Under the pieces are notes generated by a model, which worked only from the letters and a program-made list of their open reading frames with translations, made no database searches and was not told where the DNA came from. The position numbers and the translations under genes are program-made. A stretch of DNA of 64,000 nt from Pseudoclavibacter terrae (GTDB lineage: Bacteria; Actinomycetota; Actinomycetes; Actinomycetales; Microbacteriaceae): contig NZ_WBJX01000004.1 in assembly GCF_008831075.1 (NCBI RefSeq), positions 297,358 through 361,357 on the forward strand. The letters run 5' to 3'. This document shows, one piece after another, positions 1 to 64,000 of the stretch; the first letter of the stretch is position 1, and the number at the start of each line of letters is the position of its first letter.

Positions 1-178
1 TCGCTTCGTTACGGGAAACTTCCCCAAACGATGCGAGAAAGCCATCCCGAGACTCGTCGTGCAACGCCACCCGGCCGACCCCACCGCACCCCACCGCCTC
101 GGGATGGGATACGCGCACGCAGATGGGGTACACGCCATCCCGAAGCGCCAAACCCATCCCGAAGAGACGAGATTGGGT
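1..178. repeat. Structured ~170 bp repeat, copy A (left end may be cut)
   Basis: This gene-free stretch lies directly downstream of the last gene (thiolase) of the minus-strand operon. It shares an ordered series of blocks with 8749-8915: a hairpin built on GGGAA/TTCCC (about 7-30), then GAGAAAGCCATCCCGAGAC, a variable middle, and inverted copies of CCATCCCGAAG (one inverted near 96-105, direct ones near 131 and 154). The copy may extend beyond the left edge. A role as transcription terminator or 3' RNA stabiliser is inferred from its place after an operon; a mobile repeat family is the alternative. Confidence 0.6.
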
Positions 179-201
179 TCGGTCAAGGGCAACCGGTGGG
201 G

Positions 202-1599
202 TCAGCGGGTGAGGATGAGGGCGTCGCCTTGGCCGCCTCCGCCGCAGAGGGCGACCGCGGCCGTTCCGCCGCCTCGGCGGTTGAGTTCGTGCACGGCGTG
301 GACGACGACGCGAGCTCCGGATGCGCCGATCGGGTGGCCGAGGGCGATCGCGCCGCCGTGCGGATTCACGACCTCGTCGGAGACGCCGAGCTCGGTCTGC
401 GACTGCACGACGACGGCCGCGAAGGCCTCGTTGATCTCGACATGGTCAAGCGAGGAGACTTCGATGCCCTGCTTCTCGCAGGCCCGCGCGATCGCGCGGG
501 ACGGCTGCGACTGCAGCGACGCGTCGGGGCCGGCGACCTGGCCGGCTGCGCCGACGACCGCGAGCACGTCGTAGCCGTGCGCGTCGGCGAAGGCGCGAGT
601 CGTGAGGACAACCGCGGACGCACCGTCGGAGATGGGCGAGGCGTTCCCGGCCGTGATCGTCCCGTCCGCGGCGAACGCGGCGCGCAACCCGGCAAGCGAT
701 TCGGTCGTCGTGGAGGGGCGGATGCCCTCGTCGCGCGTCACACGAACCGGGGCGCCCCGACGCACGGGCACGTCGACGGCGACGATCTCGGCGTCGAAGA
801 GGCCAGCATCCACGGCCGCGGCGGCACGCTGATGCGAACGCGCGGCGACCGCGTCCTGTGCCTCGCGCGTGATGCCGAGGCTCGTGTTGTGCTGCTCGGT
901 GAGGAGGCCCATGCTCTGCCCGGAAGCCGCATCCGTCAGCCCGTCGTGGGCCATGTGGTCGAGCGCCTCGACCGAACCGTACGCCCAGCCTTTGCGGGAG
1001 CCGGCGAGCAGGTGCGGCGCCTGGCTCATCGACTCCATGCCGGCCGCGACGACGAGCTGCGCGTCGCCGGTCTTCAGCAGCCGGGCGGCGTCGATGACGG
1101 CGGTGAGCCCGGAGAGGCAGACCTTGTTGATGGTGGCGACGTGCGCCGAGGCGGGGATGCCCGCGGCGAGCGCCGCCTGGCGTCCGGCGTTCTGCCCGAC
1201 CCCCGCGGAGAGCACGTGACCGACGAGGACGGCGTCGACCAGCGACGCGTCGATGCTGCCCTGTGTGAGCGCGCCGCTGATCGCGGCGGCGCCGAGCTGC
1301 GGGGCGGTCAGCGTCGAGAGCTGCCCGTTGAGCTTGCCCTGCGGGGTCCTCGCGGCGGCGACGATGACGACGTCATCGAGGTGAGACCTCGGGGCGCCCG
1401 CCACCTCGCCAGCAGGAGTGACCTGCTCATTGACGAGTTGGCGCTCACCTTCGCCCGCTTGGATGGGGGCGCGGCCCGCGCTCTCCGCGGCAGCGCTCGG
1501 CACCGCGCCTGCGTTTGAACCAGGAGCAGTGAAATCGCCAGCGGCACCGGGATTCTTCCATCCGGTTCCCGAGTCGGTGCCGAAGTCTGTGCCGCTCAT
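202..1599 (-). CDS. Acetyl-CoA acetyltransferase / 3-ketoacyl-CoA thiolase
   Basis: A 465-residue thiolase. The core begins near residue 76; the nucleophile lies in NKVCLSGL (Cys161), the catalytic His in GHPIGASG and the second Cys in LCGGGGQGD, so all thiolase residues are present. The first ~75 residues are a low-complexity extension not usual in the family, so an internal start is possible; the ATG at 1599 was chosen because it overlaps the stop of the upstream gene (ATGA). It is the last gene of a six-gene operon and presumably performs the final thiolytic step yielding acetyl-CoA. It is more like AtoB-type biosynthetic/degradative thiolases than the PcaF at 8986. The acyl-CoA substrate is unknown, and no CoA ligase is present in the operon. 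Confidence 0.9.
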   Translation of the reverse strand: MSGTDFGTDSGTGWKNPGAAGDFTAPGSNAGAVPSAAAESAGRAPIQAGEGERQLVNEQVTPAGEVAGAPRSHLDDVVIVAAARTPQGKLNGQLSTLTAPQLGAAAISGALTQGSIDASLVDAVLVGHVLSAGVGQNAGRQAALAAGIPASAHVATINKVCLSGLTAVIDAARLLKTGDAQLVVAAGMESMSQAPHLLAGSRKGWAYGSVEALDHMAHDGLTDAASGQSMGLLTEQHNTSLGITREAQDAVAARSHQRAAAAVDAGLFDAEIVAVDVPVRRGAPVRVTRDEGIRPSTTTESLAGLRAAFAADGTITAGNASPISDGASAVVLTTRAFADAHGYDVLAVVGAAGQVAGPDASLQSQPSRAIARACEKQGIEVSSLDHVEINEAFAAVVVQSQTELGVSDEVVNPHGGAIALGHPIGASGARVVVHAVHELNRRGGGTAAVALCGGGGQGDALILTR

Positions 1600-2618
1600 G
1601 CGCTCACGCGTCCTCTCGTTCGTTCCCGCGATGCCTTGCGGGCGCGGGGCACGGGCACGGCTTCGACGGCCGCGCCGATGACGTTGCTGATCTCGCCGAT
1701 GCGTTCGACGCGCAGCTCGACGACGTCGCCCTCCGCGAGCGGTGGCGGCGTGAGCGAGCCCGCGCGTCCCCACAGCTCGGCGAGGCAGCCGCCGTTGCCC
1801 GCGGTGCCGGAGCCGAGCACGTCACCCGGCACAACCCGAGAATTCCGGGAGGCGTAAACCAAAAGGTGAGGAAACGACCAGCCCATGTTCGAGAGCAGGT
1901 CGCTGCCGATGAGCTCCCCGTTGACGAGCACCCGCAGCTCGAGCTCGAGGAAGCCGTCGGCGTCGTGCGCGTCGGCGAGCTCGTCGGCCGTGACGATCCA
2001 CGGTCCGAGCGTCGCAGCGAAGTCCTTGCCCTTGCAGGGCCCGAGGCGCACTTTCATCTCGCGCGACTGGATGTCACGCGCCGACCAGTCGTTGAAGACG
2101 CTGTACCCGAAGATGTGGTCGGCCGCTGCGGCCGCGTCGAGGTTCGACCCGTCGCTGCCGTCAACACCGCCGACGATCACGGCGACCTCGAGCTCGAAGT
2201 CGAGCCGCTCGGTCACGGGCGGGCGGATGCTCGCCCCGCTGCCCACGAGCGAGTGCGGGTTGGTGAAGTAGAACGTGGGCGCGTCGTACCACTCGGCGAC
2301 GACGCCCGAGTCGCCGTCGATCGACTTCACGACGCCCTCGACGTGCTCCTCGAAGGCCACGAAGTCGCGCACGCTCGGCGCCTCGATGGGCGCCAGCAGC
2401 TCGACGTCGGAGACCGTCGGAGCGAGGCCGAGCGAGCCGTCGGCCCGGGCCGCCTCGATGAGCGAGGCCGCGACAGCGTTGGCGCGCTCGAGGCCGAGCC
2501 GGGTCGCGCCGAGCACGGTCAGCCCGTCGGCGAACGCGAGCAGCCGGTCGCCGCCCTCGTGCGCGACGACGACCCCGTCGTGCGTTCGGCCGTCGCGCAT
2601 CCACCTGGCGTATCTCAC
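1596..2618 (-). CDS. Fumarylacetoacetate hydrolase family protein (FAH-1)
   Basis: A 340-residue protein. The FAH catalytic domain spans roughly residues 85-330, with acidic metal ligands visible in FELEVAVIVG (Glu142, Glu144) and in GYSVFNDWSARDIQ (Asp177). The family hydrolyses C-C bonds of acylpyruvates or acts on 2-oxo-alkenoates formed after aromatic ring cleavage. The start chosen is the GTG at 2618, which overlaps the stop codon of the upstream amidohydrolase (GTGA); an ATG six codons further in (2600) is an alternative. The 3' end overlaps the thiolase start. It is one of two different FAH genes in this operon, suggesting two successive steps, for example hydratase/isomerase and hydrolase. 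The exact substrate cannot be read from sequence. Confidence 0.85.
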   Translation of the reverse strand: MRYARWMRDGRTHDGVVVAHEGGDRLLAFADGLTVLGATRLGLERANAVAASLIEAARADGSLGLAPTVSDVELLAPIEAPSVRDFVAFEEHVEGVVKSIDGDSGVVAEWYDAPTFYFTNPHSLVGSGASIRPPVTERLDFELEVAVIVGGVDGSDGSNLDAAAAADHIFGYSVFNDWSARDIQSREMKVRLGPCKGKDFAATLGPWIVTADELADAHDADGFLELELRVLVNGELIGSDLLSNMGWSFPHLLVYASRNSRVVPGDVLGSGTAGNGGCLAELWGRAGSLTPPPLAEGDVVELRVERIGEISNVIGAAVEAVPVPRARKASRERTRGRVSA

Positions 2619-3685
2619 CGGGCCGCCTCCACGCTGTCCCAGACGCGGGGCAGTCGCGCGGCGTTGCCGACCAGGATCTGCGCCTCGTCGTCGGCGCCGA
2701 GCTCCGCGTCGCGGACGCGCTCGACGGGGTTCTCGACGCCCATGTCGAAGGGGTAGTCGGAGCCGAGGAGCACCCGGTCGGCGCCGACGGCGGTGACGAG
2801 GTTCCGCAGCGCGTCGGGCGTGTGCACGAGCGAGTCGAAGCTCAGCTGCCGTAGGTACGTGGACGGCGCTCGCAGGCAGGTGCGCGCTTCGGGGCGCACC
2901 TCCCAGGCGTGGTCGGAGCGGCCGATGAACGTCGGCAGGTAGCCGCCGCCGTGCGCCGCGATGAGCACGAGGTTCGGGAAGCGGTCGAGCACGCCGCCGA
3001 AGATGAGGTGGGAGATCGCAGTCGCGTTCTCTGCGGGCTGGCCGACCGTGTTGGAGAGGTAGAAACGGTCGAGGCGCTCGTCGAGGCTGCAGCCGAACGG
3101 GTGCAGGAACACGATGGCCTCGAGCTCCTCGGCGCGGCGCCAGAAATCGTCGAGCCGCGCGTCGCTGAGCTCGACGTCGCCCGCGAACGACGACAGCTCG
3201 ACGCCCGCGAGGCCGTTGGCGAGCACGGCGTTCTCGAGCAGCTCGACGAGACGGTGCGGATGCTGCAGCGGCACGAGCCCGAGCCCGCGGAGGCGGTCCG
3301 GGGCGCCGGCCACGTGCGCGGCGATCGCCGCGTTGGCTTCTTTCGCCGCCCACACGGCGAGCTCCTCGCCCGCCCACGGGTAGTAGTGGCTCGGGGAGGG
3401 CGAGACGAGCTGCACATCCACGCCCTGCGCATCCATCACCGCGAGGCGCTCTTCGAGCGAGATGAGCTTCGGGAAGCGCGACTTGATCATGGCACCGGAT
3501 ACGGCGAGGCTCTCAGGCCCGTTGCGCTTGGCCTCGAGCTCTCCGGCGGCGGCGAAGCCCTCCGGGTCGCGGCCCTGCACAGCACCCTGGAGCGCGGGGA
3601 GGAGGAGGTGCGCGTGCACGTCGACGACCTGGCCGGCGGTGCCAGAAGCACGGCCGGCGGCAGTCACGTCGTTCGCCACGCTCAT
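2615..3685 (-). CDS. Amidohydrolase-2 family protein (ACMSD-like, possible decarboxylase)
   Basis: A 356-residue TIM-barrel metal enzyme. Ligand motifs are VDVHAH (His24, His26), FLHPFG (His195), AAHGGG (His245) and GSDYP (Asp310), the pattern of the aminocarboxymuconate-semialdehyde decarboxylase branch, which also contains gamma-resorcylate and 5-carboxyvanillate decarboxylases. A non-oxidative decarboxylation of an aromatic or muconate-type acid is therefore the best guess; hydrolysis is the alternative. The ATG at 3685 overlaps the stop of the FAD monooxygenase (ATGA), and its own stop overlaps the next gene, indicating translational coupling. The order hydroxylase then decarboxylase would fit conversion of an aromatic acid to a diphenol. 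Confidence 0.8.
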   Translation of the reverse strand: MSVANDVTAAGRASGTAGQVVDVHAHLLLPALQGAVQGRDPEGFAAAGELEAKRNGPESLAVSGAMIKSRFPKLISLEERLAVMDAQGVDVQLVSPSPSHYYPWAGEELAVWAAKEANAAIAAHVAGAPDRLRGLGLVPLQHPHRLVELLENAVLANGLAGVELSSFAGDVELSDARLDDFWRRAEELEAIVFLHPFGCSLDERLDRFYLSNTVGQPAENATAISHLIFGGVLDRFPNLVLIAAHGGGYLPTFIGRSDHAWEVRPEARTCLRAPSTYLRQLSFDSLVHTPDALRNLVTAVGADRVLLGSDYPFDMGVENPVERVRDAELGADDEAQILVGNAARLPRVWDSVEAAR

Positions 3686-4815
3686 GCTGGCACCGCCACG
3701 AGCTGTGCGACGCCACCCATGAGGGCGGGCACGTTGCCGTCGCGCTTGCCCTCGAGCTGCCACTGGCCGAGGGTCGTGGAGGCCTCCACGACGTGCGACG
3801 CGCGGGGGATGCGGCGGGCGTGGAACTCGTCCCAGAACTGCTGGTCGAGCTGGTCGCTCTCGAGGAGCATCGTGGCGAGCACGAGCCCGTCCTCGGAGGC
3901 CTGGGCCGCGCCCTGCGCGATGGTTGGCGGGCAGCTGTGGGCGGCGTCGCCGATGATGACGACCCGGCCGCGGTTCCACGCATCCGGAACGACGTGGGAG
4001 GTGAAGAGCGTGTAGTGCACGCGGGCCGACTCGGTGAGCGAGTCGCGGATCTCCTGCCACGGCCCGCCGTAGCTGCCGGCGAGGTCGCGCATGATCTCGA
4101 CGCTCTCGGCTGGCGTGAGCCCGGTGCGGTCCTGCGCCTTCTCGACGAGGTACGCGTAGATGCTGTTCTCGCCCGTCGGGCAGTAGCCGGCGATGAAGCA
4201 GCGGCCGCCGTAGTAGAGGTCGGTGTGGGTGACCTCGGCGGGGCGTTCCACGAAGGCGCGCCAGATGCCCATGCCCGTGCGCTCGGGCTTGGTCTCGATG
4301 CCGATGAGCGAGCGGGTGGGCGAGTTGAGGCCGTCGGCGCCGATGACGAGGTCTACGCGCGACGTGTCGCCCGCATCCGTCGTCAGGGTCACGCCGTCGG
4401 CGTCCTGCTCGAGACCCGTGACGGTGGTGCCGTAGTGGATGCGCGCGCCGACTTCCAGGGCGCGCTCGGCCAGGATCTTGGCGAGGTCGGGACGGTACAT
4501 GCCGGCCGTCGCCGGGTACTCGGGGCCGCCCGTGCGGGTCTCGGTGAGGCTCGCTATGACCGTTCCAGCCGGGTCGGGGGCGCGCATGCTGACCTCGTCG
4601 AACGAGTAGGACTGCTCCTGGATGCGCTCCCAGATGCCGACCTGGTCGAAGACGCGCAGCGCGTTGCCCTGCAGGGTGATGCCGGAGCCGAGGGCCGTGA
4701 CCTCGGGCTTCGCCTCGTAGACGTCGACCTCGACGCCACCGTCGGCGAGGAGGATCGCCGAGACCATGCCCGCGACTCCGCCTCCGACGATGGCGACCTT
4801 GGAAACTGCACTCAT
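3682..4815 (-). CDS. FAD-dependent monooxygenase (group A aromatic hydroxylase type)
   Basis: A 377-residue flavoprotein with the N-terminal FAD-binding GGGVAG (residues 11-16), a GADG motif near 159-162 and GDAAHSCPP near 289 that contacts the FAD ribityl chain. This is the layout of salicylate, 3-hydroxybenzoate and 6-hydroxynicotinate hydroxylases, which add a ring hydroxyl using NAD(P)H and O2. The reading frame is open upstream to 5022, but the ATG at 4815 is preceded by an AGGA-type site and begins exactly at the Rossmann strand, so it was chosen. It is the only oxidative step encoded in this operon. The ring substrate is unknown; low similarity to pobA in this window suggests a different aromatic compound. 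Confidence 0.85.
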   Translation of the reverse strand: MSAVSKVAIVGGGVAGMVSAILLADGGVEVDVYEAKPEVTALGSGITLQGNALRVFDQVGIWERIQEQSYSFDEVSMRAPDPAGTVIASLTETRTGGPEYPATAGMYRPDLAKILAERALEVGARIHYGTTVTGLEQDADGVTLTTDAGDTSRVDLVIGADGLNSPTRSLIGIETKPERTGMGIWRAFVERPAEVTHTDLYYGGRCFIAGYCPTGENSIYAYLVEKAQDRTGLTPAESVEIMRDLAGSYGGPWQEIRDSLTESARVHYTLFTSHVVPDAWNRGRVVIIGDAAHSCPPTIAQGAAQASEDGLVLATMLLESDQLDQQFWDEFHARRIPRASHVVEASTTLGQWQLEGKRDGNVPALMGGVAQLVAVPA

Positions 4816-4903
4816 GATGGTCCTGCTTTCTGCGTCTGCGTTGACGATGAAGGTGTGCGTGCCGTGCGGCGGGGGCTGCCGTGGGCTGAGGTGCGGGGGC
4901 TGC

Positions 4904-5944
4904 TCAGCGGATGGCGATGGGGTTGACGGGAGACCCGACGGCGCCGGTGATGGGCAGCGGCGGGGCGACGAGGAGGAAGTCGTAGATGCCGTCGGCAGCG
5001 CACGCATCGGCCAGGGATTCAAGGTCCCACATCTCGCCGATGGTCAGGCCCATGTTGGGGATGACAACCTGGTGGAGCGGTTGGAAGGCGTCGTCGAACT
5101 CGTTGGGCCGCACTTCGAAGCCCCACGTGTCGGTGGCGATCGCGGCGATCTCGCTGCGGTGCAGCCAGCCCGCCGTCGTGAACGAGAGCCCGGCGCTCGG
5201 GCCGCCGGCGTAGCCGTTCCAGCCGTCGCGTTGCGCGCGGGCGTAGCGGCCGGTGCGCACGAGCACGATGTCGCCGCGGCCGACGGCGGCGGTCGCGCCC
5301 TGCGCGCGGATGCAGGACTCGAGGTCGGCGGTCGTGATCGCGTAGCCGTCCTCGAGCTCCCCGCTGTCGCGGAGGTGCCTGCCGAGGTCGAGGAGCACGC
5401 CGCGGCTCACGATCTCGGCCGCGGTGTGCTCGATACCGGTGATGAGGTCGCCGTCGCTCGTCACGACCTCGCCGGAGCGGCGCCCGTTCCACGCGTAGCC
5501 GTGGTCGAAGATGTGGCCGAGGCCATCCCACTGCGTGGAGCACTGCAGGGGCATGGCGATGACGTCGTCAGCCCCGCCGAGACCGTGAGGGAACCCCTGG
5601 TTCGCGAGCTGCGCATCCGTGCCCGTGTCGAGCATCGTGTGCACGGGGTTCGTGCGGCGCCGCCAGCCCAGCTGGGGGCCGTTCATATCGAACGGCTGGG
5701 AGAGCGAGGAGCTGCGGCCCGTGCGTACGAGCTTCGCGGCGTCGGCGCGCTTGGCGTCGTCGATGAAGTTCAGCGTGCCGATGCGGTCGTCCTCGCCCCA
5801 GCGGCCCCAGTTGCGGTAGGCCTGAGCCGCACGGGCGACCTCGGTGGCGGGGTCGGTGCGGTCGAGCTCGGCCGGGTTCTCGGTGGGGGTTCCGGTGACC
5901 GTGGGAGCGCCCCCGGCGCTGGCGGTCTCAGTGACGGAGGTCAT
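4904..5944 (-). CDS. Cyclase family protein (kynurenine-formamidase-like hydrolase)
   Basis: A 346-residue member of the PF04199 cyclase family. Metal-site residues appear in QWDGLGHIFDHG (Asp140, His144, His148), the long-form variant of the family's HxGTHxD motif. Members are Mn- or Zn-dependent hydrolases such as kynurenine formamidase and isatin hydrolase, opening amides, lactams or lactones. The start overlaps the stop of the preceding FAH gene (ATGA). About 90 bases separate it from the monooxygenase downstream, the only real gap in the operon. A ring-opening or deformylating role in the same pathway is inferred. The N-terminal ~30 residues are Thr/Pro-rich and may be dispensable. Confidence 0.85.
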   Translation of the reverse strand: MTSVTETASAGGAPTVTGTPTENPAELDRTDPATEVARAAQAYRNWGRWGEDDRIGTLNFIDDAKRADAAKLVRTGRSSSLSQPFDMNGPQLGWRRRTNPVHTMLDTGTDAQLANQGFPHGLGGADDVIAMPLQCSTQWDGLGHIFDHGYAWNGRRSGEVVTSDGDLITGIEHTAAEIVSRGVLLDLGRHLRDSGELEDGYAITTADLESCIRAQGATAAVGRGDIVLVRTGRYARAQRDGWNGYAGGPSAGLSFTTAGWLHRSEIAAIATDTWGFEVRPNEFDDAFQPLHQVVIPNMGLTIGEMWDLESLADACAADGIYDFLLVAPPLPITGAVGSPVNPIAIR

Positions 5945-6936
5945 GACGACACCGCTTCCGCCCGCACCTGCGTGGTCTGCGTGCCGAGTCCTTCGATGAC
6001 GCTCACCATGACGTCGCCGTCCTGGAGGAGGCGGCCGTCCACGATGCCGTTGCCGGCTGGGCTGCCCGTGAGGAGCAGGTCGCCGGGGAGGAGCGGCATG
6101 TTCTCGGATGCTGCCGAGATGAGCGCGGGGATGTCGAAGAGGAGGTCGTCGGTGACGGCGTCCTGCATCGTGTCGCCGTTGAGCGTGAGCTTCAGGGTGA
6201 GCGAGTGCGGGTCGGTCACGAACTGCGACGGAACGAGGAACGGGCCGGTGGGGAGGAAGCCCGGCGCGTTCTTGCCGCGGTACCAGTCGGTGCCGATCTC
6301 CTTCATGTCCTTGCGGAAGATGAGGTCGCGCGTCGAGATGTCGTTGACGATCGTGTACCCGGCGACGTGGTCGAGGGCGTCCTCGCGGGAGACGCGGTGG
6401 GCGCGCTTGCCGATGACCACCGCGAGCTCCAGCTCCCAGTCGTGCTGGTTGCTGTAGCCGGGCAGCTCAAGTTCGGCGTCGACGCCGGCGACGGCCGTCG
6501 GGAGGCCGATGAAGAAGTACGGCTCGCCGTCCCTGGCGCGTGCATCCATCATCTCGGCCGCCCATTCGCGAAGCTCCTCAATGGGCCGCGGGTCGTTCTT
6601 GGCGCGGCCGGCGGCGACGAGGTCGATGACGTGCGTGCGGTAGTTGGCGCCGGTCTGCAGCACCTGGCGCGGCTCGACGGGGGCTTCGAGGGTGACGTCG
6701 TCGAGGCTGACCCATGTGCTGTCGTCGCTGGCGCTGCCCTGCGCGAGGTCGGCCAGGCGGTCCCACGAGGTGGGCGCTTCGGCGAGGAAGTCGTTGAGGG
6801 AGTCGGCGCCGAGCTCTTCGTGGCTGAGCGGGCGGATGCGGCCGGCCGCGACGAGTCCGAGCTGCGGCTTCCCCTCCCCCACGCTGAAGCGGGCAAGAGC
6901 GAAGTCGGCGGTCAGGCCTTCGGACGACGATGTCAC
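5941..6936 (-). CDS. Fumarylacetoacetate hydrolase family protein (FAH-2), first gene of operon
   Basis: A 331-residue FAH-fold enzyme with metal-site motifs WELELAVVIG and GYTIVNDISTRDL, and a C-terminal GSPAGNG segment typical of the family. The frame is open to an ATG at 6978, but that ATG has no ribosome binding site; the GTG at 6936 follows GGAG by seven bases and was chosen. It is clearly different from FAH-1, including a YFFIGLPTAVAG segment resembling FAH enzymes that act on 2-hydroxyhepta-2,4-dienedioate-type compounds. It heads the operon 6936-202, so regulation should act in 6937-7128. The substrate is not determined. Confidence 0.85.
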   Translation of the reverse strand: MTSSSEGLTADFALARFSVGEGKPQLGLVAAGRIRPLSHEELGADSLNDFLAEAPTSWDRLADLAQGSASDDSTWVSLDDVTLEAPVEPRQVLQTGANYRTHVIDLVAAGRAKNDPRPIEELREWAAEMMDARARDGEPYFFIGLPTAVAGVDAELELPGYSNQHDWELELAVVIGKRAHRVSREDALDHVAGYTIVNDISTRDLIFRKDMKEIGTDWYRGKNAPGFLPTGPFLVPSQFVTDPHSLTLKLTLNGDTMQDAVTDDLLFDIPALISAASENMPLLPGDLLLTGSPAGNGIVDGRLLQDGDVMVSVIEGLGTQTTQVRAEAVSS

Positions 6937-6950
6937 GGGTGGTCTCCAAT

Positions 6951-6975
6951 TCACGACGCTTCGGTGCGTTCGTGA
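6951..6975. promoter_or_regulatory. Inverted repeat upstream of operon 1
   Basis: TCACGACGC (6951-6959) and GCGTTCGTGA (6966-6975) pair apart from a one-base bulge, just 5' of the GTG start at 6936 of the first operon gene. A regulator operator or a 5' leader hairpin are both possible; no cognate regulator gene is adjacent. Confidence 0.35.
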
Positions 6976-7105
6976 CATAAGTCAATCGCGTGCGGTCGCA
7001 TCAGCCAAGCCGGGATCCGTTATCCCGGGCATCAGGGTTGGTGATGCGGATGTGTTTCGCGGCCAGTGGTTCTCCACAGATTCCTCGCGTGACCCTATTC
7101 AGAAC

Positions 7106-7118
7106 TACTTCTGAAGTA
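7106..7118. promoter_or_regulatory. Palindrome upstream of antitoxin, candidate autoregulatory operator
   Basis: TACTTC-T-GAAGTA is a perfect hyphenated palindrome ten bases before the first possible start of the Phd/YefM-like gene. Antitoxins of this family bind palindromes overlapping their own promoter, so an operator is the natural reading. Confidence 0.45.
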
Positions 7119-7128
7119 CTCATTCGTC

Positions 7129-7584
7129 ATGCACTCCACAACATCCATGGCCAGGACCGTCAACTCGTCCGACCTCAGCCGTAACGCGACGAAGGTCTTT
7201 GCGGCGGCTGAAGACCACCCCGTCGACGTCACCCGACGCGACGGTGAAGATCTTGTGCTGATGTCGAAGAGCGAGTCTCAGGCCCGCGATCAGCTCTTGG
7301 AGATCGCGGCGCAGCTCATCGCCGTAGCGACCGACGACCGCGGCTCGCTCGAGCACCGAATGTCGCAGATGTTTCCATGGATCCTGGCACTCAGCCCAGA
7401 TGGCCAACGCAAGTGCGCGCACGACCTGCTCGACGCTTCGCGTGCATCCTTCTCTACCGGTCAGGCTCATCTTGCGATTGCCGAGCTCACGGCGTGGAAG
7501 GAAACGGCATCGGCGCTCGCGGCGGGACTGACCCCAGTTCAAGCCGACTGGCTCGAAGCCGACATCACCGTGGAACGCCCCTAG
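7129..7584 (+). CDS. Phd/YefM-type antitoxin with extended C-terminus
   Basis: A 151-residue protein. Residues ~7-45 (MARTVNSSDLSRNATKVF then a VTRRDGEDLVLMSK segment) match the Phd/YefM DNA-binding fold of prevent-host-death antitoxins. The remaining ~100 residues are helical and longer than in classical YefM, as seen in an actinobacterial subgroup partnered with small toxins. The start is uncertain: ATG at 7129 or at 7147, neither with a clear ribosome binding site. The next gene (7588) begins four bases after the stop, the spacing of a TA operon, but appears broken. If the toxin is dead, this antitoxin is an orphan or protects against related toxins. Confidence 0.8.
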   Translation: MHSTTSMARTVNSSDLSRNATKVFAAAEDHPVDVTRRDGEDLVLMSKSESQARDQLLEIAAQLIAVATDDRGSLEHRMSQMFPWILALSPDGQRKCAHDLLDASRASFSTGQAHLAIAELTAWKETASALAAGLTPVQADWLEADITVERP

Positions 7585-7587
7585 AAG

Positions 7588-7806
7588 GTGACGAAAGACA
7601 CACCTGTCCCCCCGCCCGACGAAGAAAGGCGAGTACCGCATCCGATTCGCGGCGAACTCGGCAGCCTTCATCGTGACGGTCACGTCTATGCACGCTGGCA
7701 GCACAAGCCAACGCTGCGCGCTGATGCCCGCATCTGGTTCTCCGTCGAGGATGACGTCGTCTACCTGGAGCAAGTTCACACACATCACCCCCACGAGACG
7801 AAGTAG
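7588..7806 (+). pseudogene. Toxin gene remnant with internal deletion (partner of Phd-type antitoxin)
   Basis: The 72-residue GTG-started frame ends in a segment (RGELGSLHRDGHVYARW, ARIWFSVEDD, THHPHETK) that resembles the C-terminal half of actinobacterial RelE-like toxins normally found behind this antitoxin type, whose usual length is about 120-130. The typical N-terminal KGEYRIRFA is present too, but in another frame (7625-7651). The simplest reading is loss of roughly 45-55 codons near 7635-7640 with a frameshift. A genuine short protein cannot be excluded. The comparison is from memory of the family, not a search. Confidence 0.5.
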
Positions 7807-7834
7807 GTGCGCCAAGGGGTGCATGGGTATGAAG

Positions 7835-8602
7835 TCAGCTGATCGCCCTCGCGATCGGCAGCCCGCCGCCGTGCGAGGTGAGGCCGCCGTCGACGGCGAG
7901 CTCGGCACCCGTCACGAATGAGGTCGCCGGTGACAGCAGGCTCGCGATGACGTCGGCGACCTCGCTCGGCGAGCCCGTGCGGCTGAGTGGTGTCAGCTCG
8001 ACGTTGATACCGCGGAACGCCGCAGACGCGCTCGCCGTCATGGGCGTCTCGATGTACCCGGGGTGCACGCTGTTCACGCGGATCCCCCGCGGCCCGAGCT
8101 CCATCGCCGCGGTCTTCGTGATGCCGCGCGGCGCCCACTTGCTGGCCGCGTAGGCCACGGCGTAGTGCGCCATGACCGCTGCGGCCGAGCCGACATTGAC
8201 GATGGATGCGCCGCTCGCCATGAGTGGGGACAGCGCCTGGATGCCCAGGGCGGGGCCGGTCGCATTCACCGCGAAGGCCAGCTCGAAGTCCTCGGCGGTG
8301 ACGTTCTCAATGCGCGCACGCCGCGTGATGCCGGCGGCGTTGACGAGTCCCGCGAGCGCGCCGGCGGCTGCGGTCGAGGCAGCGGCGAGTGCGGCGACAG
8401 CAGCCCAACCCTCCGGGTCGCGCACGTCGAGAATGACCCGGTGGACGCTCGGTCGCTCGGGCGCATCCGCTGGCCAATAGAGGTCGGCCGCGATGACCGG
8501 GATGCCGTCGGCAACGAGCCGCCCGACGACCGCCGCCCCGATGCCGGACGCGGCCCCAGTGACGACTACGGGCGCGGCCGTCGGGCTGGCGGTTTCTGGC
8601 AC
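7835..8602 (-). CDS. Short-chain dehydrogenase/reductase (SDR)
   Basis: A 255-residue classical SDR: TGAASGIG nucleotide-binding motif near residues 15-22, NAAG near 88, catalytic Ser in NVGSAA, and the YAASK catalytic Tyr/Lys pair near 149-153, followed by HPGYIETPM. The early acidic residue after the first strand (ADLYWP) suggests NAD(H) preference. The start is a GTG at 8602 with GAGGAG just upstream. It is transcribed in the same direction as the pca operon but separated from it by 383 bases containing a hairpin-rich repeat, so it is probably a separate unit. It could serve the catabolic genes around it, but the alcohol/ketone substrate is unknown. Confidence 0.85.
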   Translation of the reverse strand: MPETASPTAAPVVVTGAASGIGAAVVGRLVADGIPVIAADLYWPADAPERPSVHRVILDVRDPEGWAAVAALAAASTAAAGALAGLVNAAGITRRARIENVTAEDFELAFAVNATGPALGIQALSPLMASGASIVNVGSAAAVMAHYAVAYAASKWAPRGITKTAAMELGPRGIRVNSVHPGYIETPMTASASAAFRGINVELTPLSRTGSPSEVADVIASLLSPATSFVTGAELAVDGGLTSHGGGLPIARAIS

Positions 8603-8748
8603 GGGGCTCCTCTCGGCGCGCCGCTCTGCGCATCCATCTCAACTCAAGCAGGGCGCATGGCAGGGAGACACGGGTAATTGCTGATCCGGCGCATCCACTC
8701 TCTGGATGCGGTGACCCCCGAGAACACGGTTTCGGGATAGAGAGATGC
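8603..8748. other. Gene-free leader between SDR and repeat copy B
   Basis: Together with the repeat that follows, this makes 383 bases without a gene. It should hold the SDR promoter on the minus strand; no clear -35/-10 pair was recognised. Confidence 0.5.
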
Positions 8749-8915
8749 CTTCGTGTTGGGAAACTTTCCAGCACGAAGCGAGAAACCCATCCCGAGACGG
8801 AGGCGGGAGCCGCCGAGGAAGGCAGGCCGTGCCTATCGGGTGTTTCGGGATGGGTTCCGCGCTTCGGGATGGGTTGCAAGCCATCCCGAAGCGTGAAAGC
8901 CATCCCGAAACGAGA
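8749..8915. repeat. Structured ~170 bp repeat, copy B
   Basis: A strong hairpin CTTCGTG/CACGAAG (8749-8778) is followed by GAGAAACCCATCCCGAGAC and, at 8843-8910, two nested inverted repeats: TTTCGGGATGG with CCATCCCGAAA outside, and GCTTCGGGATGG (8861-8872) with CCATCCCGAAGC (8881-8892) around an eight-base loop inside. It shares its block order with copy A at 1-178. It lies 3' of pcaF, the last gene of the pca operon. No open frame or transposase is associated. It could be a terminator or an extragenic palindromic element. Confidence 0.7.
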
Positions 8916-8985
8916 GTGGGGCGGCCAGAAGGGCGGAGCGGACGCGTGGATACGGGCGCGTGGATACGGGCGCGCAGCGCCCCCG

Positions 8986-10200
8986 CTACACGCGCTCGAA
9001 GACGGCGGCGAGGGCTTGGCCGCCGCCGATGCACATGGTCTCGAGGGCGAGGCGCGCGTCGAGGGCGGGCAGCTCGTTGGCGAGGGTCGCGAGCATCCGG
9101 ATGCCCGTGGCGCCGATGGGGTGGCCGATGGAGATGCCGGAGCCGCGCGGGTTGAGGCGCGGGTCTTCGGCGTCGATGCCCCAGTCGGCGAGGCACGCGA
9201 GCACCTGCACGGCGAACGCCTCGTTGAGCTCGATCACGTCGAGGTCGTCGAGTCCGATGCCTGCGCGCGAGAGTGCGAGCGAGGTCGCCGGCACGGGCGC
9301 GACGCCGAAGAGCCGCGGGTCGTTGCCGGCAACCGCCCACGAGACCAGCCGGACCGAAGGAGTGAGCCCAAGCGAAGCGGCGCGCGCAGGCGTCGTCACG
9401 ATGCAGGCGGCGGCCGCGTCATTCTGGCCGCTCGAGTTGCCGGCGGTGACGGTGGATGCTGCATCCTTCTTCCCGAGGATCGGGCGCAGGCGGGCGAGGG
9501 CCTCGAGCGTCGAGTCGGCGCGCGGATGCTCGTCCCGGTCGACGAGCACGTCCCCCTTGCGTCCGGGCACGGTGACGGGAACCAGCTCGGCGTCGAACGC
9601 GCCGGATTCCTGGGCGGCGACGGCGCGCTGGTGCGATTGCAGGGCGAAGCGGTCCTGCGCCTCGCGCGAGATGCCGTACTCGGATCGCAGCAGTTCGGCG
9701 CTGCCGACGTTGCCGTCTGGGCTCGGGTAGTTGACGCCGCCGACCGTCTCGCGGCCGCGGGCGAGCGCGTCGTGCAGCATGAGGCCGGCGGGCGGGGTGC
9801 CGCGGCGACCCTGCTCCGTGTAGAGAGGAGCGTTCGACATCGACTCCGCGCCGAGGGCGACGATCACGTCGGCGACGCCCGTCTGCACCTCCATGGCCGC
9901 ATTCATGACGGCCTGCAGGCCCGAACCGCAGCGGCGGTCGAGCTGGTACCCGGTCGTGGTGCTCGGGAAGCCCGCATCCAGCGCCGCAACGCGCCCGAAG
10001 GCGGGCGACTCCATGGAGGGGTAGCCCTGCGCGGCGATGACCGAGTCGACCGCATTCACGTCGAGCCCGCTGCGCGCGACGAGCGCCTCGAGGACGGCCA
10101 CGCCGAGGTCGCGAGCCGACAGCGGCGCGAGCGAGCCTCCGAGGCGGCCGACCGGCGTGCGCAGGGGCGAGCAGATGACGACCTCGCGCAGCTCGGTCAC
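8986..10200 (-). CDS. pcaF: Beta-ketoadipyl-CoA thiolase
   Basis: A 404-residue thiolase with nucleophile Cys in [19 protein letters not shown] and CIGGGQALA, splitting 3-oxoadipyl-CoA into succinyl-CoA and acetyl-CoA, the last step of the beta-ketoadipate pathway. The GTG at 10200 overlaps the pcaJ stop (GTGA) and starts right at the thiolase fold ([15 protein letters not shown]), so the longer frame to 10383 was rejected. It is the last gene of the eight-gene operon starting with pobA. It is distinct from the thiolase at 202-1599, which has a long N-terminal extension. Confidence 0.93.
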
Positions 10201-10853
10201 GCGGAGACCTCCTGCAGCGAGTCGGCGACCGTGAAAGCGGCCCCCGTCGCATCCCGAACCTCGTCGACCGTCACGCCGGGTGCGAGCTCGATGAGCACGA
10301 GCCCCGAGTCCGTCACGTCGAGGACGGCGAGGTCGGTGATGATGCGGTCGATGCAGCCCTTGCCCGTGAGGGGCAGGGTGCACTGCTCGACGATCTTCGG
10401 CGAGCCGTCCTTCGCGACGTGCTCCATGACGACGAGCACGTGCTCGGCGCCGTTGACGAGGTCCATGGCCCCGCCCATGCCCTTGACCATCTTGCCCGGC
10501 ACGGCCCAGTTGGCGATGTCACCCTGCGCCGAGACCTGCATGGCGCCGAGGACGGCGTTGGTGACGCGCCCGCCGCGGATCATGCCGAAGCTCGCCGCCG
10601 AGTCGAAGAACGAGGCGCCGGGCAGCACGGTCACGGTTTCCTTGCCGGCGTTGATGAGCTTCGGGTCGGCTTCCCCCTCCCACGGGTACGGGCCGACGCC
10701 GAGGATGCCGTTCTCCGAGTGCAGCACCACCTCGATGCCGTCGGCGATGTAGTTGGGGATGAGCGTCGGCAGCCCGATGCCGAGGTTCACGTACGAGCCG
10801 TCTTTGAGCTCCTTGGCGGCGCGGGCGGCCATCTCGTTCCTGGTCAGCGGCAT
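10197..10853 (-). CDS. pcaJ: 3-oxoadipate CoA-transferase subunit B
   Basis: A 218-residue beta subunit of a class I CoA-transferase. It shows [10 protein letters not shown] near the N-terminus and the catalytic glutamate in HSENGILG (residue ~48), then [10 protein letters not shown]. With PcaI it moves CoA from succinyl-CoA to 3-oxoadipate. The ATG at 10853 shares one base with the pcaI stop (TGATG), and the stop overlaps the pcaF GTG start. Size matches PcaJ/ScoB proteins (~215-220). A role in ketone-body (SCOT) metabolism is possible by sequence alone, but position within the pca operon decides. Confidence 0.93.
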
Positions 10854-11671
10854 CAGGCGTGTCCCCTCGAGTCGGTGGATGAAGTGGATGCGCCAGCGGC
10901 TTCGCGCGGCCGGACGGTGGTCTTCTCGATGGGCAGCTCGCCCGCCTGCTCTGCGCTCAGCACGATGACGCGGTCGACGTAGATGCCGGGCAGGTGGATC
11001 TCGTCGGGGTCGAGCTCGCCGGGTTCGACGAGGCGGTCGACCTCGGCGATCGTGATGCGTCCGGCCATGCCCGCGAGCGGGTTGAAGTTGCGGGTCGACT
11101 TCTCGAACTGGAGGTTGCCGTGGCGGTCGCCGACGGCGGCGCGGACCAGCCCGAAGTCGGTGCTGATGGCCGTCTCGAGCACGTACTCCTTGGCGGCGCC
11201 GAAGACGTCGAAGGGGCGCTGCTCCTTGGGTTCGCTGACGAGGCCGACGGTGCCGTCGGAGTTGTAGCGGATGGGCATCCCACCTTCCGAGACCATGGTG
11301 CCGGCGCCGGTCGCCGTGTAGAAGGCGGGAACGCCGACGCCGCCGGCGCGGAGCCGCTCGGCGAGCGTGCCCTGCGGGGTGAGCTCGACCTCGATCTCAC
11401 CGGACAGGTACTGGCGCGCGAACTCCTTGTTCTCGCCGATGTAGCTGGCGATGACGCGGCGGATGCGCCCCTCGGAGAGCAGCTCGCCGAGGCCCCAGCC
11501 GTCGACGCCGCAGTTGTTGGAGACGACCTCGAGGCCGTCGACGCCGAGCGCCTGGATGGCCCGGATGAGGGTGATCGGCACGCCGGAGAGGCCGAAGCCT
11601 CCGACCGCGAGGGACGATCCCGCCGGGATGTCGGCGACGGCGTCGGCCGCCGAGGCGTAGGTCTTATCCAC
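10853..11671 (-). CDS. pcaI: 3-oxoadipate CoA-transferase subunit A
   Basis: A 272-residue alpha subunit of the same CoA-transferase: GGFGLSGVP near residues 24-32 and a conserved [11 protein letters not shown] segment. It is longer than many alpha subunits (~230) because of a C-terminal tail of about 30 residues ending Ser/Thr-rich. The GTG at 11671 lies six bases after a strong AAGGAG and overlaps the last eight bases of pcaL; the frame runs further upstream only as a shadow of pcaL. The subunit pair acts in the cytoplasm as a heteromer. Confidence 0.92.
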
Positions 11672-12950
11672 GTTCTGCTCCTTCGTTGGGGCTGGATTCT
11701 TGGTCGGTGCCGTTGCCGGCTGCGGTCCCGCCGCTGCGGCCGGCGGCAGCCGCGAACTCGGCGTCAATCTCCGCGAACACGCCGCGCGCGATGCCGAGAG
11801 CGCCGTTGGCGGGCGGCAGCCCGGCGTAGAGGGCCGTGTGCAGGATGACTTCGGCGATCTCGGCGCGCGACAGGCCGTTCCTGAGGGCGGCGCGCACGTG
11901 CATCCGGATCTCGGCCTCGTGCGACCCGGTGACGAGGCTCGCGAGGGTCGCGATGGACCGCTCGCGGCGGGACAGCTCGTCGCGCGCCCAGATCTCGCCC
12001 CACGCGTAGCGGGTGATGAAGTCCTGGAACGGCGCCGTCTCGGCGGTTGTGCCGGCGACGGCCCGGTCGACGTGCGCGTCGCCGAGCACCTCGCGGCGCA
12101 CGCGCATCCCCTGCTCATGCGCGGCGGCCTGCGTCGACTGGCCCTGCGACGCGGATGCGCGCAGGTGCGTCGTGAGGAGGCGGGCGGCGGCGTCCGGGTC
12201 TTCGAGCGCGGCCAGGTGGGCGGTGCCCGCGATGGTCGAGTGGTAGCCGTTCGGGATGCGCTCGGTGAGCGCCTGCATGGCCTCTGGCGTCGTGACGGCG
12301 TCGTGTTCGCCGCTCACGACGAGGGTCGGGGCGCGCAGGGAACCGAGCGAAGCGGTGCGGTCGAAGGCGGCGAGCGCCTCGTTGCAGCGCGCGTACGACT
12401 CGTCGTCGATGTCGATGAGCGTCGAGAGCGATCGCGCGGCGGCCGAGAGCGGGTGCTGCTCGAGGAAGCCGGGCGCGAACCAGCGCTCGGCGCTGCCCGT
12501 GACGAGCGACGCGGTTCCGGATGCGCGCACCCCGCTGGCGCGTTGCTCCCAGCCCTCGGTGGTGCCGATCTTCGAATCGGTGCAGAAGAGGGCGAGGCTC
12601 TTCACGCGGTCGGGGTGCGCGAGGGCCAGTTCGAGGGCGATGGCCCCGCCGAGCGAGAGCCCGGCGAGGTGGAACGCACCGCCGCCGGCTTCCTCGACGA
12701 CGTCGAGCACCGCATCCGCCAGCTCGGCGATCGTGAACGGCTCGGCCGTGGCCGGGCTGGAGCCGTGACCCGGGAGGTCGAGGCGCAGGATGCGCAGCGT
12801 GCTGCCCGGCGTCGAGGCGCGGAGGGCCGCGACGGTGCCGTCCCAGAGCGCCATAGTCGTGCCGAGGGATGGGAGCAGGACCAGCAGCTCGTTCTGCGAC
12901 GCGGGCTGGGTGCCGGGTGCGAAGGCACCCCTGAGGCGTGGGATGGTCAT
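11664..12950 (-). CDS. pcaL: Fused 3-oxoadipate enol-lactonase / 4-carboxymuconolactone decarboxylase
   Basis: A 428-residue fusion. Residues ~1-265 are an alpha/beta-hydrolase with nucleophile elbow GLSLGG, acid in GEHDAVT and His in GTAHLAAL (PcaD, enol-lactone hydrolase). Residues ~280-400 are a carboxymuconolactone decarboxylase domain (GMRVRREVLGDAHVDRA, later RNGLSRAEIAEVILHTA) (PcaC). Two consecutive pathway steps are thus in one chain, as in PcaL of Streptomyces and Rhodococcus. The last ~30 residues are low complexity. The ATG at 12950 has GAGGAG upstream and overlaps the pcaB stop. Confidence 0.95.
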   Translation of the reverse strand: MTIPRLRGAFAPGTQPASQNELLVLLPSLGTTMALWDGTVAALRASTPGSTLRILRLDLPGHGSSPATAEPFTIAELADAVLDVVEEAGGGAFHLAGLSLGGAIALELALAHPDRVKSLALFCTDSKIGTTEGWEQRASGVRASGTASLVTGSAERWFAPGFLEQHPLSAAARSLSTLIDIDDESYARCNEALAAFDRTASLGSLRAPTLVVSGEHDAVTTPEAMQALTERIPNGYHSTIAGTAHLAALEDPDAAARLLTTHLRASASQGQSTQAAAHEQGMRVRREVLGDAHVDRAVAGTTAETAPFQDFITRYAWGEIWARDELSRRERSIATLASLVTGSHEAEIRMHVRAALRNGLSRAEIAEVILHTALYAGLPPANGALGIARGVFAEIDAEFAAAAGRSGGTAAGNGTDQESSPNEGAERG

Positions 12951-14227
12951 GGTGTCTCCTCGCTTCGCGCGGTGGTCTGCTCGGGGCGTTTGCCGTCGCG
13001 GTCGCTGTCGGGCCCGCCGTCACGGTCGCCGTCGGGCCTGGCGTCCTGGTACAGGAACCGGCTGATGGCGGCATTCACGACCCGATTGGCTGCCTGCAGC
13101 GTGACCTGGTCGGCGCCCGCGACGGCGGAGTCGGCGAGGTGGTGGCGGGCGGTCTCTCGCTCGACGGTGACGCGGTCGAGGGATGCGGCGAGCCGGCGCG
13201 CGGACACGCCCGCGAGCTCGAGGAGGCGGCGCAGCGCATCCCATTCAGCGTGCCATTCGCCGGCCGGTCGCTCGTCTTGCGAGACCGCAGCGGACGCGAC
13301 CGTCGCCAGCAGGCCAGGTGCCTGCAGCGCGTTCGAGACGACGACGATGGGGGCGACGGGGTTCTGCTTGTGGGGCATGGCGGACGACGTGCCGCCGCCG
13401 CCGAGCGAGAGCTCGCCGACGCGCTCGCCGGAGGCGGTGACGAGGTCGCGGCCGATGCGGCCGAGCGCTGTGCACACGGCCGTGGTGGCGCTGGCGACGG
13501 CGAGCACGGGGGTGCGCTCGGCGTGCCAGGAGCGGCGAGGGTCGTCGAGGCCGAGGCCGGCGGCGAGGTGCGCTCGCAGGATGCTGGTGGTCTGCGCACC
13601 GGACCCGAGGCGGTCGGCCGCCTCGCCGGTGCCGACCCCTCCCCCGAACTGCACGGGGAAGGCGAGGCCGTCGATGGCGGCGATGGCGGAGGTGACGCCG
13701 TCGAGCCAGCCCGCGAACTGCGCGCCGAGCGTGCTCGCGGCGGCCTGCCGGCCGAGGGTGTAGGCGACGCGGGGCGAGCGGCGTTCGGCGTCGGCGAGGC
13801 CTTGGAGGCGGGTGCCCGCGGTGACCAGGTCGGCGCGCACGGCCGTGAGCGCGTCGCGCGCGTGCAGCATGCTGGCGGAGTCGACGATGTCCTGGCTCGT
13901 CGCGCCGGCGTGCAGGCGCGGGGCCTCGACACCGGCGGAGGCGAGGGATGCGCGCAGCTGGCGCACGAGCTCCGGCACGATGACGCCGTCGGCTTCGATA
14001 CCGTCGCGCAGCGCAGCGGCGTCGAGGTCGGCGGCTTCGATGTCCGTCGCGGCCGCGCTGGCGTCGCGCGACTCGAGGGAGGCCCAGGCGCGCAGCAGCT
14101 CGGCCTCGACGACGAGCATGCCCCGCACGAGGCCGCCGAACTCGTCGGATGCCGCCCCGGAGCCCGTCCCGCGGGCCCCTGACTCGCGAGCATCCGTCTG
14201 GCGGGAGTCTGCCTCGCCCGCGCTCAC
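12947..14227 (-). CDS. pcaB: 3-carboxy-cis,cis-muconate cycloisomerase
   Basis: A 426-residue member of the fumarase/aspartase superfamily. The signature loop SSAMPHKQNP carries the catalytic serine region, and GATSQDIVDS is the second conserved region. It lactonises the ring-fission product of protocatechuate to 4-carboxymuconolactone. The GTG start at 14227 overlaps the pcaG stop (GTGA). The C-terminal ~30 residues are Asp/Arg-rich and look unstructured. Position between pcaG and pcaL makes the assignment safe over adenylosuccinate lyase. Confidence 0.95.
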   Translation of the reverse strand: MSAGEADSRQTDARESGARGTGSGAASDEFGGLVRGMLVVEAELLRAWASLESRDASAAATDIEAADLDAAALRDGIEADGVIVPELVRQLRASLASAGVEAPRLHAGATSQDIVDSASMLHARDALTAVRADLVTAGTRLQGLADAERRSPRVAYTLGRQAAASTLGAQFAGWLDGVTSAIAAIDGLAFPVQFGGGVGTGEAADRLGSGAQTTSILRAHLAAGLGLDDPRRSWHAERTPVLAVASATTAVCTALGRIGRDLVTASGERVGELSLGGGGTSSAMPHKQNPVAPIVVVSNALQAPGLLATVASAAVSQDERPAGEWHAEWDALRRLLELAGVSARRLAASLDRVTVERETARHHLADSAVAGADQVTLQAANRVVNAAISRFLYQDARPDGDRDGGPDSDRDGKRPEQTTARSEETP

Positions 14228-14805
14228 AGTTCCTGCCCGAAGTCGAAGAAGACGGTCTCGCCGTCGCCTTGGAGGCGGATGTCGAAGCGGTAGCTGCCCG
14301 GGGCATCCGGGTCCGCGATGAGGGTCGCACGACGGTCGGGGGCGATGCCCGCGAGCACGGCGTCTGCCTCGTTCTCGGCGGGCTGGTCGCCGAAGTACGC
14401 GCGGGTGAAGAGGTGGTGGAGGAGGCCTCGCGCGAAGATCGTGACGAGCAGGTAGGGCGCCGCTCCCGCATCCCGCCGTCCTGGCTTGATGGTCGTGAAC
14501 GAGTAGTGGCCGTCGCGGTCGGCGGGGGTGCGCCCGAAGCCGGTGAACGTGTAGCCGTCGCGTTCGAGGCTGCCGCGCTGCGCGACGGGTGCGCCGTCGG
14601 CGTCGAGCCCCCAGAGCTCGAGGATCGCATCGGGAACCGCCTCCCCTGCCCCGTCGGTGACGGTGCCGTGCAGGCGGATGGCGTCGGGGCGCCAGGGCGC
14701 GGCGATCTCGCCGCCGCGCTCGTAGGGCAGGGCGTAGCCGTAGAAGGGGCCGACGGTCTGCGACGGGGTCTGGCCGAACGACGTGGGCGTTGTTGCCTCA
14801 GGCAT
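14224..14805 (-). CDS. pcaG: Protocatechuate 3,4-dioxygenase alpha subunit
   Basis: A 193-residue intradiol dioxygenase-type subunit: TPSQTVGPFYGYALPY at the start, GTVTDGAGEAVPDAILELW in the beta-sandwich, then HYSFTTIKPG and PYLLVTIFARGLLHHLFTR. The alpha subunit lacks the full set of iron ligands, which lie in PcaH. The ATG at 14805 overlaps the last eight bases of pcaH, indicating translational coupling and equal subunit production. The reading frame is open further upstream, but only as a shadow of pcaH. Confidence 0.95.
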   Translation of the reverse strand: MPEATTPTSFGQTPSQTVGPFYGYALPYERGGEIAAPWRPDAIRLHGTVTDGAGEAVPDAILELWGLDADGAPVAQRGSLERDGYTFTGFGRTPADRDGHYSFTTIKPGRRDAGAAPYLLVTIFARGLLHHLFTRAYFGDQPAENEADAVLAGIAPDRRATLIADPDAPGSYRFDIRLQGDGETVFFDFGQEL

Positions 14806-15601
14806 GGTCGGTGTCCTCCGGTTCCATCCACGTGGACTTCGATCCGGTGAGCACGATGTCCCACTTGTAGCCGATCGCCCACTCGTGCTCGCTGACGTCG
14901 TGGTCGTAGTCCGCGACGAGCCTGGCTCGCGCGGCGGGGTCGACGATGGACTGGTAGATGGGGTCGAGCGCGAAGAGCGGGTCGCCGGGGAAGTACATCT
15001 GCGTGATGAGGCGCTGCGTGAACTGCGTGCCGAACAGCGAGAAGTGGATGTGCGCGGGCCGCCACGCGTTGCGGTGGTTCTTCCACGGGTACGCGCCGGG
15101 CTTGATGGTGGTGAGGCGGTACTCGCCGTTGTCGCCCGTGATGATGCGGCCGACGCCCGTGAAGTTCGGGTCAAGCGGGGCGGGGTGCTGGTCGCGTTTG
15201 TGCACGTAGCGGCCGGAGGCGTTGGCCTGCCAGATCTCGACGAGCTGGCCGCGCACGGGGCGGCCTTCGCCGTCGAGGATGCGACCGGAGACAATGATGC
15301 GCTCGCCGATGGGTTCGCCGTTGTGCTGGATGGTGAGGTCGGATTCCTCAGCCGCCACGTCCGTGTGCCCGAAGGCCGGTGAGACGAGTTCGATCTCCTC
15401 GGGGTCGGCGCGCACGAGCTGGTGCGTGGGGTGGCGCAGCGCGACCGAGCGGTACGGGGCGAAGTCGCGCAGCGGGTGGCTGCGGGCATCGTCGGCGTGG
15501 GCCGCGTGGGTGTCGGCGATCTGCTGCGAGATGTGCGCCTGGCTGACGAGCGAGTCGACGGGAACGTCGAGCGTCTCGGGTCGTCCCTGTCCGGCGCTCA
15601 T
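14798..15601 (-). CDS. pcaH: Protocatechuate 3,4-dioxygenase beta subunit
   Basis: A 267-residue catalytic subunit. The four non-haem Fe(III) ligands known for the family can be placed: Tyr in GRYVHKRD, Tyr in KPGAYPWKN, and the two His in RPAHIHF. It opens the ring of protocatechuate between the two hydroxyls. The N-terminal ~45 residues (HISQQIADTHAAHADDARS) are longer than in pseudomonads. The ATG at 15601 overlaps the pobA stop (ATGA), so the hydroxylase and dioxygenase are coupled. Confidence 0.96.
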   Translation of the reverse strand: MSAGQGRPETLDVPVDSLVSQAHISQQIADTHAAHADDARSHPLRDFAPYRSVALRHPTHQLVRADPEEIELVSPAFGHTDVAAEESDLTIQHNGEPIGERIIVSGRILDGEGRPVRGQLVEIWQANASGRYVHKRDQHPAPLDPNFTGVGRIITGDNGEYRLTTIKPGAYPWKNHRNAWRPAHIHFSLFGTQFTQRLITQMYFPGDPLFALDPIYQSIVDPAARARLVADYDHDVSEHEWAIGYKWDIVLTGSKSTWMEPEDTDHA

Positions 15602-16860
15602 CGTGCATCCACGAACGGGAGGCCGGCGTACTGCTCGGCGAGGCTGACCTGGGCGGCGTGCGAGGAGGTGACGTAGCGGATCTGCCCGAGCTGGCGTTGG
15701 AAGTCGAAGGCGCTCTGCTCGGCGGATCCGTCGGCGGGGTGCACGTGGAGCATGTCGGTCATCCACTGCGAGAAGTGCTGCACCTTCCACTGCCGGTCGA
15801 GGGCCTTGTCGCTGTACTGCTCGAGGCCCGTGTCGTCGCCGGCGTAGTGGGCTTGGAGGGCTTCGGCGAGGAGGGCGACGTCGGCGATGGCCGAGTTGAG
15901 GCCTTTCGCGCCGGTGGGGGGCACGATGTGGCCGGCGTCGCCGACGAGGTAGAGGCGGCCGTAGTTGAGGGTGGAGACGACGAAGCTGCGCATGGGCAGG
16001 ATCGATTTCTCGGTGATGGGGCCTTCGGTGAGGGTCCAGCCTTCGGTGCCGAGGCGCGTCTGGAGGGCCGCCCAGATGCGTTCGTCGCTCCAGTTGGCGA
16101 TGTCGTCGTCTGGGCTGACCTGCAGGTAGAGGCGCGAGACGGTGCTGGAGCGCATGGAGTGCATGGCGAAGCCGTCGCGGTGGAGGGCGTAGATGAGGTC
16201 GTCGGTGGAGGGGGCGACGTCGGCGAGGATGCCGAGCCACGCGAAGTCGTAGACGCGTTCGGCGACGTCGAGGGTGCCTTCGGGGAAGGTGCGGCGGCAG
16301 ATGCCGTGGTAGCCGTCGGCGCCGATGATGTAGTCGCAGTCGAGGGTGATGCGCTCGCCGTTCGGGGCCGTGTAGGCGAGGGAGGCGCGGTCGCCGTCGT
16401 GCGTCGATTCGATCTGGGTCGGTTGCACGTCGGTGGCTTCGAAGATGAGCTGCGAGCCGAGGCGCTCGTGTTCGGCGACGAGGTGGTGGACGAGCGCCTG
16501 CTGGCCGTAGACGGTGACGGTGCGGCCGGTGAGCTCGGCGAAGTCGATGTGGTGGCGCTCCCCCTCGTGCTGCAGGTAGATGCCGTGGTGGGTGAGGCCG
16601 TTGGCTTTGAGATCGGCGTCGAGGCCGAACTTGGCGAGGAGGTCGACGGAGTCCTGTTCGAGCACGCCGGCGCGGATGCGGCCGAGCACGTACGCCTTGT
16701 CGCGTGCTTCGAGGATGCGGTAGTCGATGCCCGCCTGGCCCAGGATGTGGCCGAGCAGCAGCCCAGCCGGCCCGGCTCCGATGATCGCCACCTGTGTGGA
16801 CTGGCGTGCGCCGGCCTCTGCAGGCTGGGCGCCCTGGCCGTGGCTCTCGTCGTTCGTCAT
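15598..16860 (-). CDS. pobA: 4-hydroxybenzoate 3-monooxygenase
   Basis: A 420-residue FAD monooxygenase producing protocatechuate from 4-hydroxybenzoate. It shows GAGPAG (residues ~28-33), RIRAGVLEQDSVDLL, DYIIGADGYHGICRR and LVGDAGHIVPPTGAKGLN, all characteristic of PobA. The family is about 390-395 residues; the extra ~25 are a polar N-terminal tail. The ATG at 16860 has GAGG ten bases upstream; the longer frame to 16959 lacks a site. It is the first gene of the operon, so the pathway is entered from 4-hydroxybenzoate. No PobR/PcaR gene or transporter is adjacent. Confidence 0.94.
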   Translation of the reverse strand: MTNDESHGQGAQPAEAGARQSTQVAIIGAGPAGLLLGHILGQAGIDYRILEARDKAYVLGRIRAGVLEQDSVDLLAKFGLDADLKANGLTHHGIYLQHEGERHHIDFAELTGRTVTVYGQQALVHHLVAEHERLGSQLIFEATDVQPTQIESTHDGDRASLAYTAPNGERITLDCDYIIGADGYHGICRRTFPEGTLDVAERVYDFAWLGILADVAPSTDDLIYALHRDGFAMHSMRSSTVSRLYLQVSPDDDIANWSDERIWAALQTRLGTEGWTLTEGPITEKSILPMRSFVVSTLNYGRLYLVGDAGHIVPPTGAKGLNSAIADVALLAEALQAHYAGDDTGLEQYSDKALDRQWKVQHFSQWMTDMLHVHPADGSAEQSAFDFQRQLGQIRYVTSSHAAQVSLAEQYAGLPFVDAR

Positions 16861-16928
16861 CGAACGCCTCTCGTCGTTGGGAAGGATGAGACGAGTGTGC
16901 GCGGGAGGCGGATGCGGTGGGCCGGGGT

Positions 16929-16943
16929 TTCCGCTGAGTGGAA
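16929..16943. promoter_or_regulatory. Near-palindrome upstream of pobA, possible IclR-type operator
   Basis: TTCCGCT-G-AGTGGAA has six of seven complementary positions and lies about 70 bases 5' of the pobA start in a gene-free region. IclR-type regulators of protocatechuate genes bind short palindromes of this kind; the regulator itself is not adjacent. Confidence 0.4.
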
Positions 16944-17055
16944 GGACAGGAGAAGCCATCTGGCGATCTGATCGCGGGACAGCTCGCCTCGCGTGACGCT
17001 ACAGAGTTGTCGCAAAACCGACGGCGTGTGCGCGTTTCCGTAGATGAAGTTGTGA

Positions 17056-17155
17056 CACATGGTTTTGAGAATCGCGCGACTTGGACCCATGCGGGACCCT
17101 GGCCGAGACATACTCCGGTGGTGAGACGTCCCGAATCCCTAGGGTTTTGCGAGCA
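17056..17155. repeat. Palindromic repeat family AACCCATGGGTT, degenerate copies
   Basis: 17121-17155 (GTGAGACGTCCCGAATCCCT then AGGGTTTTGCGAGCA) is a diverged copy of the element seen at 17411, 19932, 22267 and 26593. About 17056-17070 (ACATGGTTTTGAGA) looks like part of another copy in the opposite direction. The 16861-17175 stretch otherwise holds only the pobA promoter region. Confidence 0.5.
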
Positions 17156-17175
17156 TGCTTCTGCAGCGAGTCGAT

Positions 17176-17319
17176 CTAGCCGGGGTCGAAGATGTGCCCC
17201 AGAATGCCGCTGGTCAGCGTGAGCCAGACGAGCGCGACGACTGCTCCTAGGCTCACAAGTAGGGTGAGTATTTTCTTGTTTTCGTTCGTTGGCATGTCAC
17301 CAGCTTGCATGCTCGCCAT
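17176..17319 (-). CDS. Small single-pass membrane protein, hypothetical
   Basis: A 47-residue frame from ATG 17319 to TAG 17176, or 39 residues from ATG 17295. The sequence is a charged start (NENKK), then a hydrophobic stretch ILTLLVSLGAVVALVWLTL that fits one membrane helix, then GILGHIFDPG. The hydrophobic block and clean stop make it a plausible small protein, but no strong ribosome binding site is seen. It sits between two repeat copies in a region otherwise without genes. Function unknown. Confidence 0.4.
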   Translation of the reverse strand: MASMQAGDMPTNENKKILTLLVSLGAVVALVWLTLTSGILGHIFDPG

Positions 17320-17762
17320 CTGCAGGTATCCACGGCGGTTGCGGGGACCGAGGCGCAGTCGTCGTGGTGCCGTCGTGCGCCGAGGTGTGTTGGGGTTCGT
17401 TCTCTACTGCGTGAGACACCTCAGAACCCATGGTTTCGCGAGGACTGGACGGGATCGAGCAAGCTTGCCTTGCGATGCCGCCCGGGTTGCTTGCGAACCC
17501 GATTGGTCTAGCCATTCGGGCGTTCCAGCGACTGGAGACAAGCGGTCGCTTCACTGGGTGAGAGAACCCTCGGCCGCCATCCGACAGCACGCGCAATGCG
17601 TCGCCTGAAGCCGTCGAGATCCCGAGGACGATTAGGCCCCGGGAGGAACGGGGATATGACTGTGGCTTCGTCACATCGATCCCGGTCCTATGTTTAGAGG
17701 GAAAGTCTGTCAATGAGCCCCCGTTCGGGGTCGGTCGATACTCCGGCCTCGCTCTGTCAGCT
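17320..17762. other. Gene-free stretch of 443 bases
   Basis: Holds one repeat copy (17411-17445) and, presumably, the promoter of the serine hydrolase at 17763. Open frames here on both strands are short and show no recognisable protein. Confidence 0.5.
17411..17445. repeat. Palindromic repeat family AACCCATGGGTT, copy 2
   Basis: GTGAGACACCTCAGAACCCA followed by TGGTTTCGCGAGGAC. Same order of blocks as the copy at 19932-19966: GTGAGACA, CTCARAACCCATGG, GCGAG. Confidence 0.65.
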
Positions 17763-19790
17763 ATGTACTCCGTTGAAGGATCAAAATTGCTCAGCTCTCC
17801 CCTCTTCCTCGTTCGCGGCCTGAGCGCTATAGCCCTGACATGGGTGTTCGCGATGCTCGGCGCGACAAGCGCAGCAGCCGCGCCCGTCGGGCTCACGAGC
17901 ACCGCGCACGAGCTCACGACTGAGGACGTGAACGCATGGCTCGACGGGATGCTCCCTTCCGCTCTCGAGCGTGAGGGAATCGCTGGTGCAACGGTTGGAG
18001 TCGTCAGCAAGGGACAGGTGATGACGCAGCGTGGGTTTGGCTACGCGGACACCGGCTCGGACACTGAGGACCCGGTGCCCGTGGATCCGCAGCACACGCT
18101 CTTCCGCATCGGGTCGATCTCCAAGATCGTGACCGCCACCGCTGTGATGCAGCTCGTCGAGCAAGGACGTCTCGCCCTGGATGCGCCAGTTCAGGACTAT
18201 CTCGACTTCACGCTCGACACCTCATTCGAGAAACCCATCACGCTCCGTCATCTCCTCACCCACACCGCCGGCTTCGAGGACAAGATTGCCGGAGTCATCG
18301 CTGGCCCCGGAGAGAATGCCACATCGCTCCGCGATGCCGTTACGGTCGACCAGCCCGAGCAGATCGCAGAACCTGGCACGACCCCCGCATACTCCAACTA
18401 CTCGAACGGGCTCGCCGCGTATGTCGTAGAGCGGACCGTCGGCGTCGGCTACGCCGACTACGTCCAGGAGCACGTCTTCGACGCGGTAGGAATGTCGACT
18501 GCAACGCTCGCCCAGCCGCTGCCCGATGAGATGCAGTTGTCGATGTCCAAGGGCTACTCGTTCACCGGCTCCGCTGAAGTGCCGTTCGAGATCAATGCAC
18601 CCGCCCCTGCCGGTGCGATCTCCGCGACGACTGCAGATATGAACGCGTTCATGCTCGCGCAGCTCGGGGACAGCAGTCCGCTGCTCAGCGAACGCACTCT
18701 GGAGCAGATGCACGAGCCAGCCCTCAGCGCCGAGGAGCTTGGCGGTCTCGCTGCAGGACCTCGCATGACCCTGGGATACTTCGAGGCGGACAGAAACGGG
18801 CACCGAATCCTCAGCCACGGAGGTGACCTCACCGCGTTCCACGCGCAACTCGACCTCTACCCAGACGACGAAGCCGGCGTATATATCTCCCTGAACAGCA
18901 CCGGGTTGAACGGGGACGCGTCGACTGCGATCCGAGACGCCCTGTCTCGCGGGTTCGCAGACCGGTACTTTCCCGACCAGCGCGACGCAGCCGTCGTGGA
19001 AACGACGACCGCAGCCGAGCATGCAGACGAGATCGTCGGAACCTATCAGGTGTCGAGACGGAGCGAGTCCACGTTCGTGCGCCTTTTCGCTGCCTTCTCC
19101 ACCGTGGAAGTGTCTCCAAGCGCGGGCAATGCGGTGACGATATCGGCGGTGACCGACTTGGCCGGGATTCCCGTGGATCTCGTCGAGGTGGAGCCCTGGG
19201 TCTGGCAAGAAGTTGATGGGCAACGACGCTTCGCCGTCGATCAGCAGGACGGACGCGTGGTCGCGATCGGCCTCAACCCGGCGTTCGCGCTCCAGCCGAT
19301 GTCGCCGAGTCGGGCGGCGTTGCCGATCATCGCGACGCTCTCGCTCGCTGTACTCGCTGCCGCGGTGCTCGCGCTTCCTGCGCGGTGGGGCATCCGTCGC
19401 TGGTACAAGGTCGCTCAGGAAGCCCCGCGTCGGGAGCGGCTGCTGCGCCGCCTCCGAGCGGTCGCCCTCGTGGCGCTTGCTCTTGCGGGCATACTCTGGG
19501 CGACAGTCGCGGCGACGCTCCTCTCGGACGGAGCTCCACCGTCTGCAGTGATTCTGCGTTCAGCACAAGCACTCACCTTTGCGGCCGTTCTGGGCGCGCT
19601 TCCGGCATTGCTCCTCGCAATCCACCGCGCGCAACCAACGGAGAACAACGCGGAGATTCCTTCGTCGTGGCGCTCCAGAGGGGCACACACCCTCCGCATC
19701 ACCGGACGCATTGTTCTGACGCTCGCATTCTGTGGACTCGGGTACGTGGCTGTCGTCGGCGGATTGCTTCTCCCGAGCATCACCTACTGA
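17763..19790 (+). CDS. Serine hydrolase of the beta-lactamase/penicillin-binding family with C-terminal membrane domain
   Basis: A 675-residue exported protein. Residues ~14-40 form a signal or anchor helix ending in SAAAA. The class C beta-lactamase/esterase-type domain (about 45-400) has the SxxK motif in GSISKIV, the YxN motif in YSNYSN and an HGG motif in LSHGGD. After a ~100-residue linker domain come about four hydrophobic helices (from ~495, the last near 655-673). The arrangement resembles membrane-bound D-aminopeptidase/FmtA-like hydrolases; the substrate is likely cell-wall or peptide-like rather than an antibiotic. The start at 17763 is uncertain: an ATG preceded by no strong site. 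It is monocistronic. Confidence 0.8.
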   Translation: MYSVEGSKLLSSPLFLVRGLSAIALTWVFAMLGATSAAAAPVGLTSTAHELTTEDVNAWLDGMLPSALEREGIAGATVGVVSKGQVMTQRGFGYADTGSDTEDPVPVDPQHTLFRIGSISKIVTATAVMQLVEQGRLALDAPVQDYLDFTLDTSFEKPITLRHLLTHTAGFEDKIAGVIAGPGENATSLRDAVTVDQPEQIAEPGTTPAYSNYSNGLAAYVVERTVGVGYADYVQEHVFDAVGMSTATLAQPLPDEMQLSMSKGYSFTGSAEVPFEINAPAPAGAISATTADMNAFMLAQLGDSSPLLSERTLEQMHEPALSAEELGGLAAGPRMTLGYFEADRNGHRILSHGGDLTAFHAQLDLYPDDEAGVYISLNSTGLNGDASTAIRDALSRGFADRYFPDQRDAAVVETTTAAEHADEIVGTYQVSRRSESTFVRLFAAFSTVEVSPSAGNAVTISAVTDLAGIPVDLVEVEPWVWQEVDGQRRFAVDQQDGRVVAIGLNPAFALQPMSPSRAALPIIATLSLAVLAAAVLALPARWGIRRWYKVAQEAPRRERLLRRLRAVALVALALAGILWATVAATLLSDGAPPSAVILRSAQALTFAAVLGALPALLLAIHRAQPTENNAEIPSSWRSRGAHTLRITGRIVLTLAFCGLGYVAVVGGLLLPSITY

Positions 19791-19931
19791 CCACAGGCGC
19801 TTGCCCCGCGGCTCTCGAGGACGGTGACGCCCGCGCTGCGATCTACGGGCACGACGTGGCGGACCTCGACGGGGAGCAGCAAGCCCGCGCCCCACTTGAC
19901 GTCTCGTCCGTCATGCAACCTGTGACTGCCA

Positions 19932-19966
19932 GTGAGACATCTCAAAACCCATGGGTTGCGAGAACG
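19932..19966. repeat. Palindromic repeat family AACCCATGGGTT, copy 3
   Basis: GTGAGACATCTCAAAACCCA then TGGGTTGCGAGAACG, containing the perfect 12 bp palindrome AACCCATGGGTT. It lies in the 284-base gap between the serine hydrolase and the membrane protein at 20075. Confidence 0.7.
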
Positions 19967-20074
19967 AGGGTGATCCCCACGAGTACGTGTTTCCGCACCA
20001 CCTCCCGCTAGTCGTCGTGAACACACCGCCGGACCGTGTCCGCCCTAGGCCAGCTCGAGGGAGAGTATGGGGCG

Positions 20075-20728
20075 GTGAGCACCCATTTCGACAAAACGTT
20101 CCGGGCCGATCCGCGGTTTGCGCGCAAACGAGTCGCAGGTCACACCTGGTTCGGGATCGCGCTCATCCTGGCGGGCTTCGTCTGCATCGTGTTCACTGCG
20201 CAGAACTTCATCCCTCTCGCCGAGTGGGCCCGCGAGGGAGGCGAGGACTCGGCACTGGTTCGCAATCGCATGGCGGGCATCACGCCGCTTGTCATGATCG
20301 CGATCGAACTCGTTGGCATCGCTTGGGGGGTGTACCTCCTCATCGTCGGCGCTCGCCCGTGGCATGTCGCTGCGACCGGGACCCGGCTGCGCAAGCGCTA
20401 CTACGGCTTCCATCTCAGCGATCAGACCTTCTTTCACGAGGCGCACCGGCGATTCGCGACCGGTGATCCGTCAGTGTTCGCGCCCTTTCCTCACCAAGTA
20501 GATGGCGGGCAGACGGTCGTGATGATCTGGACAGCCGACGCCGACCAGACCGCGTTCGTCGGCATCTCCTGGGACCAGAATCGGCGACGCACGCACAATC
20601 TGCCACTCATCTCGCACACTGGCCCGCGCTATCAGGCACTCGACGCCGCGCTCCGGAACAAGCTGTACAAGCCGCTGCCCGACGAGCACAATCCACTGCT
20701 GCGCCCCGGCACTCGACCAGCAGACTGA
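20075..20728 (+). CDS. Two-helix membrane protein, paralogue of 27698-28321, unknown function
   Basis: A 217-residue protein from the GTG at 20075, chosen for GGGAGAG nine bases upstream; the frame is open to 20036. Two membrane helices (roughly residues 20-45 and 75-100) bracket a short acidic loop, and the C-terminal ~110 residues form a soluble domain with IWTADADQTAFVGISW. The protein at 27698-28321 shares this layout, the RxRKRxxGxH segment after helix 2 and nearly the same IWTADADQ core, so the two are paralogues. I do not recognise the family. It converges with 20738-22114. Confidence 0.75.
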   Translation: MSTHFDKTFRADPRFARKRVAGHTWFGIALILAGFVCIVFTAQNFIPLAEWAREGGEDSALVRNRMAGITPLVMIAIELVGIAWGVYLLIVGARPWHVAATGTRLRKRYYGFHLSDQTFFHEAHRRFATGDPSVFAPFPHQVDGGQTVVMIWTADADQTAFVGISWDQNRRRTHNLPLISHTGPRYQALDAALRNKLYKPLPDEHNPLLRPGTRPAD

Positions 20729-20737
20729 GCGAGCCGA

Positions 20738-22114
20738 TCAGCCGCCGAACGAGTCCAGCGGTGTCCGCTGCCCTTCTCGAAACTCGTCTAGGGCCCGCTC
20801 GAAGGAGTACGACGAGGACCGGTAGAGCACGGATCCATCGTGCGCGACGAGGATCATGCCGCCGCCGCGAATCGATCGGAACACCGCGACTCCCCCATCG
20901 AACGGGGCCGCGGACACGGGATCATCAAAGACCTTCCCCCGCTTCTCGTTGAGGGAGCAGAAGAGACGAAATCCCGAGTCCGCGAGTCGGCGGTCCGATG
21001 CCGAGAGCCGTCCCCAATCGACCGAGGGTGGCACGGCATCCCCACGGCTGACGGGAACGAGGATGGGCGATAGGGCCGGTGATCCCGCCGCGTCGAGGTA
21101 CGACTCGCGGATCTCCTGCGGCGTCGAGCGCAGCAGGTGGGTGAAGTCGCGGGCATCCCGTGCTGCGGTGATTCCAGCATCGGCGATCTCGATGCCCCGT
21201 TCGGAGCCGTCTGTCCCGCGCACGGACACCCACCCGGGTGCGACGGGCTCAAACCGCAGGCCTTCCGCGATCTCGACGGGAGGAGCGGGCTCGACGAGGA
21301 GGGGGAGCCTGAGCTGGGGAGCGTGCCGGGCAGCCGGACCGAACTGCAGCAGCAGATAGCGCTCAACGTCTTCGGCGCCGCGAGCTCGCATCCTCGTGTC
21401 ATGTAGGCCACGGGAGTACCGGCGGACGCACCACCATCCGTCAGCGTCCGAGACTTCATAGCCGGTCTCGAAGTCACCGACGAGCACCGTGTCGCCACGT
21501 GCGGTCACCTCGGCGCCGCCGAGCGCGACGAACTCCCGGAAGGCCGTCGAGAACAGCCACTCGGGCGACCACGACAGAACGACGGGCGGGTTCACCTGGG
21601 GTTGACCGACGTCGAAGACGGGAGATCCGTGTGGGTCCAGCAGTGCTCGTCGAAGGGTCCCGAGGGGCACGGCCATGAGGTGACTGAACGTTCGGGGCTC
21701 CCAGGGAACCCCGCGAAGGAAGATCACTGTTCGGCTCGGATCGGCCACGCTCCAGAGACGAACGTTTCCCTTGCCGTCGGTCGCCGACTCGGTGCCAGCG
21801 GCGAGCGCTGGCTGAGTGCTTGTCGCCAGCAGCCCGAATCCACGCGTCCCCCGGACTGATGCGTTGCCGATGAGGAAGGTCAGGTAGCGCTCGACGTCCT
21901 CGAGCCGTGACGCCTGAAACTCCGTGACATAGCTTCCCGATCGCGACGCTCCGGCCACCAGATAGCCGGCATCGCTTGATCGGACTCGGTGGCGCTCCTC
22001 GCCACCCCTGCTCCACACTTCGACGTCCTCATCGTCGCTGCCGACCGCGTACCCAGCCAGCCCGATGAACTCGGCGAACATCGACGAGGGACCGAGTGCG
22101 TTGAGAAGCGTCAC
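20738..22114 (-). CDS. Multi-domain protein, possibly tandem Imm61-like immunity domains
   Basis: About 458 residues from the GTG at 22114; the frame is open to 22474. That GTG is seven bases after TACCGT, which fits a leaderless start, but this is uncertain. Two segments, LEDVERYLTFLIG and AEDVERYLLLQFG, each follow a beta-rich stretch with YVTEF or YEVSDADGWW, and a third, weaker unit closes the protein, suggesting internal duplication. The ERYL..FG ending recalls the Imm61/TNT-antitoxin family; this is a recollection, not a search. No signal peptide or membrane helix. If immunity-like, the toxin partner is not in this window. Confidence 0.55.
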   Translation of the reverse strand: MTLLNALGPSSMFAEFIGLAGYAVGSDDEDVEVWSRGGEERHRVRSSDAGYLVAGASRSGSYVTEFQASRLEDVERYLTFLIGNASVRGTRGFGLLATSTQPALAAGTESATDGKGNVRLWSVADPSRTVIFLRGVPWEPRTFSHLMAVPLGTLRRALLDPHGSPVFDVGQPQVNPPVVLSWSPEWLFSTAFREFVALGGAEVTARGDTVLVGDFETGYEVSDADGWWCVRRYSRGLHDTRMRARGAEDVERYLLLQFGPAARHAPQLRLPLLVEPAPPVEIAEGLRFEPVAPGWVSVRGTDGSERGIEIADAGITAARDARDFTHLLRSTPQEIRESYLDAAGSPALSPILVPVSRGDAVPPSVDWGRLSASDRRLADSGFRLFCSLNEKRGKVFDDPVSAAPFDGGVAVFRSIRGGGMILVAHDGSVLYRSSSYSFERALDEFREGQRTPLDSFGG

Positions 22115-22416
22115 GCAAGCGACGGTAGCGTGCCCGGGCCGAGGGAACCCTGCCGGGTCTACCCGACCCCACCGTGCCTCGAGTGCCTGCAGTCGAGGCT
22201 CATCGCTGGGGTTTACTCGGCCGCGTGAAGCAATGTGGTCGATGCAGCTCCTTGTAGGCGGTGCATCTGTCTCAGAACCTCCTTCGTCTCGAAACCCATC
22301 TGTTTCGCGAACCTGAGGACGGGGGGCTAGTCGGTCTGTGTGTGGGTTGCTGGATGGCGGCGAACACCGCGGGCCTCTACGTACTGGAGTCGACTCATCA
22401 TTGCCACTTAGCGCTT
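22115..22416. other. Gene-free stretch with one repeat copy
   Basis: The 300-odd bases between the divergent genes starting at 22114 (minus) and 22448 (plus) hold a repeat copy at 22267-22318 and the two promoters. No protein was recognised. Confidence 0.5.
22267..22318. repeat. Palindromic repeat family AACCCATGGGTT, copy 4 (long form)
   Basis: TGTCTCAGAACCTCCTTCGT, then CTCGAAACCCATCTGTTTCGCGAACC. The same long form with the TGTCTCAAAACCTTCTTG lead is at 26593-26640. Confidence 0.6.
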
Positions 22417-22440
22417 GTATCAGTATTGATAATGATACTG
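22417..22440. promoter_or_regulatory. Overlapping palindromes upstream of the ABC operon regulator
   Basis: GTATCA (22417-22422) pairs with TGATAC (22433-22438), and CAGTAT (22421-22426) with ATACTG (22435-22440). The AT-rich site ends eight bases before the regulator ATG at 22448, so it overlaps the promoter and is the expected place for autorepression. Confidence 0.55.
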
Positions 22441-22447
22441 TTTGAAC

Positions 22448-22987
22448 ATGGTCTCCTCGTCTGCGCTCTTCCATCCCATCCGGCTTCGTATCGTCCAGTC
22501 GTTGTTAGCGGGTGACGAGCTGACGCCTCACGAACTGCATGGGCGGTTGAGCGATGTCCCGATCGCTACCCTGTATCGCCATATCAAGCACCTGCTCGAG
22601 CACGAGCTCATCGAGGTCGCGGACGAACGTCGTGCGCGCGGTGCGAGTGAGCGTTCGTACCGCGTTAGTGCGAGTCTGGCGAACCCAAGTTCGGATGAGT
22701 TGCGGTCGCTGTCGTCTGAGGAGCTGATGACGGTGTTCACCGTCTTCGTCTCTGGGGTCATTCGTGATTTCGATACGTACGTGGAGGGTGAGGCGCGGGA
22801 TCTCATCGACGATCGGGTGAGCTTCGCGCAGGCGGATTTCTGGGCGACTGATGAGGAAGTGGATGCGTTTTTCGCATCGGTCATGGAAGCGCTTGGGAAG
22901 GTTTTGGAGAATGAACCGGGTGAGGGTCGTCGCCGTCGCGCGCTGACGACGATCACGCTGCCCCGCCCCGAGATCGATGGTGTCTGA
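22448..22987 (+). CDS. ArsR/HTH_20-type transcriptional regulator of an ABC transporter operon
   Basis: About 179 residues from ATG 22448 (a TTG at 22442 is also in frame). The N-terminal winged helix reads HPIRLRIVQSLL, then ELHGRLSDVPIATLYRHIKHLLEHELIEV, typical of ArsR/PadR-like repressors with a recognition helix at TLYRHIKHL; the C-terminal half is an acidic helical ligand or dimer domain. Its stop overlaps the ATG of the ABC ATPase (TGATG), so it is the first gene of the operon it presumably controls. The palindromes just upstream fit autoregulation. The inducer is unknown. Confidence 0.85.
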   Translation: MVSSSALFHPIRLRIVQSLLAGDELTPHELHGRLSDVPIATLYRHIKHLLEHELIEVADERRARGASERSYRVSASLANPSSDELRSLSSEELMTVFTVFVSGVIRDFDTYVEGEARDLIDDRVSFAQADFWATDEEVDAFFASVMEALGKVLENEPGEGRRRRALTTITLPRPEIDGV

Positions 22988-23700
22988 TGTCGACAATCGG
23001 GCGGTTCACCGCAATTGCGGACGGGCTCGTGGTTGGGTACGGCACCACTCCGGTGCTCGACCCCGTGGACGTCCGTATCGGGGTCGGTGTGACGGCGCTT
23101 CTTGGGCGAAACGGCGGAGGGAAAACCACGCTGATGCGCACGATCTGCGGCATCATTCCCGCCCTTTCCGGCACAATCTCCGTGCTGGGCGAAATCGTCG
23201 CAGACGGGGCCGCCGTACGGACGCGAGTGGGGTATCTCGGCCACGAGCTCGCGGTGGCTCACGCTCTGACCGTGCAGCAGAATCTCATGTTCTGGCGTGA
23301 CATCTCACGTGCATCGGCACGTGCCAGGATGCGCGGGATTGATGAGATTGTGGCTCAGTTCGAGTTGAGGCCGATCTTGCATCGGCGGGTGGCGTCCCTG
23401 AGCCGCGGACAGTGTCAGCGTGTCGAGCTTGCGCGTATGAGCATGAGCGATCCAGAGTTCGTGGTGCTCGACGAACCGCTGACCGGGCTCGATCCTCTAT
23501 TCGCTTCCCAGGTCCGCTCACTTCTTCGTTCTTGGGGAGAGACGCGAACTGTGCTGTACTCCACGCACAGCGTGCCCGAGGCGTTGGCGCTCGCCGATCG
23601 ATTCCTGGTCGTGCGAGGTCGTTCGGTCGTGGAGCTCGGCGGTGATGGATTCGCTGTCAGCGAGCAGACCATCCTGCGGCATCTGCAGGTTGCCGCGTGA
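22987..23700 (+). CDS. ABC transporter ATP-binding protein
   Basis: A 237-residue ATPase: Walker A GRNGGGKT (residues ~38-45), signature LSRGQ, Walker B FVVLDEP and the H-loop in STHS. The signature LSRGQCQR departs slightly from LSGGQ. It is of the drug/bacteriocin-export type (ABC-2 systems) and pairs with the permease that overlaps its end (GTGA). Starts on the stop of the regulator, so expression is coupled. Substrate unknown. Confidence 0.9.
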   Translation: MSTIGRFTAIADGLVVGYGTTPVLDPVDVRIGVGVTALLGRNGGGKTTLMRTICGIIPALSGTISVLGEIVADGAAVRTRVGYLGHELAVAHALTVQQNLMFWRDISRASARARMRGIDEIVAQFELRPILHRRVASLSRGQCQRVELARMSMSDPEFVVLDEPLTGLDPLFASQVRSLLRSWGETRTVLYSTHSVPEALALADRFLVVRGRSVVELGGDGFAVSEQTILRHLQVAA

Positions 23701-24509
23701 CGGGGCGAAGGGTGCGTCGCTCGCTCGCGATCCGCGCGTTCACTCAGCGGGCCTGGATACATCAGGGAGCCGCGCTGCTCTTGTTCTCGATCGGTATCGG
23801 GGCTGGGGTGGGTTTTCTAACGTGCCTAGTTGGGCCGGGAGCGAATGCGTTGTCCGGGGCGGACGGCTTGATACCTGCTGGAGTGGCCGAGTTGGCGACG
23901 GTGCGAGATTCCGCGGGGGCAGTTCTTCCCGTGGCTTCCTTCGTGTTCTCGCTGACGCCCATTCTCCTGGGCTCCCTTGTCTCGATCATCGCGACGTTGA
24001 CGTTGCCCGGTGTCGTCGCAGACGACGTGCAGGGCGGTGGGATCGAAGTGTTGCTGGCAGGGCCCTTGCCGCGTCGGGACCTGTTCCTGTCGTACCTCGC
24101 TGCCGGCTGCGTCCTTGCTGCCGTGTCGTGGCTCGCAGCGACGCTCGCATTCGCGGCGACGACCGCCGCTTCGCTGATTGTCACCTCGACGGTGGTGGAT
24201 GTGACGCTCCCCTTCGTGCTTGCGCTCATTGTCCTCCCGCTCTCGTTGGGATTATGGTCTTCAGCCGTCACCCTGTTCGGCGCTCTCTTCCACCCGCGCA
24301 GTCTCGAATCGCGGGCTGGAATGAATGGTGGCCCGATACGACTTCTTGCGATCGCCCCCTCCCTGCTTGGCCTCCCTGCCATAGTGCTTCTCCCGGATCT
24401 GGCCCTCCCCGCCCTCGGGGCGATGTTCCTCGGCGCCCTGGCAGCCAGCTTGCTCACGGTTCACCTCATAGCGCGCGGCTTTCGAAGTACCCGCATCCTC
24501 GGCAGCTGA
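23697..24509 (+). CDS. ABC-2 type transporter permease
   Basis: A 270-residue membrane protein with about six hydrophobic helices (for example near 25-50, 82-103, 133-160, 170-195, 215-232, 236-257) and a short cytoplasmic segment GGGIEVLLAGPLPRRDLFLSY between helices 2 and 3, typical of ABC-2 permeases. The GTG start at 23697 overlaps the ATPase stop. The partner ATPase is 22987-23700. The ~27-base gap to the next gene keeps it in the operon. Confidence 0.85.
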   Translation: MTGRRVRRSLAIRAFTQRAWIHQGAALLLFSIGIGAGVGFLTCLVGPGANALSGADGLIPAGVAELATVRDSAGAVLPVASFVFSLTPILLGSLVSIIATLTLPGVVADDVQGGGIEVLLAGPLPRRDLFLSYLAAGCVLAAVSWLAATLAFAATTAASLIVTSTVVDVTLPFVLALIVLPLSLGLWSSAVTLFGALFHPRSLESRAGMNGGPIRLLAIAPSLLGLPAIVLLPDLALPALGAMFLGALAASLLTVHLIARGFRSTRILGS

Positions 24510-24535
24510 CCACGTCTCCCCAGAATGGACACCCC

Positions 24536-24763
24536 ATGAATCTCGACTTCGACCTGGTCGTCCCGCTCCTCCCGCTTCTTGTCCTCTTGATCCTGCTTCT
24601 TGGCTGGTGTCTCGTCGATCTGATTCGGCGCCCCGAGGTGCGATATCTGCCCAAACTGGTTTGGGCGCTGATCGCGATCGTCGTGATCCCGTTTGGCGCC
24701 ATTGCCTACTTCATTCTCGGCCGTACTTCGGAAGCCCCTCTGAGTGACGAGGACCTCCGGTGA
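24536..24763 (+). CDS. PLDc_N-domain small membrane protein
   Basis: A 75-residue protein with two hydrophobic helices: a leucine-rich one (residues ~7-28) and KLVWALIAIVVIPFGAIAYFILGR, the signature of the PLDc_N (PF13396) small-protein family. Its end overlaps the GTG of the second ABC ATPase. The order PLDc_N protein, ATPase, permease matches B. subtilis yxlE-yxlF-yxlG, which is linked to toxic-peptide responses; a self-protection role here is inference. It is not a phospholipase. Confidence 0.8.
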   Translation: MNLDFDLVVPLLPLLVLLILLLGWCLVDLIRRPEVRYLPKLVWALIAIVVIPFGAIAYFILGRTSEAPLSDEDLR

Positions 24764-25677
24764 ACACCAACAACGTCGCGCTCCAGGTCGATCGCATCAC
24801 GCGCATCTTCTCCAACGGCACGGGGATCCGCGGCCTCACGTTCCAGGCGAACAGTCAGGGTGTCACCGCCGTCATAGGTCCGAACGGGGCTGGCAAAACT
24901 GTCCTTTTCACCATCATCGCGGGGCTCGCCTCCCCCGATTCCGGACAAGTCGTGTCGCCACCCGGGACGCGAACGGCGTACTGCCCCGATGTCCCCGAGT
25001 TCGAGTCGTGGCTCACGGCCCGCGAAGTGGTCGAAAACTCCGCGTTGATGTCCGGTGCACGCAGCAGCATCGCGCCGCGGGAAGCCCTGCGGCTCTGCGG
25101 GTTGAAGAAGGTTGAGGCACGCCGTGTCGCGGACTTCTCTCGAGGGATGCTCCAGCGCCTCGGTCTGGCGTCTGCACTGGTGCTGGATCCTGACGTGCTC
25201 ATCCTCGACGAACCCAACAGCGCGCTCGACCCCATCGGCCGCGCGGACATCCGAGCTGTGCTTGAGGAGCAACGAAAGCACCGGTGCATACTCCTCTCCA
25301 GCCACCTACTCAGCGAAGTGGAACACCTCGCTGACCAAGTGGTAGTCCTGAACGAGGGGCGCCTGGTCTCGTCCGGAACGACGGCGCAGCTGCTCACACG
25401 CGCCGCCAGTCCCACCTGGAACATCCGGCTGACCTCAGCGCTCACCACAGAGCAAACGCGCACATCGGAAGAGGCACTCCGCTCACGATTCCCGACGGCG
25501 CACATCCGGTTCCTCACCGACGCGATCTGTCGGGTGCAGTTCCCGAGCTTCGTACAAGCGGACACCGAGCTCCCTCGACTGATCGCCGAGCTGCCCGCGC
25601 CACTCTTCGAGGTTTCACTCCAGGATCGAGATCTGGACGCCGCATTCGCTCGGATCATCGGAGGTACCCGCTCATGA
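24760..25677 (+). CDS. ABC transporter ATP-binding protein (second system)
   Basis: A 305-residue ATPase with Walker A GPNGAGKT (residues ~38-45), signature FSRGM, Walker B VLILDEPNSALDP and H-loop SSHLLSE, plus a ~90-residue C-terminal domain after the ATPase core as in BcrA/CcmA-type multidrug exporters. GTG start overlaps the PLDc_N gene stop (GTGA). The altered signature (FSRGM in place of LSGGQ) occurs in this subclass. It works with the permease at 25674. Confidence 0.9.
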   Translation: MNTNNVALQVDRITRIFSNGTGIRGLTFQANSQGVTAVIGPNGAGKTVLFTIIAGLASPDSGQVVSPPGTRTAYCPDVPEFESWLTAREVVENSALMSGARSSIAPREALRLCGLKKVEARRVADFSRGMLQRLGLASALVLDPDVLILDEPNSALDPIGRADIRAVLEEQRKHRCILLSSHLLSEVEHLADQVVVLNEGRLVSSGTTAQLLTRAASPTWNIRLTSALTTEQTRTSEEALRSRFPTAHIRFLTDAICRVQFPSFVQADTELPRLIAELPAPLFEVSLQDRDLDAAFARIIGGTRS

Positions 25678-26426
25678 GACAGACCGTTCTTGCCTCCGCA
25701 AACACTGAGATCCGCCGCCTCACGCGGTCGGGGCTCCTGCTGGGTCTGATCGTCGCGTTCATGTTCTTCGGCCTGTCGGCACCAGTGCTCGCAACCCATA
25801 TGCAGGAGATCTTCAGCGCAGCTGCCAATACCGAACAGATCAGCATGACCGCTTCAGCAGCCACCCCAGCCGACGGGATCGCGCTCTACAACCAGAGTGC
25901 CATGCAACTCGGCCTCATCCTGTCCGTTGCCACCGCGATCACGTCGCTGACGTGGGACACGAGACCCGGCTCGTCAATCTTCTACCGCACTCGCGTACGA
26001 ACGCTCTCATACCTGACCGTGCCCCGCCTTGGGGTCGACGGGCTCGCGGCGGTGGCGAGCTACACCCTTGGCCTCGCGTGTGCTGGCATCGTCACCACTG
26101 CGGTCATCGGGCCGCTGTCCCCGACGCTCATCGCAACAGTCTGGGTTTCCTCATCGTTGTATCTCGCGATGGCCATGAGCATCGGCTATCTGCTCATGAC
26201 CGTCTTCCGCCGAACCGCGGCAACTCTCGCAGTGTCCGTGGTTCTGCTCCTCGCGCTGCCCCTCCTCAACCAAGTGGGCGCAACAGCAAGCTGGACGCCC
26301 ACGGCCCTTCTCGCGCAGACAGAACTCACTACGCCGCCCCTGCTCATTACAGGAACCGTGATCATTGGTTGCGTACTGGTGGCAGAGAGGATCGCAAGAC
26401 AACAGACGCTCCGTCGCGATGCCTAA
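25674..26426 (+). CDS. ABC transporter permease (second system)
   Basis: A 250-residue protein with six predicted helices (first near residues 20-40 with AFMFFGLSAPVLA, last near 220-238) and an extracytoplasmic loop rich in Ala/Thr between helices 1 and 2. ATG overlaps the stop of its ATPase. It ends the five-protein transporter operon 22448-26426. Possible substrates are peptides or hydrophobic drugs, by analogy with BcrAB- and YxlFG-like systems. Confidence 0.85.
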   Translation: MRQTVLASANTEIRRLTRSGLLLGLIVAFMFFGLSAPVLATHMQEIFSAAANTEQISMTASAATPADGIALYNQSAMQLGLILSVATAITSLTWDTRPGSSIFYRTRVRTLSYLTVPRLGVDGLAAVASYTLGLACAGIVTTAVIGPLSPTLIATVWVSSSLYLAMAMSIGYLLMTVFRRTAATLAVSVVLLLALPLLNQVGATASWTPTALLAQTELTTPPLLITGTVIIGCVLVAERIARQQTLRRDA

Positions 26427-26592
26427 ACACCCTTCGAAGGAGGACGCCCTAATCTCCTTGGGCGGGAAGCGGCTATCCGCGTGTCAACAACTATTGGCAG
26501 TCCGAGACACGGTGGCCGCCAGTTGATGCCGAGCTGTCCCCGAGGAACTCTTGTCTGCGAGATCGGCACCGGGGGCGGTTCCGGCAGCCGGC

Positions 26593-26640
26593 ATGTCTCA
26601 AAACCTTCTTGTCGCAAAACCCATGGGTTTCGCGAAACAG
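26593..26640. repeat. Palindromic repeat family AACCCATGGGTT, copy 5 (best-conserved)
   Basis: TGTCTCAAAACCTTCTTG followed at 26612-26635 by a 24 bp near-perfect palindrome whose arms are TCGCAAAACCC and GGGTTTCGCGA around AT (one mismatch). It lies in the 248-base gap after the ABC operon. Confidence 0.75.
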
Positions 26641-26674
26641 GGTGCTGGCGAGTTCTCTCCGTCATAATGTTGCG

Positions 26675-26836
26675 ATGGTGAGCAGGGGACTGAAGAAGCG
26701 CATTCTGCGCCTGGCCTCCAGCTCGCCAGCGCAAGGAGATGCGGGCTTGCCGGCCTGGCCCTACGACGTCGACTTCGTGCTGAACGAAGGCCGGTCGAGG
26801 ACCACCTCAGTCGGCACGGCCGCCTTGCGCGAGTGA
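26675..26836 (+). CDS. Possible leaderless small protein
   Basis: A 53-residue frame from ATG 26675, six bases after CATAAT, which is the spacing expected for a -10 box of a leaderless actinobacterial gene. The product is basic at the start (SRGLKKRILRLASSS) and contains GLPAWPYDVDFVLNEGR. No family recognised; it could be the N-terminal remnant of a longer gene. The following 286 bases (26837-27122) show no convincing gene. Confidence 0.35.
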   Translation: MVSRGLKKRILRLASSSPAQGDAGLPAWPYDVDFVLNEGRSRTTSVGTAALRE

Positions 26837-27122
26837 TTGCCTAGTCGGAGCATCACGGCGATGTCCTCGTAGACTCCCACCGACCGAGAACATTGTGCGA
26901 CGGAGGCGCGTGTGCTGCCTGACCGACGTTTTCGTGGTCCAGCGCTGACCTGGATCGAGAATGGGTGCGGCTCTTGCCGTGCCCGGTGGGAGCGTCGCGA
27001 TGCGCGTGAGCCACGCGAACTCGGCTCGGTTCCCATCCAGATGTCGGAGCACTTCCGCTGCGGATGCCAGGAGTCGAGTCTCCTCTATTCGTGCAGCAGC
27101 TGAGCCCGTATGATCACGCCTC

Positions 27123-27614
27123 GTGAAGAGCCTGAACGTTCCGATGATCGTCGATTCCAGCTCGTGGTGGGACAAGGCCGTCGAAGTGCCCAACATCGAT
27201 CACGAACCTGCCGGACACGCGACCTGGCTGTGGGACCATCCATCGGTCTTCGACACCGACCACGACGAGACACTCCTGTTCGTGGAGACCGGACGCGGGG
27301 TTACCCGGTGCGGGACGGCTGACGACTTCAGTCAGGACGTCCTGTTCGAGAACGTGCCCATGGGATACACCAGCCTGACGCTGCTCGAGAAGCGCGCGGT
27401 CGTCATGGGTGGTCGTGTCTCGCGCCTGTGGCCTGGTGAACGTCGAACGCAGGGATACGTCGCGAGCACGGTGGATGCGGCGGGGCGGCCTCTCGGGGCG
27501 GGTCACGATTCGATCCTCTGGCAGAGCATTCACCGCGCGCTGCGATGGTCGGCGATCGTCCCGGACCGCCCGTTCACCGTCGGCGCCGTGCTCAGCTCAC
27601 AGGCCTGGCACTGA
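27123..27614 (+). CDS. Hypothetical protein
   Basis: A 163-residue soluble protein starting with GTG at 27123. It is Trp-rich at the ends (SSSWWDK, ATWLWDHP, SILWQSIHRALRWSA) with acidic stretches (FDTDHDET). The frame has strong third-position GC, supporting coding. I do not recognise the family, and its neighbours (a membrane protein on the other strand and a gene-poor gap) give no clue. Confidence 0.55.
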   Translation: MKSLNVPMIVDSSSWWDKAVEVPNIDHEPAGHATWLWDHPSVFDTDHDETLLFVETGRGVTRCGTADDFSQDVLFENVPMGYTSLTLLEKRAVVMGGRVSRLWPGERRTQGYVASTVDAAGRPLGAGHDSILWQSIHRALRWSAIVPDRPFTVGAVLSSQAWH

Positions 27615-27697
27615 TCGCCGTCGGCTCAGATTGGCGGCGCCCGCATCCGACTGCCGGTCAACCGGATTGGTGAACCCGTTCGACTTGTCTCAGCTTC

Positions 27698-28321
27698 TTA
27701 GCCTGCGACCCACGGAGCCGTGAGGCCCGCACGGAGGGCACGATCAAGGTCGTCGAACTGACGACCGCGCAGCACGATGAGGGGCGCGTTGCAGGTGGCC
27801 TTCCGCCTGCTCCCCCAGGTCATTCCGACGAACGCGAGCTGGTCGGCGTCGGCGGTCCAGATGAAGACGACGCCGTCACCTCCGCGGGTCTGCTCCGACA
27901 GCGGCACATACCGGGTCGGATCACCGGAGGCGAACGCCGCGTGGAGCCGCTCGAACGCGTCCGGGCTGAGCGCGTGGTACCCCTCGAAACGCTTCCGGAG
28001 TGGCGTGCCGGTCTGCTCGCGAACCCACACTCGCGTCCAGGACCCAGTGATCGCCCCGACAGCGAACACTCCGAAGGTCACGGCGAGGATGATGATCGCA
28101 ATGGGAAGAATCCCCAGCCCCCGCATCGCCTGATATCGCGGGCGCGACGCTTCCTCAGCGCTCTCCTTCGAGTACTCCATCAACCCGGCGAAGTTCACCA
28201 CCGCGAACACCACCGCTGCCATGCACAGCAGGAGCGCACCCGTCGCCACGATCGTGCGTGGCAGGGAACGCCGAGAGACGAAGCCAGGAGTCCGCGAAAA
28301 CGTCGCGTCGTAGAGAGCCAC
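27698..28321 (-). CDS. Two-helix membrane protein, paralogue of 20075-20728
   Basis: About 207 residues from the GTG at 28321 (frame open to 28498). It begins ALYDATFSRTPGF, has helices near residues 25-47 and 70-95, then LRKRFEGYHALSPDAFERLHAAF and VVFIWTADADQLAFVGMTW. All of these align with the protein at 20075. The two copies bracket the ABC-transporter/immunity-like stretch 20738-27614, in opposite orientation. Divergent from the ABC operon at 28531. Function unknown. Confidence 0.75.
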   Translation of the reverse strand: MALYDATFSRTPGFVSRRSLPRTIVATGALLLCMAAVVFAVVNFAGLMEYSKESAEEASRPRYQAMRGLGILPIAIIILAVTFGVFAVGAITGSWTRVWVREQTGTPLRKRFEGYHALSPDAFERLHAAFASGDPTRYVPLSEQTRGGDGVVFIWTADADQLAFVGMTWGSRRKATCNAPLIVLRGRQFDDLDRALRAGLTAPWVAG

Positions 28322-28530
28322 ACCCCAGCATCCCAGGTCTGCGAGCCTGCTGCCTGAGCGCGCCGGCGGGCGCTGGTGGCATGCGGAATCTGCTTCCGCG
28401 CATTCTGCGGGGCGGTTCGGGATGCGCGACGCGACCAGCCGCAGTTCAACCCCTGGTTGGCATCCGCTCGAACCCGTCGTCCGTAGCGTCGAGGGCACAA
28501 CGCATCCGCTGGGAGAAGGAGCACGACGCC

Positions 28531-29433
28531 ATGACGATCGAAGTCGAGGGCCTGACCAAGCAGTATGGGGACAAGCATGCGGTGCGGGATGTGAGCTTCA
28601 CTGTCCAACCGGGCAAAGTCACGGGGTTCCTGGGCCCGAACGGAGCCGGCAAGTCCACGACGATGCGCTCCGTCGTCGGGCTCGACCGCCCCACCTCCGG
28701 GCGCGCGCTCATCGATGGCAGCGAGTACCGAGCATTCGCGGCGCCGCTGCGCGAGGTCGGTGCCCTGCTCGACGCGAAGGCGGCGCGCAGGTCCCGCACA
28801 GCGCTGAACTACCTCACCTCGATCGCGGCGACGCACCGGATTCCGCGCTCGCGCGTCACTGAGGTGCTCGAAGCCACGGGCCTCAGCTCGGTCGCCCGGA
28901 AGAAGGTCGGCGGGTTCTCCCTCGGCATGGGTCAGCGCCTGGGCATCGCCGCAGCGCTCCTCGGCGACCCTGGCACGCTCATCCTCGACGAGCCCGTCAA
29001 CGGCCTCGACCCCGAGGGCGTGACCTGGGTGCGCGAACTGCTGGCTCGGCTGGCATCCGAGGGGCGAACGGTCTTCCTCTCCTCGCACCTGCTGAGCGAG
29101 CTCGCGCTCATCGCTGACCACGTGATCATCATCGGCCGCGGTGAGATCATCGCCGATTCACCACTCAGCTCGCTCACCGATCAAGGGGGCAGCCGCGTCC
29201 GCGTGCGAACGCCGGACGCCCGAACCCTCACCCATCGACTCACGACCACGGGGGTGACGGTCGCATCGAACGAACCCGGCCTGTTGGAGGTCGAAGGCCT
29301 CACCGCCGAGCAGATCGCCCGCGCCGCCCACGAGGCGGGAGTGCTGCTCACCGAGTTGACGCCGCTGCGCCAGACCCTCGAAGAGGCCTACAACCACCTC
29401 ACCCGCGACTCCGTCGAGTACGCCTCGGCCTGA
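28531..29433 (+). CDS. ABC transporter ATP-binding protein of a TCS-linked drug/peptide exporter
   Basis: A 300-residue ATPase: Walker A GPNGAGKS (residues ~37-44), signature FSLGMGQR, Walker B LILDEPVNGLDP and SSHLLSE, with a C-terminal regulatory domain of ~90 residues. These features place it with BcrA/LnrL-type exporters. ATG 28531 has AGAAGGAG nine bases upstream; the longer frame to 28258 is a shadow of the opposite gene. It leads a four-gene operon with a permease and a NarL-type two-component system, the usual arrangement for antimicrobial sensing and resistance. Confidence 0.92.
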   Translation: MTIEVEGLTKQYGDKHAVRDVSFTVQPGKVTGFLGPNGAGKSTTMRSVVGLDRPTSGRALIDGSEYRAFAAPLREVGALLDAKAARRSRTALNYLTSIAATHRIPRSRVTEVLEATGLSSVARKKVGGFSLGMGQRLGIAAALLGDPGTLILDEPVNGLDPEGVTWVRELLARLASEGRTVFLSSHLLSELALIADHVIIIGRGEIIADSPLSSLTDQGGSRVRVRTPDARTLTHRLTTTGVTVASNEPGLLEVEGLTAEQIARAAHEAGVLLTELTPLRQTLEEAYNHLTRDSVEYASA

Positions 29434-29460
29434 TCCCGCTTCCCCCACGAAAGGACCCTC

Positions 29461-30282
29461 ATGAGCACCACCACCGACACCACCCGCGCCCGCACCGTGC
29501 GCCAGGTCCGCGTGCGCAAGGTCAGCTTGGGTGGCGCTGTCGTCTCCGAATGGATCAAGTTCCGGGGACTGGCGTCGAACCACGCCCTCGCAGGACTCAC
29601 GGCCCTGCTCCTGGTCGCCAACGGGGTCGCGATGCCCTGGGCTTACGTCTTCCGCGACCGTGGCTCACCCCAGGCTGACTACGACGCCTACCCCGAGATG
29701 ATCGTCGACAAGACCGGCTACGTCGGCATCATCCTCGCTGTGCTCGCGGTGCTGATGATCACGAACGAGTACCGCTCCGGGCAGATCAGCACCACGCTGC
29801 TCTCGGTTCCGCGACGGACGCCGGTGCTCGTCGCGAAGGGCGCCATCGTCGCGGGCATCGCCTTCGTGATCGGAGCAGCCAGCTCGGCAATCGGGTTCGC
29901 GGTCGCCCCGACGGTCCTCGCCGGTGGCGGGTACAGCTACGTCCTGGACACCCCAGACCTGCTCCGCCTCGTCGCCGGCTCGGGGCTGTACCTCGCCGCC
30001 ATCAGCATCATCGGTCTTGCGATCGGTGCGATCATCCGCAACGTCATCGCCGCGGTGCTCGCGACGATCACGTTCCTCCTCATCGTGCCCGTGATCCCGC
30101 AGATGTTCACCGAGTTCGGCACTGAGATCACCCGCTTCTTCCCCATCCAAGCAGGCTCGCTGCTGCTCGCCCCCGTCGGCACGGACCCGATGGGCCCGTG
30201 GACTGGCTACGTCGTTCTGCTGACCTGGGCACTGGCGCTCTTCGCGGTCGCGACCATCCTGCTCAAGCGCCGCGACGCCTGA
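29461..30282 (+). CDS. ABC-2 transporter permease
   Basis: A 273-residue permease with a ~45-residue polar N-terminus (VSEWIKFRGLASN just before helix 1) and six helices; the ITNEYRSGQISTTLLSVPRR segment between helices 2 and 3 is typical of ABC-2 permeases that pair with BcrA-like ATPases. It follows the ATPase by 27 bases with AAAGGA upstream of its ATG. Acts in the cytoplasmic membrane. Confidence 0.9.
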   Translation: MSTTTDTTRARTVRQVRVRKVSLGGAVVSEWIKFRGLASNHALAGLTALLLVANGVAMPWAYVFRDRGSPQADYDAYPEMIVDKTGYVGIILAVLAVLMITNEYRSGQISTTLLSVPRRTPVLVAKGAIVAGIAFVIGAASSAIGFAVAPTVLAGGGYSYVLDTPDLLRLVAGSGLYLAAISIIGLAIGAIIRNVIAAVLATITFLLIVPVIPQMFTEFGTEITRFFPIQAGSLLLAPVGTDPMGPWTGYVVLLTWALALFAVATILLKRRDA

Positions 30283-30343
30283 GCACTGGACTGAACAGGC
30301 AGCAGGGGACAATGTGAGAACAGTTCAGGATGGAGGTCAGAGC

Positions 30344-31561
30344 ATGGGTGCTCGCGCTTCGGTCCCGGCAGTGGATGCGGCGGACGTCGACCGCGTGCTC
30401 GGCACGCGGCTACCGCGCTGGCTTGCCGCCCATCCGAGGACGGTGGATGCGCTCATCGCCCTCATCTGCCTGTCAGCTCAAGCACTCGTGCTCATCCTCC
30501 CCGGTGAGCAACCGCTGTGGCCTGGCCTGCTTCTCGCGATCCTCTCGTGTGGGCTGCTGCTGTGGCGGCGGGTGTCTCCGCGAGCGGTCCTCATCGCAGT
30601 CGTGCTGGTGGGCGTGGCTGGCACGCTTCTGCCTGCCCCGGTTGCCCTGCTGGGCCTGCCCGTCGCCGTCGTGCTCTCCACGCTGGCCTCCGCGACGCCG
30701 ACTGCGACTGCGCTCGTGGGGTACGCCATCGTCGTGGGTCTGCCCGCGCTCGGGGCGCTTCTGCTGTACGCGACGACGGGTGTGACCCATGCGCCGTCGC
30801 TGCTGGACCCCCTGGCGCTGCTCGCTCTCGCTCTCGGCATCGCCGCTCGCGGCACCGCGCGCCGCCGAGAAGCCCTCACGGAATTGATGAACGAACGGCT
30901 CAGCACGGCGCGTGGCGTGGAACGGCAGCGCATCTCCGCGGAGATGCACGACATCGTCGCCCACTCGCTCTCGACGATGATCGCCCTCGCCGATGGCGCA
31001 TCCAACGGCTGGCAGAAGCACCCGGAGCGGTCAGCGCTGGCACTCGACAGGCTCGGCGAGGTCGGGCGAAGCGCACTCGCCGACATGAACAGGATCCTGC
31101 ACGTGCTCCGCGACGACGACGCGGTGCTGGACGAGCGCCTGCACCGCTCGGGCCACAACGTCCCGGAGCTGGAGGAACTGGTCGAGGTCTTCCGAGATGC
31201 GGGTCTGCCCGTCACACTCACCCGCTCTGGCGAGGCGATGCCCGCGAATCCCGCACTATCGACGACGGTGTATCGCATCGTTCAGGAGTCGCTCACCAAC
31301 GCGCTGCGCTACGCCGCAGGGGCCACTCGAATCGAGGTCAGCATCGACGTGGCTGGGGGCACTGTCATGGTGCAGGTCGCTGACGACGGACGCGCCGATC
31401 CCCGCGGGGGCCGAGTCCCGAGCCAGGGCAGTGGCCGGGGGCTGCTCGGTGTCGCCGAGCGTGCCGCGGCGTTCGGCGGCGGCAGCTCGGCTGGCCCACG
31501 ACCGGGCGGCGGCTGGGTGACGACAGCCACTCTGCGGACCGACGGAGACGCACGCGCATGA
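30344..31561 (+). CDS. Sensor histidine kinase, NarL/DesK-like
   Basis: A 405-residue kinase. ATG 30344 was chosen for GGAGGT six bases upstream, over a GTG at 30314. About four to five helices occupy residues ~35-170, followed by the HisKA_3 dimerisation motif [18 protein letters not shown] with the phospho-acceptor His in MHDI, and an HATPase domain with [12 protein letters not shown] and [16 protein letters not shown]. Short loops between helices suggest sensing within the membrane, possibly through the neighbouring transporter. Its stop overlaps the regulator ATG (ATGA). Confidence 0.92.
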
Positions 31562-32256
31562 CCGAGATCAGTTCGCCGAAGATCAGAGCCCTCCTCGTCG
31601 ACGACCAGGAGCTCGTTCGGATGGGCACGGCGCTGACCCTGGACTCGGCCGACGACATCGAGGTCGTCGGCGAAGCGGCCACGGGCGAGGAGGCGATCCG
31701 CCGCACCCGCGAGCTCAAGCCCGATGTCGTGTTGATGGATGTGCGGATGCCCGGCATCGGCGGCGTGGAGGCGACCAGGATCATCACCACCGCTCACCCG
31801 AGCACGCGGGTGATCGTGCTCACCACCTTCGACATCGACGAGTACGCCTTCGGCGGTCTCGACGCCGGTGCAAGCGCCTTCCTCCTCAAGAGCACACCGC
31901 CGGATCGGCTCCGGGAGGCCGTGAGGACGGTTCATTCGGGCGAAGCCGTGGTCGAGCCCCGGATCACGAAGCAGCTGATAGACCACTACACCTCCAGAGG
32001 GTCGCATCTGCACCCTGAGAGCCCTGCGAGCCCCGTGGACGACGACCCGAGCCATCCGCTCGACCCGCTCAGCCCGCGCGAGCTCGAGGTGTTCGCGTGC
32101 GTGGTCGCCGGACTCTCCAACGGTGAGATCTGCGAGACGCTCCACCTCTCCCCCGCCACGGTGAAGACGCACGTGAACCGCATCTTCGCCAAGCTGCACG
32201 TCCGCGACCGAGTTCATGCGGTCATCCTCGGGCACGAGCTGAAAAGGCGACGGTAG
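31558..32256 (+). CDS. LuxR/NarL-family response regulator
   Basis: A 232-residue regulator. The receiver domain (1-125) carries the acidic pocket LLVDDQ and phospho-accepting Asp in [11 protein letters not shown], and Lys in FLLKS. A linker of ~25 residues leads to a LuxR helix-turn-helix ([21 protein letters not shown], then [12 protein letters not shown]). It should be phosphorylated by the kinase encoded just before it and activate the ABC operon. Confidence 0.93.
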
Positions 32257-32378
32257 GGGCGGGGGCAGCACGGACGGCTAGCGAGGAACGATCGCCCCCG
32301 GTGGTATCGCCGGGTTGGGCTTTGCGTGTCCCAGAGCGACGCGTGCCGATGCGGTGCGGTGCGGTGCGCATCCATCTC

Positions 32379-32406
32379 AGTTAAGAAACGCGTGTACACT
32401 AACTCC
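32379..32406 (+). promoter_or_regulatory. Leaderless promoter and operator of the TetR gene
   Basis: TACACT (32395-32400) sits six bases before the ATG at 32407, the spacing of a -10 box for a leaderless transcript. It overlaps an 8 bp palindrome GTGTACAC (32392-32399) and is framed by AGTTA (32379-32383) and TAACT (32400-32404), a likely TetR operator. Confidence 0.5.
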
Positions 32407-32958
32407 ATGGCCCGCCCGCGTCGACTCGAAGATGAACAGCTGCTGGCTCGGATCGTCGAGGCTCTGGAGCAGCGCACCGACTTCAGTCCGTGGTCGCTTG
32501 CGGATGTTGCCCCGGCGGCCGGTATCGGCGCCTCGGGCTTGGTCAAGCGCTTCGGCTCGAAGGCGGGGCTCGTCCAGGCGCTCACCCGGCGGTGGGTCGA
32601 GCTCATCCCACAGGGACCTCCGCCCGCCGGAGTGGACCCTGGCGACGCGCTCCGCGAGTACGTGGGGCGCGAATTCGGCGCTGGCTCGGCGGCAGGCGCC
32701 CTGTACGCCCTGTCGGAGATCATCGGGGAACTTCGAGACCCGATGCTCAGCGCGCTGCTGGCTGAGGGCTGGGAGAGACAAGCCACCCGACTCGCTGAAC
32801 TCCTCGAGGCGATGGACCTTCCGCGCCTCGCCGACGCGCGGGCCGGAGGCGCGGTGCTGCTCGATGCCCTCCACGGGTCCCTGCTGCGCACTGCAGTGAA
32901 CCGCGACCCCGTTTCTTCCCTGATGACCCTCGATCGATTTCTGGAGATGTGGAAATGA
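32407..32958 (+). CDS. TetR-family transcriptional regulator
   Basis: A 183-residue regulator with an N-terminal helix-turn-helix (SLADVAPAAGIGASGLVKRFGSK) and a helical ligand domain. The ATG at 32407 is the natural start; no ribosome binding site precedes it but a -10 box does, so translation is probably leaderless. The next gene, a DHFR-like reductase, starts four bases before its end, so both are one unit and the regulator likely represses this pair. Confidence 0.88.
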   Translation: MARPRRLEDEQLLARIVEALEQRTDFSPWSLADVAPAAGIGASGLVKRFGSKAGLVQALTRRWVELIPQGPPPAGVDPGDALREYVGREFGAGSAAGALYALSEIIGELRDPMLSALLAEGWERQATRLAELLEAMDLPRLADARAGGAVLLDALHGSLLRTAVNRDPVSSLMTLDRFLEMWK

Positions 32959-33515
32959 ACTCTCGTACCTGGCGCGGCCGCGTCTTCATCGGCGTGAGCG
33001 CAGACGGCAAGATCGCGCGGGAGGACGGCACACTCGAGTGGCTGACCGACCCGTCGCCCCGACCGCACGCGGTGAGTGGGAACAGCGACCGCCCCGCACT
33101 CGTCTGGGAGACGTTCTCCCCGACCATCGACACGATCGTCATGGGGCGTGCAACGTACGAGTCGGTGCTGGGCTTCGACGGGTGGCCGTTCGACGGGAAG
33201 CGGGTGATCGTGCTCACCTCGCGAACAGCGGTCGAGGATGCGCGCGTGACGAGGGCCGAGTCCGTCGACGAGGCGACCCGCCTCCTCGAGGAAGGCGGAG
33301 CGGCGGAGGTGTACATCGACGGTGGCCGCACCATCCAGTCGTTCCTTCGCGCAGGCCTCGTCGACGAGATCACCCTGTCGGTCGCCCCCATCATTCTCGG
33401 CTCTGGACGATCACTCTTCGGTGCCCTCGACGCCGACGTACTGCTCACGGTCCGGGGCAGTCATGCCACCGAGGATGGCCTCGTCCGAACCACGTACGAC
33501 GTGACGACCCGGTGA
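32955..33515 (+). CDS. Dihydrofolate reductase-family protein (RibD C-terminal domain)
   Basis: A 186-residue single-domain reductase: FIGVSADGKIAR at the start, DTIVMGRATYESV, GKRVIVLTSR, then EVYIDGGRTIQSFL and APIILGSGRSLFG. These are the RibD_C/DHFR-like landmarks of the YwjB/YyaP type, binding NADPH. True folate reduction is unlikely; the physiological substrate is unknown. ATG 32955 has GGAG eight bases upstream and overlaps the TetR stop; a GTG two codons earlier is possible. Convergent with the kinase gene at 33561. Confidence 0.88.
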   Translation: MNSRTWRGRVFIGVSADGKIAREDGTLEWLTDPSPRPHAVSGNSDRPALVWETFSPTIDTIVMGRATYESVLGFDGWPFDGKRVIVLTSRTAVEDARVTRAESVDEATRLLEEGGAAEVYIDGGRTIQSFLRAGLVDEITLSVAPIILGSGRSLFGALDADVLLTVRGSHATEDGLVRTTYDVTTR

Positions 33516-33560
33516 GATGGATCGCGTGAGTTCGCGTCGAGCGGTCGAGCACCAGGAACG

Positions 33561-34358
33561 CTAGCGCCAGAAGGCAGCGCCCGCCGTGGTTGCGTACTGG
33601 TCGTGACCCTGCAGCCCCGAGAATGCCGCGGCTCCGCTGATCCCCGCTGCGAAACCGAGCTGCGCGGGGACGACGGGAGCGGTGCAGTCGATGAGTGGCA
33701 GGAATTTCTCCGGCGTCGAGGAGATGCCGCCCCCGATGACGATGAGATCCGGGGACATCAAGCGCTCGAGCGCGTCGAGGTAGATCTGGAGGTTGCCTGC
33801 CCACGCGACCCAGGACAGCCCGAGTCGTTCCCGTGCCACGGAGGAAGCTTTGGACTCCCAGTCGATTCCGTTGATCTCCAGGTGGCCGAGTTCGCTGTTC
33901 GGGATGAGAGTTCCGTTGTGAATGAGGGCGGTGCCGATGCCTGTGCCGAGCGTGACGAGAATCACGAGACCGCCTTCCCCCTTGGCGGCGCCGTAGCGCG
34001 TCTCTGCGTAGCCTGCCGCGTCGGCGTCGTTCATCGCGACAGCGGTTCGGTTGAGTTCGTTGGAGAGATGGGTAGTCGCGTCGAAGCCGATCCAGCCGGG
34101 ATCCATGTTCGCCGCGCTGAGTGTCACGCCCTTGCTGACGACGGACGGCAGACACACGCCGATCTGCTGGTGTTCGCCGGCAGGGTCGAGAAGCTGGACA
34201 CAACCGGCGATGGTGTCGACGACGTGGACAGGTGCACCACCTCGGGGCGTTGGCGCGTGCACTGCCTCTCCGACGAGCTTTCCGGTGCGGAGATCGACGA
34301 GCCCGGCTTTGATGGTCGTGCCGCCGACATCGACGCCGATGGTCGCATGTGGATTCAT
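33561..34358 (-). CDS. ppgK: ROK-family polyphosphate-dependent glucokinase
   Basis: A 265-residue kinase, the length of actinobacterial polyphosphate glucokinases. It has the phosphate-binding GVDVGGTTIKAGLVDL at the start, SAANMDPGWIGFDA, MNDADAAGYAETRYGA and TLGTGIGTALIHNG, matching PpgK segment by segment as remembered from M. tuberculosis. It phosphorylates glucose with polyphosphate and/or ATP. The ROK zinc motif (CxCGxxGC) is absent, as in PpgK. ATG 34358 has GGAGG upstream and overlaps the exporter stop (ATGA). As last gene of the glucoside operon it would activate the glucose released by the GH3 enzyme. Confidence 0.82.
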   Translation of the reverse strand: MNPHATIGVDVGGTTIKAGLVDLRTGKLVGEAVHAPTPRGGAPVHVVDTIAGCVQLLDPAGEHQQIGVCLPSVVSKGVTLSAANMDPGWIGFDATTHLSNELNRTAVAMNDADAAGYAETRYGAAKGEGGLVILVTLGTGIGTALIHNGTLIPNSELGHLEINGIDWESKASSVARERLGLSWVAWAGNLQIYLDALERLMSPDLIVIGGGISSTPEKFLPLIDCTAPVVPAQLGFAAGISGAAAFSGLQGHDQYATTAGAAFWR

Positions 34359-35980
34359 GCCCTTGAGTCCTCCGTGATTCCTTCGTCGAGCGTGGGGACC
34401 GTGCCCGACATACCGGCACTGGTCTCGACAACTTCGGTTTCGAGGTCTTCGATTCGCTGCCCTCGTGTCCGGGTACTCAGCTCGCGTGCGGGCAGGAGCG
34501 CGATGGCGATGATGGTGACGATGGCCAGAGGGGCCGAGTAGAGGAATGCGTCCGCGACACCGCGCGCGTAGGCCTCTTCGACGATTCCGCGGAGGGGCTG
34601 ACCGAGTGTCTGCAGGTCGGCGATCTTGGTGAGGTCGACGGTCCCAGCGTCGATACCGGCTGTCTGGAGCTCCGTCGCGTTGCTCTGGACGACGGATTGG
34701 GCTCGGATGCTGAGGATCGCGCCGAGGAGCGTGACGCCGATAGTTCCGCCAAGGCTTCTGAAGAATGCGACTCCGGCGCTCGCGACGCCGACTTGGCGTG
34801 GGTCGACGTTGATCTCTGCCATGAGGACAAGGTTCTGCATGACGCAGCCGATTCCGATGCCGACGAGTGCCATAGCCACCCACAGGTAAGGCATCGGAGT
34901 GGACACGGTCAGCATGCCGAGCATGGTCACGCCGACTGCGAGTGAGCTCGCGCCGACGATCATCCAGGGTTTCCACTTCCCGGTTCGGCTGATGAGGGCG
35001 CCTGCCACAGTGGAGGCGATCGTCACTGCGATGAGCTGCGGCAAGGCGATCAACCCGGATTCCGTGGTGGATGCGCCTCGCGAGAGCTGGAGGTACTGGC
35101 TCACGAACACGGCCGTGCCGTAGGTTGCGACACCGACGGACAGACTCGCGAGCACCGTCAGCACGAACCCACGATTCCGGAAGAGGGAGAGCGGGATGAT
35201 GGGCTCTTTTGCGCGTGCTTCGACGATCACGGCGAGAATCAGCAGGATGACCGAACCGCACCCGAGCACCAACGATGTCACGGAGAGCCAGGGGAACCAG
35301 TTCCCTGCCTGAGAGACCCAGATGAGAAGACCTGAGACGCCGGCCGAGATGAGGAGCGCACCCGCGTAGTCGATGTGGACTCGCGTGTTGCGTCGGGGCA
35401 CGCGGAGGGTGATGGAGACAACGACGAGGGAGATCACGGCCACCGGGATGGCGCTGTAGAAGTTCCAGCGCCATCCCAGTGCGTCCGTGAGGAACCCGCC
35501 CAGGAGCGGACCGCCGATGGTGCCGACCGCCATCACGGCACCGAAGAGACCCATGTACTTGCCGCGGTCCCGCGGGCTGATGATGTCGGCGAGCACGATC
35601 TGCACGAGCGTGAGGAGACCGCCGGCGCCGACGCCTTGCACTGCGCGTCCGGCAATCAGCATCTCGGGCCCTGTCGCGAGCCCGCACACCACGGAGCCGA
35701 CCAGGAAGATCGTCAGCGCGGCGTTGATCAGCGCTCGTCTCCCAACCATGTCCGAGAGCTTTCCCCAGATCGGGGTCGTCACGGTGATGGTGAGGAGCGC
35801 GGCGGTCACGGTCCACGTGAGTGTGGCTTGTGTGCCGCCGAGGTCGCTGATGATGCGCGGCAGGGAGGTGGAGATGATCGAGCTGGAGAGCATCGCTACC
35901 AGCAGGCCCAGCATGAGACCGGTCAGAGTTGGGCCGACGCGGACGGGGCGTTGGGTGGAGGTTTCGTCAAGCGTTGACAC
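34355..35980 (-). CDS. MFS transporter, DHA2 (EmrB/QacA) family, 14-helix exporter
   Basis: A 541-residue drug:H+ antiporter-type protein. After a 15-residue polar start come 14 hydrophobic helices; the loop 2-3 motif A reads GKLSDMVGRRALI and motif C is GGLLTLVQ then GAVMAVGTIGGPLLGGFL. The C-terminal ~50 residues are acidic and cytoplasmic. Such proteins export amphipathic compounds. Its place between a beta-glucosidase and a glucokinase suggests export of the aglycone freed by hydrolysis; that is inference. Confidence 0.88.
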   Translation of the reverse strand: MSTLDETSTQRPVRVGPTLTGLMLGLLVAMLSSSIISTSLPRIISDLGGTQATLTWTVTAALLTITVTTPIWGKLSDMVGRRALINAALTIFLVGSVVCGLATGPEMLIAGRAVQGVGAGGLLTLVQIVLADIISPRDRGKYMGLFGAVMAVGTIGGPLLGGFLTDALGWRWNFYSAIPVAVISLVVVSITLRVPRRNTRVHIDYAGALLISAGVSGLLIWVSQAGNWFPWLSVTSLVLGCGSVILLILAVIVEARAKEPIIPLSLFRNRGFVLTVLASLSVGVATYGTAVFVSQYLQLSRGASTTESGLIALPQLIAVTIASTVAGALISRTGKWKPWMIVGASSLAVGVTMLGMLTVSTPMPYLWVAMALVGIGIGCVMQNLVLMAEINVDPRQVGVASAGVAFFRSLGGTIGVTLLGAILSIRAQSVVQSNATELQTAGIDAGTVDLTKIADLQTLGQPLRGIVEEAYARGVADAFLYSAPLAIVTIIAIALLPARELSTRTRGQRIEDLETEVVETSAGMSGTVPTLDEGITEDSRA

Positions 35981-36038
35981 GACTCAGCGGTCCTTTCAGG
36001 GGCTGCAGGTTTGGCAGTACTGGCGGCGGCGGGGACAG

Positions 36039-38330
36039 TCAGAAGTTGCGGTTGCCCTTTTGTGCGCTTTCGACTCGGCTGGCGTTGAGGCGCTGCAGCA
36101 GGTCCGTGAGCTGCGCCTTGGGCAGGTAGCGTCCCGCGCTCAGGGTTCGCAGTCGTCCGATGGGGATGCGCATGCCCGACTTGTTCGCGTCGATACCGAG
36201 TTCCTGCGACGCGACACTCTGCGTGTTTCCATTTCGGCCCATGATGTCGGCGATTGCCGCCGCGCCGATGGGGTCGCGGAGGAGCTCAGCGACGGTCGAT
36301 TCCTCGGTAAACGGACGCCGCACCGCGTCGCCGTCGAGCCGCACAGTGCCGGATCGACGGATGTCTCGGCTGGATGCGGCGGCGTGGATGCCGTACTCGC
36401 CGCCTTCGACCACCCAGCGGTGGAGACCAATGTCCCAATAGGCGAGATCCTGGCGCGGGATCGTGATGGTCACATGCGCGGTCTCCCCCGCCTTGATGCC
36501 GACGCTCCGGTATCCGCGAAGCTCCATCGGTGGCCGCTGAACACCGCCCTCCTTCGACACGTAGAGCTGGATGACCTCCCGGCCGTCAACTGAACCGGTG
36601 TTGCGCACTGCCACCTCGACGCGGATGCCGTCGGGTGTGGCGACGAGCTGCAGGTCTGCGTACTCGAACTGCGTGTAGGAAAGGCCGTGCCCGAAGGGGA
36701 AGGCGACCTCACGACGGAGGTGGTCGTACCCGCGGTACCCGACGAAGATGCCCTCGCCGTAGCGAACGTGCAGCTGGTCGCCCGGGTAGGTCAGGTACGA
36801 CGGCGCGTCTTCCAGGCGAACGGGAGCGGTCTCCGCGAGCCTGCCGGATGGGTTCACGCGTCCGAGGAGCACGTCGGCGATCGCTCCACCGCCCGCCTGC
36901 CCCAGGATCGTTGCATCCAGCACGGCTGGCACCGACTCGGCGATCTCAGCGAGCGCGATGACACCCCCGTGAATGAGCACAGCTACGGTCTTCGGCTGAG
37001 CTGCAGCAACAGCGCGGAGCAGCTGGATCTGTTCCGCGGGCACATTGATGTGGGTTCGGTCAGTTCCCTCCGCCTCGTCTGCTGCGGTCAGACCGAGGAA
37101 GACCACCGCTGTGTCGGCAAGCTTGGCGGCTTCAACGGCTTGCTGGCGGAGATCGGCAGCGTCCGTGCCGTCGTGGCGATAACCCTCGAAAGCTCGCAAG
37201 TCGACGTCCGGAGCGAGTGCGCGCAACTCGTCGAATGGAACGTCGGTGCGTGTCGGAATGACTCTGGAGCTGCCACCACCCTGAATCCGGGGCGAGGTCG
37301 CGAACGGTCCGACGACCGCAACCGTGCCTGTGCCTCCGAGCGGCAGCACCTGCTCGTCGTTCTTCAGCAGGACGATGGCGCGGCCGGCCACTTCGCGTGC
37401 GAGGGCGTGGTGCTCCGCCTCGTCGAAGGTCGTGTCCGGATGCGCGATGCGGGCCTGTTCCGCGCGTTCGGCGAGGTCCAGCATCCGCTGCACGCTCTGG
37501 TCTAAGACTGCTGGGTCCAGAGACCCGTCTTCTATGGCCGCGACGACCTCGGCGTCCGCCCCGAGGTCACCACCCGGCATCTGCAGGTCGGTGCCGGCGC
37601 GCAATGCGCGCACCCGGTCGCCGACGGCGCCCCAGTCGCTGACCACGGCACCGTCGAATCCCCACTCGCCGCGGAGGACTTCGGTCAGGAGCCAGTGGTT
37701 CTCGGTTGCTGGAGTGCCATTGAGCTTGTTGTAGGACGCCATCACGGTCCACGGCTTGGCTTCTCGGACCACCCGCTCGAACGTGCGCAGGTAGATCTCC
37801 CGCAGCGGGCGCTCGTCGATGTCAGAGCTGGAGCGCATCCGGTCCAGCTCTTGGTTGTTGGCCGCGAAGTGCTTCAACGACGCGCCGGCCCCGCTGCGCT
37901 GCAGTCCAGTGACCCAGGCCGATCCGATCTGTCCGCTGAGCAGCGGGTCTTCGGAGAAGTACTCGAAATTGCGTCCACAGCGGGGGTCCCGCTTGATGTT
38001 CACTCCCGGGCCGAGCAAGACGTCGGTGTCGAACGAACGGGCCTCCCGCCCCAGGGCCTCGCCGAGTCGCTCGACGAGTTCCGGGTCCCAGGTCTGCGCG
38101 ACTGCGACCGCTGGAGGAAAGCACGTGGCCGGCTCACTCGGGGCGATGCCCATGTGCGGGGTGTCTCCGGCGGACTGGTGACGGACTCCGTGGGGGCCGT
38201 CTTCCATCGTGACGACTGGCACGCCAGCGGGTTCTTTCGTCACCCAGTACGCGGCACCGCTGGTGAGCGCGGCCTTGTCTTCGAGCGTCAACGCATCAAC
38301 GCTGTGACGTGCTGTGGTGAGGTGTGACAT
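36039..38330 (-). CDS. Glycoside hydrolase family 3 beta-glucosidase
   Basis: A 763-residue cytoplasmic GH3 enzyme without signal peptide. Domain order: (alpha/beta)8 barrel (about 1-310) with LGPGVNIKRDPRCGRNFEYFSEDP and KHFAANNQE, nucleophile Asp in VVSDWGA; the alpha/beta sandwich domain (about 320-550); then a fibronectin-III-like domain (GYDHLRREVAFPFGHGLSYTQF, later LYVSKEGGVQRPPMELRGY). The C-terminal ~90 residues past that domain are not typical and may mediate oligomerisation. It hydrolyses beta-glucosides inside the cell, fitting the sugar importer directly upstream (28 bases). Confidence 0.92.
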   Translation of the reverse strand: MSHLTTARHSVDALTLEDKAALTSGAAYWVTKEPAGVPVVTMEDGPHGVRHQSAGDTPHMGIAPSEPATCFPPAVAVAQTWDPELVERLGEALGREARSFDTDVLLGPGVNIKRDPRCGRNFEYFSEDPLLSGQIGSAWVTGLQRSGAGASLKHFAANNQELDRMRSSSDIDERPLREIYLRTFERVVREAKPWTVMASYNKLNGTPATENHWLLTEVLRGEWGFDGAVVSDWGAVGDRVRALRAGTDLQMPGGDLGADAEVVAAIEDGSLDPAVLDQSVQRMLDLAERAEQARIAHPDTTFDEAEHHALAREVAGRAIVLLKNDEQVLPLGGTGTVAVVGPFATSPRIQGGGSSRVIPTRTDVPFDELRALAPDVDLRAFEGYRHDGTDAADLRQQAVEAAKLADTAVVFLGLTAADEAEGTDRTHINVPAEQIQLLRAVAAAQPKTVAVLIHGGVIALAEIAESVPAVLDATILGQAGGGAIADVLLGRVNPSGRLAETAPVRLEDAPSYLTYPGDQLHVRYGEGIFVGYRGYDHLRREVAFPFGHGLSYTQFEYADLQLVATPDGIRVEVAVRNTGSVDGREVIQLYVSKEGGVQRPPMELRGYRSVGIKAGETAHVTITIPRQDLAYWDIGLHRWVVEGGEYGIHAAASSRDIRRSGTVRLDGDAVRRPFTEESTVAELLRDPIGAAAIADIMGRNGNTQSVASQELGIDANKSGMRIPIGRLRTLSAGRYLPKAQLTDLLQRLNASRVESAQKGNRNF

Positions 38331-38358
38331 GAATCTCCTTGATCGAGGCGGATGTGAG

Positions 38359-39624
38359 TTAGCGGGTTTTTCGCAGCATGCCGAACAGCGCGCTGGACCC
38401 TAAGAGGAGCGCGCCTCCGATGAGGAATGCTGGCCCGAAGGATCCCGTGATGGCGATGACTGCAGAGGTCAAGGCCGGCGCCACCGCTTGCCCACCGGTC
38501 GCGGCGACGTTGAGGAACCCGAGGTCTTTCGCTGCCTGGTCTCCGCTCGGCAGCACTTCCGTGCTGACGACCTGTTCGATGGAGTTGTAGATGCCACCAC
38601 CGAGGCTGTTTGCTGCGCCGAACACGAAGATCGCCCACGGTGCCTGCACGAAGAAGAGGAAGACGGTCCCAAAGGCCATGAGTATCGATGCGATGACGAT
38701 GAAGATCTTGCGGCGCTTGAACTTGTCCGAGATGGGACCGATCGCGGTTCCCACGAACATGGATCCGATAAGCGAGATGATGCCGAGGACGGGGAGGATC
38801 CGGGCTGCTTCTTCGGTCGAGGCGCCGAGGTAGTCGGTGACGATGTAGAGCTGGTAGCCGGTCACGACGTAGGTGCCGATGATGTTCAGAACTCGACCGC
38901 TGAACACGAGGTAATAGTCGCGGGATTCCTTGATGGGGAATGCGAAGGACGCGATGAGGGACTTGCGGCTGAACGGTTCGCGAGGCTGATCCCTGTTGGA
39001 GGGCTCGGGCGCGATCACTGCGATCAAGGGCCCGGCGAGGAACATGAGACCGGCGAAGATGAACATGCCCAGGGTCGGGTCGGTGAGGAAGCGCGGAGCT
39101 GTGATCTGACCGAGCAGCGCGATACCGAGCAGCTGGCCGAGCCCGTAGAGCGCGGACATCGTGCCGCGACGAGCGACGGGGACTCGGTCGGGCAGCATGG
39201 CCAGCAGCGGTGCGATGACTGCGTTCAGGAAGAACTGGAAGAGGCACCAGGCGAAGATCATCATCGGGATCGTCTGGGATGCGGCGACGAAGGCTAGCGA
39301 GAGGCCAGCGCCGGTCGACCCGAAGAGAATCCACGGGATGCGGCGTCCGAAGCGGGAGCGTGTGAGGTCGGAGAGAGCACCGAAGAGCACGTTCGCCACA
39401 GTCGCAACGATCACACCGCTCGTCGCGATGACGGCGACGATGGCGATTTTGGAGTCGGGCGCCATGATCTCGATGCGCGCGGGCAGCAGGATCGCATTGA
39501 AGGCCATGAAGGGGCCGAGGCAAAGCATCGATCCGACCAGGAGCGCGATGCCGATGCGTACGGGTTTCCACGGTTGCACGGGCACCGAGGTGGTGTTGTC
39601 AACAACAGTGACTTGTTCGTTCAT
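38359..39624 (-). CDS. MFS transporter, probable glycoside/sugar importer
   Basis: A 421-residue, 12-helix major facilitator: helix 2-3 loop GALSDLTRSRFGRRIPWILFG and loop 8-9 IGPISDKFKRRKIFIV. The FGRR(I)PW loop motif is characteristic of sugar:cation symporters of the GPH type and relatives. First gene of the operon, divergent from the TetR gene, with a perfect palindrome in the promoter region. It probably brings the beta-glucoside into the cell for the GH3 enzyme. Start ATG 39624 is the only good candidate. Confidence 0.85.
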   Translation of the reverse strand: MNEQVTVVDNTTSVPVQPWKPVRIGIALLVGSMLCLGPFMAFNAILLPARIEIMAPDSKIAIVAVIATSGVIVATVANVLFGALSDLTRSRFGRRIPWILFGSTGAGLSLAFVAASQTIPMMIFAWCLFQFFLNAVIAPLLAMLPDRVPVARRGTMSALYGLGQLLGIALLGQITAPRFLTDPTLGMFIFAGLMFLAGPLIAVIAPEPSNRDQPREPFSRKSLIASFAFPIKESRDYYLVFSGRVLNIIGTYVVTGYQLYIVTDYLGASTEEAARILPVLGIISLIGSMFVGTAIGPISDKFKRRKIFIVIASILMAFGTVFLFFVQAPWAIFVFGAANSLGGGIYNSIEQVVSTEVLPSGDQAAKDLGFLNVAATGGQAVAPALTSAVIAITGSFGPAFLIGGALLLGSSALFGMLRKTR

Positions 39625-39660
39625 CGTTGAACTTTCTGACTGGAGGCTGAGGTAGGTACG

Positions 39661-39719
39661 CTACTTGCGATATCGCAAGTAGCGGGAGCTTACGGCTCTA
39701 CTAGCGTCATCGCAAGTAG
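39661..39719. promoter_or_regulatory. Twin operators between glucoside operon and TetR gene
   Basis: 39661-39682 is a perfect 22 bp palindrome with half-site CTACTTGCGAT. 39698-39719 is a second, degenerate copy (eight of eleven positions pair) ending in the same ATCGCAAGTAG. Both lie in the 113-base gap between the divergent genes, where a TetR dimer could control both directions. Confidence 0.85.
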
Positions 39720-39737
39720 GCGTGCAAGACTGCCCCC

Positions 39738-40334
39738 ATGACTTCCACCAGAACGCGCCTCTCCGCGACCGCACGAAAGGCGCAGATCGTCAGCGAGGCG
39801 GACATTCTGATTCGAGAGCGCGGGTTCCAGGCACTGTCGATCGCTGCGGTCGCGGAAGCCTGCGGCGTCTCACGCATGGGCGTGCTTCACCACGTTGGCT
39901 CCAAAGAGAACCTGCTCATCGAGGTCCTCGAAGCGAAGGAGCGGGAGACCACGGTCGAGGTCGCGGCACTCCTCGGCGACACTGGCGAGCAGGATGCGCG
40001 TCGAGTGCTTGACGTGATGATGAACCGCAACATGCGGCACCGTGAAGTGATCCATCTCTTCACCGTGCTGGCGGCGGAGTCGATCAACCCCGAGCACCCC
40101 GCGCACGCCTACTTCGCGGAGCGGCTCCAACGAGGCGCGCGACTGCTGGCCCCCCTGTTTGTCGAGTACTCGGACGAACCAGAGCTCACCGCGCTTGAGG
40201 TCTTGTCCTTCATGGATGGGCTTCAGTTGAACTGGCTGCGCGATCCAACAATCGACATCGCGGCACGATGGGACGACTTTCTGTCGAGGTACCTCATCCC
40301 AACGCGCGAGCGTGCCCTGCCCGCGCAGAGCTGA
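39738..40334 (+). CDS. TetR-family transcriptional regulator of the glucoside operon
   Basis: A 198-residue regulator. The N-terminal TetR helix-turn-helix reads ARKAQIVSEADILIRERGF, then AVAEACGVSRMGVLHHVGSKENLL; the C-terminal domain (ERLQRGARLLAPLF onward) is of the BetI-like type. Divergent from the importer/GH3/exporter/kinase operon with two matching palindromes between, so it most likely represses that operon and itself. The ligand is probably the glucoside or its aglycone. Confidence 0.9.
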   Translation: MTSTRTRLSATARKAQIVSEADILIRERGFQALSIAAVAEACGVSRMGVLHHVGSKENLLIEVLEAKERETTVEVAALLGDTGEQDARRVLDVMMNRNMRHREVIHLFTVLAAESINPEHPAHAYFAERLQRGARLLAPLFVEYSDEPELTALEVLSFMDGLQLNWLRDPTIDIAARWDDFLSRYLIPTRERALPAQS

Positions 40335-40417
40335 GCCAGCGCTCCGTTCCGCCGCTGCAGCGGACGCTCGCCGCCTGGCACATTGTTTCGGGCTCAAGGA
40401 GGTTCAGGATCGGCGGG

Positions 40418-41377
40418 TCACACCCCGTCCGCAGCTCCCTCCCCGAACCGCTTCCGGTAGCTCGACGGGGTGCTCCCGAATGCGGCTGCGAAGTTCTGCC
40501 GCAGGGTGACGGGGCTGCCGAATCCGCAGGCCGCAGCGATCTGGTCGACGGACAGTTCGCTGGTCTCGAGGAGGGTGCGCGCCTCGTCGAGGCGGCGCGA
40601 GCGCACCCAGGCTGCCGGCGTCGACCCTGTCTCGTCGCGGAAGGCGCGCACGAAGGAGCGCTCGCTGAGGTGCGCCGCTTCGGCGAGGCGCGCCACGCTG
40701 AGCTCTTCGGCGAGGTGCTCGAGCGCGAACGCGCAGGCCACAGCGACCGCACCCCCGGACGAGTCGGCGGGCACGGGCCGCTCGATGTACTGCGCCTGCC
40801 CGCCCTCCCGGTGAGGCGCGACGACCAGGTGGCGCGCGACCCGGTTCGCGACCGCTGACCCGAGCCGCGTGCGCACGATGTGGAGGCAGGCGTCGATACC
40901 GGATGCGGTGCCTGCCGAGGTCATGACGTCGCCGTGATCGAGGTACAGCGCGGACGGCTCCACGGAGATCTCAGGGTGGCGTCGCGCGAGCTCCTCGGTG
41001 CTCTTCCAGTGCGTCACGGCGCTGCGCCCGGCCAGCAGCCCCGCGTCCGCGAGCGCGTTCGCGCCAAGGCAGAGGCCCACGATCGGCACCGCCCTCGCGT
41101 GGCGCTCCCGCAGCAGCTTCGCGAGCGCCGGGCTCGGCGCGACACCATCCTGAATCCAGGAGGGCACCACGATCAGGTCAGCATCGCGGGCGCTGTCGAG
41201 CCCCTCGATACCGCCCAGTGCGTACCCCTCTGATGTCGTCACCGAACCTGCAGCCTCGGAGAAGAAGGACGTCTGCCACGGCGCCGCCCCACTGCGCGCG
41301 ACCTCGTCGAACACCAGATGCGGCACCGAGAGGTGGAACATGGAGGCCCCATCGAATGCGTAGACCGCGATCTTCAC
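40418..41377 (-). CDS. GlxA-family AraC-type transcriptional regulator
   Basis: A 319-residue regulator: an N-terminal DJ-1/PfpI-like domain (about 1-185; IVGLCLGANALADAGLL with the family Cys in the nucleophile-elbow position) followed by an AraC double helix-turn-helix (SVARLAEAAHLSERSFVRAF and SVDQIAAACGFGSPVTLRQNF). GTG 41377 follows AGGAGGG. It is divergent from a cysteine hydrolase, a common pairing in which the regulator activates its neighbour. Converges with the TetR gene. Confidence 0.92.
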   Translation of the reverse strand: MKIAVYAFDGASMFHLSVPHLVFDEVARSGAAPWQTSFFSEAAGSVTTSEGYALGGIEGLDSARDADLIVVPSWIQDGVAPSPALAKLLRERHARAVPIVGLCLGANALADAGLLAGRSAVTHWKSTEELARRHPEISVEPSALYLDHGDVMTSAGTASGIDACLHIVRTRLGSAVANRVARHLVVAPHREGGQAQYIERPVPADSSGGAVAVACAFALEHLAEELSVARLAEAAHLSERSFVRAFRDETGSTPAAWVRSRRLDEARTLLETSELSVDQIAAACGFGSPVTLRQNFAAAFGSTPSSYRKRFGEGAADGV

Positions 41378-41420
41378 GTGCCCTCCTGCTGCTTGGCGTA
41401 AACCCATCGTAAGCGTGCAT

Positions 41421-41455
41421 TTCTGCCAGTGGCACCCCGAGACGCGGCGGCAGAA
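41421..41455. promoter_or_regulatory. Inverted repeats between GlxA-type regulator and cysteine hydrolase
   Basis: TTCTGCC (41421-41427) and GGCAGAA (41449-41455) are perfect inverted arms 21 bases apart, and TGCCA-G-TGGCA (41424-41434) is a separate 11 bp palindrome overlapping the first. A regulator site is likely in this 126-base divergent gap. Confidence 0.45.
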
Positions 41456-41503
41456 CATAGGAAGCACGGCGCGTGCCGTCACCAACGTCTGGAGCAGAAG
41501 ATC

Positions 41504-42142
41504 ATGACCTCCCCCCGCAGAGCCCTCGTCCTCGTCGACGTACAGCAGCAGTACTTCTCGGGCCCCCTCGAGATCCAGTTCCCGCCACTGGCCGAGTCCC
41601 TGCCCAACATCGCGGCCGTCATCGACTCGGCCGCCGAGTCCAGCATCCCGGTCGCGGCGGTCCAGCACACGGCCGGCGACCAGGCGCCCGTCTTCAATCC
41701 CACGACGCCTGAGTTCGCCCTGCACCCAGAGGTGGAGCAGCGTCGGCAGCCCGAGTGGAAGAGCGTCGTCAAGCAGTACGGGTCGGTGTTCGCCGACACG
41801 GACCTGCTCCCCTGGCTGCGAGAGCACGACGTCGACACGATCACCCTCGTCGGGTACATGACCAACAACTGCATCATCGCCTCGGCGGTCGAAGCGGAGG
41901 CGCACGGGATCGCCGTCGAGGTGCTGTCCGACGCGACCGGCGCCATCAACATCGCGAACAGCGCCGGCTTCGCCCCGGCCGAGACGGTCCACACCACACT
42001 GATGGCCTTGCTGCAGTCGAACTTCGCGGCAGTCGCGACCACCGAGGATTGGGCACAGGCGCTCGCCGACAGCCAGCCGCTCGCGAAGGACAACCTCCCT
42101 TCGTCGGCGATGTACGGCGCAGAGCTCGCCGCGCGCGGGTAG
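41504..42142 (+). CDS. Isochorismatase-like cysteine hydrolase
   Basis: A 212-residue enzyme of the isochorismatase superfamily: ALVLVDVQQQYF (catalytic Asp), KQYGSVF (catalytic Lys in WKSVVKQYGS) and VGYMTNNCIIAS with the nucleophile Cys in NNC. The family includes nicotinamidases and ureidomalonases; the triad Asp-Lys-Cys is complete. ATG 41504 has GGAG upstream. It is followed by a HAD phosphatase six bases later. Likely amide hydrolysis under control of the divergent GlxA-type regulator. Confidence 0.88.
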   Translation: MTSPRRALVLVDVQQQYFSGPLEIQFPPLAESLPNIAAVIDSAAESSIPVAAVQHTAGDQAPVFNPTTPEFALHPEVEQRRQPEWKSVVKQYGSVFADTDLLPWLREHDVDTITLVGYMTNNCIIASAVEAEAHGIAVEVLSDATGAINIANSAGFAPAETVHTTLMALLQSNFAAVATTEDWAQALADSQPLAKDNLPSSAMYGAELAARG

Positions 42143-42148
42143 ATTTCG

Positions 42149-42997
42149 ATGGTGGATGCACCTAGGACGACCTCACGGCGGGCGGTGTTCCTCGACATCG
42201 ACGGCACCCTGACGACAGACCTCGGCGAGGTGCCGGAGTCGGCGCACGCCGCCATCAAGAAGGCGCAGGCTAACGGGCATCTCGTGTTCCTCGCGACCGG
42301 GCGCAGCCCGCTGGAGATCGACCCGCGGGTCGAGGCGGTCGGCTTCGACGGCATGGTCGCGGGCGCCGGCGCGTACGTCCTCTACGAGGGGACGTGGATC
42401 GTCGACAAGCATCTCAGCGAGACGGAGGCGACCGCCCTCACGCGCGCCCTCGACGAGCTCGGCGTCGACTACAGCCTGCAGGGCAGGCACGCCATGCACA
42501 CGACGGTCGGGCACCGGTCGCGGATGCGGCGCATCCTGACCCAGCTCGGGTTCACCGACTTGGAGGAGTCGGGGCTGAGGCACCACGTCATCGACTCCGG
42601 CCCACTGGAGCTCGACCGGACCGCGAAGGTCGTGTTCAGCAGCGACGACCTGACGACGTTCGACCGGGTTCAGGCTCGACTCGGCACCGAGTACGCGATC
42701 GTCGGCGGCACCATGCCCGGCCTCGGCACGGGCGGCGGCGAGATCTCCATGCTCGGGGTGCACAAGGCCGCGGCCATCGAAGCACTGCTGCCCTCGCTCG
42801 GTCTCGGCATCGAGGATGCGATCGCCGTCGGCGACAGCGGCAACGACCTCGAGATGCTGCTCGCCTGCGGTGTCGGCGTGGCGATGGGGAACGCGACGCC
42901 GGCAGCCAAGGAAGCCGCCGACTTCGTCACCTCGTCCGTCGACGACGACGGCCTGCACGCCGCGTTCGTGCGTCTCGGCCTCATCGAAGGCCGCTAG
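42149..42997 (+). CDS. Cof-type HAD-IIB hydrolase
   Basis: A 282-residue phosphatase: motif I FLDIDGTLT (nucleophile Asp16), motif II LATGRSP, C2B cap (about 80-195), a late Lys in HKAAAIEALL and motif IV GDSGNDLEML. These proteins dephosphorylate sugar phosphates or cofactors. It is six bases behind the cysteine hydrolase and thus probably co-transcribed with it. No link between the two activities is known to me. Confidence 0.9.
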   Translation: MVDAPRTTSRRAVFLDIDGTLTTDLGEVPESAHAAIKKAQANGHLVFLATGRSPLEIDPRVEAVGFDGMVAGAGAYVLYEGTWIVDKHLSETEATALTRALDELGVDYSLQGRHAMHTTVGHRSRMRRILTQLGFTDLEESGLRHHVIDSGPLELDRTAKVVFSSDDLTTFDRVQARLGTEYAIVGGTMPGLGTGGGEISMLGVHKAAAIEALLPSLGLGIEDAIAVGDSGNDLEMLLACGVGVAMGNATPAAKEAADFVTSSVDDDGLHAAFVRLGLIEGR

Positions 42998-43001
42998 CCA
43001 A

Positions 43002-43175
43002 CCGGCAGCGTCAAGCACCTCCCCCAGCTTCGCCGCGAACGCCTCAGGCTGGCCGGCGTACCCGAACTCGCCGCCCATGAACCCACCGTGGTGGCTGGGG
43101 AAGACCGTCGGTTGCGGTCCGAGTCGCTCGGCCTCAGGCCGGGCAAGCGGATGCCGAGCGCACGGTGCTCAGCGT
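43002..43175 (-). pseudogene. Alpha/beta-hydrolase C-terminal remnant
   Basis: On the minus strand this reads HPLARPEAERLG, then TVFPSHHGGFMGGEFGYAGQ and EAFAAKLGEVLDAA, the C-terminal part (catalytic His in HHGGF) of a family of alpha/beta-hydrolases. The first two thirds of the gene are missing; upstream sequence to 43409 shows only frame-shifted fragments. The 42998-43409 stretch is otherwise gene-free. The assignment rests on remembered family pattern. Confidence 0.5.
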
Positions 43176-43409
43176 TCTGACCGGCATCGCCGCCCCTGCC
43201 TGGCGGGAACAACACCACAGCTAGGTGCCGCCGACCGAGGCTCCCTCAACTCTTCGAAGAGCAGCAAGTGATGCTGCCCGCTGCGGCAGCGCCCACGACA
43301 CGCGGCCATCGATTCTGCAGACGCCCAACGACGCCCCGATCGCCCGATCTCCGCGAAGTCCTCGCTGTCCGTCCGCCACAGAGAGCGACCCTCCCGATGC
43401 GACGCGTCG

Positions 43410-44126
43410 TCATTCCTCAGCGGCGACGACTTCCCAGAGGCCGAAGGGCGTGAAGCCCGCGGCCCGCGCCAGCGCAACGGACGCCACGTTGTCCACCTGG
43501 CAGCGGTACTGCGGCTCGTATCCCCGCGAGAGTGCTGCCGAGCTCGCCGCGCGGACCGTCGCGCGACCAAGGCCCCGACCGCGGAACTCGGGGAGCGTGA
43601 TCACGCCGAGATCTGCCAGTCGAGTGCCGTCCCAGGGATACATGCTCACGGCGGAGGCAAGCCTGTCACCGACGAAGGTGCCGAACACGAGCCAGTGGTC
43701 GAGTTCGACGAACGCCTCGTCGAGATCAGCCTCGGGTGCTGCTGCTGTCAGTTCTTCGAAGGCGGGAGCATCCGCTTCCGTCAGCTGCCGGGTTGCTGGG
43801 CTGGGTGCCTCGCCGCGAAGCACGGCCTGCGCGTCGAGCGTCAGATAGAAGAGATGATCCGCGCCGTTGAGCGTCACGCCGGCGCGCTCGAGGACGAGCC
43901 CGAGCGCTGCGTCGTCGGTGCGGTCCCCGTCGGCCAGCGCGAGTTCACGCGCGCGTGCCGGCGTCAGCGAGACGAGCACCGGGCCCGCCTCCACACGCAG
44001 GCGCGCCACCGATCGACGCTCGGGCAGTGTCGGGTCGACCACGACGAGGGCAAGGTCGCTGAAGCCCGCATCCAGCACAGTCGGCATCCACTGGTCGGTC
44101 ACGAGAGAGGAGAACACAGCATTCAT
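43410..44126 (-). CDS. GNAT-family N-acetyltransferase
   Basis: A 238-residue protein. The N-terminal half (to ~120) is a family-specific domain; the C-terminal GNAT fold shows AVSMYPWDGTRLADLGVITLPEFRGRGLGRATVRAA with the acetyl-CoA P-loop RGRGLG, then the CQVDNVASVALARAAGF segment. The acceptor is unknown. Monocistronic; 286 bases up to the next gene (44127-44412) show nothing recognisable. Confidence 0.85.
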   Translation of the reverse strand: MNAVFSSLVTDQWMPTVLDAGFSDLALVVVDPTLPERRSVARLRVEAGPVLVSLTPARARELALADGDRTDDAALGLVLERAGVTLNGADHLFYLTLDAQAVLRGEAPSPATRQLTEADAPAFEELTAAAPEADLDEAFVELDHWLVFGTFVGDRLASAVSMYPWDGTRLADLGVITLPEFRGRGLGRATVRAASSAALSRGYEPQYRCQVDNVASVALARAAGFTPFGLWEVVAAEE

Positions 44127-44412
44127 ACTGCCCGAGATCGGGGACGACGGCGCCAGCGGCGCTGATCACTCGCGAAGGCCAGCCCCGTCAGCGGCGACGT
44201 CCTGCGGCGATGGACGGCGCGAGGCCTACCACTCTCGGCCCCTCCACGACACCGAGCGCTGACGCGATCCGATGGTCATCGTGCTCCGCACGGTTCATGA
44301 CGTTTCCTTCTCGTCAGCAAGGGGCTCCCGTCGGAGAAGAGCAGGATCGTCTTCGGTGTGAAATCAGGCCAGGCCGACGCGTGCGCTTTGATCCGACGCC
44401 CGCCCGCCTCAG

Positions 44413-45621
44413 TCATTGAGGAGCAGCTCCGACCTGGCCCGACAGCGTGACCGCCGCGACCGTGCAGCAGACCACGAATACTCCGCCCCCGACGGCGACC
44501 GGGATCGCGAGGTCGATCGACCCCAGGAGTCCGCCGAGCGTCGCGCCGACTGCGAGCCCCAGGAGGCTGAGCACGCGCGTGCTCGCGCCGACGCGGCCGA
44601 GCAGCTCGTCGGGGATGAGGCGGTGCCGGAGGGACTGCGCGCAGACGTTCCAGACTGTCGCGTGCAGGATGTAGAGCGCCAGGAGCACGCCAGCGACGAT
44701 CGCATGCGTCGTGACGGCGAGCCCCCCGAGGGTCGCGGCTCCGAGTGCAAGACTCGCTGCGATCGTCCACCGGTACCCGGGCCACGTACGAAGTTGGGCG
44801 GCCAGGAACGTGCCAAGCAGCCCGCCGAGGGCCGACCAGGCGAGCAGCAGCCCGTACCCGGTGCCGTCCAGTCCGAGGCGCTCTTCGGCGAACAGCACGA
44901 GAATCGAGAAGGGCAGCATGTAGCCGACGCTCGCCAGGGCTCCGATCAGCGCCAGGCTGCCGACGATTCGGTGGCGCGCCAGCCATACGGTGCCTTCGCG
45001 TACCTCGACGGCGAGGGAACGTCGAGCGCTACCCGTTTCCTCGCCTCGCCTGACCGCGTTCCGGATCGGCAGCGCGAGCGCGGCGAGACCCGCGACGGCC
45101 CACAGCCCACCCATCGCGAAGACGGGCATCGCCGCGGCAACGGCGAACAGGAAACCCCCGAGGGGAGGGCCCGCGAACTCGTCGGCGACGAGCTGCGCGG
45201 CCGCCACCTTGCCGTTCGCGGAGTCGAGCCGCTCGCGGTCGACCAGCGACGGCAGGATCGCCGAGGCCGCGTTGTCGGCCATGCTCTCCAGCGTCGCGAC
45301 CACGGCCATCGCCGCGTACAGGATCAGCAGCGTGAGGACGCCGAACTGGATGGCCAGAGCGAGCCCCAGCAAGGAGCAGCCGCGGAGCAGGTTCGCCGCG
45401 ACGAGCAGGGTGCGGCGGTCGAACCGGTCGACCCAGACGCCGATGGGCAGCGCAACCAGCAGACGGACGAGCGCATAGAGCGTCGCCAGGCCTGCCACGA
45501 GGCGCGGGTCGTCGGTGACCGAGGCAGCGAGCAGCGGCATCGACACGAAGGCGATGCCGTCCGCCAGGTTCGATAGGGCGTTCGCGCTCCAGAGCACACG
45601 GAATCCCCGACCGAGTCGCAT
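44413..45621 (-). CDS. MFS transporter, enterobactin-exporter-like
   Basis: A 402-residue 12-helix transporter: ALSNLADGIAFVSMPLLAAS in helix 1, WVDRFDRRTLLVAANLLRG in loop 2-3, and DSANGKVAAAQLVADEFAGPPLGGFL, which match the MFS_3/EntS-type group. It follows a membrane protein gene by nine bases and is the last gene of the minus-strand operon that begins at 49131. Export of a small organic compound is likely; the substrate is unknown. Confidence 0.85.
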   Translation of the reverse strand: MRLGRGFRVLWSANALSNLADGIAFVSMPLLAASVTDDPRLVAGLATLYALVRLLVALPIGVWVDRFDRRTLLVAANLLRGCSLLGLALAIQFGVLTLLILYAAMAVVATLESMADNAASAILPSLVDRERLDSANGKVAAAQLVADEFAGPPLGGFLFAVAAAMPVFAMGGLWAVAGLAALALPIRNAVRRGEETGSARRSLAVEVREGTVWLARHRIVGSLALIGALASVGYMLPFSILVLFAEERLGLDGTGYGLLLAWSALGGLLGTFLAAQLRTWPGYRWTIAASLALGAATLGGLAVTTHAIVAGVLLALYILHATVWNVCAQSLRHRLIPDELLGRVGASTRVLSLLGLAVGATLGGLLGSIDLAIPVAVGGGVFVVCCTVAAVTLSGQVGAAPQ

Positions 45622-45630
45622 CCGTGAAGC

Positions 45631-46188
45631 CTACCGACGCGCGGATTGCCTGAGGTCCCTCATCAGGCGCGGAGTCCGAAAGTGCCGCACCTCGAGCAGC
45701 CAGACCCGGGCCGGGTAGCTCAGCCGCACGACGAAGTAGTTGAGATACTCGACGACCCCGAACACCCACGTGAACCCGACCAGCGCTGCGATCGGCCATG
45801 AACTGGGCCACCAGGCAACAATGCCGACGAGGCCGCCGACGAACACCGCGAGGTTCAGCCACTTCAGAGCCCCGACCACGCGGGCGAGCCCGACGGGCAT
45901 CCTCGAAGCGCCGACCCAGTTCCGCGCCAGGAGCCAGTAGGCGCCGCCCTGCAGCAGCACGAAGAGCAGTGGGGCGAGCGCCAACCAGAATGCCGCGAGG
46001 TCCTTGCCCATCACCAATATGGTCGGCACGAACCACACGCCCAGCATCGCGAACGTCGCGACTGACGTCAGTTCGCCAGCACCGAGTGACAGGTATTGGC
46101 GGCGCGCGTCATGCCGCGTGCGAGGCGGCGAACCGCTCGGTCGAGACGGCCGCGCTCCGTCGGAGGGTGGCCGCCGGCGGTCCGTCAC
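45631..46188 (-). CDS. Hypothetical four-helix membrane protein
   Basis: A 185-residue protein with a ~35-residue basic N-terminus (RRQYLSL) and about four hydrophobic helices (near 40-60, 65-88, 105-122, 128-150), ending in a basic tail (RHFRTPRLMRDLRQSARR). GTG 46188 overlaps the LacI stop (GTGA). No family recognised. Its place between a LacI regulator and an MFS gene suggests co-transcription but not a function. Confidence 0.7.
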   Translation of the reverse strand: MTDRRRPPSDGARPSRPSGSPPRTRHDARRQYLSLGAGELTSVATFAMLGVWFVPTILVMGKDLAAFWLALAPLLFVLLQGGAYWLLARNWVGASRMPVGLARVVGALKWLNLAVFVGGLVGIVAWWPSSWPIAALVGFTWVFGVVEYLNYFVVRLSYPARVWLLEVRHFRTPRLMRDLRQSARR

Positions 46189-47264
46189 CGCGAGCGCTCA
46201 ACAGAGTTGCCGCTACCCCCGCTGCTGCTGCGCACCACGAGCTCGGTCGGCAGGATGCGGTGCTCACCGATCCGCGGCACCTCGCCTTCCGCGTTCGCAT
46301 CCACTCGTCCGACGACCATCTCGACGGCGGCGGAAGCGAGCTGCGCGGGGTCCTGCGCGAGGCTCGTGAGCTGCAGGTAGGGCAGCTCGGCTTGCTCCGA
46401 GTTGTCGAAGCCGACGACGGCGAGGTCCTCGGGGACGCGCTTGCCGAGGAGGCGCGCCTGCGCGACGACCCCCTGCGCGCTGCGGTCGTTGAACGCGATC
46501 ACGGCGGTCGTGTCGGGGTAACGCTGCAGCGCATCCGCGATGGCTTCCGCGCCGGCGGCTTCGGACGCTCCCCCGGCGACGATCGCAATCTCGTCGCCGA
46601 TCCCGGCCTCGGCCGCGGCTTCGAGGAACGTCGCCGTGCGCACCTCGTCACCGGAGACGCCTGGTGCCCCGAGGTACAGGATGCGGGAGTGCCCGCGCTG
46701 GTGGAGGTGCTGGACGGCGAGCTCGGTGCCGCGTGCGTCGTCCATGGAGACGCTGTCGAATCGCTCGGACGAGTACTGGCTGGCGACTGTCACGACGGGG
46801 ACCTCGTCGGCGATCCGGTTCAGCTGGGGCTCGTCAAGCGACGCCCCGAGCAGCACGAGTCCCTCGACTCGCTCCCCCAGCAGCGCCTCGATGGCATCCG
46901 CTTCCCCGCGCCGCTTGGTGACCGCGGCGAGCGACACGTTGTACCCGGCCGCCCGTGCGGCGAGCTGCAGCTCATCGATGAGCTGGCCGTGGAACGGCTG
47001 CGCGGCGTGGAAGACGATGCCGACGAGCCGCGACCGCCCCTGCTTCAGCATGCGTGCCCGCTCGTCGCGCCGATAGCCGAGCCGGGCCGCGACCTGGAGC
47101 ACGTGCGCGCGCGACTCGGGACTCGCGCCCGGCACATCCCGCATGACGATCGACACGAGCGGCTGCGAGACGCCCGCCGCGTCAGCGACGTCGCGCATCG
47201 TGACACGCCTGCCGCCGCCCGGTCGCGCCGGGCGGCGGGCATCTCCTGCGCTCACGTCGCTCAT
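46185..47264 (-). CDS. LacI-family transcriptional regulator
   Basis: A 359-residue repressor: helix-turn-helix TMRDVADAAGVSQPLVSIVMRD near residues 22-43, hinge helix, and a periplasmic-binding-protein-like core (LVGIVFHAAQPFHGQLIDEL onward, DLAVVGFDNSEQAELPYLQLTSLAQ near the end). It is embedded in the polyol operon (ATGA overlap with the isomerase gene), so it likely regulates the operator at 49204-49233 and itself. The effector would be the sugar or polyol metabolised by the neighbours. Confidence 0.92.
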   Translation of the reverse strand: MSDVSAGDARRPARPGGGRRVTMRDVADAAGVSQPLVSIVMRDVPGASPESRAHVLQVAARLGYRRDERARMLKQGRSRLVGIVFHAAQPFHGQLIDELQLAARAAGYNVSLAAVTKRRGEADAIEALLGERVEGLVLLGASLDEPQLNRIADEVPVVTVASQYSSERFDSVSMDDARGTELAVQHLHQRGHSRILYLGAPGVSGDEVRTATFLEAAAEAGIGDEIAIVAGGASEAAGAEAIADALQRYPDTTAVIAFNDRSAQGVVAQARLLGKRVPEDLAVVGFDNSEQAELPYLQLTSLAQDPAQLASAAVEMVVGRVDANAEGEVPRIGEHRILPTELVVRSSSGGSGNSVERSR

Positions 47265-48121
47265 ACGTCGATGCTAAAGGCCTCCCGGAAGCGGCGCAGC
47301 GCGAGGTCGGAGTCGGCAGACGCGAACGCCTCCATCGCAACGACTCCCCGGTACCCGAGCTCATCGAGCGCCCGGGCTACCCGCGGGTAGTGGATCTCGC
47401 CCGTCCCGGGCTCGCAGCGGCCTGGCACATCCGCCACCTGGATCTCGCCGATGTACGGCAGCGCCCGCCCGCACAGGTCCACGAGATCGCCTTCGCCGAT
47501 CTGCGCGTGGTACAGGTCGAGGTTGAGGCGGAGGTGCGGACTGTCGACGGCCGCGACCAGCGCGATCGTGTCGCTCGCCCGGTTGAACGGCACCCCGGGG
47601 TGGTCGACGGCGTGGTTCAGGTTCTCGAGCGTGAAGACCTTCCCGCACTCCTCGCCGAGCTTCGCGAGCCGCTCGAGCGTCCGCAGCGCGGCGAGCCAAT
47701 CGGCCGGCGTCGTGTGCGCGCTCGGCCGCACGGGCAGGCCGTTGTCGTCGAGACCCGTTCCGTGGATCACGAGGCGCGGCACGTTCAGCACCTGCGCCGC
47801 CTCGAGCGACTCGCGGGCTGTCTCGACGATCGCGTCGGCCCCATCCGGGTCGATGAGCTCGCCGCGGATGTAGCCCGACATGGAGCCGAACGTCGCGCCG
47901 GTGGCGACCAGCGCATCCAGGTCCTTCTCCCACCAGCGCCAGATCTCGACCTCGAACCCGGCCTCGTCGATGCGGCGCACGCGCTCCTCGAACGGCAGAT
48001 CGAGGAAGAGCATCTCCGCGCAGGCGGCGAGCACAAACGGTGACGTGGCGGTGCCGGCTCCACCGTTCGAGGCCATTCCGCGGCTCACGTCACCTTGATT
48101 GGCCGAACCAGCCCCGCTCAT
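47261..48121 (-). CDS. TIM-barrel sugar isomerase/epimerase (hydroxypyruvate-isomerase-like)
   Basis: A 286-residue AP-endonuclease-2-type TIM barrel. Candidate metal ligands are the Glu in TLENLNHAVDHPG, Asp/His in LNLDLYHAQIGEG, and the Glu in GVVAMEAFAS; EIQVADVPGRCEPGTGEIHY is diagnostic of hydroxypyruvate isomerase and IolI/IolE relatives. The first ~25 residues are Gly/Ala-rich and may be outside the fold. Coupled to the oxidoreductase upstream (ATGA). Works on the oxidised sugar or inosose made by it. Confidence 0.85.
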   Translation of the reverse strand: MSGAGSANQGDVSRGMASNGGAGTATSPFVLAACAEMLFLDLPFEERVRRIDEAGFEVEIWRWWEKDLDALVATGATFGSMSGYIRGELIDPDGADAIVETARESLEAAQVLNVPRLVIHGTGLDDNGLPVRPSAHTTPADWLAALRTLERLAKLGEECGKVFTLENLNHAVDHPGVPFNRASDTIALVAAVDSPHLRLNLDLYHAQIGEGDLVDLCGRALPYIGEIQVADVPGRCEPGTGEIHYPRVARALDELGYRGVVAMEAFASADSDLALRRFREAFSIDV

Positions 48122-49131
48122 CGGACGACCTCGACGGGTGCGCCCGTCTTGACCGACTCGATGCAGGCGAGCGCGATGACCATCGCCTCGAGCGCGGCGT
48201 CCGTGCCGGGGCGGGGGCTCTCGACGCCGGCGACGGCGTTCACGAACGCCTGCAACTCGCCCGTGTAGGCGGCGCGCATGAGCTGCGTGTCGGCGCGGAC
48301 GGTGTCGAAGGATGCGCCGGCCGCGCCGTAGAGGCGGAGGCTGGACGCGGCGAGCTCGCCCGCGGTCGCCATGCCCGCGCTGCCGAAGATCTCGGCGCGG
48401 GTGTCGTAGCCGTAGGCGGCCGAGAAGTTCGCCTCGGCCGTTGCGATGGCGCCGTTGTCGTAGCGGATCGTGACGACGGAGGTGTCGAGGAGGCCCTTGT
48501 CTTTGAAGTCAGGGGCGACGAGCGCATCCGCGACGGCGTAGACCGAGGTCGCGCGGGCTCCAGGGTTGAAGAAGTTGAGGGTGTCGAAGTCGTGGATGAG
48601 GGTCTCGAGGAAGATCGTGAACGGCGGGATCGCGGCGGGGTTCGCGAGGCCCGGGTCGCGGGTCACGGAGCGCAGCAGCTGCGGGGTGCCGAGGGTTCCC
48701 GCGTCGAGGGCGGAGCGCAGCTCGGGGAAGCCGTTGGCGTAGCGGCGGTTGAAGCCCACCTGGAAGACGACGCCGTGGCGTTCGACGGCGGCCTCGACGC
48801 GGCGCAGCTCCTCGAGCGAGACGCCGGTCGGCTTCTCGCAGAAGATGGCCTTTCCGGCGGCGGCCGCCTGCTCGACAAGGGCGGTGTGGAAGCGCGGCGG
48901 GGCCGTGATGACGACCGCGTCGAGGTCGGGGCGGGCCAGCAGCTCGGCGATGTCGGTGTACGACTGCTCGACGCCGAGCGTCTCGGCGAGCTTCGCGGCT
49001 GCACCCTCGACGGGGTCGGCGATGGCGATGAGCTCGGCGTTCGGGATGTCGCGGGCGATGAGCGCTGCGTGGTTGCTGCCGATGCGGCCGGCACCGATCA
49101 GGGCGACGCGGATGAAGGGGTTCGTGGTCAT
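48118..49131 (-). CDS. Gfo/Idh/MocA-family oxidoreductase, inositol 2-dehydrogenase-like
   Basis: A 337-residue NAD(P)-dependent dehydrogenase: Rossmann GAGRIGSNHA (residues ~13-22), EKP near 100 (AIFCEKPTGVS), GFNRRYANGFPELR and the HDFDTLNFF motif with the catalytic His/Asp. This set matches IolG-type myo-inositol 2-dehydrogenases, but other polyols are possible. First gene of the operon 49131-44413 and divergent from the sugar porter at 49292. Confidence 0.87.
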   Translation of the reverse strand: MTTNPFIRVALIGAGRIGSNHAALIARDIPNAELIAIADPVEGAAAKLAETLGVEQSYTDIAELLARPDLDAVVITAPPRFHTALVEQAAAAGKAIFCEKPTGVSLEELRRVEAAVERHGVVFQVGFNRRYANGFPELRSALDAGTLGTPQLLRSVTRDPGLANPAAIPPFTIFLETLIHDFDTLNFFNPGARATSVYAVADALVAPDFKDKGLLDTSVVTIRYDNGAIATAEANFSAAYGYDTRAEIFGSAGMATAGELAASSLRLYGAAGASFDTVRADTQLMRAAYTGELQAFVNAVAGVESPRPGTDAALEAMVIALACIESVKTGAPVEVVR

Positions 49132-49203
49132 GGTGTTTCTCCTGGGGACGGCGGTGCCGACACGACACTGTGCTGCTGGGTGCGCCCAGCACGCAAAGAC
49201 TAT

Positions 49204-49233
49204 TACGTACTAGCGCTCGGCGTCTAGTACGTA
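49204..49233. promoter_or_regulatory. 10+10 bp inverted repeat between polyol operon and sugar porter
   Basis: TACGTACTAG (49204-49213) and CTAGTACGTA (49224-49233) are perfect inverted arms with a ten-base spacer, lying between divergent promoters. It is the natural site for the LacI-family regulator encoded in the operon. Confidence 0.7.
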
Positions 49234-49291
49234 TAAGGTTGCCTGCAATCGGCCGGTCGACCCGGCCCAGATCGCGGACAAAGGAGTTCTC

Positions 49292-50740
49292 ATCACTTCC
49301 ACGCACGGGGCATCAGCGTCAGAGACGGCCCTCCCCAAACTCACGCCAGGCCCGTACCGCAAGCGGCTCGGGCTCATCTCGATCGTCGCCTGCTTCGGCG
49401 GCCTGCTGTTCGGCTACGACACGGGCGTCATCAACGGCGCACTGCGCCCGATGGCCGCCGAGATCGGCCTCGACGCCTTCACCGAGGGCGTCGTCACGAG
49501 CTCGCTCGTGTTCGCCGCCGCCTTCGGCGCACTCTTCGGCGGGCGCATCTCCGACGCTATCGGCCGGCGCCGTACGATCATCATCCTCGCCGTCCTGTTC
49601 TTCGTCGGCACGGTCATCGTCGTGGCGTCGCCGAACTTCGCACTGCTGGTCGTGGGCCGCATCATGCTGGGCCTCGCCGTCGGCGGCGCATCCACCGTGG
49701 TGCCGGTCTACCTGGCGGAGCTCGCGCCGTTCGAGATCCGCGGTTCCATCACGGGCCGCAACGAGGTCGCGATCGTCACGGGCCAGCTCTCCGCGTTTGT
49801 CATCAACGCCATCCTCGGCAACACGCTCAGCCACATCGACGGGGTCTGGCGCATCATGTTCGCGGTGTGCGCGATCCCCGCCATCTGCCTGTTCTTCGGG
49901 ATGCTGCGCATGCCGGAGTCGCCTCGCTGGCTCGTCGAGAAGGGTCGTCACGCCGATGCGCTGGCCGTGCTGAAGACGGTGCGCTCCGAGGAGCGCGCGA
50001 TCGCGGAGCTCGGCGAGGTCGAGCAGGTGGCGGAGGAGGAGCAGAAGGAGTCGAAGGTCGGGCTCGCGGCCGTCCTGACCAACAAGTGGCTCATCCGCAT
50101 CCTGCTCATCGGCATCGGCGTCTCGATGATGCAGCAGCTGACGGGCATCAACTCGATCATGTACTACGGGCAGGTCGTGCTCATCGAGTCGGGCTTCGAG
50201 GCCAGCGCCGCCCTGATCGCGAACATCGCGCCAGGCGTCGTCGCCGTCATCGGCGGGTTCATCGCGCTGTACATGATGGACCGCGTGGACCGTCGGAAGA
50301 CGTTCGCGATCGGCCTCACGCTCACGACCACGTGCCACCTGCTCATCGGCGCCTCGTCGCTGCTGCTGCCCGTCGGAAACCCGGCGCGCCCGTTCGTGAT
50401 CCTCATCCTCGTCGTCGCGTTCGTCGCTTCGATGCAGACGTTCCTCAACGTCGCCGTCTGGGTGTACCTCGCCGAGATCTTCCCGCTGCACATGCGCGGC
50501 CTCGGCATCGGCGTCTCCGTGTTCTTCGGCTGGATGACCAACGGGTTCCTCGCCCTCTACTTCCCGAGCCTCATCGCCGGGATGGGCATCAGCGGGGTGT
50601 TCTTCCTCTTCGCCGGGATCGGGGCGCTCGCGCTGATCTTCACGATCACGCAGGTTCCAGAGACCCGCGGCGTGACCCTCGAGAAGCTCGAGGTCGGCGT
50701 CACGACGGGAGCAATCCACGTGCTCGGCAAGAGCCGCTAG
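49292..50740 (+). CDS. MFS sugar porter (inositol/hexose type) with non-canonical ATC start
   Basis: A 482-residue sugar porter. Helix 1 contains FGGLLFGYDTGVING, followed by GRISDAIGRRRTI, the helix 6 end PESPRWLVEKGR, GINSIMYYGQ and PETRGVTLEKLE, all diagnostic of the family. The first in-frame ATG (49451) would delete helix 1. Upstream, the frame runs from the stop at 49211 with no ATG, GTG or TTG; AAGGAG at 49281-49286 is followed five bases later by ATC (49292), the most likely start, unless the base was misread. Together with the divergent polyol operon it suggests inositol or a related sugar as substrate. A terminator follows at 50787. Confidence 0.88.
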   Translation: MTSTHGASASETALPKLTPGPYRKRLGLISIVACFGGLLFGYDTGVINGALRPMAAEIGLDAFTEGVVTSSLVFAAAFGALFGGRISDAIGRRRTIIILAVLFFVGTVIVVASPNFALLVVGRIMLGLAVGGASTVVPVYLAELAPFEIRGSITGRNEVAIVTGQLSAFVINAILGNTLSHIDGVWRIMFAVCAIPAICLFFGMLRMPESPRWLVEKGRHADALAVLKTVRSEERAIAELGEVEQVAEEEQKESKVGLAAVLTNKWLIRILLIGIGVSMMQQLTGINSIMYYGQVVLIESGFEASAALIANIAPGVVAVIGGFIALYMMDRVDRRKTFAIGLTLTTTCHLLIGASSLLLPVGNPARPFVILILVVAFVASMQTFLNVAVWVYLAEIFPLHMRGLGIGVSVFFGWMTNGFLALYFPSLIAGMGISGVFFLFAGIGALALIFTITQVPETRGVTLEKLEVGVTTGAIHVLGKSR

Positions 50741-50786
50741 ACACCACAGAATTCAAGACTCGGCCGCTTCTGCGAGCGGCCGACCC

Positions 50787-50841
50787 GCCCGCGGGGATCG
50801 GCTTCGATTGGACGTCCTGGCCGGACCCCGCGGGCTTTTCT
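50787..50841 (+). terminator. Rho-independent terminator after the sugar porter
   Basis: GCCCGCGGGG (50787-50796) and CCCCGCGGGC (50826-50835) pair, and TTTTCT follows immediately. A smaller hairpin, CGGCCGCT/AGCGGCCG at 50761-50782, precedes it. The loop is long (29 bases) but can fold further. Confidence 0.7.
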
Positions 50842-50947
50842 GTGCGCTCCAACCTGAGCGTCCGCCGAAAAGCGCGAAGACGTGCATCCGATGTCGGAAC
50901 GCTTTCGCCCGCCCGCGTGTTGACCTGATGTTGGAGAGGACATACCC

Positions 50948-51403
50948 ATGACGCAGTACACGAAAGACCAAGACGCCATCGCTCGTCTCACGCCCGAGCA
51001 GTACGCCGTGACACAGCAGTCGGCGACCGAACGCCCCTTCGAGAACGAGTTCTGGCACAACGACGACCCGGGCCTCTACGTCGACATCGTCTCCGGCGAG
51101 CCCCTGTTCGCCTCGACCACCAAGTACGACAGCGGATGCGGGTGGCCCAGCTTCACGAAGCCACTGAGCGCGGAGAACATCGTCGAGAACTCTGACACGT
51201 CGCTCGGCATGCGGCGCACGGAGGTGCGTTCAGCCGCCGCTGACAGCCACCTCGGCCATGTCTTCGACGATGGCCCCGTCGACCAGGGAGGGCTGCGCTA
51301 CTGCATCAACTCGGCTGCATTGCGCTTCGTTCCGCTCGAAGACCTCGAGACGGACGGCTACGGCCAGTACATCGCACTGTTCGAGGACAAGGCGGGCATC
51401 TGA
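50948..51403 (+). CDS. msrB: Peptide-methionine (R)-S-oxide reductase
   Basis: A 151-residue Msr[42 protein letters not shown] and the catalytic Cys in [11 protein letters not shown]. The two CxxC zinc pairs of many MsrB proteins are absent, so it is of the zinc-free type. It reduces the R form of oxidised methionine using thioredoxin. It shares its last base with the msrA start, so both are one operon repairing both stereoisomers. Confidence 0.95.
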
Positions 51404-51912
51404 TGGCTGACGAGCGCGCGATCCTCGCCGGCGGGTGCTTCTGGGGGCTCGAGGAACTCATCCGCGACCTGCCTGGGGTGTTCAGCACGCGGGTTGGCTA
51501 CGCCGGCGGCACCACCCCGAACGCCACCTACCGGCACCACGGCGACCATGCCGAGGCCGTCGAGATCGAGTTCGACCCGTCGAAGACCTCGTACCGTGAT
51601 CTGCTCGAGTTCTTCTTCCAGGTACACGACCCGACAACGAGGAACCGGCAGGGCAACGACCGCGGTACGAGCTATCGCTCGGTGATCTTGACGCTCACCC
51701 CCGAGCAGGAGCGAGTGGCGCGCGAGACGATCGCTGACATCGACGCATCGGGTCGCTGGCCCGGCAAGGTCGTCACGAAGGTCGAATCGGCCGGCGAATT
51801 CTGGGATGCGGAGGAAGAACACCAGAACTACCTCCGCAAGCACCCGGGCGGCTACACGTGCCACTACGTGCGCCCCGGCTGGGTGCTCGAAGACTCGGCT
51901 GCGACGAGCTAG
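51403..51912 (+). CDS. msrA: Peptide-methionine (S)-S-oxide reductase
   Basis: A 169-residue MsrA with catalytic Cys in AGGCFWGLE (residue 12), [22 protein letters not shown] and [10 protein letters not shown]. The C-terminal HPGGYTCHY contains a Cys that could be the resolving residue. It reduces the S form of methionine sulfoxide. Coupled to msrB by a one-base overlap; a strong hairpin lies 31 bases after the stop. Confidence 0.95.
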
Positions 51913-51942
51913 CCGCGAGGTCGTCCAGGGGCCCAGCTAGCC

Positions 51943-51982
51943 AGGATGCCCGCAGTCGAGTTCTCTCGACGGCGGGCATCCT
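51943..51982. terminator. Long hairpin between msrA and the convergent marR, bidirectional terminator
   Basis: Two 18 bp arms (51943-51960 and 51965-51982; outer part AGGATGCCCGC/GCGGGCATCCT) pair with one mismatch around TTCT. No U-run follows. It sits between convergent genes. Confidence 0.65.
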
Positions 51983-52085
51983 GCAGATCTGACGTCGCCA
52001 CTGAGGTCGTGAGCCCCCGGGTGCTTGCTCGGCTCGGTCAAGTGCGGGACGAGCGCGATGGTTGCTCATCTCGAGCGGGTCACCG

Positions 52086-52586
52086 TCAGCCGTTCGAGGA
52101 TTCCCCGTCGACGACCGCGGTGACCCGGTCGAGGTACAGCGACACGAGCTTCGCCTCCTGCGGTGAGAGATCCTCAGACAGGTGACGGATCTGGCCGGTG
52201 ACCGGGTCGATCTCGTCGGCGTCGAGGTCGGTATCGACCGGAACGATCATCTTGCGTCGCCGATCATCCGGGTCAGGCGTGGTGCGGATGAGGCCAGCCT
52301 CCGTGAGGCGCTGCACGAGCATCGTGGCCGACGCACTCGTGACGTCGAGGTACTCCGCCAGCGCGCTGGGGCTGGTCGTGATGCCGTCGCTGGTGCGTTC
52401 GAGAATGAACCTCATCGCAGACCGGTGCGTTTCACTCAGCTCACCGGTCGCTTGGCGCCGGCGGCCGAGGCGCGCTTCCGCGCGACGCAGTTCGTCGACA
52501 GCTTCCGAGGCGTCATCGCCTGGAGTGCGTGACGGATGCTCGCGGGTCGTCGAACGGTCTTCGCGATTGTTCGAGACGTCAGTCAT
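52086..52586 (-). CDS. MarR-family transcriptional regulator
   Basis: A 166-residue MarR-type repressor: SETHRSAMRFILE, TTSPSALAEYLDVTSASATMLVQRLTEAGLI and the wing DPDDRRRKMIVP. The N-terminal ~45 residues are charged and likely flexible. It lies 21 bases behind a small membrane protein gene, and a palindrome overlaps that gene's start, suggesting that the regulator represses the pair. No enzyme or pump is adjacent. Confidence 0.88.
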   Translation of the reverse strand: MTDVSNNREDRSTTREHPSRTPGDDASEAVDELRRAEARLGRRRQATGELSETHRSAMRFILERTSDGITTSPSALAEYLDVTSASATMLVQRLTEAGLIRTTPDPDDRRRKMIVPVDTDLDADEIDPVTGQIRHLSEDLSPQEAKLVSLYLDRVTAVVDGESSNG

Positions 52587-52607
52587 CGGCGCGGAACCAG
52601 GCCGGGC

Positions 52608-52781
52608 TCAGAGGAAGGCGGAGACCGCGGCGAGGAAACCGACGCTGAGCGTCGCCCCGACCGCGCAGATGGCGAGGAACTCCTTGGGCAGCGTTCGCCG
52701 CTGGTAGGAGTCCCAGTAGGTGTCGGACGACGACAGCGCGGAGGACTTCTCGGTCGTGGAGGTGGGGGTCACGGAAGTCAT
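52608..52781 (-). CDS. Small membrane protein in marR operon
   Basis: A 57-residue protein. A polar Ser/Thr-rich start (SSSDTYWDSYQRR) is followed by one hydrophobic helix (EFLAICAVGATLSVGFLAAVSAFL) that runs to the end. ATG 52781 lies six bases after TAGGCT, a -10-like box, so the gene may be leaderless. It is followed by marR. Function unknown; a membrane-stress or efflux accessory role is conceivable. Confidence 0.7.
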   Translation of the reverse strand: MTSVTPTSTTEKSSALSSSDTYWDSYQRRTLPKEFLAICAVGATLSVGFLAAVSAFL

Positions 52782-52799
52782 GTAGTTAGCCTAGCTACA
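52781..52799. promoter_or_regulatory. 19 bp near-palindrome overlapping start of the marR operon
   Basis: TGTAGTTAG-C-CTAGCTACA pairs at eight of nine positions and covers the start codon and -10 region of the small membrane protein gene. This is the typical size and place of a MarR operator. Confidence 0.7.
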
Positions 52800-52904
52800 T
52801 TCATTGCGGTCCACAAGGAGCCTGGCCCACGGGCGTGAGGACGGACGTTCGAATCCCGCAGCCGACCAGCAACAGGTCCTCCAGAAGCCCGGGGACACCG
52901 CAAA

Positions 52905-52932
52905 CCGCCGCACCCCGTGGAGGGTGCGGCGG
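52905..52932 (-). terminator. Terminator of the surface-protein gene
   Basis: CCGCCGCACCC and GGGTGCGGCGG form a perfect 11 bp stem with a six-base loop, followed on the minus strand by TTTGC. It is 20 bases past the stop of the DUF3494 gene. Confidence 0.75.
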
Positions 52933-52952
52933 CTCTTCAGCATGGATCCGGT

Positions 52953-54404
52953 CTACGCCGTGTTCTTCCGGCGCAGCGCCAGAATGCTCAGGGCGCCTCC
53001 CAGAAGCAGCGTCCCGGCTCCGAACGCCATCCACGGGTTGAAGTCAGCGGCGCCGGTCGTCGCGAGCTCCGGCGAGGTCGTCTTCACCGGGCCGGGAGCC
53101 ACGCTGGACGTTGCCGTCGGGGATGCGCTCGAGGTTGTCGTCGGGTATGCGGTCGGCTGCTCGGTCTCCGTGGGCGGGACCGTGGGCTGCTCCGTCTCGG
53201 TCGGAGGAACCGTCGGCTGCTCGGTCTCCGTCGGAGGAACCGTCGGCTGCTCCGTCTCCGTCGGAGGAACCGTCGGCTGCTCCGTCTCCGTCGGAGGAAC
53301 CGTCGGCTGCTCCGTCTCCGTCGGAGGAACCGTCGGCTGCTCCGTCTCCGTGGGAGGAACCGTTGGCTGCTCGGTCTCCGTCGGCGGCACCGTCGGCTGC
53401 TCCGTCTCCGTCGGCGGCACCGTCGGCTGCTCGGTCTCCGTCGGCGGCACCGTCGGCTGCTCGGTCACCGTCGGAGGAACCGTCGGCTGCTCAGTCTCGG
53501 TCGGCGGAACCGTGGGCTGCTCGGTCTCGGTCGGCGGAACCGTCGGCTGCTCGGTCTCGGTCGGAGGAACCGTGGGCTGCTCGGTCTCGGTCGGAGGAAC
53601 CGTGGGCTGCTCGGTCTCGGTCGGAGGGACCGTCGGCTGCTCGGTCTCGGTCGGCGGCGCGCAGAGCGCGGGCGTGAACGTGTTGTCGTCCAAGGTGACG
53701 GATCCGGTTCGTGCGATGGCACGGCCCGCGATGGTCGAGTCGGTGTTCACCGTGACGGATGCGAGCGCGATGATGGTGCCGACGAAGGTCGTGTCCGTGT
53801 CGAGCGTCGCGGAGCTCCCGACCCGCCAGAAGACGTTGCACGCCTGCGCACCGTTGACGAGGGCGACGGTGCTGTTCGGCGCGGTGGTCAGGGTCGAACC
53901 GATCTGGAAGATGAAGACCGCGTTCGGGTCGCCTTCGGCATCGAGGGTCACCGTGCCGGTCAACCCGGCCGAGGTGTCGGCCTTGTAGACGCCCGCCACG
54001 AGGGTCTGGCCGCCGAGGTCCGCGGCGATAGGAGCGTCGGACGCCTGGCTGGTGAGCGCGTTGTACGCGATCGCGGCATCCGACTGAGCGGCGGCGGCAT
54101 CCTCGAGGGGCCGCGTCTCGCCGAGCACGATGCCGGGCGGGAACCCGGAGATGGCGCTCCCCGGGGCGACGCCGAGGTCGCCAGAGAGGATGCTGTCACC
54201 GGTGTTGGAGACGGATGCGCCGCCGAGCACCGAGAAGCTCGACGCGGTGCCGAGGTCCACTGCAGTGCCGATGGCCTGGGCGGAGTTGGCCTGCAGCAGC
54301 GCGGGCACGAAGGCGAGCACGGCGAGCACGCTGCCGGTTGCAGCCAGGAGAGGGATTCGAGCTCGGCGGGGGGCGGAGTTCGATGGAAGGGTGGGATTTG
54401 CCAT
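52953..54404 (-). CDS. DUF3494 (ice-binding-like) cell-surface protein with sortase signal and repeat stalk
   Basis: A 483-residue exported protein. A signal peptide (about 1-44, ending NSAQA) precedes the DUF3494 domain (about 45-250; LGTASSFSVLGGASVSNTG, GDLGVAPGSAISGFPPG, GVYKADTSAGLTGTVTLD, NAVFIFQIGSTL, ACNVFWRVGSSATL, GRAIARTGSVTLDDNTF). Then comes a stalk of 17 decapeptides PPTETEQPTV, and an LATTG sorting signal followed by a helix and RRKNTA, the class E sortase type of high-GC Gram-positives. In known proteins the domain binds ice or acts as an adhesin. The Pro/Thr stalk should span the wall. Confidence 0.9.
   Translation of the reverse strand: MANPTLPSNSAPRRARIPLLAATGSVLAVLAFVPALLQANSAQAIGTAVDLGTASSFSVLGGASVSNTGDSILSGDLGVAPGSAISGFPPGIVLGETRPLEDAAAAQSDAAIAYNALTSQASDAPIAADLGGQTLVAGVYKADTSAGLTGTVTLDAEGDPNAVFIFQIGSTLTTAPNSTVALVNGAQACNVFWRVGSSATLDTDTTFVGTIIALASVTVNTDSTIAGRAIARTGSVTLDDNTFTPALCAPPTETEQPTVPPTETEQPTVPPTETEQPTVPPTETEQPTVPPTETEQPTVPPTETEQPTVPPTVTEQPTVPPTETEQPTVPPTETEQPTVPPTETEQPTVPPTETEQPTVPPTETEQPTVPPTETEQPTVPPTETEQPTVPPTETEQPTVPPTETEQPTVPPTETEQPTAYPTTTSSASPTATSSVAPGPVKTTSPELATTGAADFNPWMAFGAGTLLLGGALSILALRRKNTA
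53157..53660. repeat. 30 bp in-frame tandem repeat, 17 units
   Basis: Seventeen 30-base units encode PPTETEQPTV on the minus strand. Units differ mainly at third positions; one (around 53461-53490) encodes PPTVTEQPTV. Near-identity over long blocks (for example 53221-53340) suggests recent unit expansion. Confidence 0.95.
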
Positions 54405-54467
54405 GACGGCCTCCTCGAGCCGCGCAGGGCGGCGAGCACGCGAAGTGCGAGCATGGCTGACAGTACG

Positions 54468-54480
54468 GCAACGATGTTGC
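54468..54480. promoter_or_regulatory. 13 bp palindrome upstream of the surface-protein gene
   Basis: GCAAC-GAT-GTTGC is a perfect palindrome 64 bases 5' of the start at 54404, in a 175-base gap that also carries CCCGGG repeats (54521-54541) able to form the hairpin ending the IclR transcript. Confidence 0.35.
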
Positions 54481-54579
54481 TTAACCTACGGAATCCCGCA
54501 ATCCGGTATCAGATGCGGCACCCGGGCATGAAATACCCGGGCAACCGGGCCCACCCACGCGCCTCATCACCGCAGCGCC

Positions 54580-55329
54580 TCAGCGCCCGAGCGCCCCCGA
54601 GATCCCCCGCGCCGCCATCCGCACCCCGAGCGCGAACTGCGGCTCTGCGAGGCGCTCGACGTGCGCGATGATCGAGACCGCTGCGACGACCTCGCCGTGC
54701 GCATCCACCACCGGGGCGGCCATGGAGAAGGCCCCCGGCGTCATCTCCTCCACCGAGCGGGAGAGGCCCGTCGCGCGGATCTCCGCGAGCCGTCGGCGCA
54801 GCGCCTTCGGGTCGGTGATCGTGTTCGGCAGGTACTGGCGCGGTTTCGACGCGACCACCTCGTCGAAGAGCTCGATGGGCGCGTGAGCGAGCAGCACGAG
54901 CCCGACCCCCGTCGCGTGCAGCGGAAGGCGAGTTCCGACGTCCGAGATCACGCGCACCGCGTTCGGGCTCGAGATGCGCTCGAGATACACCGCGCCCAGG
55001 CCATCCCGCACCGCGATGTGCACGTTCTCCTCGGTCGACTCGAGGAGGTCCTCGAGGTACGGACGCGCGATCGCGCGCAGCCGCTCGGCCGTTGTGCGCC
55101 GCGCGCCCAGGCGCCACAGCTTGATGCCAACCCGGTAGGCGCCGGAGTCGGCCCGCTCGAGGCCGCCCCACTCGGTCCAGGATGCGAGCATCCGGTGCGC
55201 CGTCGACACCGGCAGGTTCGCCGCCGCCGCGATCTGCGTGAGCGTCAGCTCCTCCCGCGCGGAGAAGGCCTCAGCGATCGCGAACAGCTTCTGCGCGACG
55301 CTGCGCTCGTCACCACCGCCACCGGACAT
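54580..55329 (-). CDS. IclR-family transcriptional regulator
   Basis: A 249-residue regulator with an N-terminal winged helix (LTLTQIAAAANLPVSTAHRMLASW) and the IclR effector domain (ERLRAIARPYLEDLLESTEENVHIAVRDG, GTRLPLHATGVGLVLLAHAP, FSMAAPVVDAHGEVVAAVSI). It is divergent from the extradiol dioxygenase gene, with a palindrome in the 175-base gap, so it most likely controls that gene in response to an aromatic metabolite. It may also act on operon 1, which lacks a regulator. Confidence 0.9.
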   Translation of the reverse strand: MSGGGGDERSVAQKLFAIAEAFSAREELTLTQIAAAANLPVSTAHRMLASWTEWGGLERADSGAYRVGIKLWRLGARRTTAERLRAIARPYLEDLLESTEENVHIAVRDGLGAVYLERISSPNAVRVISDVGTRLPLHATGVGLVLLAHAPIELFDEVVASKPRQYLPNTITDPKALRRRLAEIRATGLSRSVEEMTPGAFSMAAPVVDAHGEVVAAVSIIAHVERLAEPQFALGVRMAARGISGALGR

Positions 55330-55365
55330 GCCGCAATGGTAGCCGCGAGCGGATCATCCACATCG

Positions 55366-55382
55366 ATGATGCTCGGCATCAT
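55366..55382. promoter_or_regulatory. 17 bp palindrome between IclR gene and extradiol dioxygenase
   Basis: ATGATGC-TCG-GCATCAT is a perfect palindrome 37 bases from the IclR start and 122 from the dioxygenase start, a likely IclR operator. Confidence 0.6.
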
Positions 55383-55504
55383 GAAGTTCAGCTTCCCTGA
55401 TATGTGGGTTCGAGACGAAAGTTGTGGTGTGCCCGAGAACGGCACGCGCACACCGCGGCCGAGAACCACCACAGACGCACTGCACCAGACGAAAAGGATC
55501 GACG

Positions 55505-56527
55505 ATGATCAAACTGCTCTCCCACCTCTCGCACATCGAGATCGCAACGCCAGACGTCGCGGCGTCGGTGAAGTTCTACGAAGAAGAGTTCGGCCTCCGC
55601 GTCGTCGCACGCGAGGACGGCAAGGTCTACCTCCGTTCGTGGGGCGACTACTACACGTACAGCCTCGTCATCGCCGAGGGCCCAGAGGCCGCCCTCAACG
55701 TCATGGGATGGCGCACCTCCAGCGCCGAAGCGCTCGACGAGGCCGCGAAGCGCGTCGAGGCAGCAGGCGTGCAAGGCCAGTGGACTGACCGCAGCGTCGG
55801 CCACGGCAAGTCGTACACCTTCACCGGGCCATACGGCCACACCATGGAGCTCTACTGGGACGTCGACAAGTACCAGGCAGACGCCGAGCACGCCTCCGTC
55901 TTCCCCGACCGCCCCGAGAAGCGGTCGAAGCACGCCGTCGGCCCCCGCCAGCTCGACCACGTCACCGTCGCAGCCTCCGACGTTCGCGGCTTCGCGAAGT
56001 GGTACAACGAGGTCCTCGGTTTCCGCATCATGGCCTACACGGTCCTCGACGACCACCCCGTCACCGTCTTCTCCGTGCTCACCACGAACGAGAAGTCCCA
56101 CGACCTCGGCGTCGTCCTCGACAGCTCGTCGCGCCCCGGCCGCATCAACCACTACGCCTACTGGGTCGACACCCGTGAGGAGCTCCTCCAGGGCGCCGAC
56201 GTGCTCATGGAGAACAACGTCCCCATCGAGTACGGCCCCTCCATCCACGGCATCGGCGAGCAGAGCTTCCTCTACCTCCGCGACCCCAGCGGCATGCGCA
56301 TCGAGGTCAACACCGGCGGCTACCGCAACTACGTTCCCGACTGGGAGCCCAACGACTGGAAGCCCTCGACCGGTTCCAACAACCTCTACCGCAACGGCGC
56401 CATGCCGATCTCCATGACCGAGTCGTTCCCGCCGGACGCCGGACACCCCACCGCCACCGAAGAGGGCATCCTCCCCGGCACGGAAGAGGCCATCCTCAAC
56501 CCGTACGCCGTGCAGGGCCGCGGCTAG
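55505..56527 (+). CDS. Extradiol ring-cleavage dioxygenase (catechol 2,3-dioxygenase type, VOC family)
   Basis: A 340-residue type I extradiol enzyme made of two VOC modules. The Fe(II) ligands of the C-terminal module can be placed: His152 in LDHVTVA, His216 in INHYAYW and Glu267 in MRIEVNT, close to the 153/214/265 pattern of known enzymes. It would cleave a catechol-type ring next to the hydroxyls. ATG 55505 follows AAAGGAT. It is alone on its strand but divergent from an IclR regulator. Operon 1 (202-6936) carries enzymes expected after such cleavage and no dioxygenase, so the two may form one pathway. The C-terminal ~40 residues are a polar tail. Confidence 0.9.
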   Translation: MIKLLSHLSHIEIATPDVAASVKFYEEEFGLRVVAREDGKVYLRSWGDYYTYSLVIAEGPEAALNVMGWRTSSAEALDEAAKRVEAAGVQGQWTDRSVGHGKSYTFTGPYGHTMELYWDVDKYQADAEHASVFPDRPEKRSKHAVGPRQLDHVTVAASDVRGFAKWYNEVLGFRIMAYTVLDDHPVTVFSVLTTNEKSHDLGVVLDSSSRPGRINHYAYWVDTREELLQGADVLMENNVPIEYGPSIHGIGEQSFLYLRDPSGMRIEVNTGGYRNYVPDWEPNDWKPSTGSNNLYRNGAMPISMTESFPPDAGHPTATEEGILPGTEEAILNPYAVQGRG

Positions 56528-56590
56528 ACCGCGCCGAACGACGTCGCCGTGTCTCCAGCGGCGACGTGAGATCCGCACGACCGAGATCTG

Positions 56591-56647
56591 CGCGGGCCCC
56601 GCGCATCCACCAGGTCCTCCTTTCCTGGCGGATGCGCGGGGCCCGCG
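56591..56647. terminator. Very strong hairpin between convergent dioxygenase and SDR genes
   Basis: Perfect 18 bp arms lie at 56591-56608 and 56630-56647 (outer part CGCGGGCCCCGCGC). The loop contains a further CCAGG/CCTGG pair. It lies between convergent genes and probably terminates both, although no U-run follows. Confidence 0.75.
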
Positions 56648-56691
56648 TTCGTGCGCTCGTGTGGATGCGCGCGATGCGCGCGGGGTGCGGG

Positions 56692-57426
56692 TCAGCGTTC
56701 AGGGAGGGCGACGCCGGTCACCACCGCGAGCTCCCGGACGAGGCGCGCGCGGAAATCCGGGTCGCGCACGCCGCTTGCGGGCTGCTGCTGCGCGCCGTGA
56801 TGCCAGTAGCCGCCGCTGACCTGCAGATCGGGGTCGACCGCGAGTCGCTCCTGCGTCTCGTGCCCGAGATCGAAGTCGTCTGGGGCCCCGGCACCGCCCA
56901 TCTTCGTCGCCACCCAGCCGGGGTCGACGGAGTTCGCGAGCACGCGAGGGGCCCAACGCTCGGTGACCGCCGCCGAGAAGGCCGCGACGAGCAGCTTCGT
57001 GTCGGAGTAGCTCGCAGTCATCGAACCGCCATCCCAGTCGAGTCCATCGAGCGTCGCCCTGCCGTCCCGGTGCATGCTGCTGCTCAGGTAGACGTGCCGG
57101 GTCGGGGACGTCAGCAGAGCGGTGAAGAGGTAGGGCGCGACCACGTTGACGGGCAGCAGGCTCGGGCCAGAGAGAACTCCTGCATTGTGGATGACCGCGT
57201 CGATGGCTGCGCCGTCGTTCAGCTCGCGCGTGGCGTCCAGCACCGCTGCGCGGTCGGCGAGGTCAGCGATGACGATGTCCGCGCCGCGTCCAACCAGCGC
57301 AGCGACCGCATCCGCTCGACCCGGGTTGCGCGCGTGCACGATCACCGCGTGCCCCTGGTCGAGGAGCGCCTCGGCCGTCGCGCGGCCGAGGCCGTCGGTG
57401 GAACCGGTGATGAGGATGCGAGCCAT
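56692..57426 (-). CDS. SDR-family oxidoreductase
   Basis: A 244-residue SDR: GSTDGLGRA (residues ~8-16) for nucleotide binding, HNAG near 83, and YSDTK as the catalytic Tyr/Lys pair (SYSDTKLLVAAF). The HARNPGRADAV segment after the second strand suggests NADPH. The usual active-site Ser is in YLSSSMH. ATG 57426 has GAGG upstream. Likely a retinol-dehydrogenase-like short reductase of unknown substrate. Confidence 0.85.
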   Translation of the reverse strand: MARILITGSTDGLGRATAEALLDQGHAVIVHARNPGRADAVAALVGRGADIVIADLADRAAVLDATRELNDGAAIDAVIHNAGVLSGPSLLPVNVVAPYLFTALLTSPTRHVYLSSSMHRDGRATLDGLDWDGGSMTASYSDTKLLVAAFSAAVTERWAPRVLANSVDPGWVATKMGGAGAPDDFDLGHETQERLAVDPDLQVSGGYWHHGAQQQPASGVRDPDFRARLVRELAVVTGVALPER

Positions 57427-57634
57427 GCGCCCATCCTCACACCCCCGCAGAACGCGCCGGCCTTCCTGGGTGCGCTTAGCGCAAAAGAGAAGCACCGCAC
57501 AAGGGTCGCGGCGTCCCGAAAAAAGAGCCCTACTCTCAGCGACACCGACGTTCGCACTCGTCTCCAGCATTCCCGCTCGCTGCTGGCCACCAGCCAACGC
57601 AGGCGACCTCCCCCACCCCTCTCAAAGGACCCCC

Positions 57635-58093
57635 ATGCCTGCCATCGAACGGCGCTCCATCCTCGCCGCCGCCTGGACGACCCCCGTCATCGCAGTTGCC
57701 GCGCTGACACCTTCCGCGAGCGCATCCGCGACAACCCAGATCGCCTCCACTGGCGAGGCCGAATGCCAGATCGAGACGATCACGCCGGCGGCTCGTTTCT
57801 CCACAACCGGCACGGCGGGCTTCCCAACCGGCACCGTCTTCGCCGTCGACGGCGGCGCACCGTCGACGTCGATCGAGGTGCGCGCCAACGGCCAGATCTA
57901 CCCGCTCCAGGGATTCGGCACGGTCACGCTCCCCGCCCCCGTCGCCGTGGGGGATGACGTCGTCGTCACCTTCACCGTCAACGACAGCGACGTCAGCACG
58001 CTCGGGGCGACCTTCACGCTCCCGCAGGGATACTCGCTCGCAACCGACGCGGTCGACACCGTCACCGTGAGCCCATTCGCTTGCCTGGCATAA
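57635..58093 (+). CDS. Tat-exported small protein, hypothetical
   Basis: A 152-residue protein with a twin-arginine type signal (ERRSILAAAWTTPVIAVAALTP, cleavage near SASA) and a ~115-residue beta-rich domain (FPTGTVFAVDGGA, VTFTVNDSDVSTLGATF). Two Cys (in AECQIE and FACLA) could form a disulfide. The signal region is closely related to that of 61296-62024, including AAW.(A/T)P(V/I)IAVAA, but the mature parts differ. ATG 57635 follows AAAGGA. A small membrane protein gene follows ten bases after its stop. Confidence 0.75.
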   Translation: MPAIERRSILAAAWTTPVIAVAALTPSASASATTQIASTGEAECQIETITPAARFSTTGTAGFPTGTVFAVDGGAPSTSIEVRANGQIYPLQGFGTVTLPAPVAVGDDVVVTFTVNDSDVSTLGATFTLPQGYSLATDAVDTVTVSPFACLA

Positions 58094-58103
58094 GGAGAAG
58101 GAC

Positions 58104-58346
58104 ATGACTCGACAAGAAGGCCTCGCCCTCGGATACCTCGTCGCGGGGCTCGCGCTCGGCGTGATCGCCCTCGTCGCGGACCTCATGGGAGGCCCCGCCT
58201 ACCTGCACGCCCTCACCTGGGTGGGAGGATTCGCCGGCGGCTACGGCGTCGTCACGATGATCAAGGGCGCCAGGCAGCGCAGACGGCATCCGCTCGGAAC
58301 CACCGACTACGAACCAGACACGAGCAAACCGCCGCACCTCAGCTGA
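58104..58346 (+). CDS. Two-helix small membrane protein
   Basis: An 80-residue protein with two hydrophobic segments (LALGYLVAGLALGVIALVADL and ALTWVGGFAGGYGVVTMI), then a basic and polar tail (KGARQRRRHPLG). AAGGAGAAGGAC precedes its ATG. It sits ten bases behind the Tat-exported protein and is probably co-transcribed. No family recognised. Confidence 0.65.
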   Translation: MTRQEGLALGYLVAGLALGVIALVADLMGGPAYLHALTWVGGFAGGYGVVTMIKGARQRRRHPLGTTDYEPDTSKPPHLS

Positions 58347-58361
58347 GCGTTCGAAGCGCGC

Positions 58362-59144
58362 CTACTTCCCGAAGATTCGCCGGGCGATCTCCCCCGCAGC
58401 TCCCTCGAGGAGCGTCCGCAGTCGAATCTCGTCCTGCGGACGCTCCTCGGACCAGGTGACAGCAAGCGCCGCTGCGGGCCAACCCGCGTGGTCGAGCACG
58501 GGCATGCCAACGGAACGCATCCCGACGGACACCTCCCCGTTCTCTGACGCGAACGCGCCGCTCCGGATGCCGTCCAGGATCACCCGCAGCTCGCGCGGAC
58601 GCCGCGGCCCGCGCCCCGTGCGGTCGGCGAACGACGACGCGTCCGGGTACAGCGCCCGCACCTGCTTCTGTGGCATCGCGGCCAGCATCGCGCGGCCGGA
58701 TGCGGTGAGGTGCGCCGGCAGCCGCACGCCCACGTCGGCGACGAGCACTGGGCGGCGCGGCGCGCGCTCGTCGACGATGTAGAGCACGTCCCGCCCGCTC
58801 ATCACGGCGAGGTGCGCGCTCTCCCCCACCTGGTCGACGAGGTCGGCGACCACCGGATGGCCGATTCGGGCGAGGGGCTCCTGCCGCGCGTATCCGCCGG
58901 CGAGTTCGAACGCGGCCGTGCCGAGTCCCCAGCGTCGCTCTCCGCGCAGGTGCACCACGAAGCGTCGCTCGAGGAGCGTCGTCAGCAGGTGGTAGACGGT
59001 CGACCGCGGGATGCCGAGCTGCGCCGCGATGGTGCTCGCCGCGACGGGGCCACGCTGATGGCTCAGGAAGCTGAGGATGGCGAGGGTCTGATCCGCCGCC
59101 GGCACCTGGGCGCGGGCGGGTGCTTCGCCGCTGACCTCGGTCAC
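58362..59144 (-). CDS. IclR-family regulator, probable repressor of histidine utilisation
   Basis: A 260-residue IclR protein: ADQTLAILSFLSHQRGPVAASTIAAQLGIPRSTVYHLLTTL as winged helix, then HLAVMSGRDVLYIVDERAP, GVRLPAHLTASGRAMLAAMP and SVGMRSVGMPVLDHAGW. GTG 59144 was chosen, with AGAGG upstream; the frame beyond is a shadow of hutH. Divergent from hutH, with two kinds of operator-like repeat in between, one matching the known HutR motif of C. glutamicum as I remember it. HutR is therefore the likely identity. Confidence 0.9.
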   Translation of the reverse strand: MTEVSGEAPARAQVPAADQTLAILSFLSHQRGPVAASTIAAQLGIPRSTVYHLLTTLLERRFVVHLRGERRWGLGTAAFELAGGYARQEPLARIGHPVVADLVDQVGESAHLAVMSGRDVLYIVDERAPRRPVLVADVGVRLPAHLTASGRAMLAAMPQKQVRALYPDASSFADRTGRGPRRPRELRVILDGIRSGAFASENGEVSVGMRSVGMPVLDHAGWPAAALAVTWSEERPQDEIRLRTLLEGAAGEIARRIFGK

Positions 59145-59217
59145 GCGGTTGCCTCTGCCAGGCGACGACGGGACCTCACCCAGGGGGCGCCCGTCGCGGT
59201 GGCTGTCGCTGCAGACC

Positions 59218-59295
59218 TGTCCAACATCAGTGCAAAAAGCGGCGAGAACAGCGCGAAGGGCCCCCAAATGGCGGATATTGCACTCATGTTGGACA
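59218..59295. promoter_or_regulatory. Long inverted repeat between IclR gene and hutH
   Basis: TGTCCAACATCAGTGCAA (59218-59235) and TTGCACTCATGTTGGACA (59278-59295) are inverted copies with one mismatch in 18, 42 bases apart. They look like two binding sites facing each other in the divergent promoter region. Confidence 0.75.
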
Positions 59296-59349
59296 CCAAG
59301 CCGACCGCCAACTGCGCGGCAGGTCCCCGATCGCCGCCGCGAGGCCAGT

Positions 59350-59367
59350 TGTCTGAGATCACAGACA
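59350..59367. promoter_or_regulatory. HutR-like operator upstream of hutH
   Basis: TGTCTG-AGATCA-CAGACA has perfect six-base arms and ends 53 bases before the hutH ATG. Its core TCTG-N2-AT-N2-CAGA fits the motif reported for the IclR-type HutR of Corynebacterium glutamicum. Confidence 0.7.
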
Positions 59368-59420
59368 CTGAGTGTCCTCCCCGCGCAGACATCGCGCAAC
59401 GGGTGGAGTGGAATCGACAC

Positions 59421-61112
59421 ATGAGCACAGCAGCGCCCGCCACGGGTCACGACAGCCCCCAAGACAGCGCCGCCGACACGACCGGCGCCGTCCAGAGTGC
59501 CGCACAAGGTGCCGGCGCGGCCGGCAACATCATCGCGGGGACGGACACCAGCGGGACCGGCAGCAGCACCGTCAGCTCCGAGACCGTCGTCCTCGGCGTG
59601 CGCCCGCTCGAACCAGCCGAGGTCGTCGCGGTCGCGCGTCACGGCGCTCGCGTCGAGGTTGCACCGTCGGCACTTGCCGAGGTCGCCCGCTCGCGTGAGC
59701 TCATCGAGCGCCTCGCCGATGACCCGAACCCGCACTACGGCATCTCGACCGGGTTCGGCGCGCTTGCGACGACGTTCATCGCGCCCGAGCGGCGCGTGCA
59801 GCTGCAGGCGAGCCTCGTGCGGTCGCACGCGGCTGGCACCGGCCCTGAGGTGGAGCGCGAGGTGGTCCGCGCGCTGCAGCTGCTGCGCCTGCAGACCCTC
59901 GCGACGGGGCGGACCGGCGTGCGGCCTGTTGTCGTCGAGACGTACGCGGCGATGCTCACTGCTGGCATCACGCCGATCGTGCGCGAGTACGGCTCGCTCG
60001 GCTGCTCGGGCGACCTCGCCCCGCTCTCCCATCTGGCGCTCGCCGCGACGGGAGAGGGCACGGTGCGCGACGCATCCGGAGCCGAGGTGGATGCCCGGGA
60101 CGCGCTCGCCGCGGCCGGCATCGAGCCCCTGGTGCTCCGCGAGAAGGAAGGCCTGGCGCTCATCAACGGCACCGACGGGATGCTCGGCATGCTGCTGCTG
60201 GCGATCCACGACATCGAGATGCTGCTCACGACGGCGGACGTCGCGGCGGCGATGTCGGTCGAGAGCCAGTTCGCGACCGACGCCGTCTTCGCCGCTGATC
60301 TGCAGGCCCTGCGCCCGCAGCTCGGGCAGGGCGACTCGGCCGCGAACTTGCGCCGCTTCCTCGCCGGCTCCCCCATCGTCGCGAGCCACCGCGGCGCGGA
60401 CGACGGGCGGGTGCAGGACGCCTACTCGCTGCGCTGCTCCCCGCAGGTGCACGGCGCGGCCCGCGACACGGTGGCGCACGCGGCCCTGATCGCCTCGCGT
60501 GAGCTCGCATCCGCCGTCGACAACCCTGTCGTGACGGTGGATGGTCGGGTCGCGTCGAACGGCAACTTCCACGGTGCGCCGGTCGCGTACGTGCTCGACT
60601 TCCTCGCGATCGCGGTCGCCGACGTGGCGAGCATCTCCGAGCGGCGCACCGACCGCGCCCTCGACCCGGCCCGCAACCGCGGGCTGCCGCCGTTCCTCGC
60701 CCACGAGGTCGGCGTCGACTCCGGCCTCATGATCGCGCAGTACGCTGCCGCAGGAATCGTGTCTGAGCTGAAGCGACTGGCTGTGCCGGCATCCGTCGAC
60801 TCGATCCCGTCGTCGGCGATGCAGGAGGACCACGTGTCGATGGGCTGGTCGGCGGCCCGGAAGCTGCGCCGAGCGGTGGACGGGCTCGGGCGGGTGCTCG
60901 CCATCGAGGTGCTCACCGGGTCGCGCGCGCTGCAGCTGCGTTCACCGCTCGAGCCGGGGCGCGCGACCGCAGCCGTCAGCGCACTGGTCGCCACCGTCTC
61001 CGGCGGGGCTGGCCCCGACCGCTTCCTCAGCCCCGAGATGGAGGCCGTGGCCGAGCTCGTGCTCTCCGGCGAGGTCGCGCGTACCGCGCTGGAGAACTCA
61101 GCCGCGAGCTGA
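59421..61112 (+). CDS. hutH: Histidine ammonia-lyase
   Basis: A 563-residue MIO-type ammonia-lyase converting histidine to urocanate. The MIO tripeptide lies in GSLGCSGDLAPLSHLAL, with CSG in place of ASG, a form I recall from actinobacterial HutH. Other landmarks are the catalytic Tyr in HYGISTGFGALA, RCSPQVHGAARD and FHGAPVAYVLDF. The first ~50 residues are a low-complexity Gly/Ser/Thr extension beyond the usual ~510. ATG 59421 has GGAG upstream. No other hut gene (hutU, hutI, hutG) is in the window. Confidence 0.93.
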   Translation: MSTAAPATGHDSPQDSAADTTGAVQSAAQGAGAAGNIIAGTDTSGTGSSTVSSETVVLGVRPLEPAEVVAVARHGARVEVAPSALAEVARSRELIERLADDPNPHYGISTGFGALATTFIAPERRVQLQASLVRSHAAGTGPEVEREVVRALQLLRLQTLATGRTGVRPVVVETYAAMLTAGITPIVREYGSLGCSGDLAPLSHLALAATGEGTVRDASGAEVDARDALAAAGIEPLVLREKEGLALINGTDGMLGMLLLAIHDIEMLLTTADVAAAMSVESQFATDAVFAADLQALRPQLGQGDSAANLRRFLAGSPIVASHRGADDGRVQDAYSLRCSPQVHGAARDTVAHAALIASRELASAVDNPVVTVDGRVASNGNFHGAPVAYVLDFLAIAVADVASISERRTDRALDPARNRGLPPFLAHEVGVDSGLMIAQYAAAGIVSELKRLAVPASVDSIPSSAMQEDHVSMGWSAARKLRRAVDGLGRVLAIEVLTGSRALQLRSPLEPGRATAAVSALVATVSGGAGPDRFLSPEMEAVAELVLSGEVARTALENSAAS

Positions 61113-61295
61113 CGGGCGCCTCTTCGGAGTTGGGGGGACGACGGCGCCTGGAGGCCTGGAGACCTGGAGACCTTTCCTGGCGATCCCCGTGCTTTCCGAC
61201 GGCCTATGAACCAGGATCAGTGTGGACGCCGAATTCCCCCGCCTTCCCGTCGGCCGTCCGTGGCACCTCGCCGCTCCCCCATCGAGAGGTCCTCC

Positions 61296-62024
61296 ATGTC
61301 GAATCCCACCCCCACGCGTTCCCGCACCGACCTCTCACGTCGATCCTTCGTGACGGGCGCCGCCTGGTCCGCGCCGATCATCGCCGTCGCTGCGGCGTCG
61401 CCGCTCGCCGCGGCGTCAGCGACCTGCACGCAGGACGCGCAGATCAGCTGGTCGAGCACCTTCACCGCGACGGACACGCAGAACGGTTCGGGCAGCTTCC
61501 AGACGCCGAGCGGTGAGGTCGTGAACTACACGGTCACCGTTCTCACGGGTGTGAACATCGAAGTCCCTGCGACGTCCGACAATCTCAACACCACGGGCGA
61601 CGGCATCTTCCTCGGCGACCGGCAGCTCGTCGCTGCGGCGACCAAGGAGTTCGACGGGACCTACACGCAGACGACGACGGTCACGTTCGACCAGCCGATC
61701 GAGAGCATCCGCTTCCGGGTCTTCGACGTCGATGGCAGCGAGTTCTACCGAGAGCATCTCCGTGTGACCGGCCTCCCGGGCGTGGTGGCGACGCCAGGCA
61801 ACCGGGTCGAGTTGGAACCCGTGTCCGGTACCTACCGGCCAACTGAGGATCTCCCCATCGGGCCTGTCATCGCGGGATCGGTCTCCTATGCAGCCAGCGG
61901 CCCGACGAGCTCCTTCACCGTCGAGCTCACGACGCCGCGGACCGCGGTTCCACCCCAGGGCGTCCTGAGCCACGGGGTGCGGATGACGAACCTCACGTAT
62001 GCGGCGGCGTGCGCGACGGCGTGA
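61296..62024 (+). CDS. Tat-exported protein, hypothetical
   Basis: A 242-residue protein with a classic twin-arginine motif SRRSFVTGAAW and hydrophobic stretch APIIAVAAASPLAAASA, cleaved near residue 41. The mature ~200 residues are beta-rich (IESIRFRVFDVDGSEFY, SSFTVELTTPRTA) and hold two Cys (TCTQDAQ near the start, AAACATA near the end). Its signal region is clearly related to that of 57635-58093. ATG 61296 has GAGAGGT upstream. Secreted surface protein of unknown role. Confidence 0.75.
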   Translation: MSNPTPTRSRTDLSRRSFVTGAAWSAPIIAVAAASPLAAASATCTQDAQISWSSTFTATDTQNGSGSFQTPSGEVVNYTVTVLTGVNIEVPATSDNLNTTGDGIFLGDRQLVAAATKEFDGTYTQTTTVTFDQPIESIRFRVFDVDGSEFYREHLRVTGLPGVVATPGNRVELEPVSGTYRPTEDLPIGPVIAGSVSYAASGPTSSFTVELTTPRTAVPPQGVLSHGVRMTNLTYAAACATA

Positions 62025-62073
62025 TCTCGCGCTGACCTGGCGGGCTCGCAGCGCTCCCGGGCGGCTCACCGAG

Positions 62074-62880
62074 CTACTGGCCCGCCTGCGCCTCGTCCCA
62101 TCCCTGCTGCGGGGTGTCGCAGGTGTCGCGGAACACGTACTGCGAGGGCAGCTTGCGCTGGTGCGACGACCAGTCGATGGCGGGGCGGCGCTGCTCCTTG
62201 GGGAGGTACCCGAGGCGGTAGACGGCCATGAGCTCGAACTCGTCCGGCACCTTGAGGAGGTCGACGATCTTGTCCCACTGGCCGGGCACCTCCATGGGGA
62301 ACGACACGAACTGGATGCCCATGCCGATCTCACCCGTGGTGAGCCAGATGTTCTCCATGGCCGCGCCCATGCTGAACACCGAGTAGAACGACGACAGCTC
62401 CCCCGGCCGGTATTCGGAACGGTCGAGCATGACGCCGAGGAGGAGCGGGGATCCGGCGACGAGCTTCCGGTTCTCCTCGCCGAGCGTGTTGGGGACGCGC
62501 AGGGAGTTCATGAGGAACTGGCCTCGCTTCGTGAAGACCTGACTCGTGAACGGCCGCAGGGGCGCGGGGAGCTTGTCGAACAGCATCCCGTCGCGCCGCT
62601 GCTCCATCTCCTCCTTGCTGAAGCGGAAGTACGGCTTGTAGCGCTCGAAGAAGGTGCCGTTGCTCATGGCGGTTGTCATGCTCTCGCCGCTGATGCTCGC
62701 GATCGCCTCGATCGTCTCGCGCGCCTCGACGACCACGAACCGCCACGGCTGGCTGTTCAGCTGCGAGGGCGCGCGACCGGCGACCTCCATGAGGAGGCGC
62801 TGGTGCTCCTCGCTGACGGGATCGGGGAGGAAGGGGCCGTTCGTGGTCTTGCGGCGTCGCAGAACGTCGAGGAATTCCAT
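62074..62880 (-). CDS. Nitroreductase-family protein
   Basis: A 268-residue FMN-dependent oxidoreductase: [15 protein letters not shown] at the start in the FMN-phosphate position, [18 protein letters not shown], then [25 protein letters not shown] and [16 protein letters not shown]. These are nitroreductase landmarks; the ~80-residue insert between them makes it longer than NfsB-type enzymes. Reduction of nitro, quinone or ene substrates is possible. ATG 62880 begins the fold. Confidence 0.88.
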
Positions 62881-63023
62881 GCGCTGAGTCTGTCGTATCC
62901 GCCTGAAACGTTTGTCGAGCGATCACTGCCAGGGAAATGGCCCTCTCGCACTCGCCCTGAAGGGCGATTCGGCTGGCAGCGATCGCGAAGACAAGGCCAA
63001 GAAAGGGTGTTTGGCTGGCATCG

Positions 63024-63362
63024 TCAGCGGCGAGTGGATGCGCGGATTGCGAGCGCGTAGAAGGGTGCTGCGGTGAGGGCGAGCGACGGGTGGCGTCGCG
63101 AGTGCGTGCCGGCGAAGGGGATCGCGGCGAGCGGCACCGCGGTCGGCAGCAGCAGCTTCCCTGCGCGGCGGCGGCTCTCGTCGCGGCTCGTGAGCAACGC
63201 GACGCCCGCGGCGAGTGTCAGCGCGGATGTGCAGATGTAGAGGGCATGGTGGATCCAGTGCCAGCGTCCTGTTCGCACGACCCCGGTCGCAACACTGGCG
63301 CCAAGCGCGCAGTTGGCGGCGTAGCTCGTCGTCGCGGCGACCAGCAGCGGGGGCACGTTCAC
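63024..63362 (-). CDS. Hypothetical small membrane protein
   Basis: A 112-residue protein with about three hydrophobic helices (near 3-22, 38-58, 70-88) and a HWIHHALYICTSALTLAAG segment. GTG start at 63362. No family recognised. The gap of 143 bases to the nitroreductase contains a short direct repeat, TTCGGCTGGCA/TTTGGCTGGCA. Confidence 0.6.
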   Translation of the reverse strand: MNVPPLLVAATTSYAANCALGASVATGVVRTGRWHWIHHALYICTSALTLAAGVALLTSRDESRRRAGKLLLPTAVPLAAIPFAGTHSRRHPSLALTAAPFYALAIRASTRR

Positions 63363-63426
63363 GACGCCGAACCTACACGGGCGGCCTGAAGCGAACGCCG
63401 GGCGGGTGCGAGAAGCTGAGGCTGAC

Positions 63427-63506
63427 GCAGGGAACTGGAGCCGGGCGCAAGGAGCTGGAGCCGGGCGCAGGGAACTGAAGCCGGGCGCAAGGAGCTGGAG
63501 CTCGTC
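63427..63506. repeat. 20 bp tandem repeat, about four units
   Basis: Four consecutive 20-base units alternate between GCAGGGAACTGGAGCCGGGC and GCAAGGAGCTGGAGCCGGGC types; the last is diverged at its 3' end. It fills most of the 168-base gap between two minus-strand genes. Confidence 0.8.
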
Positions 63507-63530
63507 GCTCAGTCCGGGTCGCGCATCCGC

Positions 63531-64000
63531 TCACCGTTGCGGTGTGAGCGTCTCGTCTCGGGTCAGCAGCAGTCGGTAGGGGAACTGGCGTCGCACGCAC
63601 CAGCTCTGAGGCACCGCGGCACGGAGTTCGGGGGCCGTGTAGCTGCGGCGGATGGAGAGGGTGCCGTCGTAGTGGACGAACGACCCGCGGTCGAGGGGTT
63701 TCGTCGCGGCGCCGAACGCGGCGAGCGCAAGGCGTCCGCGCTCGATGTCGCTGTGCAGGGCGAGCGGCGCGAGGGCCGCACTGTCGGCGAGAAGGCTGGT
63801 GAGCGTGTGCGGGTTGAGGTGGTGCAGCAGGTGGTTGGAGGTGACGATGTCGAACCGCTCCCCCGCCGCCACGAGCTCCCCGCTTGACGCCGCCCGGAAG
63901 TGCACGCCGCGCTGCGTCAGCCCGCGCGACTCGACGAACTCGTGCGCGCGTTCATCCGGGTCGATGGCGGTGACCTCGAGCCTGAGCCCGTCGCGCGCCG
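63531..64000 (-). CDS. Class I SAM-dependent methyltransferase, partial (N-terminus beyond window)
   Basis: The last ~156 residues of a methyltransferase; the frame is open to the window edge. VTAIDPDERAHEFVES is the acidic-loop strand binding SAM ribose, RFDIVTSNHLLHHL is motif IV with the HHL pattern, and the ALHSDIERGRLALAAFG segment recalls methyltransferases beside type III polyketide synthases. Only the C-terminal part is seen, so the substrate cannot be judged. Confidence 0.8.
   Translation of the reverse strand, partial: ARDGLRLEVTAIDPDERAHEFVESRGLTQRGVHFRAASSGELVAAGERFDIVTSNHLLHHLNPHTLTSLLADSAALAPLALHSDIERGRLALAAFGAATKPLDRGSFVHYDGTLSIRRSYTAPELRAAVPQSWCVRRQFPYRLLLTRDETLTPQR

What the first reader, a model, noticed from the sequence alone, without database searches (positions are those of the whole stretch)
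33561..40334. Self-contained beta-glucoside uptake, cleavage, aglycone-export and glucose-activation operon under a TetR switch
Four minus-strand genes are tightly packed (gaps of 28 and 58 bases, then an ATGA overlap): sugar-type MFS importer, cytoplasmic GH3 beta-glucosidase, 14-helix DHA2-type exporter and PpgK-like glucokinase. A divergent TetR gene and a perfect 22 bp palindrome control both directions. The combination of importer, hydrolase and an exporter in one unit suggests that the cell takes in a plant phenolic glucoside, keeps the glucose and pumps out a toxic aglycone. DHA2 pumps under TetR control are common, but I do not know a described system with this exact set.
Basis: partly seen in the sequence, partly recalled or inferred. 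Interest (0 to 1): 0.75.

Follow-up and report, generated by a model that had tools for sequence, protein, structure and literature searches.

The report
Glucoside import, cleavage and aglycone-export cassette
A soil-type actinobacterium carries a movable set of five genes that looks built to take in a plant-type sugar conjugate, cut off and keep the glucose, and pump the remaining molecule back out; the pump's link to the cutting enzyme recurs in other genera, but the substrate is unknown.

Summary
In detail: MFS, GH3, DHA2 and PpgK genes are tightly packed on the minus strand (33561-39624), with a divergent tetR (39738-40334). The operator palindrome is longer than reported (26 bp, 39659-39684) and has a second copy 37 bp away. 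All four have the divergent TetR and an SDR dehydrogenase between GH3 and DHA2 that the window lacks. GH3 and DHA2 trees agree. In pCI3 and G118 the importer sits on the other strand, yet carries the same operator. Two sister genomes lack the 6.9 kb holding tetR plus all four genes. Best reading: a mobile 'in-cut-out' beta-glucoside module with a polyphosphate glucokinase and a DHA2 pump for the aglycone. Against it: the pump gene is broken in G477 and in a second pCI3 record. MFS-GH3 operons are known (amygdalin, Bifidobacterium); the linked pump is the new part. Substrate, ligand and transport directions are inferred, not shown. New variant of a known kind.

The parts
39738..40334 (+). TetR-family regulator, 198 aa, divergent
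   Evidence: TetR_N 39.7 bits; 49-65% identical TetR divergent in all four related loci
39659..39684 (.). operator 1: perfect 26-bp palindrome CGCTACTTGCGATATCGCAAGTAGCG
   Evidence: equivalent site at the same offset from the tetR start in G477 and Leifsonia Root4
39698..39719 (.). operator 2: imperfect 22-mer, 37 bp start to start from operator 1
   Evidence: G477 has a second site at the same offset
38359..39624 (-). MFS transporter, 421 aa, probable glycoside importer (motif SDLTRSRFGRRIPW, which I recall as typical of GPH/sucrose carriers)
   Evidence: Pfam MFS_1 and MFS_2; alignment of 11 relatives with several motif positions invariant; 64-78% relatives in three of four related loci
36039..38330 (-). 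GH3 glycosidase, 763 aa, no N-terminal hydrophobic segment (taken as cytoplasmic); D232 and E421 align with the catalytic pair of 2x40
   Evidence: catalytic roles of 2x40 D242/E458 recalled
34355..35980 (-). DHA2-family (EmrB-type) MFS exporter, 541 aa
   Evidence: TIGR00711 above cut-off; clade of five DHA2 proteins that sit beside the GH3 clade
33561..34358 (-). PpgK-type polyphosphate glucokinase, 265 aa
   Evidence: NF045942 above cut-off; closest solved structure 1woq polyphosphate/ATP-glucomannokinase
33517..40416 (.). whole present/absent cassette (tetR plus the four genes)
   Evidence: flanks 57 and 49 bases apart without it in sister genomes G007 and G006

Best explanation
A horizontally acquired catabolic cassette for a beta-glucoside whose aglycone the cell cannot use or does not tolerate. 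The MFS protein brings the intact glucoside in, probably with protons. The cytoplasmic GH3 cuts off glucose. The PpgK-type kinase traps the glucose as glucose 6-phosphate with polyphosphate or ATP. The DHA2 pump expels the aglycone. TetR holds both directions shut by binding two tandem operators and is released by the aglycone or the glucoside. In the relatives an SDR modifies the aglycone before export; the window lacks that step. Shown here: the gene set, its conservation, shared operator-like sites, unit-wise presence/absence, congruent trees. Inferred: substrate, transport directions, binding by TetR, inducer, order of steps.
For: Gene families above curated cut-offs. In the 109 GH3 loci compared in one call, a close relative (56% or more) of the DHA2 gene lies downstream on the same strand in five; these five are one GH3 clade in a 48-row tree (SH-aLRT 100). 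The DHA2 proteins of these five form one clade (100) with the same two inner pairs as the GH3 tree. In 398 family genomes the two best non-self genomes for GH3 and for DHA2 are the same two. The divergent TetR is in 5 of 5, with CTACCTAC-N6-GTAGGTAG-type sites in the intergenic region, the window's in a drifted form. In pCI3 and G118, where the importer lies on the other strand, the stretch before it carries the same site at 15 of 16 positions (maximum 13 in 30 single-base shuffles of the pCI3 stretch). The empty site in G007 and G006 lacks tetR to ppgK as one piece. The own genome has a second MFS-GH78-GH3-...-PpgK cluster. Published: a GH3 in an operon with an MFS gene, both raised by amygdalin in Bifidobacterium (PMC9897726, passages and section 14); salicyl alcohol is secreted by Rahnella growing on salicin, exporter unknown (PMC9959693, passages).
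Against: No substrate is shown. The pump gene is broken in two of the six records seen of this lineage: in G477 by two frame changes and in plasmid pCI3 of Clavibacter strain R1-1, where an IS1122 transposase gene abuts a shortened pump gene; so the pump can be lost while GH3 stays. The best named GH3 model is an arabinopyranosidase and its cut-off is not reached (783 of 1300 bits). The MFS model's best fold matches are antiporters and mixed MFS carriers, so fold does not give direction. The gph subfamily model is far below cut-off (42 of 231 bits). DHA2 relatives (E 1e-100 or better) are present in 199 of 398 family genomes, so the pump class is commonplace. Leifsonia Root4 lacks the MFS importer in the fetched stretch and has ABC transporter genes instead, with no operator in the 285 bases before them. 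No consensus sigma-70 promoter was found.
Confidence: 0.58

Rival explanations
1. Ordinary beta-gluco-oligosaccharide use (gentiobiose, cellobiose or arabinopyranosyl sugars); the DHA2 gene is an overflow or unrelated drug pump that happens to share the promoter.
For: The best-scoring GH3 models are sugar-chain enzymes; DHA2 pumps are common (199 of 398 genomes); the pump is broken in two of six records of the lineage.
Against: The pump tracks this GH3 lineage through five loci in at least four genera with congruent trees, and an SDR comes with it in four of five; neither is needed for plain sugars.
Confidence: 0.18
2. The pump is only a safety valve: the aglycone is mainly catabolised in the cell (in relatives first by the SDR), for instance through the protocatechuate pathway encoded at 9-17 kb of the window.
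For: Genes for 4-hydroxybenzoate 3-monooxygenase, protocatechuate 3,4-dioxygenase, PcaDC, a PcaIJ-type transferase and a thiolase are in the window; SDR in four of five loci.
Against: The pca genes lie outside the cassette, and I saw no aromatic ring-cleavage gene beside the lineage's GH3 in the annotated or named neighbours; most neighbours in G477 and G118 were read by eye only. The window lacks the SDR but kept the pump.
Confidence: 0.14
3. The module is mainly a defence against a glycosylated antimicrobial: DHA2 exports the intact compound or its product, and the sugar gain is incidental.
For: TetR-DHA2 pairs often answer toxic ligands (recalled); closest solved DHA2 structures are EfpA and EmrB.
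Against: A linked uptake-type carrier and a glucokinase fit poorly with a pure defence unit; the carrier shares the operator with the pump even when split off.
Confidence: 0.08

Closest known systems
MFS-GH3 amygdalin operon of Bifidobacterium wkB204 (PMC9897726, passages and section 14 seen)
   Same: a GH3 and an MFS transporter in one operon, both raised by a toxic plant glucoside
   Different: there with GH30 and a beta-galactosidase; the authors report the GH3 as secreted; no exporter, SDR or PpgK named in that section; sequence relation to the window's genes not tested
Salicin use by Rahnella with release of salicyl alcohol (PMC9959693, passages seen)
   Same: cell keeps the glucose part and releases the aglycone
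   Different: a bgl system by way of salicin 6-phosphate; exporter not identified by the authors; here an exporter-type gene is in the same unit as the hydrolase
QdoR/LmrA flavonoid switches of Bacillus subtilis (PMC8481877, passages seen; the LmrB DHA2 pump is recalled)
   Same: repressor answering a plant aglycone, two operators at the target promoter
   Different: controls a dioxygenase (and, recalled, a pump), no glycoside uptake or hydrolase; no sequence relation tested
TetR-GH3 pairs with AAAACC-N11-GGTTTT sites in many Actinobacteria (found here)
   Same: divergent TetR, GH3, in several loci an MFS carrier of the same family
   Different: other TetR group (26-36% identity), other site, no close DHA2 or SDR of this type beside GH3
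Polyphosphate/ATP-glucomannokinase 1woq and PpgK
   Same: family model reached, closest solved structure
   Different: here inside a glycoside cassette, besides two other PpgK genes in the genome

Membership tests
Glycoside hydrolase family 3 | GH3 N and C domains | tested here: met
   PF00933, PF01915 and PF14310 above cut-offs
Glycoside hydrolase family 3 | catalytic Asp and Glu | tested here: met
   D232 and E421 align with D242 and E458 of 2x40; catalytic roles recalled
exo-alpha-(1->6)-L-arabinopyranosidase NF041610 | curated score 1300 | tested here: not met
   783 bits
DHA2 drug exporters | TIGR00711 cut-off 230.2 | tested here: met
   247.6 bits
DHA2 drug exporters | export activity | not testable with these tools
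   needs transport assay
Polyphosphate glucokinase (PpgK) | NF045942 cut-off 250 | tested here: met
   274.8 bits
GPH / sucrose-type symporters | Pfam MFS_2 cut-off 27 | tested here: met
   45.1 bits
GPH / sucrose-type symporters | TIGR00792 gph cut-off 231.35 | tested here: not met
   42.3 bits; so it is filed as an MFS protein that resembles GPH carriers, not as a member
GPH / sucrose-type symporters | closest fold among solved carriers | tested here: inconclusive
   the 50 rows shown are mixed MFS carriers, SotB first
TetR regulators | TetR_N domain | tested here: met
   39.7 bits, cut-off 24
TetR regulators | binding to the palindromes, and ligand | not testable with these tools
   sites conserved but binding needs experiment; fold search of the TetR model was lost and not accepted again

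The most novel reading that the evidence does not exclude
A mobile 'unmasking' cassette: bacteria import a host-made masked glucoside, keep its glucose and release the freed (in four relatives SDR-altered) bioactive aglycone through a pump dedicated to it, so that one self-contained block both feeds the cell and changes the chemistry around roots or in plant tissue, moving between genera and on plasmids.
Probability: 0.32. Interest if true: 0.72.

Novelty: new variant of a known kind. Interest (0 to 1): 0.5.

Why it matters
Bacteria that feed on plant glucosides must dispose of the aglycone, often toxic. In the salicin study PMC9959693 the authors write that the export of salicyl alcohol could not be characterised because no prior knowledge of exporters is available (passages). 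A hydrolase and a pump tied together in five loci, in one predicted regulon with the carrier, give a concrete candidate for such an exporter and a simple deletion test. The operators also give a possible sensor whose ligand would name the substrate.

Tried and rejected
Rejected: that the arrangement is a chance neighbourhood. Rejected: that the GH3 can be called an arabinopyranosidase (cut-off missed). Rejected: that other genomes of the same genus carry the unit: nine were searched; the best GH3 among them is 53-54% identical, and the two put in the tree (G005, G006) fall in another branch. Rejected: a remnant SDR in the window; the GH3-DHA2 gap is 58 bases and the two best SDR hits in the genome are 31 and 35% identical.

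Led nowhere: literature searches for the set. Searches found no paper; others (3 listed; 15; 1; 3; 10 of 258 listed) showed no such operon in titles and abstract starts. PMC5358740 (passages) mentions plasmid beta-glucosidases of Clavibacter; the name pCI3 does not occur in it. PMC11170127 (passages) concerns gut bacteria with GH3 thought intracellular. Sigma-70 scan found nothing. MFS fold comparison does not give substrate or direction; no GPH or sucrose carrier is in the 50 rows shown, which proves nothing. Two further GH3 loci from the family of G477 are not of this lineage. Distant DHA2 hits downstream of GH3 in L050 (26%) and L193 (30%) were set aside as other pumps. No repeat of 8 bases or more is shared by the two ends of the cassette (150 bases each). 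The operator consensus CTACCTAC-N6-GTAGGTAG was read by eye from L043, L183 and L124, so its fit there is circular; pCI3, L184 and the two importer-side sites are the tests. By that consensus the window's own sites score only 12 and 11 of 16, and one Bifidobacterium locus outside the lineage (L085) scores 13.
Full report
What is there. On the minus strand between 39624 and 33561 lie four genes with gaps of 28 and 58 bases and a 4-base overlap: a 421-aa MFS transporter, a 763-aa GH3 glycosidase, a 541-aa DHA2-family pump and a 265-aa PpgK-type kinase. A 198-aa TetR gene runs the other way from 39738. Family models confirm each. The GH3 has no hydrophobic N-terminal segment, and its D232 and E421 align with D242 and E458 of 2x40 (catalytic roles recalled). 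The 113-base intergenic region holds a perfect 26-bp palindrome (39659-39684) and a second, 86% identical 22-mer 37 bp away. At up to three mismatches the pattern occurs elsewhere in the 3.9 Mb genome once, with three mismatches.

A lineage, not a chance neighbourhood. In the same 398 genomes the two best non-self DHA2 hits are in the same two genomes. Samples of 396 genomes of the order, 394 of the class, 121 of the genus of G477 and 255 of its family, which overlap in part, added G477 (71%) as the only further one above 60%. The plasmid collection added pCI3 of Clavibacter michiganensis insidiosus at 61%, in two records. A GH3 tree of 48 rows chosen from the loci held puts these five together with SH-aLRT 100. 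A DHA2 tree of 38 rows also joins their pumps (100), with window+G477 and Clavibacter+G118 as inner pairs in both (quick method, SH-aLRT only; of G477 one piece). In 109 GH3 loci compared, a DHA2 gene of 56% or more lies downstream in these five alone; two more have distant ones (26 and 30%).

What the relatives add. G477 has TetR (65%), MFS (78%), GH3 (71%), then an SDR, then DHA2 (68-70% over the two main pieces, 53% over a third, split by two frame changes, so broken or mis-sequenced there). Leifsonia Root4 and G118 have TetR, GH3, SDR and DHA2. pCI3 of strain R1-3 has TetR, GH3, SDR and DHA2, and facing them a small GH3 with the MFS importer (64%). In pCI3 of strain R1-1 the same genes are there, but an IS1122 transposase gene sits at the end of a shortened pump gene. 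G118 has the same facing pair (importer 65%, small GH3 84% identical to that of pCI3). G118 and Clavibacter may be of one genus; G118 has no name here. The SDR is in four of five loci; the window alone lacks it, and the two best SDR hits in its genome are 31 and 35% identical. PpgK is in the window's version only, but a second cluster in the same genome (contig C10), MFS - GH78 rhamnosidase - GH3 - epimerase-like - PpgK, pairs GH3 and PpgK again.

Regulation. Reading from the tetR start, the window and G477 have two operator-like sites at the same two offsets (18 and 55), and Leifsonia has one at offset 55. The relatives share CTACCTAC-N6-GTAGGTAG; the window has CTACTTGC-N6-GCAAGTAG, and one site of G477 is a hybrid of both forms. 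In pCI3 and G118 a site with 15 of 16 matches also lies just before the importer on the other strand; the highest score in 30 single-base shuffles of the pCI3 stretch was 13, and no shuffles were made for G118. This is the strongest single argument that importer, hydrolase and pump answer one regulator. Other TetR-GH3 pairs use another site, AAAACC-N11-GGTTTT, at 11 or 12 of 12 in 15 of the 28 loci outside this TetR group; shuffle maxima there were 8 to 11.

One block. In two sister genomes the bases matching window 33516 and 40417 (G007), and 33518 and 40411 (G006), are 57 and 49 bases apart, with flanks 92-98% identical. The tetR and all four genes, ppgK included, are therefore present or absent as one 6.9-kb piece. 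G006 also lacks about 0.8 kb at 32358-33157; the stretch from G005 matched only on the right and is uninformative. Base composition of the block is 64.8% G+C against 68.2 and 69.5% beside it. With the nearest relative in another family and a plasmid copy in Clavibacter, gain by transfer is likelier than loss in the sisters, but loss is not excluded. No gene inside the block looks like a mobile element, and its ends share no repeat of 8 bases or more.

How it most likely works. Glucoside in through the MFS carrier; glucose cut off by GH3 in the cytoplasm; glucose phosphorylated by the PpgK-type kinase; aglycone (in relatives first altered by the SDR) out through DHA2; TetR released by aglycone or glucoside. 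Only the parts list, its conservation and its shared sites are shown. Direction of both carriers, substrate and ligand are inference. The MFS model has an ordinary MFS fold and does not tell direction; the TetR model is good (pLDDT 92) but its fold search was lost. That four of five loci have the SDR suggests an aglycone with an alcohol or ketone group. Its nearest solved relatives include proteins named C alpha-dehydrogenase (recalled as lignin aryl-ether enzymes), among many other SDRs, which is only a hint. The broken pump genes in G477 and in strain R1-1 show that GH3 can outlive the pump, which speaks for a pump needed only with some substrates or habitats, or against the reading.

Against what is known. 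An MFS-GH3 operon raised by a toxic plant glucoside has been described (amygdalin, Bifidobacterium wkB204; PMC9897726, passages and section 14). Release of an aglycone by a glucoside user has been described with the exporter unknown (PMC9959693, passages). Switches answering flavonoids are known (QdoR; PMC8481877, passages). I found no paper with GH3, importer and DHA2 pump in one unit in the searches, which cover open-licence papers only and of which I saw titles and abstract starts. Hence: a new variant of a known kind, with a testable candidate for a missing aglycone exporter.

Noticed in passing
L135 1-9703 (own genome contig C10): Second glycoside cluster: a LacI-like gene (by eye), MFS, GH78 alpha-L-rhamnosidase, GH3, epimerase-like protein and a PpgK 56% identical to the window's; suggests rhamnoglucoside use with its own PpgK.
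   Followed up: partly
L044, L045, L048, L056, L127, L128, L131, L133 and others, region before tetR: A second, widespread TetR-GH3 group with the palindrome AAAACC-N11-GGTTTT between the genes, 11 or 12 of 12 in 15 of 28 loci.
   Followed up: partly
L208 13772-15418; L223 9890-11509; L209 7174-8973: A small GH3 (539-599 aa) recurs near the MFS carrier, 84% identical between pCI3 and G118 and 53% to the Arthrobacter ERGS1:01 plasmid.
   Followed up: partly
L183 6182-7735: The DHA2 gene of G477 is split over two frame changes in a one-contig assembly: decaying gene or sequencing error.
   Followed up: no
L228 9101-11266: In pCI3 of Clavibacter strain R1-1 an IS1122 transposase gene adjoins a shortened pump gene, unlike the longer one of strain R1-3.
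   Followed up: no
window 8986-16860: Protocatechuate pathway genes: 4-hydroxybenzoate monooxygenase, pcaHG, pcaDC fusion, pcaIJ-type transferase and a thiolase.
   Followed up: no
window 32358-33157: About 0.8 kb, covering a second TetR-like gene (22.6 bits, below Pfam's cut-off of 24), is absent from sister genome G006.
   Followed up: no
L184 about 6599-6630: A class relative (G959) has TetR (43%) and GH3 (58%) with overlapping CTACCTAC-type sites but no such pump or SDR beside them.
   Followed up: no
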